A stretch of 64,000 nt of DNA from Siphonodentalium dalli (Eukaryota > Mollusca > Scaphopoda > Gadilida > Siphonodentaliidae): contig CP136064.1 in assembly GCA_032622095.1 (NCBI GenBank), forward strand, positions 129,443,605-129,507,604. Direction: 5' to 3'. The position numbers and the translations under genes were made by a program. The notes under the pieces were generated by a model, which saw only the letters and a program-made list of their open reading frames with translations, was not told the DNA's origin and did no database searches. Shown one piece after another: positions 1 through 64,000 of this stretch; positions within the stretch are counted from its first letter, which is position 1, and each line of letters opens with the position of its first letter.

Positions 1-601
1 GAAGTGCCCCCTTGCCCTCAGTCAGGATGGCCAATGAGGGGGGGGAGAGAAAGTGCCCTTCAACACATTTGAAGTAAAGTTAGCTTGGTCAACCATTCTG
101 TTTTCTAAACTGTAAATACCAATAAATTTTACAATAGGTGATGACGTAGCAAGTGCAATCTGGAGTAGATAGACTAGGGTCCACAGCACAACATGACTTG
201 TGTTACATACCGGTATTATTGTATTGGATCTTGGGCTGCTATCCCATGCAGGAACTACCAGTATACAGTTCAAACAAATCCTTATTAAATATAAAAAATA
301 GAGGCCAATGAATCACTAATATCCTGTGTTAATTGCACAGAATGCCAACCCAGTGGGATACAAATGAAGTACCACCTAATCAATTACAGTATCGATCAAC
401 ATCTAAATCATCTACTGAAACTGATCTTCTGTATGTTATGGAACGTTTGATATTCACTATCTCGCCATTTGTCAATCAAGAACTATGAAGAGTTCTTTAA
501 TTTTTCTGTTGAGACTGAGATATTCATTCCAAATGTATCGGTGTTGGCTTATTAACCCTTTCTTGACTGGAGCTTCCTGAAATTATTGAATAAAACCCTG
601 T

Positions 602-774
602 GCCAATGCATTCTCTTATATATGTGAGTCTCCCATATTGCGCCTCGCATACCGGTATATATATGAGAATGCATTGGCCTAACAAAAATTACCTTGATTT
701 TGTAAGCCACTGCATTCTCTTATATATGCGAGGTTCCCTATTGGAGCCTCCCATATATAAGAGAATGCACTGGC
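602..774. repeat. Two tandem palindromes (77 and 69 bp)
   Basis: 602-678 starts gccaatgcattctc and ends gagaatgcattggc. 706-774 starts gccactgcattctc and ends gagaatgcactggc. Both fold into hairpins with related arms, so the second looks like a duplicated copy of the first. The rest of 1-1272 shows no gene; the 3' part of a CAGGGACGCC hAT end is seen near 895-933. Confidence 0.7.
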
Positions 775-1272
775 ACATGGTCTTTAATGCTGCACCAGCA
801 CCAGCTCCCATCAAGAATGGGTTGATATATGTGATTACATACATTTTCATTATGTTATGTTGAGTATATATTTTGATGTGCCCTCCAAAAATAGTTTGCC
901 CCATCAGCCCTTTTTGCTTCTGGCGTCCCTGGTGAAGGATCTCAAATCATATTATAAATGGTCTGACAGAGGGACATACATGTACAGATGATTGATGCCT
1001 AAGACTGTGTGCAAAAATATATCCAGTGTTGTGATTGGGTTAATCCTACAAGCTCAAAATAAATCCATAATTAAAAGATATGACACAACCCACAACAGAT
1101 CTCTTCAGACAAGCAGATATGTAGTCAATATTTCCTAGAAATAAAACCTGGGATTGTTCTCAGCATGAGAAACATGGCCCTGTGAGAACTTGTTAGGCAG
1201 ATTAAAGTGAAGTTCCTGTGGCGTTAACTTCACAAGCTCAAAGTTACCTAACAAGTCACAGGTAATACTTAC

Positions 1273-1320
1273 GAGCCCCACAACAATCATCTTGTAAGAG
1301 ACAAATGGAGGATCATTCCT
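1273..1320 (-). CDS. RNF215: Probable RNF215-like exon 7 (start of transmembrane helix)
   Basis: Strong donor CTC|gtaagtatt. The acceptor (cggactag) is weak but has a pyrimidine-rich stretch and a branch-like ctaac about 25-30 nt upstream. 48 nt in phase 0: RNDPPFVSYKMIVVGL, turning hydrophobic where the membrane helix should start. The short length and poor acceptor make this provisional. The following exon is beyond the window or not recognised in 1-1272. Confidence 0.5.
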
Positions 1321-4300
1321 CTAGTCCGCTAAATAATTAAATGTTAGGGGACAAGAAACTCATGGTTATGATATGATATGTGTTGGATACAGGGATGTGG
1401 CTAGAGGGGGTGTGTGGGGGGGGGGTGTCTCACCCCCCCCAGCAGAGAGCTATATTTTCAATAGTTGGAAATTTCATACCTGCCACAACGAAATTTCACA
1501 CCAACAATAGGTTGAAAATGTTCTTGTAGTTTGATTATAAAACAATTTATTGGGGGAATTTATTGTTTTTCGACCAATATTTGCATATGTTCCTATTTTT
1601 GGTCAAAAATTTTGACAGAAATGGTCATCAGTTGGAAATTTTCCAACCTTATGGGGGTGACAGGTTGGAAATTTCCAACACTTGGAAAGCTTGTGTCCTG
1701 GTCTCTCCCCCGTGGCCAGTCAAAAACTTCTAGTTAATTTAAGAAAACAATATTGTCATACAATTGATCAACATTGTCATTGGAATTGTCATCAGTTGGA
1801 AAATTTCCAACCTAAGTGGGGATGTAGGGTTTGAAATTTCGAACAGTAGGAAGGCTTGAGGCTAGTCTAGATGTTAGGATTTTGCGATTTTCTTGTTCAG
1901 ATTTCAAAATTTTCGCACACCGGGCCGAACCATGGTCGGCCCGGTGTGTCATTGCCCCATTCACATGGCCAATACAAAACTGCTAATTAGTTTAGCAAAA
2001 CAATATTTTACTACATTTGGTCAAACTTGTAGACTTAAATGGTCATCAGTTGAAGAATTTTCCAACCTGAGGGGGAGTATGAGGTTTGAAATTTCCAACA
2101 CTAGGAAAGCTTCAGTTGAGGCCAGTATTGATGCTAGGATTTGCGATTTTCTTGTATAGTTTTCAAAATTTTCTCACACCGGGCCGAACCGGTGTTTCCT
2201 GGTCTGTTGTCGGTAGCTGTGTGCATTTGTCTGGAATTAGATCACTAGTTGTTTTTTTTTGGGGGCAATTTTCAGGTTAAAATATCTTAATGTTCTCATA
2301 CTGGGAAAATAGAAGCATGGCTTATGAATATATAGGAAATTAGACCTGAGCATGAGGTACAAGGGGGGAGGGGGGTGCAAATGGAAATATGCAAAAAGTT
2401 GTGCAGGTATGACTCCGACTCAAGGGGGGGGGGTGCAAATTGAATTATGCAAAAAGTTGTGTTTGTGTGATTGCGACTCAAGGGGGTGGGGGGGGGGGGG
2501 GGTGCAGTTGGAAATTCCCAAGGTGGACACCCCCCCAGCGGAGACCCTCTAGCCACATCCCTGGTTGGATATGATGTGTTGGATACAGTAAGAGATAATG
2601 TACATGTACCTGTTATTTGCATGGATGTTAAAACTTAATATGCCAAAAAAATAGCATGTCAGCGTATAATAGCTGAACATCCCTATAAATGAATCATTAG
2701 ACCATTCCTCTGTGAACTGTTTGAGTATCTGAACATTGCTACACATTATGAATGGCTTATTCCAATGTATACATGTACTTAGAAAATTATGATATTAAAT
2801 AATATATATAGATATCATACCAATCCTTCATCACTATCAGTCCTTCCAAGGCAGACAACTCCATCCCATTCCACATAGGTCTTGCCACTGTACCGTCCAC
2901 ACATACCCCACAATGCTATTGTTGTAAAATACTGCAAAGAAAACAGGAGACAGCAAATTCTGTTAACAGGTAGGCCTACATAAATTAAGAATTACAATAA
3001 AAGAAAAGTAACTCTAAATATGTTGCAAATATAAAATGGATGCATTTTATCTTTAAATGAGAATTGTTCCCAAATGTTCCCAAATTAATAGACCTTCAAT
3101 TCAATTTAAACCCCTGTCACACTCAGGCCGGCGCTCTCACTGCGCTGCAAAAGTACCAACATATGAGTAACACGCAGGAGGAGCGCCGAAAACTGTCGAA
3201 AATTGTCAAACTTTTAAAACAAAGTATGCTCCTATTGCGTTCCTACTTTGTCAAGTCTCACGCTCTTAGTGCGTTCAAGTCGCTGTCATTGTGATGCTAG
3301 TACGTTCACAATAAGTTCGCAAAACGTTCTCTGCGCTGGCGCGGAGAGTATAGATAGCGCCTCCTGCGTTCTCCAGTCATAGTCAGTTTTTATGTTGTGG
3401 GGAAAATACCCAACACTCCGCAATAGATTAGCTGTCCGTTTAAACTACTGTCACACTCCGCTGCGATCAGGCCGGCGCTTGCATTGCGCTGAAAAATAAT
3501 CAAAGCGGCAAGCAAAGCGCAGTAAGGTATCCAAGAACGTATTGGTGACGCAGTGGACACTGGCTAGGACGGGAGAGGGTCCCCGTGATCGCCCCAGAGC
3601 GCCAGAGCGCCGCGTTTGTTTTGTGCATGCACAAAACAAGCGCAGAGGTTCGGCGTTCTGACCAGGCGTAGTACCGTCGCCATGACAACGCAAAGCGTAC
3701 TAACAACGCAACGACAACGACTTGAACGCATTAAGAGCGTTTACGGCGTGGAGGAAACGCAATGAGAGCGCGTGAGAATTGACGTGACAAAGCAGGAACG
3801 CAATGGGTCGTACAAAGAGCGCGACGAAAACGTGATAAGCGGGATAGGAGCATAGCTTGTCACGCGCGCCGCATGTATAACTGGTGGGGGAGTTTCTTGT
3901 TTCGCGTGCGGGCTGACATTATCAATGGGTATTTTATAAGTTTTATTTATAGAATGGGAATTTTTGGGATGATTAAAAGTCAAACTGCAAGCTAGAGGCC
4001 GAGTCCCGTAAAAGGTGCATGTAGTTGGGGAAATTCACTTTCGTTTATTGTGTTAATCAACGTTGATTAATGTTGATTTTTGGTTTGTGATAAACTATAT
4101 GTCAATTACAAATAAAATAAATTTCTGCAGCCCACTGGGGGTTGTGGTCGGAATCGGTCGAGTCGGCCACCGGTTCGTTAATTAGGTGCTGGTTGTTATT
4201 GTTATTTAACGGAATTCTGAGTTGGTCATTCGCAAAACCAATATATTTTATATTCTACAATTACATTCTTGGTTTATAATATATGATCTTGAGCGCGTTA

Positions 4301-7300
4301 CCATTTCTGACATTGGTTCCCTTGTTTTAACAGATTGAAAATTTCTGACAATTTTCCGCGCTTCCACTGTGCGTTACTCGTATTTTGATACTTTTTCAAC
4401 TCAAATCAAACGCCAGCCTGATCGCAAAGACACACGCAATACAACTATATAATTCAGACATAACATATATCTACCAAAGACACACGCAATACAACTATAT
4501 AATTCAGACATAACAGATACCTACCAAAGACACACACAATACAAATATATAATTCAGACATAACAGATACCTACCAAAGACACACGCAATACAACTATAT
4601 AATTCAGTCATAACAGATACCTACCAAAGACACACGCAATACAACAGTTGGTGTGAGCAGACGCATTTCAAAGTGGGATCGTACTGTAAACCTGCTGTAA
4701 ACGCCGGAAGAACGCCATGTATAACGCTTGGGCGTAGAGCGAGCACCAGAGTCACAGTGGCAGCACAATGTGGACGTTCTATGAGCGGGAACCAGTCCAT
4801 AACACCCCATGACAGCGCAGAAAGAGCGCAATAAGTTTTGGACAGAGCCTCATTGAGCGTATTAAGGGCGGGAAAGGCACGTAGTGAGAATTTGATTAAG
4901 CTTACTGTAGTCGCAAAAGACAAGATTAATTCCTTGCTGCGACCACGAGAAGCTAATATGCGCTTTTGCTACGTCCACATAACGCTCACGTCGCTCGCTT
5001 GGCGCTTTGCGCTGTCACGGCGACAGTACTACGTCCTTGTCAGAACGCCGAGCCTCTGCGCTTGTTTTGTGCATGCATAAAACAAGCGCGGCGCTCTGGC
5101 ACCTATGGGCAACCATGAAGATCCTCGCCCGTTGTAGCCAGTGTCCACTGCGTCGCCAATCGGTTCTTGGAGACCTTAGTGCGTTTAGGTGGGCGCTTTG
5201 ATACTTTTGCAGCGCAATAAGAGCGCCGGCCTGAGTGTGACAGGGGCTTTAGTACTTCTGGAATTTGGCAAAAAATAAATTCATTTGGCAAAAATATTGG
5301 CAAGAGAAAAGTTTGGTCCAGCGCCAAATCACCAAATATGTTATTCAACCCCGATAATTACCCAATACGTTATTCAGCCTCAATGATTACCCATTACGTT
5401 ATTCAACTCCGATGATTAGCCAATACAAGGCTCAAAATAAGTGGCCGGTCATGGTCATGGTCATTGTCCTACGAAAAATAGCCAATGACCAGTGCACTTC
5501 TGTATCTGTCGGACATTTTGTCCAATGCAATGGGTACATCCAAGGAGCCATTACTGGCCAAATTGGACATTGAACCTAAAATATAGTTCTTTTTTAATTT
5601 CTGATCAATTCAGAGTGAATATAATTATGTCGTTTGTGAATTGAATGTGTATTTATGAATCGACGTAAAGTTTTTGAATTTTTAAAAACAAAAATAACAT
5701 GGTGGCAATGGGACGCTCACTAAAATGAGCACATCACTGATGAATAATAATTTAAATACTGTCTCATACAGTACATCTGAAAATTTGACAGGCACCATTT
5801 TGAAATGACCAACACCATCCATTTGGTGCCTGTCATTTTGACAGTCAGTAAAAAAAATACATTGTTCAACCACGATGATTACCCAATATGTTATTCAACC
5901 ACGATGATTACCCAATACGTTATTCAACCACAATGAATACCCAGTACGTTATTCAACCCCAATGATTACTAAATACGATAGTCAACCCCGATGATTACGC
6001 AATCTGTTATTCAACCCCGATGATTACTAAATACGTTATTCAACCCCAATGATTTCCCAATACGTTATTCAACCCCAATGATTACCCAATACATTATTCA
6101 ACCCCAATGATTACCCAATACGTTATTCAACCCCGATCGCCTGATGATTACCCAATGTTATTCAACCCAGATGATAACCAAAACGTTATTCAACCATGAT
6201 AATTACCCAATATGTTGTTCAACCCCGATGACTACCCAATACGTTATTCAACCCCGATGATTATCATAACCCAATATGTTATTCAACCCCGATGATTACC
6301 CAATATGGTATTCAACCCCAATGATTACCCAATATGTTGAAAAAATGAGAATTGGTTATCTAAACATAATTAATTGAGTTCAGCAGAGTTTAGCAATCAC
6401 ACACCTTGTAGACAAACCATATATTGCCAATGTAAATAACAGATGAATTCTGTCGGCGACCAATTACCACCACATTGTTCGAGAATACATCTAAAATTGG
6501 CTACATTGGCAACTTTGTTCTCCGATTTTTGTGATTGCATTGCATTTGTGATGTGCTATCTAGATACAAAATGAGACGACACCAGCATCATGCCGAATCG
6601 AAAATATCAAAATCAGCGCACTGATTCGGTGTCAATCTCGAAATCGGGTGGCCGATGTCGACAACGAATCAGATCTAGAATATTTGCAGGTCCCTGTTTA
6701 AACTCAATAGCAACAAGACACAAACAAAAACATAATTATTGGAGAAGCAGTCGACCGCGACAATGCTTGTAAACAATACACACGTGGCGGTCGGTATACT
6801 GGACGGTTCAGCGCCGGTATACCGGCCGCTGGGGTATTTGGAGGTTCACGCTGCGGCCGGTTTTCCGGCCGCTTGGATTCAAAGGGTTAAGGGAATATTA
6901 TACCATATTTGACCTTTTAAATGACATATATGTAGTTATTATGGGTATACCAAGAACTTGAAACATCGTAGCCACCGTGCATGTTCTTGGTTGGCGGTAA
7001 CACAAAGGCATATAAGTGTTAATACTTAACTAAGTACTACAAGTAGCTGCATGATGGGTCTGTTTGGTGATCAAAATTCATTGAGTTGTGTAAAGGGGTG
7101 TTACTTTCAAAAAGTTATTGTGAATCGAACATTTATTCATGACATATGAGATATATAGAACCATATTTGAAGCTCGAAAGCAAAATAAAAATATACTGGT
7201 ACCAAACTTTTGCGAGTCTATGAATTAATTTATCGACGGACTGGAAAATTAAAAAACTGCCAGATCTAACAGACAAGACATTTCGAAATTGTAAATGATC

Positions 7301-10300
7301 AACTATAAGAGATATCAGAAGTGTACAGCACAGCGTCTGCACTGCATTGGTGATTTTGAATTAGCTCCATGTGTGGAAAAATTTAAAGTAAGACATATAA
7401 TTTAGAGCCGTCTCCTCAGAAAACTTAAAATGCGAATATCACTGCTCTGCATATACATGTATCAGTATAATTTATAAATTTTAAATTAATGTTTTGATTT
7501 ATTTTAACTATATCACTTATGGATTAGCCAAAAGAGTTACCAGTCGAGAGGAGTCACTAAATCGGGGAATCTCGAAAACTAGAGGACTTTTTCGATCAAA
7601 GCAGCTCTACTATGTCTAGGCCATGTGACTATAGACAAAAAGAATTTTAAAGCAGCTAGTCCACGTCTGCCCGTTCAAAACCCGGATTAAAGCTGATGGG
7701 AGTTTTCTTTTTCATAAAATCTATTATGGCAAATTAGTAAGCTTATTTAATAACGTGTTCACACTCTTGTCAAACCGAGAATACACTACAAACCGAGAAC
7801 AAGCTCAGTTAATTAATCACTAACGTGAGCCGATACACTGCATGTTAAAACGAGATTTCCGCTAGGTATAATGATTTAATTGGTTAAGAATATGTCGGTT
7901 AAATGCATAAAAGTACACATTTTAATTAAAATATCGATGTCTACTGCATATGTCCGTAATGTCTACTGATATTTTAAGTATAACACATTATATAATGCAT
8001 ATTTGGCATTTTAAATTAAACTTGTTCTCGGTAAATTTTACCGTAAATATGGAGTGCGGTGCACTTCTGATATCTGATAGCTGATCGTTTAGACAATATC
8101 AAAACGTCTATCTGTTAAATCTGGCAGTTTTATGTTCTAGTCCATCGATAATTTAGCGATGTTGTTCGTGGACTTGCAATTGCTATTTGTCCAACATTTT
8201 GGTATGTTTTTATTTCGCTTTCGAGCGTCAAATATTTTAGTCGTAATCTTGGCCTAAATTAATTGGTTATATATTCTGTTTTGCGTAAGTATATCAGCTT
8301 TCTATGCGCTGTCTCATCAAATGTTCGATTCGCTTTCATTTGCTGATTTCAGAAGAAACACCTCTTTGTATTTTTATCACCGATCAGGCCCACCATGCAG
8401 CTAGTTCTTTGTTAATTAACACCTAGGCACGGCTCATGCCTTTGTGTTACCGCCAACCAAGAACACGGCGGCTGCGATGTTTCAAGTTCTTGGTGAATCG
8501 GTACCCAAAATAACTAAAAGGTCAAACATGGTATAATATTCACTTAAGATTGATTCATGTATATACACTATAATTGAAGATAATTGTGACTTAATTATTA
8601 ATTTTAGACTAGTTCTCGGTAAATAGTATCTCCATTGTGTTGTATATGTGAAAATTAAATTATGTCCATTGCAAACATTTCATCAATTAATGAGGGCTGC
8701 AGTGTGTGGATCTGGCGGTGACGTTTATGACATTGTTTTTTTTGCCAAATGACCCCAAAATGACTCGTTCCCATCTACATGTCAATGTCAACAGCTATGA
8801 CAAATTTCAAAATGATACGATCGAAAGTAAGACCTGTAGCCCGTGCCAAAGGATTTAGTCATGTAAAGAGTAAATTCCAAGATGCTGCTGGCGGCCAATT
8901 GTTTAGGCCGAATTACTAATGGAAATTGTACTAGCAGATGGACATTTCCATACGGGCACACCAGATAGATGACAGATACCAAGCCATGGCAATAGATCAA
9001 ACTTTACAAGTAAAGTTGAGCTAAAAAGGAATGTCTGTGCTTGAGGGGAACATTGTGGATAGTCTACCCTTGGTACCAATATCTCTCTCAGCTAACGACT
9101 CGGGAGATATTGGTTCCTCTGGAAGACACTTCACAATGCTCCCCTCAAGCAAAGACATCACTTTTATAATGATAACATTGAAAGATGATATAGTAAGACA
9201 ATTGTTTCATTATGTACATGAGGGTTTATCAATTTATCAGACCTTGGACATTCGCTTTGGAAGTTGAATACCTAGGTTGAAAATATAATACCCACCTGGC
9301 GGTTGTAGAATGAGGTATTGAAAGTAATCTCTATGAAAGCACTGATTTTCCTACAAGGGAGAAAAATATCTAGATATGTGCTGCTAATTAAGACTACAGT
9401 AAAACCTCTCCAAACCGGACCCTCTATAAACCGAATCCCTCTTCATTCCAAACAAATTGTCTGGTCCTGAATTAACCCAAGTGCATGCTCACTAAAAATT
9501 ACCTCTGTAAACCGGAAACTCTCTATTCTGAACATCGGACGGCTTTTATAGTCCAAAAGTGAACGAATACAATAATTTTTACCTCCGAAATCCGAACACG
9601 GAAAGCGATACCAACCGAACGCACGTGCAGTAGATTTAAAATACTTGATGCTGAGATAATTTTGGCTCTTATGTAGACTGGATATCCTTTATAAGTTTAA
9701 ATTTCTGGTCTATACATTCAACTCTGAGTGGTCGCGATGGCTCAATCATTGTGACAGGTTGATTAAAACTTTATTGCCGACAATACAAGTGCTACCATCG
9801 TATGGTTTCAGTTAATTAGTGTTTAGTTTGGACTGTGGTCGTAAACATACAGATCAGTGATTGATGTAAAAACATAGTCTCAGCACTCTAGTACATGTGA
9901 AGTCACCATTGTTCACTCAAAGTGTTAAATAAGCATACAGTTATCTAATCAGACAGCTGCCGTTATAATCCGGTTCAAAGTGTTCACCGAAAGAAACACC
10001 AAAATTAAATTGGTACAAATATTCAATAGTACCAAACTAACGATGTGACATTTTAAAAAATCACCGTCAAATTTATCTTTTCCATGATTCCTGTCTTATC
10101 TATACATGTATTATATCTTAATAGACCATGTTTTTAATTCTTATTAAAACATGTTTTATCTATTGTTATTTATATTTTAGTTGGTACTTTATTGAATACA
10201 GTTTAAATAATCAATAATCAGTTGGTTGTGCTTCGACAACTCTTAGCTTTAGTAATGACGTCAATACATTCTGATCGTAGTGTGATTTTCTATAAACCGA

Positions 10301-13300
10301 ACACCTCTCTAAACCGAACAGAAGGGCTGGTCCGAAGGGTGTTCGATTTGGAGAGGTTTTACTGTACCCAATGTTGGTTCCCCATCTGGCACTCATTTTT
10401 TCAGTATGTAGACCAACATGTAGTCTAGGGCCCTGCGAATCGATTCGATTCGATGCGATTCGGAATCGTTTGTCTGATTTGATTCGATTCGAAATCGGCT
10501 ACCATGATTCGGAGTTCATCGAATCTTTGGTGACAGGTGCATTTCCATGATTTCTACGGGCCACAGTGCTCTTACCAGAAAAGAAAATTCACTATAATAA
10601 CATAGTAAACATCTTAAACATACGCACATACCGTTATGTCCGATGGCAGGACATGCAATGTTATTGCCAAATAATTTAATCATACACAGTCATTCCACAG
10701 AATATTATAAAACCACTGGTTGTCACACATTTAGCCATTAAAGTTACTTCTCGATAACCTAAATTTCTTGATTACTTCTGCTATTGATATTACAGCACTC
10801 ATAGCAGCATCGTGCCAAATGACCATGGCTATATACTGCGTGCCTAAAATGTACACGGAAACTATTCAATACTTTTTGCGATATAAAGGGGATTCCGATG
10901 CTGCATACACATTCCTTCAACTAGTATTGCTCTGCCATTACATTTACTGCTCATTACCCATCAGCATTTAGGTGCATAAGTACCTAGAAAAATCAACAAG
11001 ACTCGATCAAGCTAACATTTGCAAAGATATGTAGTTTCAGAAACTTAAAGGACTTATTCGCTCTAGAAACTACAAAACGCAATCGGAAAGCCCTCCCTGT
11101 TGTGATTAAAATGATCCAAGTCCCATTCCGATCGCGTAATAAATAACCCGTAAAATAAATAAATAATACCACCACCGGTATTCGGAGATTTCCGTGACTA
11201 AACTACGAGTGACGTACTTGTGGGGAGCGAATTAAAAACACAGATTCGGAGCCGGAGTTTATTATGCAGACTACGAGGACGTAATCGTAAGTCAGCCGAT
11301 ACTAAAATGCGGAGTCGTATGTGCGCGCGTGTGGTGTATAGATTACGTTACGCTTTGGCCGTTTATCTGGAATAGAAGACAATAACTATGTGAATAAAGT
11401 AATTAATAGCCCCTAGAATGGTTGTTGTTTTTGTAGCCATTAATAATTAACATGCCGGCACGTGTCTGTTTTGATAAATAGATGGCAGTAATTAGTGCTT
11501 TGATTGTCTCGCGTATTCATTCGGTGATTTGTAATCACTCAGTGACTATTCATCAGTGTCAGTCGCGAACTTGTTTGCACTCTAAAATGCCACAAAGTGA
11601 ATAGAAAGAATTCGAACATTATCGCTCTGGTCATACATATATAAGAAGCGCCCAAATTTGTATAAACACTGGGCTGAATAATGTTAACTCTATTTATGCG
11701 CCTTTGTTTTGTGTTTGTTTGTTGTTTTACTTTCGATATAAATATCCCGAGTATCTGTAATCTCCACATATTCCAAGATGGCTAGTAGATGAAGTGTGTT
11801 CAGTTGTGAGCGGGCTAGCGATGCATTATTTAGTACCTCCAAAAAGACAACACAGTGCGTAATTTAGAACGCTCTTTATTGTCTACCGCTTTTGGGAGAC
11901 GGAAGCATGGACGCTCTTTATATTTAATTGTCACAATACAAAATCACCCATGACATATCGAAATAGAGCACGTTCATAATTGAGAACGCTCTTTATTGTC
12001 TACACCGCGACGAAAACATGGACGCTCTTTATTAGAGGCAATCATTGGAGTTTTTCTATGCTAACAATTCAAAAAAATCCTCTCTAGAAAGTCAATGTGT
12101 GACATCAAAACGTAAAATAAAACAAACAACAAACTGAAAAACAATGCCAGGCTAGCCTTCAATTAAAAAAAATGTCGTTATGCCAAACTGAAGCCTAACT
12201 AATAATTATTGTAGTTTCAACAGTCTGTTGTGTATTCGAGTGAATTATTTTGTTTACTCACTTATCGATCTTGACTGGAAGGATTTTAGCAAGCTGTTCA
12301 CAGTCGTGCACTTCTCCACACAAAATGTTTCGTGTGAAGAAACAGACAGGAACATTATTATGACGAATTTAAGCCATCATGATACATGTACTAGTACAAT
12401 AACTACCACCTTTTTAATCACACCCATTTGTATTTAATTGTACGCATATAGCGCACAACTGGATGACACTAATGTGTAAACTAGCTTCCGAAATTGGTAC
12501 CATACAACGAAGAATGAAGTACCGGTATATGGCCTAACTTGTATTCTTTCAGAAACAGTTAAATTAGTTTCGCACGAAATTCCGCTCGCTCATTGCATTT
12601 CTGCATAAATTAATCTCATTTCAAATAACTTTTATCGCATCAAAGTGCATTTTAGCCATCATTATTCGTTATATAATCCACATTCTAGCAAAGCCAGTTC
12701 ATAATTCAGCACATTCAAACAGTTGTATTCCGTGATCGCTATTTATCGTAAAGGCTAAGGTAATTATCCAGCGTAATTTATCAACTCGTTACGCGATTGG
12801 CGGAATTATTTCAAGCTCCAACCACCGCTGTCATCGGTAAGCGTCGATGCAGATGATCGGTCATGTGACCGCGTTGTGGTCATGTGATCGCACTCACTTG
12901 ACTGACTTCGGATATTTCCGCGATTTTTTTAATATCATAATAATATAAATACTTTCTGCTCGATTTTGAATTTTCTTGGCGAAATGGGTCTGTTAGACAT
13001 ATATTATTAGTATTATGACGATAATTTTTTTTTTTGAGAGAGACTAATTCCTTTAACAACTCTTGTCACAGTACATGCAAAATATTTCTGGAACACCTGC
13101 TGTGGCAGTTAATCGATCAGTTGTAGTGTTGAAACGATTAGTGGTTTTGAGGAATCGACTAGTCGCCAGAGGGAATCGACTACTAGTCGACTAGTCGGAC
13201 CCCTTCCGAAACTTACCGTTTTGTGCTCATATACGTATATAATTTGCCGTTTGTTTTGAGTACCAGTAACCAACTTTGCATTTTCGAACGCAACGCAAGA

Positions 13301-16300
13301 CGTGATTTAACACTATTTGCCGTGATTATTTGGCTTAATATCACTGAAGGTTAATAGGTTATTAATTTGTCCCAGGTATATGATGTTTTATGACAATCAA
13401 ATTACCATCCAGTTGATGTATGTATCTAAACGGTGGTGACAACACCTGATCGATCGCGGAAACGCTACGGATTACAGAGTGGAAGCGCGTGCAACAATCA
13501 GAAACCAGTGCGTACAAGCCTTTTATGCTCGCAGATGTCATGTACATATATCGGACACGGAATGTGGTAAAGTTCCCTGTATATATAGAGTCCGCATATA
13601 TTAAAAATGGGCCATGCATTGCGTACATAATGTTGTTCCTTGTATTCAATGCAAGGTCACGATATGACATAGCTTAATCACGGACAGTCATTTTCCCGCC
13701 AAAACGCACGTGTTTTCACTGTTTGATTTGATCGCGTACATAATTGTCTCTCGTGCATGGTACATTGTAAATATATATACAATATATACAATTTTACTCG
13801 CGAGTCCCCGAATACACAATCGATCGTGTCAGTTTCAGAAATAAAACTGCGCAGACCGCCGATGTTAATAGTACATTTCAATGCGATGTCGTAAGTTGTA
13901 TATTTAGCCCGATTCCAGGAATTTGCGTGATCCAGATTACGTTTCTGGGAAAAGCTTTGTCACCGCCCAATTCCGCGAAGGATTTAAGTTTGAGGGGCTA
14001 AAATACATTGTAATTTTTCACAAACACAGTGAACACAGCCCATAAACGACGTGGGATTTCCGAAGTGACTCGCCAGTTTAGTTCGAAATACGTGACGCTA
14101 TTCGATGCATAGCATGGCCGACCGCGGGTTGGCTTTATATTTATATCTATAATACAATATATCTAGAACGTGCGATCGTATACGCTCAGCCATGCGTCAG
14201 TTGATGCATGTGGTGGTTGTAAAAAATATCACACAATTTTACAAATAAACTTTAAAGGTATACTGACATAGTGCTTCAATAAACTATAATATATTGGACT
14301 TCTTATTAAACTTAAAACTTAATAATGTCACCTCGCAACTAAATTGATTGAAGTTGAGTCCTGCACACCTGCAAACACGTTGACCAGTTATCACTCAGAT
14401 CAATTCCGTCATGCCGAAATAGACACGGTTGCGATAGGCGCTGATTCTTTGAAGTTGATTATCAAAGCCGGTAGTCTCGATTTCAAAGAATAAGCCGCCG
14501 CGGCGCCGACAAATACATTGAGTTGAGGTCATTTGGGGTTCGCGCTCGTGCATGACCACCAAGTACTGAAAGCAGTTATCGCATCAAAGAGACAACAAAG
14601 AAGGCTTTAACAGGCTAATTGTGATTGTGTATTTCGATAGCCTGATTGTTTAAATTGTTGAGTTATTCGGCAACGGCACTGCTTTCGCGATGGCATAATG
14701 GCGGTGGGTGTGTTCCGACTATTCGACTAGCGATTTCGGAATCGACTAATTTAATAATCGCGTCGATTTCGATTAGTCGATTAATCGTTTCAACACTAAT
14801 CAGTTGATCAATCTGTGTACACTGTTCACTAGCCAATCAAAAGCGATGCATTCATGACACCACTTGATCACTGGTAATTGATGTTTGATTGACAGCACTC
14901 ATATAAATTTCAACTTTTGTGTGCGTCTTTTTGATGGCAATAATCTCAAAGTGTTACTATTCTGGTGATTATGGTGGTTCTCTTGTGAAATGGCGGATTA
15001 AATTATAAGAAATAACTCTTGTTTCGATTAAGGTTATGAGTTATAACAAGAAAGGTTTGAAGATAAATTTACTATAAAGTATGGTGGCGCTACTCGCGTT
15101 ATAGAATTTATCTTCAAACTTTGTCATGAGTATTTTTGTAAACATTGTCCGGTAAGTCTGTCTGTTCAAGTGACAGACAACACAATCATCGCAAGTGTAC
15201 ATGTAGCGAAAAATACTGCGCTATTCAACAAAATGAAACAGGCATCACGCGGTACGCTTGACCATATTTATGTCGACATTTGTTCTCTCATGCATGTATG
15301 CTCTTTATATCTGTACTCAACAATTGCTTAGCACAGAAAGTTCATAGAGGTGTGTAGACAAACGCATAATCTGCAAATATTGTACTACATCGACGATCGC
15401 CAAGCAATTTTATGTGTTTCTTCGAAGTTCTATGTATTAGAACTTGAATGGCTCAGTAACAATGATTTGATTCGAGATTCGATTCAATTTCGAATCGTTT
15501 GCCTGATTCGATTCGAGATTCGATTCGAAATGAAAACACCCGATTCGCAGGGCCCTAATGTAGTCTGTGTAGAATATTACTGAAACTCCTGGCGGCCCAT
15601 GATGAATTAAGTTATGAAGCTTGATGTAAATCCATGTACATTGTATATATGGTCAACGTTTAAGACAATTCAGAAACTGATCACATTTTATTATTCATTT
15701 CTTTCACTGCTGATGTAAGTGTATCAATGCTCCTAGAACCCATTCCTGATAAAATTAAATGTTGCATGTCGAACAATCTTTTTCACCTCAGAGAATCCTT
15801 GTCTCTAGATAAAAGGCCAGTTTTTTTTAATTTGTTGGTATAGAGATAATTATTTTAAAAGATAAGTTAGGAGGAAGGGAAAAAATGAAATTATGTTTTG
15901 CATTCTTATGTTTTTCATTTCTATAAAAAAATCAGGTATGAAGATAAAACAAATCTTAAAATGAATGTAATACATAAATGTAATACATATCATTTTTAGA
16001 TGTAATGGTGAGTTGAACAAGTATGTAACAGATGTAAAAGAAGGCATTCAGTGGATATGTTTAAATATTAGCAAAGAATGCTAGTGCTGCATTTGGTTAG
16101 AAAGGCCGTTTCTGCCAGGTGAACAAGGTGATATCTGATACAGTGAAACCTCTCTAAACCGAACACCCTTCGGACCGGCCCTTCCGTCCGGATTAGAGAG
16201 GTGTCCGGTTTATAGAAAATCGCGTCACTGTCGGTGATATATTGCCGCCGTTTAATACCAAGAATGACCAAGATTGTATTATTGATTAATGAGAATTTAT

Positions 16301-19300
16301 TGAATAATTACAAGAACGAAATACATGTAAAATACAAACATAACAAATTATATAAAACATATATAGAACATGATTTGTGCAACTAGTCTGACTTTAGAAA
16401 GAAACTGGCGTATTTTTGTCAAAGTCTATAATGCTGTCGATGTCGGTGATGGATAGCTTCTTGGCGATCTCTGATAATGGAATCTCGTCGTCTGGGTCGT
16501 CGTCGGCGTAGAAACTCATCTCTGGAAAGCCACAGTTGTTAAAGCGTTGAGCTGAGATCTTTAATAACTTTGACTTTCTGGTCTAGAGTTAACTCTGTTC
16601 GATGTCGTTTTCGTGAAGGCTCAGTCATTGTGAAAGATTCAAACTGTTATGCTGACTATACGCCAACATCGGGCACTTATAGCAATTTATTGTTTTGACA
16701 ATGGTTGTAAAAACAGAGTCCAATTAACTCGACACAATAACTGTTGCAAAAACAATATGTCAGTGCTCTAATTCTCGATCTGTGACATCACCATTGTTCA
16801 CTCAATGTGTGAAATGAGCGTAGATATCTAATCAGACTCCTGTTCAGACAATCCAGTTCAAAGCATACGCCGAACAAAAGAACGCTAATTAAACGGTCCG
16901 CTTATACTGGAGTACGTAATCGCTATACTCTCGTCTCGTCTCGGAGGCAGAGGTTCCGGTATGTGGAGGTTTTACTGTACTGGTAGGTTAATCCCAATTA
17001 CAATCAGCTATTCTGGCTATCTTTGTTGCTCAATAATTATTATAATTCATAATAATTGTTTTTGCTATATTACCAATTAGAAATAAAAAAAGAGCTGATT
17101 GCAAAAACAAAATTCCCAAAATGTGAAAACTCAAGTCGTGTTATCAGATTGTTGTCAAAGTCCACTACCAAGCTGACAGATCTAATTAGATATGACAGAT
17201 AAAGAGAAAACATGTCCATGTCAGCAATGTTGACATTCGACAATATCAATATCAAACAAGCAGTCGCAGACGGCAGTATCCCCCGCCGAATTGTGCAGTT
17301 GGGGAAGTGCATTCTCAATAATGTTTGCGTTCTCAGTATGTGCTAAACAAGAGGTGGGATTTTGTCAAAAAGCCTGGCTTGCGAACTCATTTTAGGTACT
17401 GGTCATGGGAACGAATAAACCAAAAATCTTTTTAATCCGTTGACATTCGTGGAAATTAGCCCTGTGACGTCGTCCATTTGCACCAAAAAAATATAAACAA
17501 AGTCCAATTACTCTGCTGAAAACATCCGACCGGACCTGGTTTGCGAACTCGTTCTAGATACTGGTCATGTGAACTCATATACCAAACATCTTTTAAATCC
17601 GTTGACATTTGTGGAAATGAGCCCTGTTACAGACGTCGTCCATTTGCACACAAAAAAATTAACAAAGTCCAATAACTCTGCTGAAAATATCTGGGCGGAC
17701 CTGGTTTGCGAACTCGTTCTAGATACTGGTCATGTGAACTCATATAACAAAAATCTTTGAAATCCATTGACATTTGTGGAAATGAGCCCTGGGACGTCGT
17801 CAGACCTGTTAAGTTTTGAAAATGTCAATCCGTGAGATTTTTGCGGGAGGTATGCCCAAATATGTTCATGTTCCAAAAATAATTTTTATGATGAAGATTG
17901 CATAATTTTTATGAGTTTCTATTTTATAAATATATAGACCTAAATAAAATGGCAATGAATGTCCTGTTGGTAATTGTAATAGAGCTGCTCTGTGTGGGAG
18001 ATGCCACCATTTATTAAAAAGAAAGAAGCAGATCACACTTCGTAAAAATACTCAGAATTCCACCGGAAACAGCCGGATATGCGTGAAACCGAAAGTACAA
18101 CATCGTAATAAACGACAAAATGGACTCGTCTTACGGTTTACCCCACAAAAGAAATGCACACATTCCACCATTTATTAAAATTTTTTAAGAAGCAGAAACT
18201 TTGTTTAAAGTTAGTCAAAACGAATCCGAGTTACACAGGTGACAACAAGACATGTATGCGTGAAACCGAAAGTACAAAATGACCCGTCTTAAAAGTTTTA
18301 CCCGCAAAATAAAAGACACATTCCGTTCTCAATGCATACCACTATCAGTGAACTTAAATCATAAAGTATCCATTACTTATGTTCATCAATGAGGCCTCAC
18401 AATACAGCTGCACACTTGTGATTAAACGTATTGTTTTATTTCGTTTGCAATGCATGCCACTAATCCGTTACTAAGAAATGTTCATCAATGAGGCCTAACA
18501 ATACAGAACTTTGCACACTTGTGATTATACGTATTGTTTACTAAAACAACACCCTCCATACGTGTGGCTTCACCAGAGTGTGAAAATCAATTAATATCAG
18601 TCACAGTTCACCACAAATTGAGTCTTCAATCAAAAGTTACCGACGATACATTCTGTGAATGTTAATGTGTGGGTATTTACGGTACCGGAAATAAGGAAGT
18701 CATTTGGGGAATTCCCGCAAATGCACGAATTTAAAAAATAAAAAAAACTTCGTTTTGGGATTTTCAATGTGGGGTTTTGACGAATCCGTGAGAAATTGGG
18801 GGTTATCCGTGTTTGCGGAATTGCCGTGGAAATCCGTGAGTCTCACGGACAATCCGTGGAACTTAACAGCTCTGGACGTCGTCTATTTGCTATTTGGTAA
18901 ATTCGACAAAAATAATAAACAAAGTCCAATAACTCCGGTAAAAATATCTGGCCAGACCTGGCTTGCGAACTCATTCTAGGTAGTGATGAGCCGATAATCG
19001 GGAACGACAATCGGAATCGGCCGATTGTGGCCCATCGGATGACAATCGGTACTCGGGTTTGAACATCGGGATTTCCGATTGTCTAAATAATAAATAGGTG
19101 CTTGTTTTTCTTCAATAAACTGTTTTAAATATGACGGTGTTTTGTTGAATACATGACCTGTAAACACTGGGAAAGTGATTCCAAACACAAACTTGATATA
19201 CAGACATGTCCTCTTCAATACCCCGGCCGTACCTGGGTCTATGTTTGAACAATACATTAGTGGGGATCAGTGGGAAGCACGTGACACTTTGTGTTAGAGT

Positions 19301-22102
19301 GAGGCTCCAAGCATGATGCCGTGATTACGCATAATCATTAATTATTGGCATACCGGAACAGTCGTTTCAGTCGATTGATTTCGTTAGTATTATGATATAC
19401 ACAACGTACATATCATGGGACTCATGTACGCCCATAGGTAACTTTATTGTTCGTCAACATGTAGACATTTTGATTTATGTCAGACTATCAAAAATCAAGA
19501 TGTATGCATACGGAGTACAACAGAACTATCTATATAGTACATATATACAGCGTAACAGGTATAAACTATACTATAGAAACCGAAAGTGCATGTCTCGTGA
19601 CTTTAAATACTAAGTCAAAGACAATGTCATTTCATCCAGTCAGCCTCATGTGACGTCACGTATAGTCACCACCAATGATTATTATGATGACCACGCTGAA
19701 ATCGAATCGTGTCTGTGAAATTGACATGAACATGGTGTAACTTGCAACTAGTTCAGTCGGCTCATTTCCTTTGATGTGATGTCTTTGAATTGGGATCAAA
19801 GAAAAATTCCGTTTGATGAATTGTTATTAAAAATGAACCGTGGACATGTCGTCATGCACGTGGCTACATCAAACTTTCAAACAATTTGTTGTGGAATAGC
19901 TTAAAATACATGGGTATGTTGCCTGTATTCGATCACAAGTCCGCCCATGCCCACCTATATACTTACCCAAACATATGTATACTGTGTGCTGGCATATTAC
20001 TTTGTTTGTTGCTTGCTGCTAATTCTAAGTATTAAATAACACATATAACATATTCTGCTATAATTATTGAAATAATCGGAATCGGCACCTGAATCGGCCG
20101 ATTGTGATCTCAAATAATCGGCAATCGGCGCAAGGCTCTATTTGACAATCGGCTCATCACTAATTCTAGGTAATGGTCAGGTGAACTCATATTCCAAATA
20201 TCTTTGAAATCCGTTGAGATTTGTGGAAATGAGCCCTGGGACGTCGTCTATTTGCTATTTTCGTAAATTCGACAAAAATAATAAACAAAGTCCAATAACT
20301 CCGGTAAAAATATCTGGCCAGACCTGGCTTGCGAACTCATTCTAGGTAATGGACAGGTGAACTCATATACCACAAATCTTTGAAATCTATTTACATTTGT
20401 TCAAGTTATGACTCTTACAAATTCGGGACGGACGGAACCCATTACTATATCCCCCGCAAATTTTAAATTTGGCGGGGGATAAATATGTTGATTCAGTTAA
20501 ATCCATACCTAGTGATTATTTCTAAGAAGCTTGTGATGTTGTCCTCATTATCAATCTGTATAACAGGTCCGCTGAAGCGTTGTCCCACATCAAGCTACGA
20601 TATAACCAGTATTTATTAATATATAAGAACATTGAATCAACTCAGATGAAAAAGATTGCTTTAGAGGTTACATGCACCTCACAACACCCAGATATTAGTA
20701 ACTTAATAGTAAGGAATAACAGGTCCCAGACAAAATTAGTCTTTAAATTATAGTACCTAATTATATAAGACATTTGCTATTTGACATTGGTGCTAAAATG
20801 CCTACTGTTACTAATCCGATAGTCATTCAATGCTTAAATTAAAGAATAATATATTTGTAATGAACATAATGATCATCAGGAATGACTGCTGATATTTAAG
20901 TAACACACAGAAATTCACAAAAGAAGGCCAAGTTCTGATTCCGAGTGACAACACGTTTGGCTGTTATCAGTCATTTTGATCTCGAGCCATCATGACCGTT
21001 TACAGCCACTATGACAGTGATAGTGTTATAGAATACCTTTGATAGAGCATACCTCTTTGAGAAGTTTCTGATTTAGAGACAGTATTATAATTGCAGATGC
21101 ACCAAAAAGAAAGGCTTCCTTCACCTGAAATGTATAATGCATTAATCAAGTAACTGAAATTAACACTGGAATCCTCTAGAGAAGATATGTTCACATGTCA
21201 CATGTTCTATTTTATACGGATATATAAATTTAATAGGATTGATACTAGTCTTGGTGTACTGTATCTTTTTGGGATTATCTTCAGCCATATTAATTTGACA
21301 TATAGTAATGCCCTAAATAATCGACTCCTTGACCACAGCGGAATTATGGGTAATTTTTCAGGATTTAGTCAGAAATATGGCTTGTTGCCATTCATCGAAA
21401 AGTTCTCACTGAGAGCTTTCCGATGAATGGCAACAAGCCATATTTCCAACTAGATCCTGAAAAATTACCCATAATTCTGCTGTGGTTAAGGAGTCGATTA
21501 TTTAGGGCATTACTGTAGTTGTGATTAAATTTCTGTATATGTATGACATGCTTCATTGCTTCTTCCAGACTCTCAATTGAATAGGACAACTGACATGAAA
21601 TTTAGTTAGGCAACTTTATAGGTATTTGGAATTTTGGAATAGATGTATTGGTCCACATACGTTTTTTGTCCAATGGATTATTAATTGACTAAGGTACTGT
21701 AAGGTATATGATTAATCATGTGATCGCCCTTGTACAGAAGTGTCAACAGGGTGTAACAAATTTCCAAGTGCTGTTATTTTGATAGCAAGAGCAATGTTCA
21801 CTAAGGACTTTTACTTATTGAAGCGCAATACGAAAATTTATTTACCTTACCTTGTCAATGACATTAGAACAATTCTTCAAAGTGCTGTCTTCACAAGATG
21901 TTCCACCGCCACTATCAAAATAGATGACACCAATCCAGTCTTTTGATAGCTTGGTAAATCTGGTGTCATCGCTGTCTTCCAATAACTGAAAAATTATTAA
22001 TAAAATAGTCAGCAAATATATATATATATATATCTTTAATTCCTCCATATAAATGAAGATATGATATACACATACAAGAACAGATCGGCCGGGCACACGA
22101 AC

Positions 22103-22139
<37 letters not shown>

Positions 22140-22152
22140 AGAGAGAGAGAGA

Positions 22153-22214
<62 letters not shown>

Positions 22215-25200
22215 GGAGGGAGGGAGGGAGGAGAGAGAGAGAGAGAGAGAGAGAGAGTATGGGAAAATAGAATGAAATGAGTTAAGTTAGAGAAAAGTGG
22301 GGAGAAACAGAGAGGGGTTAATTGAAACTAGATAATCCTAAATTCACGGAGAACTGTAGCACCCAGCCGACCACACAACCAGATGTTCACTCACATCACA
22401 ATTGTCAGACACCATTGTTGGAAATTACAAACAAATAGTAGACCCAATATAACACCATTGTATATAAGAGGGCTACCAATTATTTATATTTGCCAACAAT
22501 GGTGACTTTCATCTCCCACTGACTACATGTATATAAGTGACAAACAATTATGACGCCAATGACGAACGATGGTTCCATTCGCACCACAGCGCCCTAGTCG
22601 CCTTCAAGAAGTTTCTCAATATGGTTTGAGGTGGAATGCATGCAATGTCCAAAAGTTCAATAGGCAAATAGCCTAGAAAGAGGGCAATAAGTCTCTGCTG
22701 ATCAAAAGAAATGATTACGCGACGATGCAAGTTCCGGGCAAACCGCTATAATGTGTTGCGGTAGGTCTTTATAACTTCGCGCACATAACAGGCACTGAGT
22801 TTCGCCAGCAAACTTTCGGTAACACAGTAGCTGTGTCGCGATGAAAAATGACTCCTTCTCATCTGGGTACTTTTGGCAGACTTTCCATAAAAACGATCAT
22901 TCTGGACTGCTGTGAACCAAACGAAATCTATCAAAGGTGGGTTCCGTGCGTACCCTGTGAGACCATTCAGATTTCCAAACATGACTGCCCTGTTTCGATA
23001 GGGTTTTCCAAACTGTTTTCTCTGGAAACAGAGCTGTTGATATGTATTGAGACATATAGGAGGACAAACTCCAGTTATCAAGAATACTGGATAGGTCCTG
23101 AAAAAACACATTCTTCAATGCAGTGTTGGATTCATATGAAAAGCTCAGTAATCTGATAATAAATACATCTTTAACAGTTTTTTTAGACTCGAGTAAACAA
23201 AATGACGAAAACAAGGACATCACTTAATACCTGAACATAGAAACTTTCCTTAAGGCCACAAATAGTGTTTGAACTCTTAATTACAGCATACGTTTTATTA
23301 TGTGCTAGCAAATAACAGAGGATTGTAAATACATACATAGCTGATGGGATCAGGTTACTATGGTTTCAGATTTTCGCAGTTTTTACCTAGGAACCAGTTT
23401 ATTCAACAAGTACAACACCAAGTATGGCATATGCCCATAATGCTCAGTTTAGAAAGTGGGCAATACTACATATTTGTATGGATGTGAAGAGAAGATGTAG
23501 AATCTTGCTATTTCCAAAAGGGTAATAACTCTGACAAAAAGACTTGGACAAAATATGTCAGTATCCTATCAATCCTGGTCTATTAGCATTCCAAAGAACA
23601 TTCAGGTATGACCATTTCTACTGGAGTTACAATGCAAAATGTGTACAGAGTGAAAATTCAATATAATTCTATAAGCCTGAGTCCAAAAAAGGCTATAACT
23701 CTAGTAACAATGAATTTACAAACCCCATAGTATAAAGTGGGTATCCTTTCCCCATAAACTGGGCTTCAACATACCAAAGCACAAGCTAACCCGATGATCT
23801 ATGCTCGAGTATTCTTTTTATTATTTATTTGTATATGAATGTTTGTACCTTGAAAATCATAAAAATAACACCAGAATAACACCGTAATTTCACCAGAGTT
23901 CTCCAATTTGTTACAAGGTGTATAAAATCTCTATACAAAAGCATTGAGAGTTCGTTTTTTTGCAAATTTGTCACCCAGACACACAATTTTTTATACACGC
24001 AGCAACATTCAATTGTTTTTCACCCTCTGAGTTTGACGACAAACAATGTAGGAAACTTGGAGAGAATTCAGTTGGAAATTGTCCAAAAAACGCTCCGGTT
24101 CACCAATGATTTATCGGTTCGTTCACGCAATTAAATTAACATCTACATGTATATAATGAATTGTAATCTATATGGCACATTTTTCTATCTAATGTTGGCT
24201 AAATAGTGTCAGGTTTAAAATACTCATTCCATTCAATTATTGGCATGTTTTAAAGACACGATCCGATTCGATGGTCCCTGTATCATCCAGTTACAACAAC
24301 AGATTTAATTTTTACTTTTAATTAGGAATAAATTTGCGATCACCACTGATGAGATCGAGCAGTAACCTTGCATGACCTCTTGTAACGGTGTCTGTACTAT
24401 TTCTGGGAGAATCAGCAAAATTTTTGCCAGGCCGTCATATATTCCAGGTGCATTGTGAAAAATAACACCCGAAGAAATAGTAATTTAGAGGGGTTAAATC
24501 AGATTGTATATCTTTAAATGATACCACTTTCTGAGTGTCTGTTGCTTATCCCATTACTATGTATATGTTCAATGTAGTTCTGGTCTAGCGAACTAGTATG
24601 CCTAGATTTTATCGTGGTTGTTTAAATTATTGTCATCAATGTATTCTAATGAATAAGCCTTCATTTCAATTGGTATGTATGACAAGAATACACGGTAACA
24701 TAACTACATAAACATGCAAAATTAACCTGGCATTATAATTGTGTTACTGTAGTATGCATCCAGGACTAGTGGCTGCAATCCCACCAGCTCGGATATTTCA
24801 CCATAGAGATTTCCGCTCAATTAAATTTAGTTTCTTGTCGGGTGACGCATTCATGAGTTATTTCCATTTTGATTACTTCCACTTTCGGATACTCTTCCAC
24901 GTTCTAACATTCAATCATCACATAATATAAACCATATGCTTACATATGTGAAGTGAGATAAGACTGAATTAACGATTAGACACTTGTATAACCGTAGGTC
25001 TATAAGTGCATGTTGCAAGTAAATGGTAGTAGATACACCAACATATATCATTATAATAGTGTGCATATATATATGCATATCCACCTATAATGAGCAACAT
25101 CAAGACATTATAACCACCTCATCTATGGGGACATTCTTAAAAGGAAGCCCTTTCACACGGAGTTGAGAAGCGTATCAGTCTGATCATTAGTTCGAACCCA

Positions 25201-28200
25201 CTTCCTCTGGAACAGCACAACGCACTTCCTCCGAAATTGCATTTGTGACCATATATGATTACTGGTACTGGCGTATGCATGTAGATATATCAGAGTTACA
25301 TATAATGCCCTAAATAATCGACTCCTTAAATAACCACAGCATAATTATGAGTAATTCTGCTGTGGTTAAGGAGTCGATTATTTAGGGCATTACTATATGG
25401 AGGCAGGGACTCAGTATGAGTGTTCATTACTTCATACTGGCATGTGATTAAAGGTACTCAACCTGATTCAATGGTCCCCATATAATCATTTTCCAACAAC
25501 AACAACAATTAATTGCCCAAATATAAAGCTAACCACTGTTAACTATAGTATAAAATTGCCTGAAATGTGTTATTTATCAACATGATGTTCGACAAAATTT
25601 GGCCTTATTATCAACACAAGGCCTTTTTGATTTTTGAGTTAACCATCTTTATCCACAATTTGGTCCGAGACCGTCGGCCTGTCAACCTTTTACTGGGCCA
25701 CTAATAAGTCTTGATGGTGAAAAATAATGGATTTCAAAAATTTATTTCAAATAACTCTGAGCTTTGTTAGGTGGGTTCCTCGACTCGAATCCATTTTTTT
25801 TGTTTACGTCCGAAACCAAATAAATAGTAATTGAGAGGCACTTAATCGGATTATGCACCTTTAACTCAGTGACCGTGAACAAATTCCCATAAAAATGGCC
25901 AATTTACATGCAACATCAGCCAACATACACATGTACACATATATACCACACGTATAGATGGACCCCTGTGGTTTCAATTATATTGGCATTGTGTTAAAAG
26001 CAGTGAAGGATCCAGGAATATTTTGGGGACACCTGTTTTCAGGCAATAATATGCAGAAGGCATATCCCGAAGGCCTGAGCGGGGGAGGTATGGGAGGGGG
26101 TGTCCCCCCCCCCCCTGCTGATGATGGGGGGGGGGTCTGGGTATTCTACCCCTGGATAATTTTTGAAAATCCATTGCATTGAGAGCTAATCTAGGTCTCT
26201 CGGAGTCAGTATTTTGAATTTTACTGAGAAGTCAATTTGATCAAGTTTCTCAAGTGTAACTGGAAATTTGTATATATGTATGGGATTGGAAATGCTAAAA
26301 AGTTATTGTCAGATATATTTTGGTTCAATGGATTATGCTTATCCTGCTTGAAATGAGACTTATCGTTATCACTCTAATTCACATAATAGGCGATTTTCTA
26401 AAATTCAAGTGAGAGACACATAAATAATATACTAGTAGTGCCGAAACAATGTCTATTAAGTTAGTAATTACTATTAGTACTAATCTCTATTAATTATTCA
26501 TTTGATATTATGACATCCCACATGATAACCATGCAGGTTGATTTGATCCAATTGTCACTGTTCCTGAACTGTATTGTGTAATTTCACTTGAATTTGATTG
26601 AAATACTAAAGTCTGAAGGCTGAATGATAACAAACCTGCACTCAAACTTTGAAGTTTTCACAGATGAAAGCTAGATAAAGACAAACATACCCTACAGTAT
26701 GATTCCAACTGCATGTAAACTTAAATGTCTTATGTCAATATATATAAATGTTTTGTATCTTGTTATGATATGAATTGGGACCTGAACTGGAAAAGAAAAA
26801 AAAAGAAGCTTTTTTTGGGCCCCTGGAGTTTGGGCGCCCAAACCGGTAAACTGTATAAAAACCGGCCTGGACATGCATGTCCCTGGTTAAAAGCAATCAC
26901 ATTGAACTAAAAAGAAAATAAACAGAAAATAAAGAATACATATAACCTGTGTATACATGTATGTGTATTCATATGGGAGGCCGTTTCCACATTTATTCCT
27001 TATTAAGCGCAAATCATTTGTTCTTAAGCATAAATAATTGCGGTTAAGCGCAAATAAAAATTCATATGCATTGATTCCCCCCCTGAATTAATGATAAATG
27101 GCACAGGCCAAAACACACCACTCAAGTCTATATAGGCCCACCATATGAGGGAAGCAATCCCAAGTAACCCCTAATTCCCTTTTTATGACCGTGGAAATGG
27201 TATAGATCTGTGCAGGATATGTCTCTTTTATAAACTATACTAGCAGGTTAGCCGGCCAATGGCGTAGTTCGTCTCATGGCTTTGTTCGCAAAAGCAATTG
27301 CAACAGCTTCCGAGACACGTATGCTGCACGTACATGTAGGTGTAATATTTCGTCAAAATCCGCTAGTTTTACCCGATTTGACCTTGAATTGATCATTTTC
27401 AAGGTCAAGGTCAGGTCGGGTCACAATTTAATCCGTCCATGACACTTCCCGCACAATAAAGGACACACACATATATATCATTTGTGGGTACCCGTTTCAA
27501 GGTGAAGATCACCTCGGGCGGAAAACTGACCCGATGAAAATCTCCCCCGTTCCTAGGAAGCCCTAAGTACGTAAGAATCACACAACACGCTCATGTCTGG
27601 ATAGTCATTCTCACGTGTGGACCCAGACGTAAAACGCGATTAATCCCACAGTGCCGTTTTTTGTGACTAGGTGTGGAGAAGGGGTGCTCGGAGCTTCTCA
27701 GAAACGGCGCGACGACGCGTCCCATGGGTTTTTACCCTTAGATGGGAAGTTTGGTGTCGATTTTCGATTCTATAAAGTATATATATACACACATATATAT
27801 ATATTTATATACGGAGTTCTCAAAGTATATAGTAGACTAGCAGGTTAGCTGGTGGCAATCGTCAGAAACATGACAATTTTTTATTTTTTTTATTAATTTT
27901 TTTAATTATTTTTTTAATTTAATTTTTTGTTTTTCAATGAGTTATGTGTGCCTTTTTAATTTACTGGTTAAAACTGTGCCTTTTGAGTTTTTGAATTTAA
28001 TTTTTTGTTTTTCAATTTTACCCGATTTGACCTTGAATCGATCATTTTCAAGGTCAAGGTCACAATTTAACCCATCCATGACACTTCCCGTGGATAGCAA
28101 GTTTGAGCTCTATCGGTTCGAGTCTATAAAGGACACACACATATATATCATTTGTGGGTACCCGTTTTAAGGTGAAGATCACCTCAGGCGGAAAAACTGA

Positions 28201-31200
28201 CCCGATGAAAATCTCCCCCGTTCCTAGGAAGCCCTAAGAACGTAAGAATCACACAACACGCTCATGTCTGGATACAGTCACGCTCACGTGTGGACCAAGA
28301 CGCAAGAATCACATTACACGCATATGCTCTTTATCAACGGCACTGCGGATACGAACGCTCATTAACTATCAACGCGATTAACCCCACAGTGCCGAGGACG
28401 GTCATTTTTGTGACTGGGAGTGGAGAATGGGTGCTGAGAGCTTCTCCAAAACGCTGCAATGGAGCATCCCGTGGTTTTTTAACCTTAGACAGGAAGTTTG
28501 GTCTCAATCGGTGCAGCCGTTTTCGATTCTATAAAGTATATACACACATATTTACACACATACGTAGTTCTCAAAATATATAGTAGACTAGATCTCTGCG
28601 ATGGAGATTCAAATTCTTGGGGGTAGGGATGCTGATAATATGAAAATAGGTTTTTTTCCCATTTGAAGACAATAAACTTTGTACACCATATGAAGGAAGC
28701 AAGCCCCCCAGTAACCTCTAATTCCCTTTGTATGGCCATGGAAATTGTATACATGTATATCTGTGCAGGAAATGTCCCTTTAATCTTGAACTCTGTGAGT
28801 GAGGCACCAATTCTTGGGACACCAGGGGCAGAGATGCTGATATATTGCATATGGAATTAAGTTTTTTCTTCAACTTTCGAGTCTGTATGGGGTTACTACT
28901 ATGAGATGGACTCAATCATTCACAATTGGAGGGAAGTAAGGGAGTGTTAGGTATTTGCGCTTAAGCTAAAATTAGTTACGCTTAAGCTCAAATGATTTGC
29001 ACTTAAGCGCAAATAAATTGTTAGACACATATTTGTACTCAAGTGAAAATGATTTGTGCTTAAGAGCAAATTATTTACACTTAATCGGAAATATTTGCAC
29101 TTAAGCGCAAATAAACAATAAATGTGACAAGGCCTCCCATATATCCATGCATTGGTACAATTTTAATAGACCATCAACATAAATGATATATGCCACAAAA
29201 TAACAATTTCAACATGAACATGTCGATTTTAGGTACAGTAATGCCCTAAATAATCAACTCCTTAACCACAGCAGAATTATGGGTAAATTTTCAGGATTCA
29301 GGATTCACTGAGAGCTTTCAAATGAATGGCAACAATCCATATTTCGAATATAATTCTGCTGTGGTTAAGGGGTTGATTACTTAGGGCATTACTGTACTTA
29401 TATCAATGACGGGATGTCTACAAACAATTTGTGTGTATGTTTATGACACAGGAATGTCCATTTAGTATAGAAATCAATCAATATTAGAGCGTTTGTGCTA
29501 TTTTTATTAGAAGAAAAGCTACCTTTATTGGATAAAGTACAACACATAAACAATTAAATTTTCTCATAATCCAGGCACATACGGTACACACTATAGGCAC
29601 ACGTACTGCCATACATGTATAGACATCACCCAAGAGATGTCATTCAAAAGAAGATCTCTATGCCAGTTTCAAAACAACTGCAGATCATCATCGATTCCAG
29701 TGGAGTGTCTGTGACCAATTATATGACAATGCGGAAAGAATCTGGAATCAATTATGATCTGCAGTTGTTTTGAAACTGGCATAGAGATCTTCTTTTGAAC
29801 AAATCTCTTGGGTGATGACTACCAGTGAAGTGATAAATGGAGTTCTCAGTTGATTTTGAAATGTGCATGAAGATCGAGTTCAACATTTCATGGAATGGCC
29901 CAGTAGTGATTACAGAACACAGTATCACAACAACAAATCAGTGAGAAAAAATCAAGATGCGTTATGTTGTGACCTGTGTGATCAATGGATTCACCTCCGC
30001 TGCTCTAAATTACTAAAAACAGATTTCATGAAGCTAGCTAATGATGATAGCCCATGGTTTTGCTACCATTGTAATGAGACGTTATTTCCATTTAATCACA
30101 TGGAGGAAGAGGCACTGTTTCGACTGGCATTATTTGACATGAAACAAGAATATGCTCACACAAATTCAAATAAATCATTTTTAATGAACCCATTCACTCT
30201 AAATGATGACTTCCGTGAAGAACATCAAATGGATGATGATGACTACAATTTAAACCCAGTAAATCCTGAAAACTCCTCTAATTATACCCTCCTTGATGAA
30301 TTTAACGATAAATTGAAAATAATAAACCAAAATGTGTCATCATCAATGATACACTTCAACATACGTTCACTATTAAAATATATGGACAAGTTATCCACTT
30401 TCCTGTATACCTGTAAACACAGATTTGATCTAATAGGCGTTACTGAAACTTGGCTCAAGGATGAATCTCCTGTGGATCTAACCAAAATGGGAAGCTATAG
30501 CTTATATGAGAAACATAGGAGTGATAGAGGTGGGGGTGGAGTTGGACTTTATGTACATGAAAGCATTGAAGCACAGGTACGATCAGACTTGTCTTTGTTC
30601 AGTGAGAACTTTGAGAGCTTATTTATTGAAATTCCTGACAAAAACAAAAAAAACAAAAAACAAGTAGTAGGATGTATATATCGAAGCCCAAATTCTAATG
30701 TCGATGACTTTCTTGAAAAACTTGAAACAGTATTAACCAAGATACATAAAGAGAAAAAAGATTGTTTCCTAATGGGAGACTTTAATATAAACATAAATAC
30801 TAATAACACCAGCGGAAACAACTTCCTTAACTTACTAAAGTCATTTATGTTCTTGCCATCAATAACGAAACCCACTAGAATAACTGAGTTCAGTGCAACA
30901 CTTATTGACAACATATTCTCCAACTGTCTCCTCTCCTCATCTATCAATGCTGGTATATTCGTGGAAGACATTACAGACCACATGCCTATCTATCTCCTTT
31001 TGAGCAATGGAACTAAAACAATGAATAAGAAAGACGTATTTATATGGCAAAGAGACTATTCAAAAAGAAACAAAGAAAATTTTATAACCGAAATATCCAA
31101 AATTGACTGGACTATGGTGTTAGACAACCAGGATTGCAACAAAGCCTACAATTCTTTCCACGAAACATTAACAAACATTTACAATAACAATTTTCCAAAC

Positions 31201-34200
31201 ATCAGAAAGAAAATCAAACCTTCTAATCATTGCAATCCATGGATAACAGCAGGTATACTGAATTCCATTAGAAGAAAGAATAAACTATATAAAATATTCA
31301 TTAAGAACAGAACATACTATAATAATGATCGATACAAGAAGTATAGGAATAGACTAAATTCAATTATCCGTACTGCTAAACAACACATAGGAAATTCCAA
31401 CAATATGAAGGTAATATCAACAAAGAGGAAATTGCTACCAAATTCAATGAATTCTTCGCCAATATTGGACCAACCCTTGCTTCAAAAATTAAATCTAACA
31501 AGAATCCAGCAGATTACCTTATATAATCAACCTAAGTGTTCTTCATTCTTTATCCAACCAACAGATGAACTTGAAGTCATAGAAATTCTCAAAAATATCA
31601 GTGCAAAAAAGGCTGCCGGTATTGATGATCTCAAGTGTTCAATATTGAAACATTGGAGCGAATTTATTATTAAACCCATTACACATATATGCAATCTTTC
31701 TCTTGCTAATGGAATATTTCCAGACCTCATGAAGATAGCAAAAGTTGTACCTATTTTCAAAGCTAAAGACCCAACCACATTAAGTAACTACAGGCCAGTC
31801 TCTGTGCTACCTGTATTTTCCAAAATCCTAGAAAAAATGATGTACAACCGACTGAACGGGTAGGGTTCTCTATTCCGAAGGTTCGCTATTCCGAAGGTTC
31901 ACTAATCCGAAGGTTCACTAATCCGAAGGTTCACCAATCCGAAGGTTCACTATTCCGAAGGTTCGCTATTCCGAAGGTTTTCTATTATGGGAGTTTTTAG
32001 CCAGAAATGAATCAAAATTTGCGCCCCCGTACATTTATACACCCCAATCTAATATCTAATTTGTCCCGGATGTCGGTTATTAATAGCAAGAAGACAGTAT
32101 CAGTTTATCATTTTAATATTATAGAAAGTTGAAAACACAATGACTGAAATAAACAACGAGTTAGAGATGCATTCTACCCGAACTGGCAATCTGTACTTGA
32201 AAGAAACATCAACATTAAAATCAATACAAAGTCAGAATTGCAGTTAGGTCCATTCAGCGGTATTCTGCTATACAGTAAGTTATAGCGCTCCAGTATTGAT
32301 TGACCGTAAGAGCCCCACTGTTATAGTCCGCCTTTAGCATTTGGGACATTATATTAATCAAAATAACTCCTATGTAAATCATTTATAAATCAGATGATAT
32401 ATTGAAGTTATATAGACGTAAAATAACTAAAATATGTCGTTTAGTCCTCAGCCGATAGACGACATATATGTCGTTCTACTCGCCAAAGGGTTAAATCTCA
32501 AGGAAACCCACGAAAACAAAAATCACATTTATTTTTTTAATGTTTTAAGTTATTTCCTTCATAAGAGTCTTCGTACTAAAGAACCCTCTCAATATACTTT
32601 AGAATATAGAATTAACTTTTAAAATAACAAAAACCTTCGGAATAGCAAACCTTCGGAATAGTGAACCTTCGGAATAGTGAACCTTCGGATAAGTGAACCT
32701 TCGGATTAGTGAACCTTCGGAATAGCGAACCTTCGGAATAGAGACATGTTCCCGACTGAACAAATACCTAACCAAATACAATATTCTATATAGAAGTCAA
32801 TATGGCTTCAGAAAGAATCACTCAACTATTCTGGCACTAACTGATCTCTTAGAGAAAATTACCCAAGCCCTAGATAATAGAGAACACACCATTGGGGTAT
32901 TCCTTGATCTATCAAAGGCATTTGATACAATAAATCATAATATAATGCAAAATAAACTTGAAAACTATGGATGTCGTGGGGTTGCACTGAACTGGTTCCA
33001 AAGCTATTTGACTAATAGCAAACAATCTGTACAATATGAAGGCCACTTGTCTTCACAAACAGATATAATATGTGGAGTTCCACAAGGATCTATACTTGGC
33101 CCTCTACTCTTTCTGATATATATGAACGAACTTCCAAATATTTGTAAGGACCTGAATCTAATACTATTTGCTGATGATACAAATGCATTTTACTCTAATA
33201 AAGATATAAATAAGGCATATGATATAGTCAACAAAGAAATGGAGACAATGAGCAAATGGTTTCTTGCTAATAAACTATCTCTAAACCTAGTAAAAACTTA
33301 ATTATTACATGATATTTACGAATACAGATCTATGCAAAAAAATAACTGTCCTACCCGAGCTCAAGATCAATGAAAATCTATACAAAGAGTTAAAAACACT
33401 AAATTCCTAGGAATTAATATTGAAGAAAATTTATCATGGAATATGCAAGTGGAATCTATTACTAAAAAACTGTCAAAAAATTTAGGAGAGTCATGAGAAA
33501 AATCAGTGACTTCATACCCAGAGATACAATGAAAACAATCTATTCTGTACTGATTATCCCACATCTCACATATTGTAATGCCATATGGAGTGCAACAACA
33601 AAGAAAAACCTTGAAAATCTTATAAAGATACAAAACAAAGCTATCGCCACACTATCTTACAAATAAAAGGTCAGCAGACCACAGTGTCCCCCGACAACAT
33701 GGCAAGTCGATGCCGCTTTGTTAAAGAAATTAAAAAAAATTGTTGAAATTTTCTAAGTCGAAAAGGGTTAATAACTCCATAAAAAAAATATTAGCTATAT
33801 AGATGTTGCAAATCACGAACATTTTAGGAACAATATCCCAGAGTTTCAAATCTCTACATTTAAAACTGTAGGAGGAGTTGATTACACCATGAAGGTACCC
33901 AATCTCATCCAAAAGGCAAAAATGTTCCAAATTTTCTAAGTCAAAACCCCCCAGAAAATATGGAAAAAAGGATATTTTTTATTAGCTATATAGATGTTGC
34001 AAATCACCAACATGTTAGGAACAATATCCCAGAGTTTAAAATCTCTACATTTAAAACTGTAGGAGGAGTTGATTACACCATGAAGGTACCCAATCTCATC
34101 CAAAAGGCAAAAATGTTCCATATTTTCTAAGTCGAAAAACCCCCCGAAAATATGGAAAAAATGATATTTTTTATTAGCTATATAGATGTTGCAAATCACC

Positions 34201-37200
34201 AACATGTTAGGAACAATATCCCAGAGTTTTAAATCTCTACATTTAAAACTGTAGGAGGAGTTGATTACACCATGAAGATACCCAATCTCATCCAAAAGAG
34301 GGTCATTTCTATAGTCCTCCAACGGAAACGTCGGGGGACAAAAAAAGCATACCAGAAATATGCAGGGACCACAATTTGCTAACATTGATGAATGACATTG
34401 GAAACATGCAACTAATACAAATTTTACATGATTTCCATCAAAAGAAACTCCCCAAATCGCTGTCTTCAATATTTACTAATATACATGATATCCATAACCT
34501 GACAATACACGGTTCAAAGTAAATTCAAATCTGTATTGTGAATTCAGAAGAACAAAAAAAGCAAGAAGTGTCATATCAACCAGAGCCAGATGTCTATGGA
34601 ATGAACTCCCATGTGATTGTAAGCTTCGCGTAGAAACTAGTGACAAATATCATAAGTACCTAAAATCACATTTCATTAATAAATACACCCCAAATATCAA
34701 ATAACAATCCAGTTTGTATGTATTCTCTCCCCTATTATATATACTAAGGCAATACCAGCCAGCAGTCCCTTACAGCAGAGACTGTCCAGAAGAGGGGGCA
34801 GAAATTAATGAACTTCTCTTTATTCTCATAGTAATATAATCCTCCCTCTCCTGGCTAGCTCTCCCGGTGAGGAACAGGCCAACCAAATTTATACCACATT
34901 TCCTCCATGTGTTACTATTTGTCACTCATCTGAACAACAGTGCAAAAATAATCAACTTGTCTATAACCTTAACCAATTCCTCAACCAAATCAAGCAGTAT
35001 TCACACCCATATTTCAATGATCACCTTAAATACTAGCTGGTATTCCCCACATTATTGAAAATTGCAAGACGATCGCGCAGGTCTCAGCATAAAGACATCA
35101 AGATAATCATATTGGCTACCAGATAAAGCATAACAAAAAAAAATAATGACTATAATCACCATCTCACAACCCGACCCCCCCCCACCCCATGCCCCCACCC
35201 CTTCTTGCCCATGCATCTCTATACAATAATACACACATTGTAAATACGCACCCGCACTATATAAATACGTACACATAACACTGTATCATTATAATATAAG
35301 CATAAGGGCCCTGCCCTTGCAAGTTAAACTTTTTGTGGGGTCCTGTTGATATATATATATTATAATTATATTGAATACGAAATAAATCTTATTGAATCTT
35401 GAATGTATATATAGCTGAAGGGGTCATTGCATGTCGCCACATTTTGGGGTGTTAATTTGGTAGACCTACGGGCCCATGATACAACTTATGAAAAGGTATT
35501 TTGGGTATGGTACCCATACTAGTACAGCTTGACTTTTGTTGCGTTTTCAGCCCACACGATACCCAATTCTTGCATCTGATCACATACAGGTACGGTACAT
35601 GATCGATGCATGGGTACCCTTACCGAAATCACAAGCCCTCGGTAAGCATTCAGGAAGGATTTGAATGCTTACAAATGAAGACTTAAATGAATCCTTATCT
35701 CAATCAATGCAATGGGCCAGTTACAGGAAAAATAAGCACTCGAAACAGAATTTAGCCCTCAATAGGGCCGACTTATTTAAATGAGCTAAGTACTCCCATA
35801 AGCACTCGAAGGCTTATTATGCCTTCGAGGGTTTAGCTCATTTAAATAAGTCGGCCCTATAGAAGGCTTGTTGGTTCCCGTAAGCACTCGAAGGCTAAAT
35901 AAGACTTCATAATTTGCATATAAGGCTTCGAAGGCTTATATTTAAGGCTTCGAAGCCTTATATGCAAATGATGAAGGCTTAAATGAAGCCTTACGAACCA
36001 TGTCTCGAATGCTTAAATTGGTCCCCGAATGCTAAAGATTATGGTGAAATGATGGCCTGTTTTCATAGAGTTACCTATACTGCATGGAAATGAGGGATAA
36101 CTCTATGCAGGATGCATGGGAATATGGGTGGTGTCATCAAAATTGGCTAGAAATAACAAAACAATTATGAAGTGATAACAATTTTATATTAGTGAAATGA
36201 ACAATTTTGAGTATATATGTATATATCAAGAATTTATGTTAGCTGTCACTATCATGTCCATGTTTAATGCAATTTGATTTCTGTACTCTCAGGCTCCGTG
36301 TAGGTCACCCCTTAAGCTAATAAATTGTTTAGGATATATGTCAATTCCACTGGCGATGCATGTAGTCTCAGTCTTCTTTTCTGGGAGTCGTTTTCAAATT
36401 CTGAAATGAGAAATAGTAAACAAATTTTAAATTATGTTTACATCAGAAATAACTGAAATGATATTATTTGTTTCAGAAAATGAGTTATGTGAATGATACA
36501 GTTGTTTGTAAATATATCAAAATTGTATTGGACTGAATATTAATATTTTTAGCTAGCATTGAACTAGTAAAATGCCCAAAAAATGATATAGGTGATGTTT
36601 TTTGTGGATTTAACATCTGATAAACCAACCTTTGAGTGATACTCAGTTTATGATATCAAAATGCAGGCATATCCAAAATTGAGATTAGATAGCTGATTAG
36701 ATATTCTAAATGTGTGCATTAACTGGAAGGAAATGGTTCAAATAATAAGAAAATAAGATATCCAATTTATAATATAATGCTAGTTTTACAATTCTAATAA
36801 CTTACTTTTTGCATTAATGCCCTTTGCTGTCATTTTCTTGTTAAATAGGAAATCATTGGACCATGCAGCGATATGGTCTCATATAGGTTCCTATATCAAT
36901 ATTGCTCCTATAGGATATACATCCAACATGGCGGCGTGTCCCGTATCCAATCACGTGATTAAGAACGCTCTATATTACTAGTTTTGGAACCCATTGGCTC
37001 CCCTGCATTTAAATTACCAATTAGGTTCAAACAAGACGTGTATAATGTACTTGTTCAATATGCCAACATTATCTTCCTCTGAAATTGATGTTATCATGCA
37101 TATACTAATAATTAATTAATTATGAATAATAAATAGATTATGTACACTGAAAATTCATAAAACACCAGAAGTCCACACAACCTTTTTAGTATTTACCCAA

Positions 37201-39643
37201 ATATCAATTCATGCAGTTAATTGTCAACAGATGGAGATTGTCAGTTTAAAAATCAATGCACAAAATTGAGCAGTTATTTTAAAGAAAAATTATGATACCA
37301 TGCATTTATTTAATGCTGAATTTTTTAAATAACAGTTAAATAGATGGTATAATTATTTTCTTTGCTGACCCCAACATTATTTTTGTAACTCCATGCAAAT
37401 TGTAATGCTGACAATTAATTGACCTGTATCTGTCAGGCAACCTCAGCAAAATTTCATATTTTTTGGAGACCTGTCAATTTAAAATGTTATTATTAACTAT
37501 AAATTAAATTGCCAGTGATTTATAATACTTAAATTACGAATAAAGTATAAATATAAACATCATCCTATATGTTATAATTTGATAAAATAAATGCAAAGTA
37601 TTTTCTCACCTGAATTTAAACAATAAGTAAATAATCCTGCATGTGACATAAAGAAAACCAATATAAACCAGGATCGACTTCCCATTGTGAGCCATCCAAA
37701 GTTTGTGAAATTTGAGAAAATTCCATCTGGTCTCAATTTGCATTGAGGGAAAGTCAGGGTGATTACATAACAGGTACTCATAGACACAGAGTGAAGCAGT
37801 TGTCCCAATTAAATAGTAGGATTGATTACAATGTTAAAGTGATTTATTACTGGCAATGAGATGAATCAGACTTATACAGGGATGTGGCTAGAGGGTCTCC
37901 ATTGGTACCTTGGATGATATAGACTAGCTGTTCTGAATTATCAGTGGGCCAACACATCTTGAGAAAAATATAGAGATCTTGAGAAAATTGCAAAATCTCC
38001 TATAAAATTATTTATTGCTTTAGGTTGTCTCAAAATGTTCTTATCCATGGCAATTTTCCTATAGGAATTACGGTCCTATAATTTTCCTAATGTGAATCGT
38101 CATTTCCAATATGAATTTCCTATAGGTTCCTATATGACATTTCCATATGGGGTCCTACAAGTTGAAAAATTATTAATTGTATTAATTATTTAATTAATTT
38201 TAATTTATTAAAATTCGGATTAAACCACAATATTTACACCATGTGAAACTTGACAAATTCTGAATATTTTCAAATGTATATTGCCAAACAAATTGTTAAA
38301 ACTACAAATTTGCCATATAATTATTAATTTTTCCATATATTTCTCCATGTTGGACTTGGTTAATTTGCAGATTCAGAACAGTTTTGTATTGAAATATTCT
38401 AAGTCGAGCATCGAGGGCTAAGAGGCCAACAATATATTGAAGCCTTAATTTGAATGCTGATTTTAGAGTCATATGTCTGGCTGAAGTCTAAATTTTATTA
38501 GTTAACAGAAAATGTTAGCCTTCGCCACAAGCCCTCATTTTCCAGAGTGCTTATGTGGGAGACCTAAGGATTCGATTCCTTATCGAGTGTTTATACCTGC
38601 ACTGCATCTTAATCACTCGAGTCCTAAGCGATGCATTCGAGTCCTAAGCGAGTGCTTACTGTGATCGATATAAGCACTCGAGTCCTAAGCGAGTGCTTAC
38701 TGTGATCGATATAAGTACTCGAGTCCTAAGCGAATGCTTATTGTGATTGACATAAGCACTCGAATCCTTGGCGAATCCTTGTTGAAGGCTTATTAAGCCT
38801 TCATGCTCGGTAAGGGTATAGTCATCTTTAAATCTATTATTCTTTAGTACTGGTACCTCAAATTTTCTTTTTAATGCATGGCCAGGGACGCCAGAAGCAC
38901 CAAAGGGCAGGGGGGGGGGGGGGGGGCAAACCAGTCAGGAGGGCACTTTTCGACTCCCCTGGGCCAGGGCAAGGGGGGCAAATGCCCCCGCATGCCCCTT
39001 CTCCGGCATCCCTGTGCATGGCAAATGACATAATATTAATAAGCTAAAGAAAGCTGATATAGATTCTATATAACATAAACCGACAAAGGTCAGCTTGAAC
39101 TGAATAAGCCTTTGTACGGTACCGGCTAAAACACCTTTTCCCAAACCTGGCCGGGTACCGTACTACCAGGCCAGCAGTGGCAGCACACCAAAATGACAAT
39201 GTACATGGACCCCTTCAGTGCTTATGTATACAAGTATGTATACAAGTTGACCTACATATAGGCTACAATAAAAGTCAGTTTATTGACTTTATATCCTACA
39301 CAAATTGACACAATATTCAATAACATCCTACAGTAACATATAGAATCATAAAACATGGGCTACAAAGTATAATCAGACCTACATGCACATGCTGCAGTTT
39401 CCCTCTAGATTCTTTAATTGCACCTGACCGTACAAATGCCCCCACTATTTTGCCAGATGACATGACCACTTCATCTCGAGATCGTTTAGAATCGTCAGGC
39501 CTCACTTCAATGAAGGCAGCCCTGTCTGGCGTACACAGAACTGGATTCAACAGAAACACAAAACAAACCAAGAAGAAGAATGAAAACGAGCAAAAATACT
39601 CAGATTTTCTGTGCTTCGTTCGTGGTAAATGCATCACCACCAT
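1273..39643 (-). CDS. RNF215: RNF215-like PA/transmembrane/RING E3 ligase, 5' seven exons
   Basis: Spliced minus-strand gene; coding exons at 39643-39383, 21985-21851, 21124-21053, 20594-20509, 9350-9296, 2931-2821 and 1320-1273 (768 nt, 256 codons). Every junction is GT-AG and phase-compatible and the frame stays open. The order is signal peptide, then a protease-associated fold including DWIGVIYFD, FLFGASAIIILSLN, GPVIQIDNEDNIT, then LWGMCGRYSG and DGVVCLG. From memory of vertebrate RNF215 the order and spacing match: FLGASA followed by an RELD-like motif, a PV strand, a TLW..CG motif and a VCLG motif ahead of the membrane helix. Family role: membrane-anchored RING ubiquitin ligase whose PA domain faces the lumen or outside. 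The helix and RING are not in this window. Introns of 0.5-17.4 kb are full of transposons. Alternatives within the PA-RING family (RNF43/ZNRF3, RNF128) fit less well. The last exon is the least certain. Confidence 0.85.
1390..2563. mobile_element. Non-autonomous hAT element 1 (8-bp TSD)
   Basis: Terminal inverted repeats CAGGGATGTGGCTAGAGGG and CCCTCTAGCCACATCCCTG, flanked by the exact 8-bp duplication gttggata (1382-1389 and 2564-2571). 1174 bp, no transposase. The interior has about three diverged units with ttggaaattttccaac (1626, 1791, 2041), a palindrome around ccgaaccatggtcgg (about 1919-1946), and a G-rich tandem repeat with tgcaaattgaattatgcaaa-type units (2350-2510). It sits in the intron between exons 6 and 7. 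A solo copy of its right end is at 37877-37900. Confidence 0.9.
2821..2931 (-). CDS. RNF215: RNF215-like exon 6 (juxtamembrane luminal region)
   Basis: Acceptor ctgttttctttgcag, donor TTG|gtatga; 111 nt, 37 codons, phase 0. It reads YFTTIALWGMCGRYSGKTYV, then EWDGVVCLGRTDSDEGL. The LW..CG and VCLG motifs and two cysteines correspond to the segment that precedes the transmembrane helix in RNF215. Confidence 0.85.
3111..5246. mobile_element. 2.1-kb foldback element with long inverted arms
   Basis: The outer ends CCCCTGTCACACTCAGGCCG at 3111 and its complement ending at 5246 match for about 45 bp. Long arms continue inward: the block gtgacgcagtggacactggc (about 3545) through ttgtgcatgcacaaaaca (about 3617) and the gcgccatgacaacgcaaagcg-type region is repeated inverted at about 5150 down to 4990. 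Arms are GC-rich in an AT-rich setting, with many gcgc/aacgca motifs. The loop holds a 50-bp minisatellite (4425-4645). A second internal copy of the terminus (ctgtcacactccg) is at about 3450. No transposase is seen. The target duplication is unclear. It lies in the intron between exons 5 and 6. Confidence 0.75.
4425..4645. repeat. 50-bp minisatellite inside the foldback loop
   Basis: The unit starting caaagacacacgcaatacaa recurs at 4425, 4475, 4525, 4575 and 4625, an exact 50-bp period with few substitutions (about 4.4 copies). Confidence 0.92.
5341..6335. repeat. 29-bp minisatellite in two blocks
   Basis: The unit gttattcaaccccgatgat + tacccaatac repeats about 3 times at 5341-5427 and about 16 times at 5862-6335, with small deletions and variants. 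The blocks are separated by 430 bp of unrelated sequence that includes a hairpin (gacaggcacca / tggtgcctgtc, about 5787-5836). No spacer logic and no cas-like genes, so not a CRISPR. From 6336 to 6886 I see no gene; 6805-6872 has two copies of a ggccgg/ccggcc palindrome. Confidence 0.9.
6891..8543. mobile_element. TTAA-flanked element with ~110-bp inverted repeats
   Basis: TTAA at 6887-6890 and 8544-8547. The ends (gggaatattataccat and its counterpart gtgaatattataccat) extend inward for about 110 bp, through accaagaacttgaaacatcg and ggttggcggtaacacaaag. 1653 bp, no coding region. A TTAA target fits piggyBac or Kolobok transposition. No transposase to decide. Confidence 0.8.
9030..9161. repeat. 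132-bp inverted repeat
   Basis: Starts atgtctgtgcttgagggga and ends tcccctcaagcaaagacat. The arms continue through aacattgtg / cacaatg and aatatctct / agatatt. Hairpin or small MITE, located 135 bp from exon 5. The rest of 8548-9295 shows no feature. Confidence 0.7.
9296..9350 (-). CDS. RNF215: RNF215-like exon 5
   Basis: Excellent acceptor (atttttctcccttgtag) and donor CAG|gtgggt. 55 nt: one base completes Arg from the previous exon, then 18 codons, KISAFIEITFNTSFYNRQ. The phase fits both neighbours. A Tigger remnant begins only 46 bp upstream of the acceptor (in gene direction) without touching the pyrimidine tract. Confidence 0.82.
9397..10364 (-). mobile_element. Tigger/pogo deletion derivative 1
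   Basis: Ends CAGTAAAACCTCTCCAAA and TTTGGAGAGGTTTTACTG, flanked by TA (9395-9396, 10365-10366). On the minus strand from 9749 it reads MIEPSRPLRVECIDQKFKLI, a diverged form of the basic N-terminal DNA-binding region of Tigger/CENP-B-like transposases; it aligns with the copy at 16628. The right end (10270-10364) is an inverted copy of the left end of element 2, so the structure is rearranged. 968 bp. It lies 46 bp upstream of exon 5. Confidence 0.85.
10426..15557. mobile_element. hAT element 2, 5.1 kb, host of a nested hAT
   Basis: TAGGGCCCTGCGAATCG at the left and CGATTCGCAGGGCCCTA at the right, with the exact 8-bp duplication atgtagtc (10418-10425, 15558-15565). Both subterminal zones are arrays of gattcga motifs. 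No intact or recognisable transposase in six frames. The interior includes a 112-bp direct duplication around gaacgctctttattgtctac (11868, 11980) and a 71-bp inverted repeat at 15052-15122 (aaaggtttgaagataaatt ends). Contains hAT element 3. Confidence 0.88.
13124..14798. mobile_element. hAT element 3 nested inside hAT element 2
   Basis: Starts TAGTGTTGAAACGATTAG, ends CTAATCGTTTCAACACTA-like (ttaatcgtttcaacacta), with the exact 8-bp duplication atcagttg (13116-13123, 14799-14806). Subterminal arrays of aatcgac/gactagtcg are at both ends. 1675 bp, no transposase. Confidence 0.88.
16141..16977 (-). mobile_element. Tigger/pogo deletion derivative 2 with fused transposase ends
   Basis: CAGTGAAACCTCTCTAAACC to GGAGGTTTTACTG, with TA on both sides (16139-16140, 16978-16979); 837 bp. 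From the minus-strand ATG at 16628 it reads MTEPSRKRHRTELTLDQKVK, VIKDLSST: the N-terminal helix-turn-helix start of a Tigger/CENP-B transposase. After a junction near 16540 the C-terminal end follows in another frame: FNNCGFPEMSF, ADDDPDDEIPLSEIAKKLS and stop at about 16396. The whole DDE catalytic domain is deleted. Confidence 0.88.
17801..18874. mobile_element. hAT element 4
   Basis: Begins CAGACCTGTTAAGTT and ends AACTTAACAGCTCTG, with the exact 8-bp duplication gacgtcgt (17793-17800, 18875-18882). Subterminal arrays of aatccgtgag and ttccgcgg-like words. 1074 bp, non-coding. The internal duplication around cgtgaaaccgaaagtacaa occurs at 18082 and 18260. Confidence 0.88.
18981..20162. mobile_element. 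hAT element 5
   Basis: Begins TAGTGATGAGCCGATAATCG, ends CAATCGGCTCATCACTA, with the exact 8-bp duplication attctagg (18973-18980, 20163-20170). Dense aatcgg motifs at both ends. 1182 bp. No transposase recognised; the 93-codon minus-strand frame at 18976-19257 resembles nothing known. Confidence 0.9.
20509..20594 (-). CDS. RNF215: RNF215-like exon 4 (end of PA domain)
   Basis: Acceptor ttatatcgtag, donor CTAG|gtatgg; 86 nt, 28 codons plus two bases (phase 2). It reads LDVGQRFSGPVIQID, NEDNITSFLEIIT. PVIQI is the conserved PV strand that closes the PA fold; an acidic loop and an amphipathic helix follow, as in other PA-RING proteins. Confidence 0.86.
21053..21124 (-). CDS. RNF215: RNF215-like exon 3 (PA domain, FLFGASA motif)
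   Basis: Acceptor ttatacatttcag, donor GAG|gtatgc; 72 nt, phase 0 at both ends, 24 codons. It reads VKEAFLFGASAIIIL, SLNQKLLKE. The (A/L)-F-L-G-A-S-A core followed by a hydrophobic strand and a basic-acidic pair is the most diagnostic block for assignment to RNF215. Confidence 0.9.
21303..21515. mobile_element. Palindromic MITE, copy 1
   Basis: 213 bp, almost perfect inverted repeat. It starts tagtaatgccctaaataatc and ends gattatttagggcattactg; arms run through gactcct..accacagc and tgttgccattcatcg. Flanked by TA (21301-21302, 21516-21517). Ends and TA target suggest a Tc1/mariner or pogo-type MITE. It lies in intron 2. Copies 2 and 3 are at 25303 and 29236. Confidence 0.85.
21851..21985 (-). 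CDS. RNF215: RNF215-like exon 2 (PA domain)
   Basis: Acceptor with pyrimidine tract (aatttttcag) and donor AAG|gtaagg; 135 nt, phase 0 at both ends, 45 codons. It reads LLEDSDDTRFTKLSKDWIG, then VIYFDSGGG and two cysteines before NVIDK. The DWIGVIYFD strand is the W-(I/V)-(A/G)-(V/L) core strand seen in PA-domain RING ligases. No other frame is open through both splice sites. Confidence 0.88.
22019..22258. repeat. TA and GA microsatellites
   Basis: A short (TA)n run at about 22018-22033, then an imperfect (GA)n tract with gaa and gagg interruptions at 22104-22258. The apparent Arg/Glu-rich ORF across it is repeat translation. 22260-22950 shows no feature I can name. Confidence 0.95.
22954..23304 (-). 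other. Candidate extra exons in RNF215-like intron 1 (unproven)
   Basis: Two minus-strand blocks bounded by plausible splice sites: 23304-23231 (acceptor cctctgttatttgctag; donor CAG|gtatta; 74 nt) and 23097-22954 (acceptor tgtgttttttcag; donor AGG|gtacgc; 144 nt, 48 codons beginning DLSSILDNWSLSSYM). They join in phase to each other and to exon 2 at 21985. They could also be preceded by a short signal-peptide ORF at 37685-37610 (MGSRSWFILVFFMSHAG). No homology is recognised. They would replace the genuine exon 1, so they are an alternative start, a nested gene or chance. Confidence 0.22.
24254..24513. mobile_element. TTAA-flanked MITE, diverged copy
   Basis: TTAA at 24250-24253 and 24514-24517. 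The left end agacacgatccgattcgatg and the right end taaatcagattgtatatct are inverted. Shares ggtccc...caacaacag with the copies at 25452 and 43246. 260 bp. 23305-24249 has no gene; 23510-23780 contains diverged tandem units of the aataactc type. Confidence 0.65.
25303..25395. mobile_element. Palindromic MITE, copy 2 (short)
   Basis: 93-bp version of the family: taatgccctaaataatcgac at the left and its complement at the right, with accacagc arms and almost no loop. 24518-25300 shows nothing else. Confidence 0.8.
25452..25860. mobile_element. TTAA-flanked MITE, copy 2
   Basis: TTAA at 25448-25451 and 25861-25864. Left end aggtactcaacctgattcaa; right end cttaatcggattatgcacct. The gttcctcgactcgaatcca block near the right is shared with the copy at 43246. 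409 bp, non-coding. Confidence 0.8.
26001..26885. mobile_element. hAT element 6
   Basis: Left end CAGTGAAGGATCCAGGAATA; right end GGCCTGGACATGCATGTCCCTG. Exact 8-bp duplication gttaaaag (25993-26000, 26886-26893). 885 bp, no coding. A diverged inverted copy is at 58399-59226 and a truncated one at 54359-54751. Confidence 0.85.
26973..29140. mobile_element. 2.2-kb element with atgggaggcc ends and cttaagcgcaaat arrays
   Basis: Ends atgggaggccgtttccacat and its inverted counterpart (aatgtgacaaggcctcccat). The 8-bp flanks gtattcat and atatccat agree at 6 of 8 positions, suggesting an old hAT-like duplication. Inside both ends are repeats of cttaagcgcaaataa. The middle has a direct duplication of about 500-570 bp (27365-27840 and 28012-28590), each with tgaccttga and tcaaggtcaaggtca. 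No transposase. Confidence 0.6.
29236..29394. mobile_element. Palindromic MITE, copy 3
   Basis: Starts CAGTAATGCCCTAAATAATC, ends GATTACTTAGGGCATTACTG, with TA at 29234-29235 and 29395-29396. 159 bp with the same accacagc and tgaatggcaacaa blocks as copy 1. Confidence 0.87.
29627..29818. repeat. Inverted repeat (~65-bp arms) upstream of the retrotransposon
   Basis: Left arm catcacccaagagatg...aaaagaagatctctatgcca; right arm is its complement ending gggtgatg. The arms also include gtttcaaaacaactgcagat. Probably a MITE next to the retroelement 5' end. 29400-29626 shows nothing. Confidence 0.75.
29863..31857 (+). pseudogene. Retrotransposon ORF, part 1: PHD-like, endonuclease, start of RT
   Basis: Finger: KSVRKNQDALCCDLCDQWIH, then CSKL, WFCYHC; the expected first Cys pair is replaced by Y and N. 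Endonuclease motifs: HFNIRSL, TETWL, RGGGGVGLYV, GCIYRSPN, GDFNIN, LIDNIFSN and DHMPI. RT begins with AAGIDDLKCSILK and SNYRPVSVLPVFSKILEK. The linker at about residues 512-555 is read in a wrong frame: the conserved stretch ATKFNEFFANIGPTLASKI sits in another frame at about 31423-31480, so two compensating indels keep the ORF open. It ends in the inserted element at 31858. Confidence 0.9.
31858..32752. mobile_element. Foldback-like element with TIRs made of a 16-bp tandem repeat
   Basis: 895 bp inserted in the RT coding region with the direct duplication cgactgaac (31849-31857, 32753-32761; 9 bp, arguably 10). Both ends contain ctctattccgaaggttcgct, followed inward by 7-8 units of a 16-bp repeat (ttcgctattccgaagg and variants), inverted at the other end (ccttcggaatagcgaa). 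Repeat-built TIRs plus a 9-bp duplication are the hallmarks of Drosophila-type Foldback elements and fit MULE-type targets. The interior (about 31990-32620) has a 62-codon ORF of no known family. Confidence 0.85.
32762..33300 (+). pseudogene. Retrotransposon ORF, part 2: reverse transcriptase core
   Basis: Resumes exactly where part 1 stopped once the insertion is ignored: KYLTKYNILYRSQYGFRKNH, then VFLDLSKAFDTINH, GVPQGSILGPLLFLIYMNEL, and the catalytic LILFADDTNAF. It ends in LSLNLVKT followed by a frameshift stop at 33298-33300. DLSKAFD and FADDT are the RT metal-binding motifs. Confidence 0.9.
33301..33684 (+). pseudogene. Retrotransposon ORF, part 3 (frameshifted)
   Basis: Frameshifted continuation: NYYMIFTNTDLCKK, then VKNTKFLGINIEENLSW, VMRKISDFIPRDTMKTIYS, PHLTYCNAIWS and LIKIQNKAIATLSYK. 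At least three frameshifts or stops separate these blocks. It is cut by the second insertion. Confidence 0.85.
33685..34340. mobile_element. Second insertion: three ~190-bp tandem units with tgtcccccgac ends
   Basis: Starts tgtcccccgac and ends gtcgggggaca. The interior is three near-identical units of about 190 bp starting agctatatagatgttgcaaa at 33793, 33983 and 34177. The minus-strand 177-codon ORF here is only the repeat translated. Retrotransposon coding lies on either side. No clear target duplication. Confidence 0.65.
34341..34704 (+). pseudogene. Retrotransposon ORF, part 4: C-terminal tail
   Basis: Reads LTLMNDIGNMQLIQILHDFH, KLPKSLSSIFTN, then after a frameshift LYCEFRRTKKARSVISTRAR, CLWNELPCD, and stop at 34702. 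The (L/V)WN(E/S)LP motif is typical of CR1/Jockey C-termini. 3' UTR follows to about 35404. Confidence 0.82.
35617..38816. mobile_element. Putative 3.2-kb TA-flanked element with tcgaagg/actcga arrays
   Basis: CCCTTACCGA at 35617 and TCGGTAAGGG ending at 38816, with TA outside both (35615-35616, 38817-38818). Left subterminal zone 35640-36030 is full of gcactcgaaggctta and gaagccttcgaaggctt palindromes, including a 100-bp palindrome (35764-35864, agggccgacttatttaaatg). Right zone 38560-38800 has about three 41-bp tandem units of gcactcgagtcctaagcg. TIRs are short, so boundaries are tentative. 36110-37600 inside holds nothing recognisable. Confidence 0.45.
37877..37900. mobile_element. Solo end of the hAT-1 family
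   Basis: The sequence cagggatgtggctagagggtctcc matches the outermost 24 bp of the right end of the element at 1390-2563. No partner end is seen nearby, so this is a truncated relic or a one-ended insertion. Confidence 0.6.
38883..39014. mobile_element. 132-bp hAT MITE (element 7)
   Basis: Begins CAGGGACGCCAGAAGCACC, ends CTTCTCCGGCATCCCTG, with the exact 8-bp duplication tgcatggc (38875-38882, 39015-39022). A related end is at about 895-933 near the left edge. 39023-39382 shows nothing else. Confidence 0.85.
39383..39643 (-). CDS. RNF215: RNF215-like exon 1: signal peptide and start of PA domain
   Basis: ATG at 39643 (second in-frame ATG at 39634). A basic stretch (HLPRTKHRKSEY) is followed by a hydrophobic core FSFFFLVCFVFLLNPVLC, a signal peptide with likely cleavage near C/TPDR. 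Then AAFIEVRPDD starts the first PA strand and the exon continues to GKLQHVH. The donor is CAT|gtaggt, phase 0. A weaker donor 6 nt earlier (CAT|gtgcat) is also in phase 0, but the longer form gives the same spacing as I recall for vertebrate RNF215 between G(K/R)L and the acidic stretch. The exon is read away from the shared promoter at 39.65-39.98 kb. Confidence 0.8.
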
Positions 39644-39984
39644 TGACCTGCACTTTGATAAATAGTTATGCAGACATTTCAGTCACCAGTTTGAATTACA
39701 TTTCGCTATCGTTACAAAATGTGCACATTTCTATTTCTTTGACAACTTGTCAGACAGGCGAAACGTTGACATTGCAGCTATTTGTTTACGTTCTGCTAGT
39801 CTCGCGAGAAAATTTGTTTACGTTCTGCTGGTCTCGCGAGAACTAAACACTTCTCCCGCTGGAATTTCCACGCGTGATTGACATTTAATTCCCGCCCAAT
39901 ATAATGCGGCTATCCAATCAAACACGACGACAGTGTCCGCCCCCATTGTAAAACGTCACTTCCTGTAAATTGTGTATAAATTCA
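39644..39984. promoter_or_regulatory. Bidirectional promoter between RNF215-like gene and divergent gene
   Basis: Locally CpG-containing stretch between two divergent start codons. It contains TCTCGCGAGA at 39800-39809 and 39832-39841, each in one unit of a 32-bp direct duplication starting tttgtttacg. It also has TTCCCGCC (E2F-like) at 39889-39896, CCAAT at 39896-39900 and 39913-39917, and an ETS-type CACTTCCTG near 39957-39965. The palindromic TCTCGCGAGA is a known element of vertebrate CpG-island housekeeping promoters (BANP/ZBTB33-type). No TATA box is well placed for the minus-strand gene; tataaat at 39975 is too close to the plus-strand ATG to serve it. Confidence 0.75.
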
Positions 39985-40085
39985 ATGACTGGCGGCCACT
40001 TCAACGCAATAGCGTTTAATGCTAATGATATAACCAACTGTGGTGAAGTGTCGCGTGTGATAAACTTTCTGTTGAAAACTATCAG
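39985..40085 (+). CDS. First coding exon of an unidentified divergent gene
   Basis: ATG at 39985, open for 33 codons plus two bases to a consensus donor (ATCAG|gtaagc). The reading is MTGGHFNAIAFNANDITNCG, EVSRVINFLLKTI. There is no signal peptide, so a cytosolic or nuclear product is likely. I do not recognise the family. The head-to-head position with a shared promoter and the perfect donor argue that it is real. No convincing second exon (starting with one base, phase 2) was found up to 64000, so intron 1 probably runs off the window. Confidence 0.6.
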
Positions 40086-40724
40086 GTAAGCAACTTGTAC
40101 TGTCCAATCAATACCAATGTATTATACAGCGTATTAATTCATGTGTTTGTATGTGTACATGCTATATTATTAACACTTTATGTATTTATATAGGCCTAGT
40201 ATCTAGAATAAGTCGGTCACTACTAATTAAACACCCGATGGTCGAAACTGAGGCTGGAACGCGATTGGTTGACACTGGTGTGCCGTGGGATACAAATTGA
40301 TGTCCCCACCCGCAGATGCATTTGTAGTTACTCATTCTTATTGCTCCATTATGTGTCATGCAATGTTAACTTATTTGACATCACATTATTATTGCACTAC
40401 AATAAATATTTGGTTTTGTCTGTAGAGGGTATACAGGTATATATGTCTGTTGATTATCTTATAGTCAGTAAGTGGAGTAACACTTGTAAACACTTTTGCA
40501 ATAATACGCAAAATTGCAGTAAATGCACCTTTATAACAAAAGAAAGAGCACGCATGTACGGTACATGTAGGCTACAGCGCATATATTTGATATGGTAGCC
40601 TATGTCCGCTCTGTATTATACCCCGCTGCATGGAAAAAACAAGTGTCCACTTAACCGCGGTGCGGTTTGCGTTGCCACCGCGGCCAAACTGCAACCGCGG
40701 CTCCACCGGCTGACTGCAGTTGGG

Positions 40725-40843
40725 TCGCGGTGTACTTGCCGTTCGGCCGCGGTGTAGTTGCCGTTCACGTTGAGCCGCGGTGTACTTGCCGTTCAGCCAC
40801 GGTGTACTTGCCGGTCGGCCGCGGTGTAGCATACTTGCCGTTC
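40725..40843. repeat. GC-rich tandem repeat (ccgcggtgtacttgccgttc)
   Basis: About four or five units of cgcggtgtacttgccgttcg with 29-37 bp spacing. The same words (cttgcagttcggccgcggtg) occur once in each MULE extension, at about 52968 and 57007. 40086-40724 and 40850-41936 show no other feature. Confidence 0.75.
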
Positions 40844-41936
40844 TTAGAAGATGTTGAAAAACACAAAGAGGGCACCATAAATGTGGTTTGATTGAGCCCA
40901 TTGTTTAAATACCGTCAGCCAGACGATCTATAATGTTTGAGGTCTATTAAATCCGTCTGATGACAAGGTGTGATAATCTTGTAAGTAGTCAACGTCCTAC
41001 CGGTAAACTGTCATAAAATCAAGGTGTCATAATCCATCCTGATTAGAAGAGGCCCCCGCTGTTAATAGTAGGTGACACGGAAGTGTGATGTTGCCGACAA
41101 CAAGCTCCTTCTATAGATTTGGCAGCGCGTGTCTTTTTGAGAAGTAAGCATTGGAATGTCGTGCACACGTGACAGCTTCATCATTAGAGAATTGACTCAC
41201 CATCTTGCCATTTAAGACTGATTATAAAATGAGGATTATGGATTGTTGTCGCATCTACATGTAGCTCCTTTGAACTATTTGTTTGCCCATGTTTAAATAT
41301 TTGTTAAATTGTTATTGTGATGTTGTTTTCTCTTTTTGAAATATATATTTTTTAGATTAATTAAAAATATTATTTGGTTTGAATTATACTGACTACATCC
41401 ACCCATGTGGACATCCTTTTGGAATTTACTGCCGTCCATTGAATGTATAATAATCTGTGCCAGAATTTTCTTCAGAATGAAAAATAAAGAGCGTTTGTGC
41501 GTGATAATTCATTAAGGTATTTTTCGCCCGCGAAGATTTTATGAACCTAAATGTTTCAAATCCTTTCAATACCGTAGTTACTTTAAAGACAAAAGCCGCG
41601 GCAGCCTGCATGCCAATGGACCTTTGATGAAACTTGAAAGGGAATATCTATGAGAAAGTGACATGTAATCATGTTCACTCAAACAACAGTTACGATGTAG
41701 CAAACAATGTCGATTGCTACACAGTCCTCGCGCCCAATTTCTGAATAATGCTGACATAATTCGCGAGCACCCTGGTGCACCTGGCATTTTGAGATATACA
41801 GATGTGCGAAAAAATAACGGCGATTAATAACTTCCCAATCAAGGGTTTCACTCACTTTTTTTTGTGGCAATATACGTAATTACAATACTTTATGTAACAA
41901 AATAAAAATAACATGCAGTCATTGCAGTGGAAATAC

Positions 41937-42746
41937 ACTCTTATGACTAATGTGTAGGTTTTCTACACAATGTGTTGCCCTGCTACACAATTATTATTCA
42001 ATTTTGATCTTAAACATATTTGTGTAGTATATGTGTAGTTTCATATTCGTACACAAATTGTGTAACAATTTTTACACATAAATGGGTAAATTTGTACACA
42101 TTTATACACAACTGTGTGCATAAAATTAACACATATCCCTTACACATTTTGTGTAGGTTCTTACACACAAAGTTTGTAGACAAGAAATGTAAGTTCAGTA
42201 GTCCGACCTGTGGGAATAGTATTAAAGATATATGCAGATTTATATGTTAAAACTTTCATGGTGCATAGTGGTATGTAGTAATTTGTTCTGTACTGTGTGA
42301 GTTTTTGTTTTAAATGAACAAACCAGGGTCGTGGCGTGATTGCATTATATTAGTATTATTACAACAATAATAACAAGAGTCTTAAGGGCAGTAATCGCCA
42401 TGAAAGTTTTAACAAATAAATCCTGATATATTATTAATACTAATACTATACCCACAAATCGGAATTCTGAACTTACAATCCTTGTCTATATACGATCTCT
42501 GTAGATTGCATTCTGAAAACAATTCTCAAACAATATGGCCGACATGCAGAAGAAGATATGAATCTGAAAGTACCGCAATGCGCATGCTCTACGTTCTTAC
42601 ACAATTATGTGTAACAAAATATACACAATATTAATATAATGGCCCTTGGTCCATGTAGTTATATGTAAAACTACACATTGATGTGTGTATTAATCGTGTT
42701 TACTCATTACATGTGTAATCATTTCTACACATTAGTTATAAGAGTG
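41937..42746. mobile_element. TA-flanked element with TGTGTA-rich ends
   Basis: CACTCTTATGACTAATGTGT at the left and its near-exact complement at the right (acacattagttataagagtg), with TA outside both (41935-41936, 42747-42748). Both subterminal zones (about 250 and 150 bp) are arrays of tgtgta/tacaca words. 810 bp, no coding. Confidence 0.82.
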
Positions 42747-43245
42747 TAGCTAATTTATTTCAAACACAAACATCATCATGTTTAAGACTGTATGCTGTAT
42801 GTTTGTTATATTATATGAATTTAATGTCTTTATATTATGTTATGCATTGTGATTAAATTTATTTTATCATGTATTTCACTTTCTAAATTATTATTTCCCC
42901 AAAAACCTCAAATGATACAAAACACCCTAGACTAACAGTCTAGAGTCATCAGTTAGTTAATCCGATTACCTATACCGCTACTAGTAAGCACATAAGCCGC
43001 TTATACACCTTTTAATTGGAGCCGGCCGCATACACTTTATAGTGTGTTTCAGGACGAAAAAGTTGAATAAAATCAACAAATTTGTGAATTTTCCGGGAAA
43101 CACGGCACCAGTCTGAGCGCATGCCGCTTCCCTTTTAGTCCATGCAACATGATTAATATGCCCATTTACCCTATCCACGCAGTCCGCCCCTACCCGGGCT
43201 ACCCCAACCTATGTCCATTTTATTGGATTTGAGGGGGGAAATTAA

Positions 43246-43724
43246 AGGTACTCAATCTGTAAAGAGGGTCCCCATCTCAACAGATTCCAACAACAACAAT
43301 CCGATCAGAGGGTCCTATATTACTATTTCTTTGGCTTTGGGGGTAAAAAATATTTGATTCGAGTCGAGGAACCCATCAAACAAAGCTCAGAGTTATTAGA
43401 TATTGATTTTTGAAATTTGTTAATTGCTCGAGATGAGTACTGATAACTGCCATCAATTTGGTAACCTGCTCGAGATTTTAAGCCAAAACTCTATTCAAAC
43501 AGACAAGGATGGATAACTCTATAATCAAGTGGTAATAATAACGAAATTTTGACTGTCTTCTGAGCCAGAAAGAATTCCCGATAATGAAAAATAATAGAGT
43601 TCTAAAATCGATATCTAACAAATCTGAGGTTTGATGGGTGACTTCCTCGACTCGAATCAAATATTTTTGACCCCCGAAGCCATTGAAATAGTAATTGAGA
43701 GGAGTTTTATCGGATTGAGTACCT
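43246..43724. mobile_element. TTAA-flanked MITE, copy 3
   Basis: TTAA at 43242-43245 and 43725-43728. AGGTACTCAATC at the left and GATTGAGTACCT at the right. Inverted arms of about 130 bp contain tatttgattcgagtcgagga. Shares both arms with the copy at 25452. 479 bp. Confidence 0.87.
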
Positions 43725-45032
43725 TTAATAACAAACCAAGCAAATAAATGTCACACTTTATCATTTTCCCATTTATTTTCGCTCGATCAACGAAACGGGA
43801 ATAACTGAGAATGTGCTATATATAGTATACTTCCGTTGCGAAAACGAAAGTAGCGTGGTTCTCCGATTTTTATATTGGGTAGGCCTATACTGCATAGTTA
43901 ATTTTCTTAACTATGATATATATAACATGCCTATAATAAACACGGCGCCGCTGTGTATTCTAATGTTTATTTATTTATGAAACTCTATTTCTCATTCACC
44001 CTTGAATGAAGTTCTTTAATTACAGTAAGCATGTGTGTTGAGATACTATACTTGTCAATATATGTCATCGCTGTCCGTGTTTTTACTGAAAATTTAGATA
44101 CCTACATAAATTATACCAGGAATAGACACTATGACATGCATGACGTATATATATTGACCGCATGGCTTTTTGTGCACGCAAGGTTTCCCCCAAATTATCT
44201 GCACTTTCTGATCGGGGATATAGTGGTCTTCATAACTTGTTAACATGACAATTTTTATTCTAATATGGTGACTAAAATCTTATCTGTAGGAATGTTGGTA
44301 GAGAATACAATAAACTGGTGTAATTTTGACTGCGTTACGCGACACTTTATTTACAGGTATGAAGTCTTCAGATTTCAATAGCTTGTTAATGCATAATAAA
44401 ACCGAAAAATTAAATAAATTGAAAAGCATACCGCCCCGCCCGCCCGCCCCTAATGTTCGGGGAAACGCGTACATTATTCATTTTGACCTTATACACGCGT
44501 GTCCCATCACAATTCTGAAAATTTTCAATACACTATCACGAACTCGAATTTGCTCTATATATATGATTTGGAAGTTGATATTATAAATTGTGGGGAATTA
44601 GCAATAGAGCTTTAATAACTTATGAGAGGACCGGGGATCTTCAGAAAGTAACAGCAACAACACCTGGTTGGGATCTAATTCTATATTATGATTTTATACA
44701 AGTCATACCCTGATGCGAGAGAGTAAATGTTATGAATATGATGAACATGTTTGAATGAGTAATCAATAGAATATGAATCATATATGTAGGTAATAGAAGT
44801 TATAGAACAGTTATGCATTCTACCTTGTAGGCATTATATATGAAATGTTAATATTCTGATAGTCATGAATTTGTCGAGAAGTCACCAGATTATGTTATGT
44901 ATGTCAACTGAAACTGAGCATCACATAAATGAATATGTCTAACACCAGCTTTGATAACGTATATACTGGACTTGAGTAAATTAATAACACCATCATTAAG
45001 AATAGGAATAAAGAAATGGGTTACTGTTGTAC

Positions 45033-45185
45033 ACCGCCATGTGTGGCTATTATTAGTTTCTTAGAACTAATACTTGACCCTGCCTATAAGGCTAGGGATG
45101 TTGAATTGTATTATTATTTGACACGCCATATATGGTTATAATTAGTTACTTGGAACTAATATTTGACACCGCCTACCAGGCTAGA
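45033..45185. repeat. Two-copy direct repeat
   Basis: The block cgccatgtgtggctattatt...cttagaactaatacttgac recurs about 95 bp later as cgccatatatggttataatt...cttggaactaatatttgac. The rest of 43729-46550 shows no gene; a possible poly(A) signal (aataaa) lies near 45631 but no LTR or ORF is supported. Confidence 0.6.
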
Positions 45186-46559
45186 GACATGGTCCTTAGA
45201 GTGATACCTCATGAACCATCTGAATAGAATACTATTAGGAATTAGACCATGAACTTGCTTCCATAATTATCCTTTAGATAGGGATATTTGTCTAACCATA
45301 CTTGTTGACTCATACATAGTCTGGATGGGTAACTAATTCATAAATATTGGAGTAGGATTAATTCAATTGAACTGAAGACGTGATGACATAAAGTTCTCCT
45401 ATTGGTTATAAGATAGGTGTAATTATATTTCAACATATAAGTCTGAAATTAGCACTAATGTAAAATTTGCCATGTAGCAATTAAGTCATGATCATAGAGT
45501 TAAAGTCATAAACATAATAAATAGAGAGCATATATATAACTTAACTTTGGTTTATATTTCCATGAATACATCCTCAGCATATCAACTGCATCCTTCATCT
45601 TCTTCAAGCACAGACTACCTTCTTGGTCCCAATAAAGACCTATTTTATCCTATGTGATAATACTTTTCATTGGCCCATGTATTACAATAGGTGTCATATT
45701 TGTCGATTGTGTCAAAGCCGAGTGATGGTGACATTTGATTAGATTAGGTGCTGATTGCCACCTGCCAGGGGCAAGGTGGTAATTACCTCAGTTACCATAT
45801 AATTAATTGACTTGTGTTAGGTAAGCCTTTCTTTGTTTATGTTTTTATCAGATAACATAAGTGGTCTTTAATCAGCTTTGTACTATAGAAGCAGGCTTAA
45901 TTAAAGAACCTCATAATTGTAAATCAGTAAATGAAGCATTGTACTATGCTTCATTAAGAACTGGCATTAAATGTACTCTAGTTTGAAATGTCTATAAGAA
46001 ATTATTGTTACTTGAAAATTGGGTTTGTTATAACACCATCATTGTTTGTGTAATCTTTATTCAGTTCATCCTCGGATGGCATACCGTTGAATTATAGAGG
46101 AAATCGTAAAAAATGTCGCAAATTTCCAGTTTCTGGCGCTCGCAGTTAATTTTCACTGAGCAATGGATTTGCCACATGCATATGGATCGAGAATATTACA
46201 CTTTTATTTAATATGCTCATTTGACCATATTTAAAAAAAGAATAGCCACTCGAATAAAAACATGGGAATAATTTAATTTACTATTCTCGGTTATGGTGTC
46301 CCACTTTGCAGACACATGTTGTTTTCGGTAGGTTAGGGTAGAGGTGTGAATAATCCTCTTAATGACTACTTAGGCCCTTCCTAGTTGGTTTGATTGGATT
46401 CGGTTTTTTTCTGCCCTTTTGATTATGGGAAATAACGGAGGTTTGGGTTGCATTTATGACTGTTTATTAGTTATGGATAATATAAAATGCATGCAAATAT
46501 TATAACACAAAAACATGAGGTACAAACATTAACGAATTATAAACAGTGACAACAACATG

Positions 46560-47425
46560 CTCAGTGACCGCACAACTTGGCCACTTCGTCCAGGAACTCT
46601 ATACTTCGTCTATTTCACCTGCCAAGTACACTCTTGAAATGCCGTCTTGAATTTTCCAAGGCACGATACTTTCTTTTCTGTGGGTTCACTTTGCCGCCCG
46701 CACTTATCTGTAATATTTTACATCATATGTCGGTGAAATGTTGATTCCTAATTCTGCTGATTTTTGCTTGAGAAGACCCAAGAATCTGATGTATGTTTGT
46801 TGCGTCTTGTTCGGCAGGAGTCCATAAACCAGGGGAACCATTATACTGTCGAGGAATGCGTGGACTGAATATATTTGAAGAAACATGTTGGGAGATTTCT
46901 CGAATGTACCATCGGCGTAGAAACGATCAGCATCGGCAAGGAACCTAAGGTTGCTGTCTGTTGCGAAGATCAATATCTTGTCACTTCCACCATTGGATGC
47001 AAGAAGGAAGTTTTCGTTCGCGGTTGTCATGGTATATTGCTCAGGCAAGTTGATATCGGCACGGGCTTTCGGAAGAACTGGTGTGGTTTTGGAACGAGAA
47101 CGGTATAGCGATGATTTCATACTGTAAAACGTTGGCACTTTGCTGATCAACATTGGGTCGGTTTCGTCGGTTCTAAGCGAAGTCAGCTCTTCTGGGTATA
47201 GATTGATGAAACTGTTTTACAAGCATTCCGCACTGTCGATTTCAGGTTTGATACAAACATGTCCACAGAAACTTGATCAAAATCCGTTATATGGTTATGA
47301 GGAGTTCCCGCTGACGAAACAATGTCATTCTTTGTATTAATAGTAGCACTACAAGTCTTTACACAACAAACCCAATGAATATTTTCCACACGCCGATATC
47401 TGACTCTTTATTTGTTGCCGTTGTA
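46560..47425 (-). pseudogene. Degenerate MULE transposase with FLYWCH-type domain
   Basis: Minus strand. The N-terminal zinc finger reads RYRRVENIHWVCCVKTCSAT, then SAGTPHNHITD (47389-47185). A one-base frameshift near 47180 leads to PEELTSLRTDETDPML and the MULE domain: FYADGTFEKSPNMFLQIYS and VHAFLDSIMVPLVYGLLPNK (47153-46704). These match the (M/A)DGTF...(L)Y..H....PL.Y.LLPNK signature of Mutator-like transposases; the D of ADGTF is the first catalytic residue. Stop at 46704-46706, then a remnant of the C-terminus (GGKVNPQKRKYRA), so most of the DDE core and helical region is deleted. Confidence 0.82.
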
Positions 47426-47536
47426 GATGAGATGCCTGCGCCCCTGCTGTTTGGAATAAACTATGCATTAACTAGATAATTTGCCATTTTGATTTTTGAA
47501 AGATTGGCCATAGTCCAGTCCTTATATACAAAAAAT

Positions 47537-50170
47537 ATTCATGGTGAACATTAGTTAGTGTTATTTACATATGCGCGAAAAACAAGTGACAACAGTATAA
47601 ACACGTTTAAGGTGGCCTGGACACAACATTACATATTATCTGTGAACATTAGTTACATATGCGCGAAAAACAAGTGACAACGGTTACCGTGGCCTTAGTA
47701 TAAACAAGTTGGCCTGAACACAACGCTTAACTTGGATCGGCCTAATTGCCAGCGTTGTAACAACACAACCGATCGCACCTTGAGTTAATCCCCTGCCGCA
47801 TGTCTGCAAACTGAGACTAACCCGTCAAAGTATACCACATTAATTACTAATTTAATAAGAACAAAATATCGGTAAGCTCATCCCACTGCCAACCAATGGA
47901 GCTTTCCACAGAGGCCACACCCACAGCGGTAGTCCCACCCACTGGTAAAAATACTTTTATCCACATAAATATTGTCTGTTACCCGAGATCGACAACCGAA
48001 GTGAACACATCAGCACTTGCCCTTATGTTAACTAGCTGAAACAGACTCATGTATATGATTCGTTCAAATTTGATCTTTTAACCATTTGATTTAAAAAAAA
48101 TTATTTAGATTCAATTTTTTTTTTAGATTGAACTTTGATCTGCTGTTGAACAAAAACTAAATATTTTGTTTAATTAAAATTTTTAAATAATGTTTTTTTT
48201 ATTTTATTTTTAGATTTTTAGATTGAATCTTAAATTTTTTTTTTAATTTTGTAATTTAAATTTTGTTTTACTTAATTAAATTTTGTTTTTATTTAATTTT
48301 AAAATTTTATTTTTAGATTTTTAGATTGAAACTTCTTGCTAAAAAATATAAAATTTGAAGAAAAAACAATTTTTTTTTTTTTTATTTGTTTCAAAAATTT
48401 AATTTAAAATATAAGTTCGTTATAACATCTGCCGTTGTACCCCGAGGCACCACACCAAATTTGGTTAAAATCGATCAAGGGCTCTGGAAGAAAAATTGCA
48501 TACAGAACAGACAGATCACTGACCAGATCTAAACCAGAGAACATACATTCGTTTTGCCATTAAATGTGAAAATTATGACAAGTGTCATGCTAAACGAAAA
48601 ACATTGTTATAATCACGGATAAATTTATAACATCATGCCGCAAATATAAATCTCAGTATATTATGATTTGACAACAAAAAAGTTGTTTGAATATAGCCAA
48701 TTTAACACTGAATGTATGCATGGATATCAAAATTAGGGTGAAGAAAGATGGCGTCGAAAAAAATCTCCGCAGCCAGCGGCCGGCTCGGTATCTGATTGGT
48801 CGAATATATTCTAATAAATTGCCTTTGGGCGGGACTACGCTGTGGGCGTGGCCTCTGTGGAAAGCTCCATTAAAGCAGAGAATAAAATCTCACAAACAAA
48901 TCCTGGATGATTGACAGGTGTATGTCGACGCAATAGCATGCACGGGATCGATTGTTTCCGGGGGTACCTGCACGAGGTGTCAATAATCACGTACTTCAAT
49001 CATTTGCCGCTTATAGTCTATTCCTCTTTTCTGTTGGTGTTTCTATGGTTTGTCCTCTCTTTTTGTAGGTTTTTAATGATTTGTCAATTTGGGAACGAGG
49101 GTTTTGGAACCTTTGGTGCTGATTCAATGTTGATGTCAGGAAATAATCTATGTCATGTTTTATTTATTTATTGATGCAAAATAATTAATAAAATACATAC
49201 AAGGAGATAACAAACATATAACAAATACATGACAATACTTTAACAAAAAGCTCAATGGCGAACTAATTTAGCGATTGAATCTAAGTATTCTACAACGTCG
49301 ATCTCGTTTTCCCTGAATATTCGCTTGAATTGTCTAAGAGACGCGTTGACAGCCCGATATTTTCTTCTCTGTGGTTGAACTTTGCCGCCACCAGTCAGTT
49401 GAAGTATCGTCGATTCTGTATAGGCTTGTTCTTTTTTTATGTGGTCGATCATGTCGAATATATTTGGTTTTGAAGCTGCTATATAACCTTGAAGTTTTCT
49501 GTGCCACCATTCGACGTGGTACGGCCTTCGCCACCTTCAATCAACTGCATAGTCACATAATCGGAAAACTTTGTCAAGAAAATGGATGTGTCGTACCTGG
49601 TCAGAATCGGCTAGATGGTTGTGTTGACTCATTGAAGAACTAACTATCTCGTTCTTTGTGTTGATGGTGGCACCACAGCCATTCTTAAAACACACCCAGT
49701 GTACATTCTCGGATCGACGTCATTTGATGCGGAATTTGAAGTCGTTGAAGACCAGGTGTTTGCCTCGATCGTTGGCGATGAAGAATACATTTACTTGAGA
49801 ACTTGCCATGACGAAGATAGAACATTGAATATGATCAACATTGTAGAGACATGGGGGGTTTTTATAGCTCAGTACGATCGCTCAATACGAATAACAGTTT
49901 ACTACTATTTCACTGAGTGAACATGAAAATCGCTCATCTGATGACGACTCATGTGAAACTCGTTTAGCGGCATGCTAAAACAACATTGCAAACGGGAGCC
50001 GGGAAAACTGTTATTTAATTAATACAGACTATAGGCTCGACGATCACACCTTTAAAAATCTGCGTTATCGTGGAAACAGTGGGGTTAAATATAAATGTGA
50101 TTCGTCATAATGACCGCAAAGTCGATATTATGTACGGATTTAAATTTCCTTTAATTAAAAATACTAACCT
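47537..50170. repeat. MULE-derived tandem unit A (2.6 kb)
   Basis: Starts attcatggtgaacattagtt and ends directly where unit B begins with the same words (50171). Nearly identical to B over its length but lacking about 95 bp present in B (between cgatcacacctt and aaaatctgcg). Includes an AT-rich stretch (48085-48415), an inverted pair ggagctttccacagaggcca (47896) / tggcctctgtggaaagctcc (48850), and a deleted MULE transposase on the minus strand. Confidence 0.9.
49252..49809 (-). pseudogene. Deleted MULE transposase in unit A
   Basis: Minus strand from ATG at 49809: MASSQVNVFFIANDRGKH, FNDFKFRIK, then a stop (TGA) where unit C has Ser, followed by ENVHWVCFKNGCGATINTK, SQHNHLADSDQV (FLYWCH-like finger). 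After a frame break: RRPYHVEWWHRKLQGYI, PNIFDMIDHIKKEQAYTEST, GGGKVQPQRRKYRAVN, ending VVEYLDSIAKLVRH at 49252. The central DDE domain is missing. Confidence 0.85.
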
Positions 50171-51890
50171 ATTCATGGTGAACATTAGTTAGTGTTATTT
50201 ACATATGCGCGAAAAACAAGTGACAACAGTATAAACACGTTTAAGGTGGCCTGGACACAACATTACATATTATCTGTGAACATTAGTTACATATGCGCGA
50301 AAAACAAGTGACAACGGTTACCGTGGCCTTAGTATAAACAAGTTGGCCTGAACACAACGCTTAACTTGGATCGGCCTAATTGCCAGCGTTGTAACAACAC
50401 AACCGATCGCACCTTGAGTTAATCCCCTGCCGCATGTCTGCAAACTGAGACTAACCCGTCAAAGTATACCACATTAATTACTAATTTAATAAGAACAAAA
50501 TATCGGTAAGCTCATCCCACTGCCAACCAATGGAGCTTTCCACAGAGGCCACATCCACAGCGGTAGTCCCACCCACTGGTAAAAATACTTTTATCCACAT
50601 AAATATTGTCTGTTACCCGAGATCGACAACCGAAGTGAACACATCAGCACTTGCCCTTATGTTAACTAGCTGAAACAGACTAATGTATATGATTCGTTCA
50701 AATTTGATCTTTTAACCAGTTTGATTTAAAAAAAATTATTTAGATTCAATTTTTTTTTTAGATTGAACTTTGATCTGCTGTTGAACAAAAACAAAATATT
50801 TTGTTTAATTAAAATTTTTAAATAATGTTTTTTTTATTTTATTTTTAGATTTTTAGATTGAATCTTAAATTTGTTTTTTAATTTTGTAATTTAAATTTTG
50901 TTTTACTTAATTAAATTTTGTTTTTATTTAATTTTAAAATTTTATTTTTAGATGTTTAGATTGAAACTTCTTGCTAAAAAATATAAAATTTGAAGAAAAA
51001 ACAATTAATTTTTTTTTTATTTGTTTCAAAAATTTAATTTAAAATATAAGTTCGTTATAACATCTGCCGTTGTACCCCGAGGCACCACACCAAATTTGGT
51101 TAAAATCGATCAAGGGCTCTGGAAGAAAAATTGCATACAGAACAGACAGACAGATCACTGACCAGATCTAAACCAGAGAACATACATTCGTTTTGCTATT
51201 AAATGTGAAAATTATGACAAGTGTCATGCTAAACGAAAAACATTGTTATAATCACGGATAAATTTATAACATCATGCCGCAAATATAAATCTCAGTATAT
51301 TATGATTTGACAACAAAAAAGTTGTTTGAATATAGCCAATTTAACACTGAATGTATGCATGGATATCAAAATTAGGGTGAAGAAAGATGGCGTCGAAAAA
51401 AATCTCCGCAGCCAGCGGCCGGCTCGGCATCTGATTGGTCGAATATATTCTAATAAATTGCCTTTGGGCGGGACTACGCTGTGGGCGTGGCCTCTGTGGA
51501 AAGCTCCATTAAAGCAGAGAATAAAATCTCACAAACAAATCCTGGATGATTGACAGGTGTATGTCGACGCAATAGCATGCACGGGATCGATTGTTTCCGG
51601 GGGTACCTGCACGAGGTGTCAATAATCACGTACTTCAATCATTTGCCGCTTATAGTCTATTCCTCTTTTCTGTTGGTGTTTCTATGGTTTGTCCTCTCTT
51701 TTTGTAGGTTTTTAATGATTTGTCAATTTGGGAACGAGGGTTTTGGAACCTTTGGTGCTGATTCAATGTTGATGTCAGGAAATAATCTATGTCATGTTTT
51801 ATTTATTTATTGATGCAAAATAATTAATAAAATACATACAAGGAGATAACAAACATATAACAAATACATGACAATACTTTAACAAAAAGC

Positions 51891-52448
51891 TCAATGGCGA
51901 ACTAATTTAGCGATTGAATCTAAGTATTCTACAACGTCGATCTCGTTTTCCCTGAATATTCTCTTGAAATGTCTAAGAGACGCGTTGACCGCCCGATATT
52001 TTCTTCTCTGTGGTTGAACTTTGCCGCCACCAGTCAGTTGAAGTATCGTCGATTCTGTATAGGCTTGTTCTTTTTTTATGTGGTCGATCATGTCGAATAT
52101 ATTTGGTTTTGAAGCTGCTATATAACCTTGAAGTTTTCTGTGCCACCATTCGACGTGGTACGGCCTTCGCCACCTTCAATCAACTGCATAGTCACATAAT
52201 CGGAAAACTTTGTCAAGAAAATGGATGTGTCGTACCTGGTCAGAATCGGCTAGATGGTTGTGTTGACTCATTGAAGAACTAACTATCTCGTTCTTTGTGT
52301 TGATGGTGGCACCACAGCCATTCTTAAAACACACCCAGTGTACATTCTCGGATCGACGTCATTTGATGCGGAATTTGAAGTCGTTGAAGACCAGGTGTTT
52401 GCCTCGATCGTTGGCGATGAAGAATACATTTACTTGAGAACTTGCCAT
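51891..52448 (-). pseudogene. Deleted MULE transposase in unit B
   Basis: Same layout as unit A: FLYWCH-like N-terminus from ATG at 52448, the same TGA in FRIK(stop)RRS, a frame break, then the C-terminal half ending LDSIAKLVRH at 51891. It shares ASLRHFKRIF with unit C, where A has ASLRQFKRIF. Confidence 0.85.
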
Positions 52449-53206
52449 GACGAAGATAGAACATTGAATATGATCAACTTTGTAGAGACATGGGGGGTTT
52501 TATAGCTCAGTACGATCGCTCAATACGAATAACAGTTTACTACTATTTCACTGAGTGAACATGAAAATCGCTCATCTGATGACGACTCATGTGAAACTCG
52601 TTTAGCGGCATGCTAAAACAACATTGCAAACGGGAGCCGGGAAAACTGTTATTTAATTAATACAGACTATAGGCTCGACGATCACACCTTGCCGGCGATA
52701 TTTTTGCAGGCTCGTCGGCAAAGTGAGAATAAGCCCGATGCATGACTATGTTTTTATATTTGACAACAAAGTTCCATTAAAATCTGCGTTATCGTGGAAA
52801 CAGTGGGGTTAAATATAAATGTGATTCGTCATAATGACCGCAAAGTCGATATTATGTACGGATTTAAATTTCCTTTAATTAAAAATACTAACCTTCGTAT
52901 ATTTCTACTATAAAATACTTGTTTTAAACTCGAAAAAAAGACGACACAAACCAGAAATATGTACTTGCAGTTCGGCCGCGGTGCTCAACTGCAGTTATCC
53001 CTGCATGGGTTAATTTGGGGAAACACTTAGAAGCCATTCTTTTCCCCATTCATGTCAAAACAATATAGCCAGTTGTTTACACAGTAACCAGTCAGCTAAT
53101 CACACTTCAGAGGGTGAGATGGCATCAGCCCAGAACATGTGATGCGCTTCAGTGCGACGACTGCCTTCAGTGTGGACAATAATCACTTTCAGGTGCCAAC
53201 TTTTTT

Positions 53207-53434
53207 ATGTGTCATTGGTACGAAGTGTCCAGCATCTGCAGCCTCTGCGATTATGTCCAACGGCAATGGTTGGGTTCCACCACCTTTGTAATCGAAGAGT
53301 GGAGCAATTTCAGACATGAGCAATCTGCCTACCGACAACCCTTTCTCTTAGAGAGAGAAAGGGAGAGGAGATTTGCATTCAGATTTGCTCAAATGAGGTC
53401 ATCAGGTCAAATGGTTGTGAATCCAGTTCCATAA
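53207..53434 (+). pseudogene. MULE-like C-terminal fragment in the B extension
   Basis: ORF with CDYVQRQWLGSTTFVIEEWS, NFRHEQSAYRQPF. The spacing Y...W(L/I)G....F.IE.W resembles the Mutator-like region just before the VEGWH motif. It is on the opposite strand to the other MULE remnants. An identical copy is at 57246-57473. No start or upstream domain is convincing. Confidence 0.4.
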
Positions 53435-55929
53435 TTCTATCCCTCCATAGTAATTCTTAAAATAACTTCTCCAGAACCATAAGACTAAATATGTTCATAT
53501 TTGGTGTGGATGTTCCCTGTGTGACTCACTTTCAGATTTGTTCAAATGAAGTCACCCGGTAAAATAGTTGTGAAGCCAAGGACATTATAACTCTTTTCCT
53601 CCATAGTAATTCTTAAAACGAATTATTCTCCAGAGCCACAAGACTGAATGGGATCATATTTGATGCGGATGTTCCCCAGGTGACTCACATTCATATTTGT
53701 TTAAATGAAGTCGCCAGGTCAAACACCATACATGTAGTTGTGAATCCAGTTCAATAACTCTTTCCATTCATAGTAATTCTTAAAATAACTTCTTCTCCAG
53801 AACCATAAGACTAAATTGGTTCATATTTGGTGTGGATGTTCCCTATGTGACTCACACATTCAAATTTGTTCAAATGAGGTCACAGGTCAAATAGTTGTGA
53901 AGCCAGGGTCATAACTCTTTTCCTCCTTGGTAATTCGTAAAACGACAAATCAGGCCGATATAGCATACATTTTGTATGGAGATTCCATATGCGACTGGTA
54001 TTCAAAGTTGTTCAAATGGGGTTACCAGGTCAAATATGGGTGGATTCAGGGACATACTGGTAACCCTTTAAACCCGGCCTCCCGAAATATTGGGCTGCAC
54101 ACAACTGGCTCATTACCAATATTTGTAACTGGTATAAACATCGAGATACTGACCAAAAATGACTTAAATAGCTGTCCCGCACTTATGCGATATTTAGGGT
54201 GTCTGTACCAAGTGTATGGAAGATTCAACATCTATAGTTCACGTAGTTTGCGCATGCACATAGTATATATAAATGATAAAAATCTACTCCACATCAAACG
54301 TACACGCAAATTTAGCAACTATTGTATTGCACTCTGATAGTAATTGTGTATCTCATGTCAGGGACATATCCAGGTCGTTTTTCATACCGTTTACCATTTG
54401 TTTTTTTTTTTTAAATTCAGGTCCCAATTCATATCATAACAAGATAAGATATATCTGTTTATATGTTTATATATATTGACATAAGACATTTAAGTATACA
54501 AAAAGATTTAAGTTTAACAGTTGGAATCATACTGTATTAAAAGTATGTTTGGCTTTATCTAGTTTTCATCTGTGAAAACTTCAAATAGTTTGAGTTCAGT
54601 TTTTTTATCATTCGGCCTTCAGACTTCAGTATCTCAATCAAATTCAAGTGAAATTACATAAACCTGGTTATCATGTGGGATCTCATAATACCAAATGAAT
54701 AATTAACATAAAGATAATTAGATTAGTATTATTCTAGTAATTACTAACTAAATTCCCGCTATATTTTCCCATTGGAAAATGCCAATAAAGTCAACAGCCC
54801 AGCACACGACGTCATAACGTCATTTAGCAGCGAAGAGGTTAATTAAAATTTTTAAATAATTTTTTTTTAATTTTATTTTTAGATTTTTAGATTGAATCTT
54901 AAATTATTTTTTTTATTTTGTAATTTAAATTTTTTTTTACTTAATTAAATTTTTTGTTTATTTAATTTTAAAATTTTCTTTTTAGATTTTTAGATTGAAA
55001 CTTCTTGCTAAAAAATATAAAATTTGAAGAAAAAACAATTAATTTTTTTTTTATTTGTTTCAAAAATTTAATTTAAAATATAAGTTCGTTATAACATCTG
55101 CCGTTGTACCCCGAGGCACCACACCAAATTTGGTTAAAATCGATCAAGGGCTCTGGAAGAAAAATTGCATACAGACCAGAACAGACAGACAGATCACTGA
55201 CCAGATCTAAACCAGAGAACATACATTCGTTTTGCCATTAAATGTGAAAATTATGACAAGTGTCATGCTAAACGAAAAACATTGTTATAATCACGGATAA
55301 ATTTATAACATCATGCCGCAAATATAAATCTCAGTATATTATGATTTGACAACAAAAAAGTTGTTTGAATATAGCCAATTTAACACTGAATGTATGCATG
55401 GATATCAAAATTAGGGTGAAGAAAGATGGCGTCGAAAAAAATCTCCGCAGCCAGCGGCCGGCTCGGCATCTGATTGGTCGAATATATTCTAATAAATTGG
55501 CTTTGGGCGGGACTACGCTGTGGGCGTGGCCTCTGTGGAAAGCTCCATTAAAGCAGAGAATAAAATCTCACAAACAAATCCTGGATGATTGACAGGTGTA
55601 TGTCGACGCAATAGCATGCACGGGATCGATTGTTTCCGGGGGTACCTGCACGAGGTGTCAATAATCACGTACTTCAATCATTTGCCGCTTATAGTCTATT
55701 CCTCTTTTCTGTTGGTGTTTCTATGGTTTGTCCTCTCTTTTTGTAGGTTTTTAATGATTTGTCAATTTGGGAACGAGGGTTTTGGAACCTTTGGTGCTGA
55801 TTCAATGTTGATGTCAGGAAATAATCTATGTCATGTTTTATTTATTTATTGATGCAAAATAATTAATAAAATACATACAAGGAGATAACAAACATATAAC
55901 AAATACATGACAATACTTTAACAAAAAGC

Positions 55930-56487
55930 TCAATGGCGAACTAATTTAGCGATTGAATCTAAGTATTCTACAACGTCGATCTTGTTTTCCCTGAATATTC
56001 TCTTGAAATGTCTAAGAGACGCGTTGACCGCCCGATATTTTCTTCTCTGTGGTTGAACTTTGCCGCCACCAGTCAGTTGAAGTATCGTCGATTCTGTATA
56101 GGCTTGTTCTTTTTTTATGTGGTCGATCATGTCGAATATATTTGGTTTTGAAGCTGCTATATAACCTTGAAGTTTTCTGTGCCACCATTCGACGTGGTAC
56201 GGCCTTCGCCACCTTCAATCAACTGCATAGTCACATAATCGGAAAACTTTGTCAAGAAAATGGATGTGTCGTACCTGGTCAGAATCGGCTAGATGGTTGT
56301 GTTGACTCATTGAAGAACTAACTATCTCGTTCTTTGTGTTGATGGTGGCACCACAGCCATTCTTAAAACACACCCAGTGTACATTCTCGGATCGACGTGA
56401 TTTGATGCGGAATTTGAAGTCGTTGAAGACCAGGTGTTTGCCTCGATCGTTGGCGATGAAGAATACATTTACTTGAGAACTTGCCAT
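55930..56487 (-). pseudogene. Deleted MULE transposase in unit C (least damaged N-terminus)
   Basis: From ATG at 56487 the frame is open for 90 codons through the whole FLYWCH-like finger: MASSQVNVFFIANDRGKH, FRIKSRRSENVHWVCFKNGC, GATINTKNEIV, SQHNHLADSDQV. Ser replaces the stop of A and B. The frame then ends at 56215 and the C-terminal half (WWHRKLQGYIAASKPNIFDM to LDSIAKLVRH, stop at 55930) continues in another frame, with the catalytic core deleted. Confidence 0.87.
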
Positions 56488-57245
56488 GACGAAGATAGAA
56501 CATTGAATATGATCAACTTTGTAGAGACATGGGGGGTTTTATAGCTCAGTACGATCGCTCAATACGAATAACAGTTTACTACTATTTCACTGAGTGAACA
56601 TGAAAATCGCTCATCTGATGACGACTCATGTGAAACTCGTTTAGCGGCATGCTAAAACAACATTGCAAACGGGAGCCGGGAAAACTGTTATTTAATTAAT
56701 ACAGACTATAGGCGCGACGATCACACCTTGACGGCGATATTTTTGCAGGCTCGTCGGCAAAGTGAGAATAAGCCCGATGCATGACTATGTTTTTATATTT
56801 GACAACAAAGTTCCATTAAAATCTGCGTTATCGTGGAAACAGTGGGGTTAAATATAAATGTGATTCGTCATAATGACCGCAAAGTCGATATTATGTACGG
56901 ATTTAAATTTCCTTTAATTAAAAATACTAACCTTCGTATATTTCTACTATAAAATACTTGTTTTAAACTCGAAAAAAAGACGACACAAACCAGAAATATG
57001 TACTTGCAGTTCGGCCGCGGTGCTCAACTGCAGTTATCCCTGCATGGGTTAATTTGGGGAAACACTTAGAAGCCATTCTTTTCCCCATTCATGTCAAAAC
57101 AATATAGCCAGTTGTTTACACAGTAACCAGTCAGCTAATCACACTTCAGAGGGTGAGATGGCATCAGCCCAGAACATGTGATGCGCTTCAGTGCGACGAC
57201 TGCCTTCAGTGTGGACAATAATCACTTTCAGGTGCCAACTTTTTT

Positions 57246-57473
57246 ATGTGTCATTGGTACGAAGTGTCCAGCATCTGCAGCCTCTGCGATTATGTCCAAC
57301 GGCAATGGTTGGGTTCCACCACCTTTGTAATCGAAGAGTGGAGCAATTTCAGACATGAGCAATCTGCCTACCGACAACCCTTTCTCTTAGAGAGAGAAAG
57401 GGAGAGGAGATTTGCATTCAGATTTGCTCAAATGAGGTCATCAGGTCAAATGGTTGTGAATCCAGTTCCATAA
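57246..57473 (+). pseudogene. MULE-like C-terminal fragment in the C extension
   Basis: Identical in translation to the fragment at 53207-53434 (YVQRQWLGSTTFVIEEWSN). It is followed by the same ~160-bp tandem units (57430-57980). Confidence 0.4.
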
Positions 57474-58398
57474 TTCTATCCCTCCATAGTAATTCTTAAA
57501 ATAACTTCTCCAGAACCATAAGACTAAATATGTTCATATTTGGTGTGGATGTTCCCTGTGTGACTCACTTTCAGATTTGTTCAAATGAAGTCACCCGGTA
57601 AAATAGTTGTGAAGCCAAGGACATTATAACTCTTTTCCTCCATAGTAATTCTTAAAACGAATTATTCTCCAGAGCCACACGACTGAATGGGATCATATTT
57701 GATGCGGATGTTCCCCAGGTGACTCACATTCATATTTGTTTAAATGAAGTCGCCAGGTCAAACACCATACATGTAGTTGTGAATCCATTTCAATAACTCT
57801 TTCCATTCATAGTAATTCTTAAAATAGCTTCTTCTCCAGAACCATAAGACTAAATTGGTTCATATTTGGTGTGGATGTTCCCTATGTGACTCACACATTC
57901 AAATTTGTTCAAATGAGGTCACAGGTCAAATAGTTGTGAAGCCAGGGTCATAACTCTTTTCCTCCTTAGTAATTCGTAAAACGACAAATCAGGCCGATAT
58001 AGCATACATTTTGTATGGAGATTCCATATGCGACTGGTATTCAAAGTTGTTCAAATGGGGTTACCAGGTCAAATATGGGTGGATTCAGGGACATACTGGT
58101 AACCCTTTGAACCCGGCCTCCCGAAATATTGGGCTGCACACAACTGGCTCATTACCAATATTTGTAACTGGTATAAACATCGAGATACTGACCAAAAATG
58201 ACTTAAATAGCTGTCCCGCACTTATGCGATATTTAGGGTGTCTGTACCAAGTGTATGGAAGATTCAACATCTATAGTTCACGTAGATTTGCGCATGCACA
58301 TAGTATATATAAATGATAAAAATGTACTCCACATCAAACGTACACGCAAATTTAGCAACTATTGTATTGCACTCTGATAGTAATTGTGTATCTCATGT

Positions 58399-59226
58399 CA
58401 GGGACATATCCAGGTCGTTTTTCATACCGTTTACCATTTGGGTTTAAAAAAAAAATTCAGGTCGCAATTCATATCATAACAAGATAAGATATATCTGTTT
58501 ATATGTTTATATATATTGACATAAGACATTTAAGTATACAAAAAGATTTAAGTTTAACAGTTGGAATCATACTGTATTAAAAGTATGTTTGGCTTTATCT
58601 AGTTTTCATCTGTGAAAACTTCAAATAGTTTTGAGTTCAGTTTTTTTATCATTCGGCCTTCAGACTTCAGTATCTCAATCAAATTCAAGTGAAATTACAT
58701 AAACCTGGTTATCATGTGGGATCTCATAATACCAAATGAATAATTAACATAAAGATAATTAGATTAGTATTATTCTAGTAATTACTAACTTAATAGACAT
58801 TATTTTTGTACTAGTATATTATGTATGTGTCTCACTTGAATTTTAGAAAATAGCCTATTATATGAATTATAGTGTTAACGGTCTTATTTCAAGCAGGATT
58901 ATTTCATAATCCATTGAACCAAAAGATATCTGAAATAACTTATAAGAATTTCCAATCCATAGATATATATAAATTTCCAAAGTTACACTTGAGAAACTTG
59001 ATCAAAGTGACCTCTCAGTAAAATTCAAAATACTGACTCCGAGAGCCCTAGATTAGCTCTCAATGCATTGGATTTTCAAACATTTCCAGGGGGAGAACCC
59101 CCAGACACCCCCACCATCAGAAGGGGGGGGGGGTACCACCTCCCTCACTCAGGTCTTTGGGATATGCCTTCGGCATATCATTGCCCAAAAACAGGTGTCC
59201 CCAACAAATCCCTGGATCCTTCACTG
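58399..59226. mobile_element. Inverted full-length copy of hAT element 6
   Basis: Left end cagggacatatccaggtcg; right end ggatccttcactg. Matches 26885 down to 26001 across the length (for example aattcatatcataacaagat, ctgtgaaaacttcaaatagt). The flanks differ (tctcatgt, ccagtaca), so no target duplication; a second copy of the right terminus (ggtgtccccaaaaaatctct) follows at about 59285-59320. Confidence 0.75.
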
Positions 59227-59989
59227 CCAGTACAGAATATTTTAACATCCCAATTTATATAGGGACATCCCAAAATACAGAACAGGTGTCCCCAAAAAAT
59301 CTCTGGATTCTTCCCTATGATGTGTAGATCTTTGAAACAAATCCACATTTTAAATTATCGTCGCATATTCTAGTTTTTGTGGACTAGTTTGGAAAATGTC
59401 ACTCGGTGTGCAGGAGTGGATGTATTTGCGCATGAACATATCAATTAAATGGCAAAATGTACATATTAGTGTATAAATCCCCTTTATTATAGGCAAGGTA
59501 CGTCTATACAGTTTGCACATCGTCTTAGCGAATTACTTACGACATAAAATAACTTGGTATCATTGTATGCCTCAGAGTCCATGGTCAATCCCAGTTACGC
59601 ATTTGCTTAGCAATCATTACTACACATTTTACAGGGTTGGGGTACCAGCTCTGGCCAAATATGTGACATGCTTTACCAGTAGAGTGTTTGTCGGTTTTAT
59701 TTCATGACATAGTGCATTAACTAAAGGGAAATAACTGTTTCACCTCCATTTGTGTGTGTCTCCATATTATTGGTAGTTGACTAGCAACCGTTACTAAGTG
59801 GTTACGACTTTATGACTTAGCAAAACCTATCCATCTTTAAATTACTAATGGCTTAGCATGAAGGACCATGTGAAGTTTTGAATACATGCTGCCTTTAGAA
59901 CATTACCAACACCAAACATATAAAGTGTATCTAAAACAGGGTATAAAATGCACAGGTGTCGATCGCTGTGGGAAGCCAGGGTTCAAATG

Positions 59990-60190
59990 GTTAAACAAAG
60001 AATTTAATTTAATTTAGATTATACTCCTTGCTCATTTTTTATTTTTTATAATAAATATTTTGTTTACTTTAAAATTTTGAAAAACTAAGTTATTTCATCC
60101 ACGGGGTACCTTAAGTCACCCAACCAAATTTGGTTGAAATCGGTCCAGGTGTTCTAAGAGATTAAATACGAACAGACAGGTGGACAGAAA
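59990..60190. repeat. Dispersed copy of an AT-rich/caaatttggtt repeat
   Basis: AT-rich tract followed by accaaatttggttgaaatcg and cgaacagacagg. The same order is found in units A, B and C (for example 48300-48530: accaaatttggttaaaatcg, acagaacagacag). Probably one dispersed family captured by the MULE units. 59320-59990 and 60190-60683 show nothing else. Confidence 0.6.
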
Positions 60191-60683
60191 TATAGCTTCT
60201 TACCCTTGCAAAATGAAGGGTCAATCACTTCTGTTAAATTGTTCTTTCACATTCACAATGCAACAAAAAATCATCTCTTTCACTAGCAATAACATTCTAG
60301 TATGCCACTCTCATATGTCCTTGGATGTGGATTGGGAATTGCACACATCTGACACTCTGTTAAACAAACAACATAAGCTATCTGGTGAATATTTATATCA
60401 TCCATTTAAATGACATTAATTCTCGTATGTTCTATGCAGTTCATATGGCAGGTGTTACAATATTATGCATATTAGTGATAACAGATTAACTTGAACGGCA
60501 ATTGGCATTTGCAAAAAAAACATGCCATTCTGATTGTATTCGCTTTTCCACCATAAACAGTTTTATTTGTTGTACGGTAAGTAGTGGTAAGATTGGTCAG
60601 TCTATTATATTTAGAACACTACACAGTACACAGTGGCTAATAGTAATACAATGAATACACATCAAAACTTAATACACTTGACA

Positions 60684-61765
60684 TAAACACATCAAAAAAA
60701 GAAAGTCCCCCCCATATATAATGTGTAATATTTTCGGAGATAATGGTTGGATTTTGGTGAAACTTTCCACAAATGATTACTGGAGCTAGAGACGCAATCC
60801 GTGCGAAGGACAGCCATGTAAGTGGTGTTACGGACGACTGAGCATGAGTTGATTGGAGGAGGGGTGCTTTTCAAAAATGGCAAACACAGGTAGAGTGATC
60901 TCGGCAACAGTATTGGTTACTTGATTACACATTGTGCACTGTCTGTAGTTTTTGTCAGAAAATGATGTTGTGCCTCCCCCTGCATGCTTTAGAGCATAAC
61001 TTTGCCAAATGGGAACAGTAAGTACCCGGTCCATACTCATTCCCTTCAGTCATCCCATACCCCTTTAGCTGGGAAGGTTGAAATCAACTAGTGATAGGTC
61101 GAATACCAACCAAAAAACAGGCATAGCTATTGGCCTTTTGGGGGTGAATTTCTCCGTAAAACATGTTGCCCGCCATATGGGGTGATGCCAAAAACCATAC
61201 GGAATTTAAGACAGTGAAACCAGCATATTGGCAATATCGCAGATCGCCCAAGAACTGGAAGACTGAGGATTACAACCGCTAGACAAGATCGTTATCTAAC
61301 AACTTACATTGCGTAGGAGGACGTCCAGGAGTGGTATGTATCAGCACCAGAACATTTATGAGAACAACTGAAGAGAGCTGTTGATCATCGGGCCAATGAG
61401 CACACCATGATCGGTGCCATGAACTGTCTGTTTCAGTACGAATATATCTAGAGGAACATTACAAAGCGCAGAATCTCCCCTATCATCAATAGCATGCTAT
61501 CCCGAATTCCCAATGCCAGCAGGCTATCCAGCGACACGGTGGCTACACAATATTGATTCATTGAATACAATCTCATTGTTATCTCTTTTGTCATTTTTTA
61601 AATCTACCCCACTCCCATACAATCGATGCTCAGCCAGCCGTAACACAACGCACATGGCTGTCCTTCGCATGGATTGTGTCTCTAGATTCATCAAAATCCA
61701 CCCAATATCTCCAAAAATATTACATATTATATTAGGGGGGGGCTTTCTTTTTTTGATGTGTTTGG
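60684..61765 (+). mobile_element. Degenerate Tc1-like element with ~210-bp inverted repeats
   Basis: Ends aacacatcaaaaaaagaaag and its complement, with arms continuing through cgaaggacagccatgt. In between, plus-strand Tc1-type remnants: VKHVARHMG, then in another frame IGNIADRPRTGRLRITTARQ, DRYL (about 61160-61305), and near the end SPIINSMLSRIP...TVATQY (about 61468-61553), echoing the usual RSMPRR...HTRY end. The DDE core is deleted and stops are frequent. The outer flanks are not a clean TA pair. Confidence 0.75.
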
Positions 61766-62261
61766 TTATGATGTAATTCATTCTCCATTCATGTGTCACA
61801 TTTTGTCGTGGATTACTGGCCTCGCATGCAATTTATGAGATTAATATGGTGCACATCATAATGTACAATGTCGTTGCTCACTATTTTTTTAGAATCTCAC
61901 AATTTCCGAAGTTAACAAGTCTGGGTATGTTAAAAGAGATACAGCTTTTGGTTGTTAAATGCCGAGAATCACTGAGAATCATGGTAGAAATCATGTTTTT
62001 TGTTTCTACATCCATGGTAAATATTGCGACGAAATAGTCATGCAAATAATTTGTCATGCCAAGAAATTTCATGGCATTAGCTGGAAATGATTTTGGTGGA
62101 AAATCTGACCATGTGGTATTCAGAATCCCAAAGCGGGTTAAGTTACAACCACTGCAGATATTTATACCTAACACTAAAGTGGCACAAATTTCACACTATT
62201 ACTTACAAGTTCCAGACTTTACATGGAAAGACGAGGAAATATTCAGGGCTGTTTAGATACC

Positions 62262-62521
62262 TGTTACAGGTTTGGGCGCCCAAACTCTAGTCGCCCAAAT
62301 GTTCCCAAATTCTTAGTAGACAGTATTTTATCAACATGAATTTTCAACTTTTTCAAGGCATAATTAAAAAAAATTAACAATACATTGTGTAAATAGTAAA
62401 TATGTATTTGCAATTGGGCCTTTAGTTGCATGTCAAATGTTTTATAAGAACAATTGTGTCATCTCAAATTATTATCTCACCCGAAACAGGTGGCCCCAAA
62501 AATTATCTGGATTTGTCCCTG
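62262..62521. mobile_element. Possible relic of the hAT-6 family
   Basis: Contains ggtttgggcgcccaaact near 62271 and ends ggtggccccaaaaattatct...ggatttgtccctg at 62521, resembling the two ends of hAT element 6 (tttgggcgcccaaacc and acaggtgtcccca...ggatccttcactg). Strongly diverged and internally deleted. Confidence 0.4.
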
Positions 62522-64000
62522 AAAGATTACCATGTGGCATTATTGACATATCATATATGTATTGTATATATATATTGAGGGGCTACTACAGTCCTTCATA
62601 CCATATGCTAAACTGGTATAAAATACATTATTACTGGCTGGGCTTTCCATGGAAACGATTTGGCGGGAATGCTGACCATATGGCTTTGTTAACATGACTC
62701 AATGTGTTTCCAAAAGGGACCGGGGAAATATTCTGTCAGATATTTATACATGACGTGATGGCAGTAAAATGGCACAAATACAACATTGTTACTCAACTAT
62801 TTTGAAGTTACTGCTCATCAGAATCTATACTTTGGTGCATCATCTTGTATCAGAGTATTTTTTCTGTGGTCGATGGTGACAAGTTTTCAGGTCTCTCAGT
62901 GGAATAAAAAAGTATATTTTGCCTGGTCCTTGGCCATTGCTGGGCCACAGTTTTCTTTTATAAAAAAAAACCTTTTGTGACTTCTATTGATTATGAATGT
63001 ATATACTAACACTTCAACATTTCATGAGTCGTGACATCACAGAAATCGAGTTCATGGGCAATTTTCTTTGATGGCACCAGTCTCTTTGATGTGATGATTG
63101 GCTTGACTTTCCTTACCCAGAACTTTTAGACAACTCCACATGCCACCTGCTACTGATCATGTCTAATTCACTTCAGTTCAGGCATAACATGGATTATTCC
63201 TTGCAACCTGTTAATCGTCAGTGTCGGTGGTCGACTTCCTGGGGGAAAATGGGATTGAGCTTGGGCTCAGACAACATTTACATGTTTGGCAGATAACAAT
63301 ACCAAGTATACTGGCTGCTAATTTCCTAGCACACCTGTATGTACTAATATCAATACCAAATCAAGCTGATATGCTAACTATGCGGAACATCCGAGGAGTC
63401 TATAATACCCCAATGTATACCAAGGGATCGAACTACCCCCATTATAGGACCTACTGGGCATGTAATATAATGCACAATGACTAGAATGGACACAGATACG
63501 GAGTTTGAAATCTTACCCTGATAACATCAGAAACAGTTACCCAGTTGGAATAAGCAAAGGGCAAGTTATATATTTTATGTTTTGTCACATTTCAGTATGT
63601 CTTTATTTGGTTATCAGTATAATAGGATGCATAAAATATCCATAAAACTATCATTCTATCCATCACATTTCTTGAAGGTGGATGTGAATGTCAGGTTTAT
63701 CTGTCACTACTCATCTATCTTGATCGTGCTTCATCTTATATGATCTAAATCATAAAATTATAGGTGGCAAGGCAAATAATGTTGATTGAATGTTAAAAGG
63801 GAATGTTGGAGAGATAACATTGTGTGGCTGTTCGATCTGGAAACTCGTTAGACAGCCGAGTGAAGTGTCAAGTGGATACTTGTAATCATGCTGACAACAC
63901 CACAACATCCACTGTTAAATCTGCTTACATGTGATATGTGATGATACATGATACACACATGCAGCCATAAATGAAGTGCCACATTCATTGTTTTCTGACA
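62522..64000. other. No recognisable feature
   Basis: Short ORFs only, none with homology I recognise or with convincing splice sites. 62650-62790 resembles 62060-62230 (gatttggtgg/gcgggaa..gctgaccatatgg and gcagatatttatac), a weak dispersed repeat. Probably intronic or intergenic. Confidence 0.5.

Follow-up and report, generated by a model that had tools for sequence, protein, structure and literature searches.

What interrupts the reverse transcriptase of a non-LTR retrotransposon in this stretch of the Siphonodentalium dalli genome, and to which class of mobile DNA does it belong? The window, by which we mean the whole stretch of 64,000 nucleotides that was analysed (GC content 37%), carries within that reverse transcriptase (RT) an insertion of 895 bp whose two ends are built from a short tandem unit in opposite orientations. 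The locus is made up of the following features.

29860 to 31857, plus strand: 5′ part of the interrupted non-LTR retrotransposon, with a PHD-like finger, an endonuclease domain and the start of the RT
31849 to 31857, plus strand: left copy of the target-site duplication, CGACTGAAC, from the sequence and a comparison of the flanks
31858 to 31867, plus strand: left tip, GGGTAGGGTT, which lies beyond the repeated units and differs from the right tip
31868 to 31979, plus strand: left array of seven 16-bp units, consensus CACTATTCCGAAGGTT
31980 to 32631, no strand: internal region of 652 bp
32632 to 32743, minus strand: right array of seven inverted 16-bp units, with the variants in the same order as in the left array
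32744 to 32752, minus strand: right tip, GGAACATGT when read inward
32753 to 32761, plus strand: right copy of the target-site duplication, CGACTGAAC, from the sequence and a comparison of the flanks
32762 to 33298, plus strand: 3′ part of the same RT up to its first stop, matching RVT_1 at an E value of about 1e-28

The paired-array insertion is confirmed as described. The arms formed by the two arrays are 96.5% identical over 115 nt, and a search of the window for ATTCCGAAGGTT with at most 2 mismatches returned 16 occurrences, 14 of which lie inside the two arrays; across 100 shuffles the mean was 5.58 and the maximum 12, so that none reached 16. Folded as single-stranded DNA the element is far more stable than its shuffled versions (z = -21; none of 20 shuffles equally stable). 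The foldback-like structure put forward in the original prediction is thus borne out, and its estimate of seven to eight units per array narrows to seven. Outside the arrays the two tips are unlike each other.

No stop-to-stop frame of at least 90 codons was found in the element, and second copies of the internal 652 bp and of the whole element were sought within the window and were not found there. Rfam at gathering scores and tRNA scans over the window likewise returned nothing. The internal region does include a palindrome of 16 bp, ACGACATATATGTCGT, at 32459-32474. Long reads are known to produce foldback artefacts (PMC12870357), and an inverted duplication derived from such a read, or another error of sequencing or assembly, might give paired arms of this kind. 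We regard this explanation as very unlikely here, for the 652 bp between the arms occur a single time in the window, the arms differ from each other at 4 of 115 positions, and the whole is flanked by a direct repeat; a foldback read would be expected to yield neither the arm differences and unique interior nor the flanking repeat.

That direct repeat is the 9-bp CGACTGAAC, found immediately outside both ends of the element, as had been predicted. The match between the flanks extends to 10 bp, CCGACTGAAC, and an alternative reading gives an 8-bp duplication, with GGG then standing at both tips. Agreement of this length is rare by chance: among 2000 random pairs of 26-nt stretches drawn from the window, an exact common word of at least 9 was present in 3 draws and one of at least 10 in 2 draws.

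The flanks themselves belong to a recognizable gene. Upstream of the insertion the retrotransposon encodes an endonuclease domain (E 1.3e-9) and a PHD-like finger, which at 23 bits falls just under the Pfam cut-off of 24, and RT domains are found in both flanks. Joined in a script, the flanks form an uninterrupted run of 845 codons whose junction reads MMYNRLNKYLTKYN; the RT frame terminates at a further stop after 33298. With the element left in place, the RT frame meets a stop at the second codon of the element, and the 895 bp of the insertion together with the 9 bp of the duplication are not a multiple of three. The RT of this retrotransposon is broken by the foldback insertion.

To what extent the joined frame is exact was judged by searching the two RT halves separately against solved structures and comparing the distance between the halves with that in each chain. 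The left half matched eight sequences, five of LINE-1 ORF2 and three of R2, and the right half matched all eight as well. On all five L1 ORF2p chains the halves meet within one residue. For example, in 8sxt_A residue 149 of the left half falls at chain position 551 and residue 27 of the right half at 577, which is 25 query residues against 26 chain residues; the query distance is 25 because the right piece begins with RLN, which the duplication encodes. On all three R2 sequences, by comparison, the halves were 4-5 residues off (31 vs 26, 31 vs 26 and 34 vs 30), and on the Pfam RVT_1 profile the discrepancy at the junction amounts to 8 positions, with a weak match for the left half (E 0.03, below the cut-off). 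The right half matches L1 weakly (E 0.0084 to 0.098) and is most similar to group II intron RTs. Taken over all of the register checks, these alignments support what would be a simple insertion into the RT, with the most precise agreement on L1. Exact restoration of the RT frame, as originally claimed, agrees with the stop-free joined frame and, to within one residue, with the L1 chains; the fit to the R2 chains and the RVT_1 profile is less clean. The same claim had been presented as an empty-site proof of mobility, which is too strong: we infer the empty site from the joined flanks rather than from an observed empty allele, and it speaks for a past insertion and not for present mobility.

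Two further features lie in or beside the same retrotransposon. Just upstream of its open reading frame lies an inverted repeat of 81 bp, 92.6% identical, at 29620-29700 and 29742-29821. A second probable insertion into the retrotransposon, recognized by eye, occupies 33685-34341. It has inverted ends TGTCCCCCGAC and encloses 2.7 copies of a 192-bp unit, and visual inspection showed no clear duplication of its target.

The units of the foldback element vary in a restricted manner. Positions 7-16 (TCCGAAGGTT) and position 3 are invariant throughout the 14 units, and deviations fall at positions 1, 2, 4, 5 and 6; since the units of a tandem array are related by descent, however, this constancy of the core reflects a small number of independent changes. 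Each unit thus looks like a 10-bp putative binding core joined to a variable linker, as in Muta1. The order of the unit variants is equal in both arms, as far as the variants can be distinguished: when the variant order of the right arm was compared with that of the left, none of the 5040 possible orders scored above the real one, and 24 tied, the real one included. Because the variant order is the same in both arms, the comparison favours copying of whole arms over separate growth of each array. Such copying may have proceeded by gene conversion, or by a switch of template through the hairpin. That the arms agree unit by unit bears on a general question about foldback elements, namely whether their arms are copied whole or their arrays grow independently.

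Each arm by itself is an ordinary tandem repeat, and one might accordingly suppose that two minisatellites expanded by chance in opposite orientation at one locus, with no transposition at all. This we hold to be extremely improbable, given that both arms agree in unit, in unit number and in variant order, that a direct repeat stands outside both tips, and that the RT is continuous across the junction on the L1 chains.

An insertion by transposition is the preferred reading, and the remaining question is the kind of transposon. The locus shows two features of the foldback class, long inverted arms made of short tandem units and a target-site duplication at an insertion into recognizable sequence. 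Target-site duplications of the Mutator superfamily are 8-11 bp long (MULE phylogeny, PMC6446971), and the 9-bp duplication here, like the 10-bp match of the flanks, falls in that range. We conclude that the insertion is probably a foldback-type DNA transposon that moves by cut and paste and is not autonomous. It most likely belongs to the Mutator (MULE) superfamily, close to the Phantom/Muta group, although the superfamily assignment draws on duplication length and anatomy because the element contains no transposase and has no second copy in the window. In this scheme a MULE transposase encoded at another locus would bind the 16-bp units in trans and cut at the tips, and the element would then enter a staggered 9-bp break, with duplication of CGACTGAAC as the outcome.

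Alternatively, the element could be a foldback transposon from a different superfamily, P/Galileo-like or hAT-like, whose long arms evolved independently. Indeed, foldback structure has arisen in other superfamilies too, since Galileo combines foldback arms with a P-type transposase (PMC3688188). An 8-bp reading of the duplication, moreover, would place GGG at each tip, and the same window contains three other inverted-repeat elements with 8-bp duplications. These came from scanning the window for elements that combine inverted and direct repeats. Of the five rows obtained, those at 1390, 13124 and 18981 were kept, those at 27009 and 33953 were dropped since they lie inside tandem repeats, and the foldback element is omitted by the scan because its duplication lies beyond the scan's search range. 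The element at 1390-2563 has ends CAGGGATGTGGCTAGAGGG and the duplication GTTGGATA, and two TAGTG-ended elements occupy 13124-14798 (ends TAGTGTTGAAACGATTA, duplication ATCAGTTG) and 18981-20162 (ends TAGTGATGAGCCGAT, duplication ATTCTAGG). We take all three to be hAT-like. The hAT superfamily is marked by an 8-bp duplication and by tips of the CA/TAGNG type, whereas the foldback tips read GGGTAGG and GGAACAT and, unlike the three elements with 8-bp duplications, begin with neither CAGGG nor TAGTG. The simplest reading of the direct repeat is also 9-10 bp, and Tm1 and Muta are both laid out as tandem units of 12-16 bp beside a short tip. On balance we consider an origin in another superfamily unlikely. 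Elsewhere in the window, at 5331-6338, lies a satellite-like 29-bp array in two blocks, with the unit ACCCAATACGTTATTCAACCCCGATGATT.

The assignment of the element to a MULE group raises the matter of a partner that could supply the transposase. On the minus strand, 14-24 kb from the foldback element, the window contains broken FLYWCH and MULE-like pieces at 46707-47407 and 49255-56538. A FLYWCH domain was matched at 56218-56538 with an E value of 1.2e-6 and at 49540-49719 with 0.096. The MULE match at 46707-47000 (E 0.12) is below threshold, with 13.3 bits where the cut-off is 27.6, the whole open reading frame at 46707-47216 gave no MULE match at all, and the MULE-like frame had no relatives in the viral contig collection and none in the PDB. 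A role for these pieces (46.7-56.5 kb) as the autonomous partner is not supported, as the window search with ATTCCGAAGGTT placed none of the array units in their vicinity and 44-60 kb yielded no report of an inverted repeat of at least 40 bp. They suggest that Phantom-type genes occur in this genome, and we draw from them no inference that such genes serve the foldback element. Much of the region at 48-57 kb occurs three times in direct orientation, at spacings of about 2639 and 4039 bp; many segments of these copies are 97-100% alike, and one is only 72% alike.

Searches for the array elsewhere were made in collections of viral and prokaryotic contigs, where the array patterns had no matches; since these collections consist of viruses and prokaryotes, this result says little about an animal genome. 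Among 72,556 plasmid records there were two matches, both from Neisseria (76 nt at 81.6%, E 3e-6), which we set aside as a likeness between short repeats. A literature search with four 10-mers of the unit gave no transposon title among the matches listed.

The element had first been likened to the FB elements of Drosophila, and it does resemble them in its long repetitive inverted arms, in a duplication in the range of their 9-10 bp and in being non-autonomous, but the arms of FB4 are about 700 bp long as against about 122 bp here (in part from a study of animal Pack-TIRs, PMC8277862). Galileo, a Drosophila element of the P superfamily, similarly has long, internally repetitive arms, yet it differs in its P-type THAP transposase and in arms of 0.5-1.2 kb; its THAP domain binds several sites in these arms, and its authors describe as untested the idea that the repeats of Foldback and Phantom elements are binding sites (PMC3688188). 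The foldback-type structure shared with FB thus stands, while the closest anatomy that we found in the open-licence literature is that of Muta1 and Tm1 rather than that of FB itself.

The original prediction had also called this structure rarely reported in other phyla, which is wrong, because the same anatomy has been published for Muta1, for Tm1 and for the elements listed in the Tetris paper. The Tetris paper lists sea urchin elements among foldback elements and names further examples from Chironomus (a midge), rye and Arabidopsis (PMC4079207). The sea urchin elements are presumably the TU elements, which the present element resembles, by description, in its long inverted repeats. The plan is common to, or classed with, elements of mosquitoes (Muta), nematodes (Tm1), sea urchin, Chironomus, rye and Arabidopsis. 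The element is thus a well-preserved member of the foldback class, of a kind already known. It is a clean case whose empty site can be inferred, and otherwise ordinary genome content.

Muta1 of Aedes aegypti is named a type 2 Foldback element and has been found to transpose in yeast; its TIRs of 145 bp consist of a terminal motif followed by nine 12-bp repeats with spacers of 3-4 bp, its duplications are 8-9 bp, and more than 300 putative non-autonomous derivatives are described, mostly with variable internal DNA (PMC5225508). Indeed, subterminal tandem repeats of 9-15 bp occur in 10 of 12 long-TIR MULE families of Aedes (PMC5225508). The element here follows the same plan, with a short tip, subterminal repeats in 16-bp steps, against steps of 15-16 bp in Muta1, and a duplication of similar length. 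Unlike Muta1, which encodes a transposase, it has none. The Muta1 tip is, furthermore, a 10-bp imperfect palindrome with positions 5-6 unpaired (PMC5225508), and in the present element none of the five pairs is formed at the left tip and two of five at the right.

In Tm1 of root-knot nematodes the 7-bp tips that lie beyond the inverted repeat differ from each other, and the tandem units measure 13-15 bp; 45 of 53 elements have duplications of 8-10 bp, with 9 bp the commonest length. The family comprises MITE-like copies and a putatively autonomous copy that encodes FLYWCH and MULE domains, and its arms vary in size through the number of units (PMC3169594). The element described here likewise has unlike short tips outside the inverted repeat (GGGTAGGGTT vs GGAACATGT), tandem units of similar length (16 bp) and a 9-bp duplication, and differs in its equal arms of seven and seven units. 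By eye, Tm1 motif B (GGA), motif D (GGGAAAAGGGGA) and the Tm1 unit (CGATTCAGTATCCGC) have no counterparts in the corresponding places. The left tip, GGGTAGG, is however the reverse complement of Tm1 motif A2 (CCTACCC), if the orientation of A2 is as the text of that paper implies. The chance of GGGTAGG at a fixed position is about 2e-5 from base composition, a post hoc figure for a comparison that allowed two motifs, two ends and a flexible duplication length, and on both strands of the window the motif occurs 5 times against 2.7 expected. We treat this resemblance as a lead. It is a speculative and rather doubtful idea that the GGGTAGG tip and the array plan common to Tm1 mark one ancient or horizontally spread lineage of Phantom MULE foldback elements, in which a constant asymmetric tip would be kept together with a lineage-specific array of binding sites and the arms would be copied as whole blocks. 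If the link to the Tm1 tip were true, it would provide a way to recognize foldback MULEs even when their arrays are unrelated in sequence.
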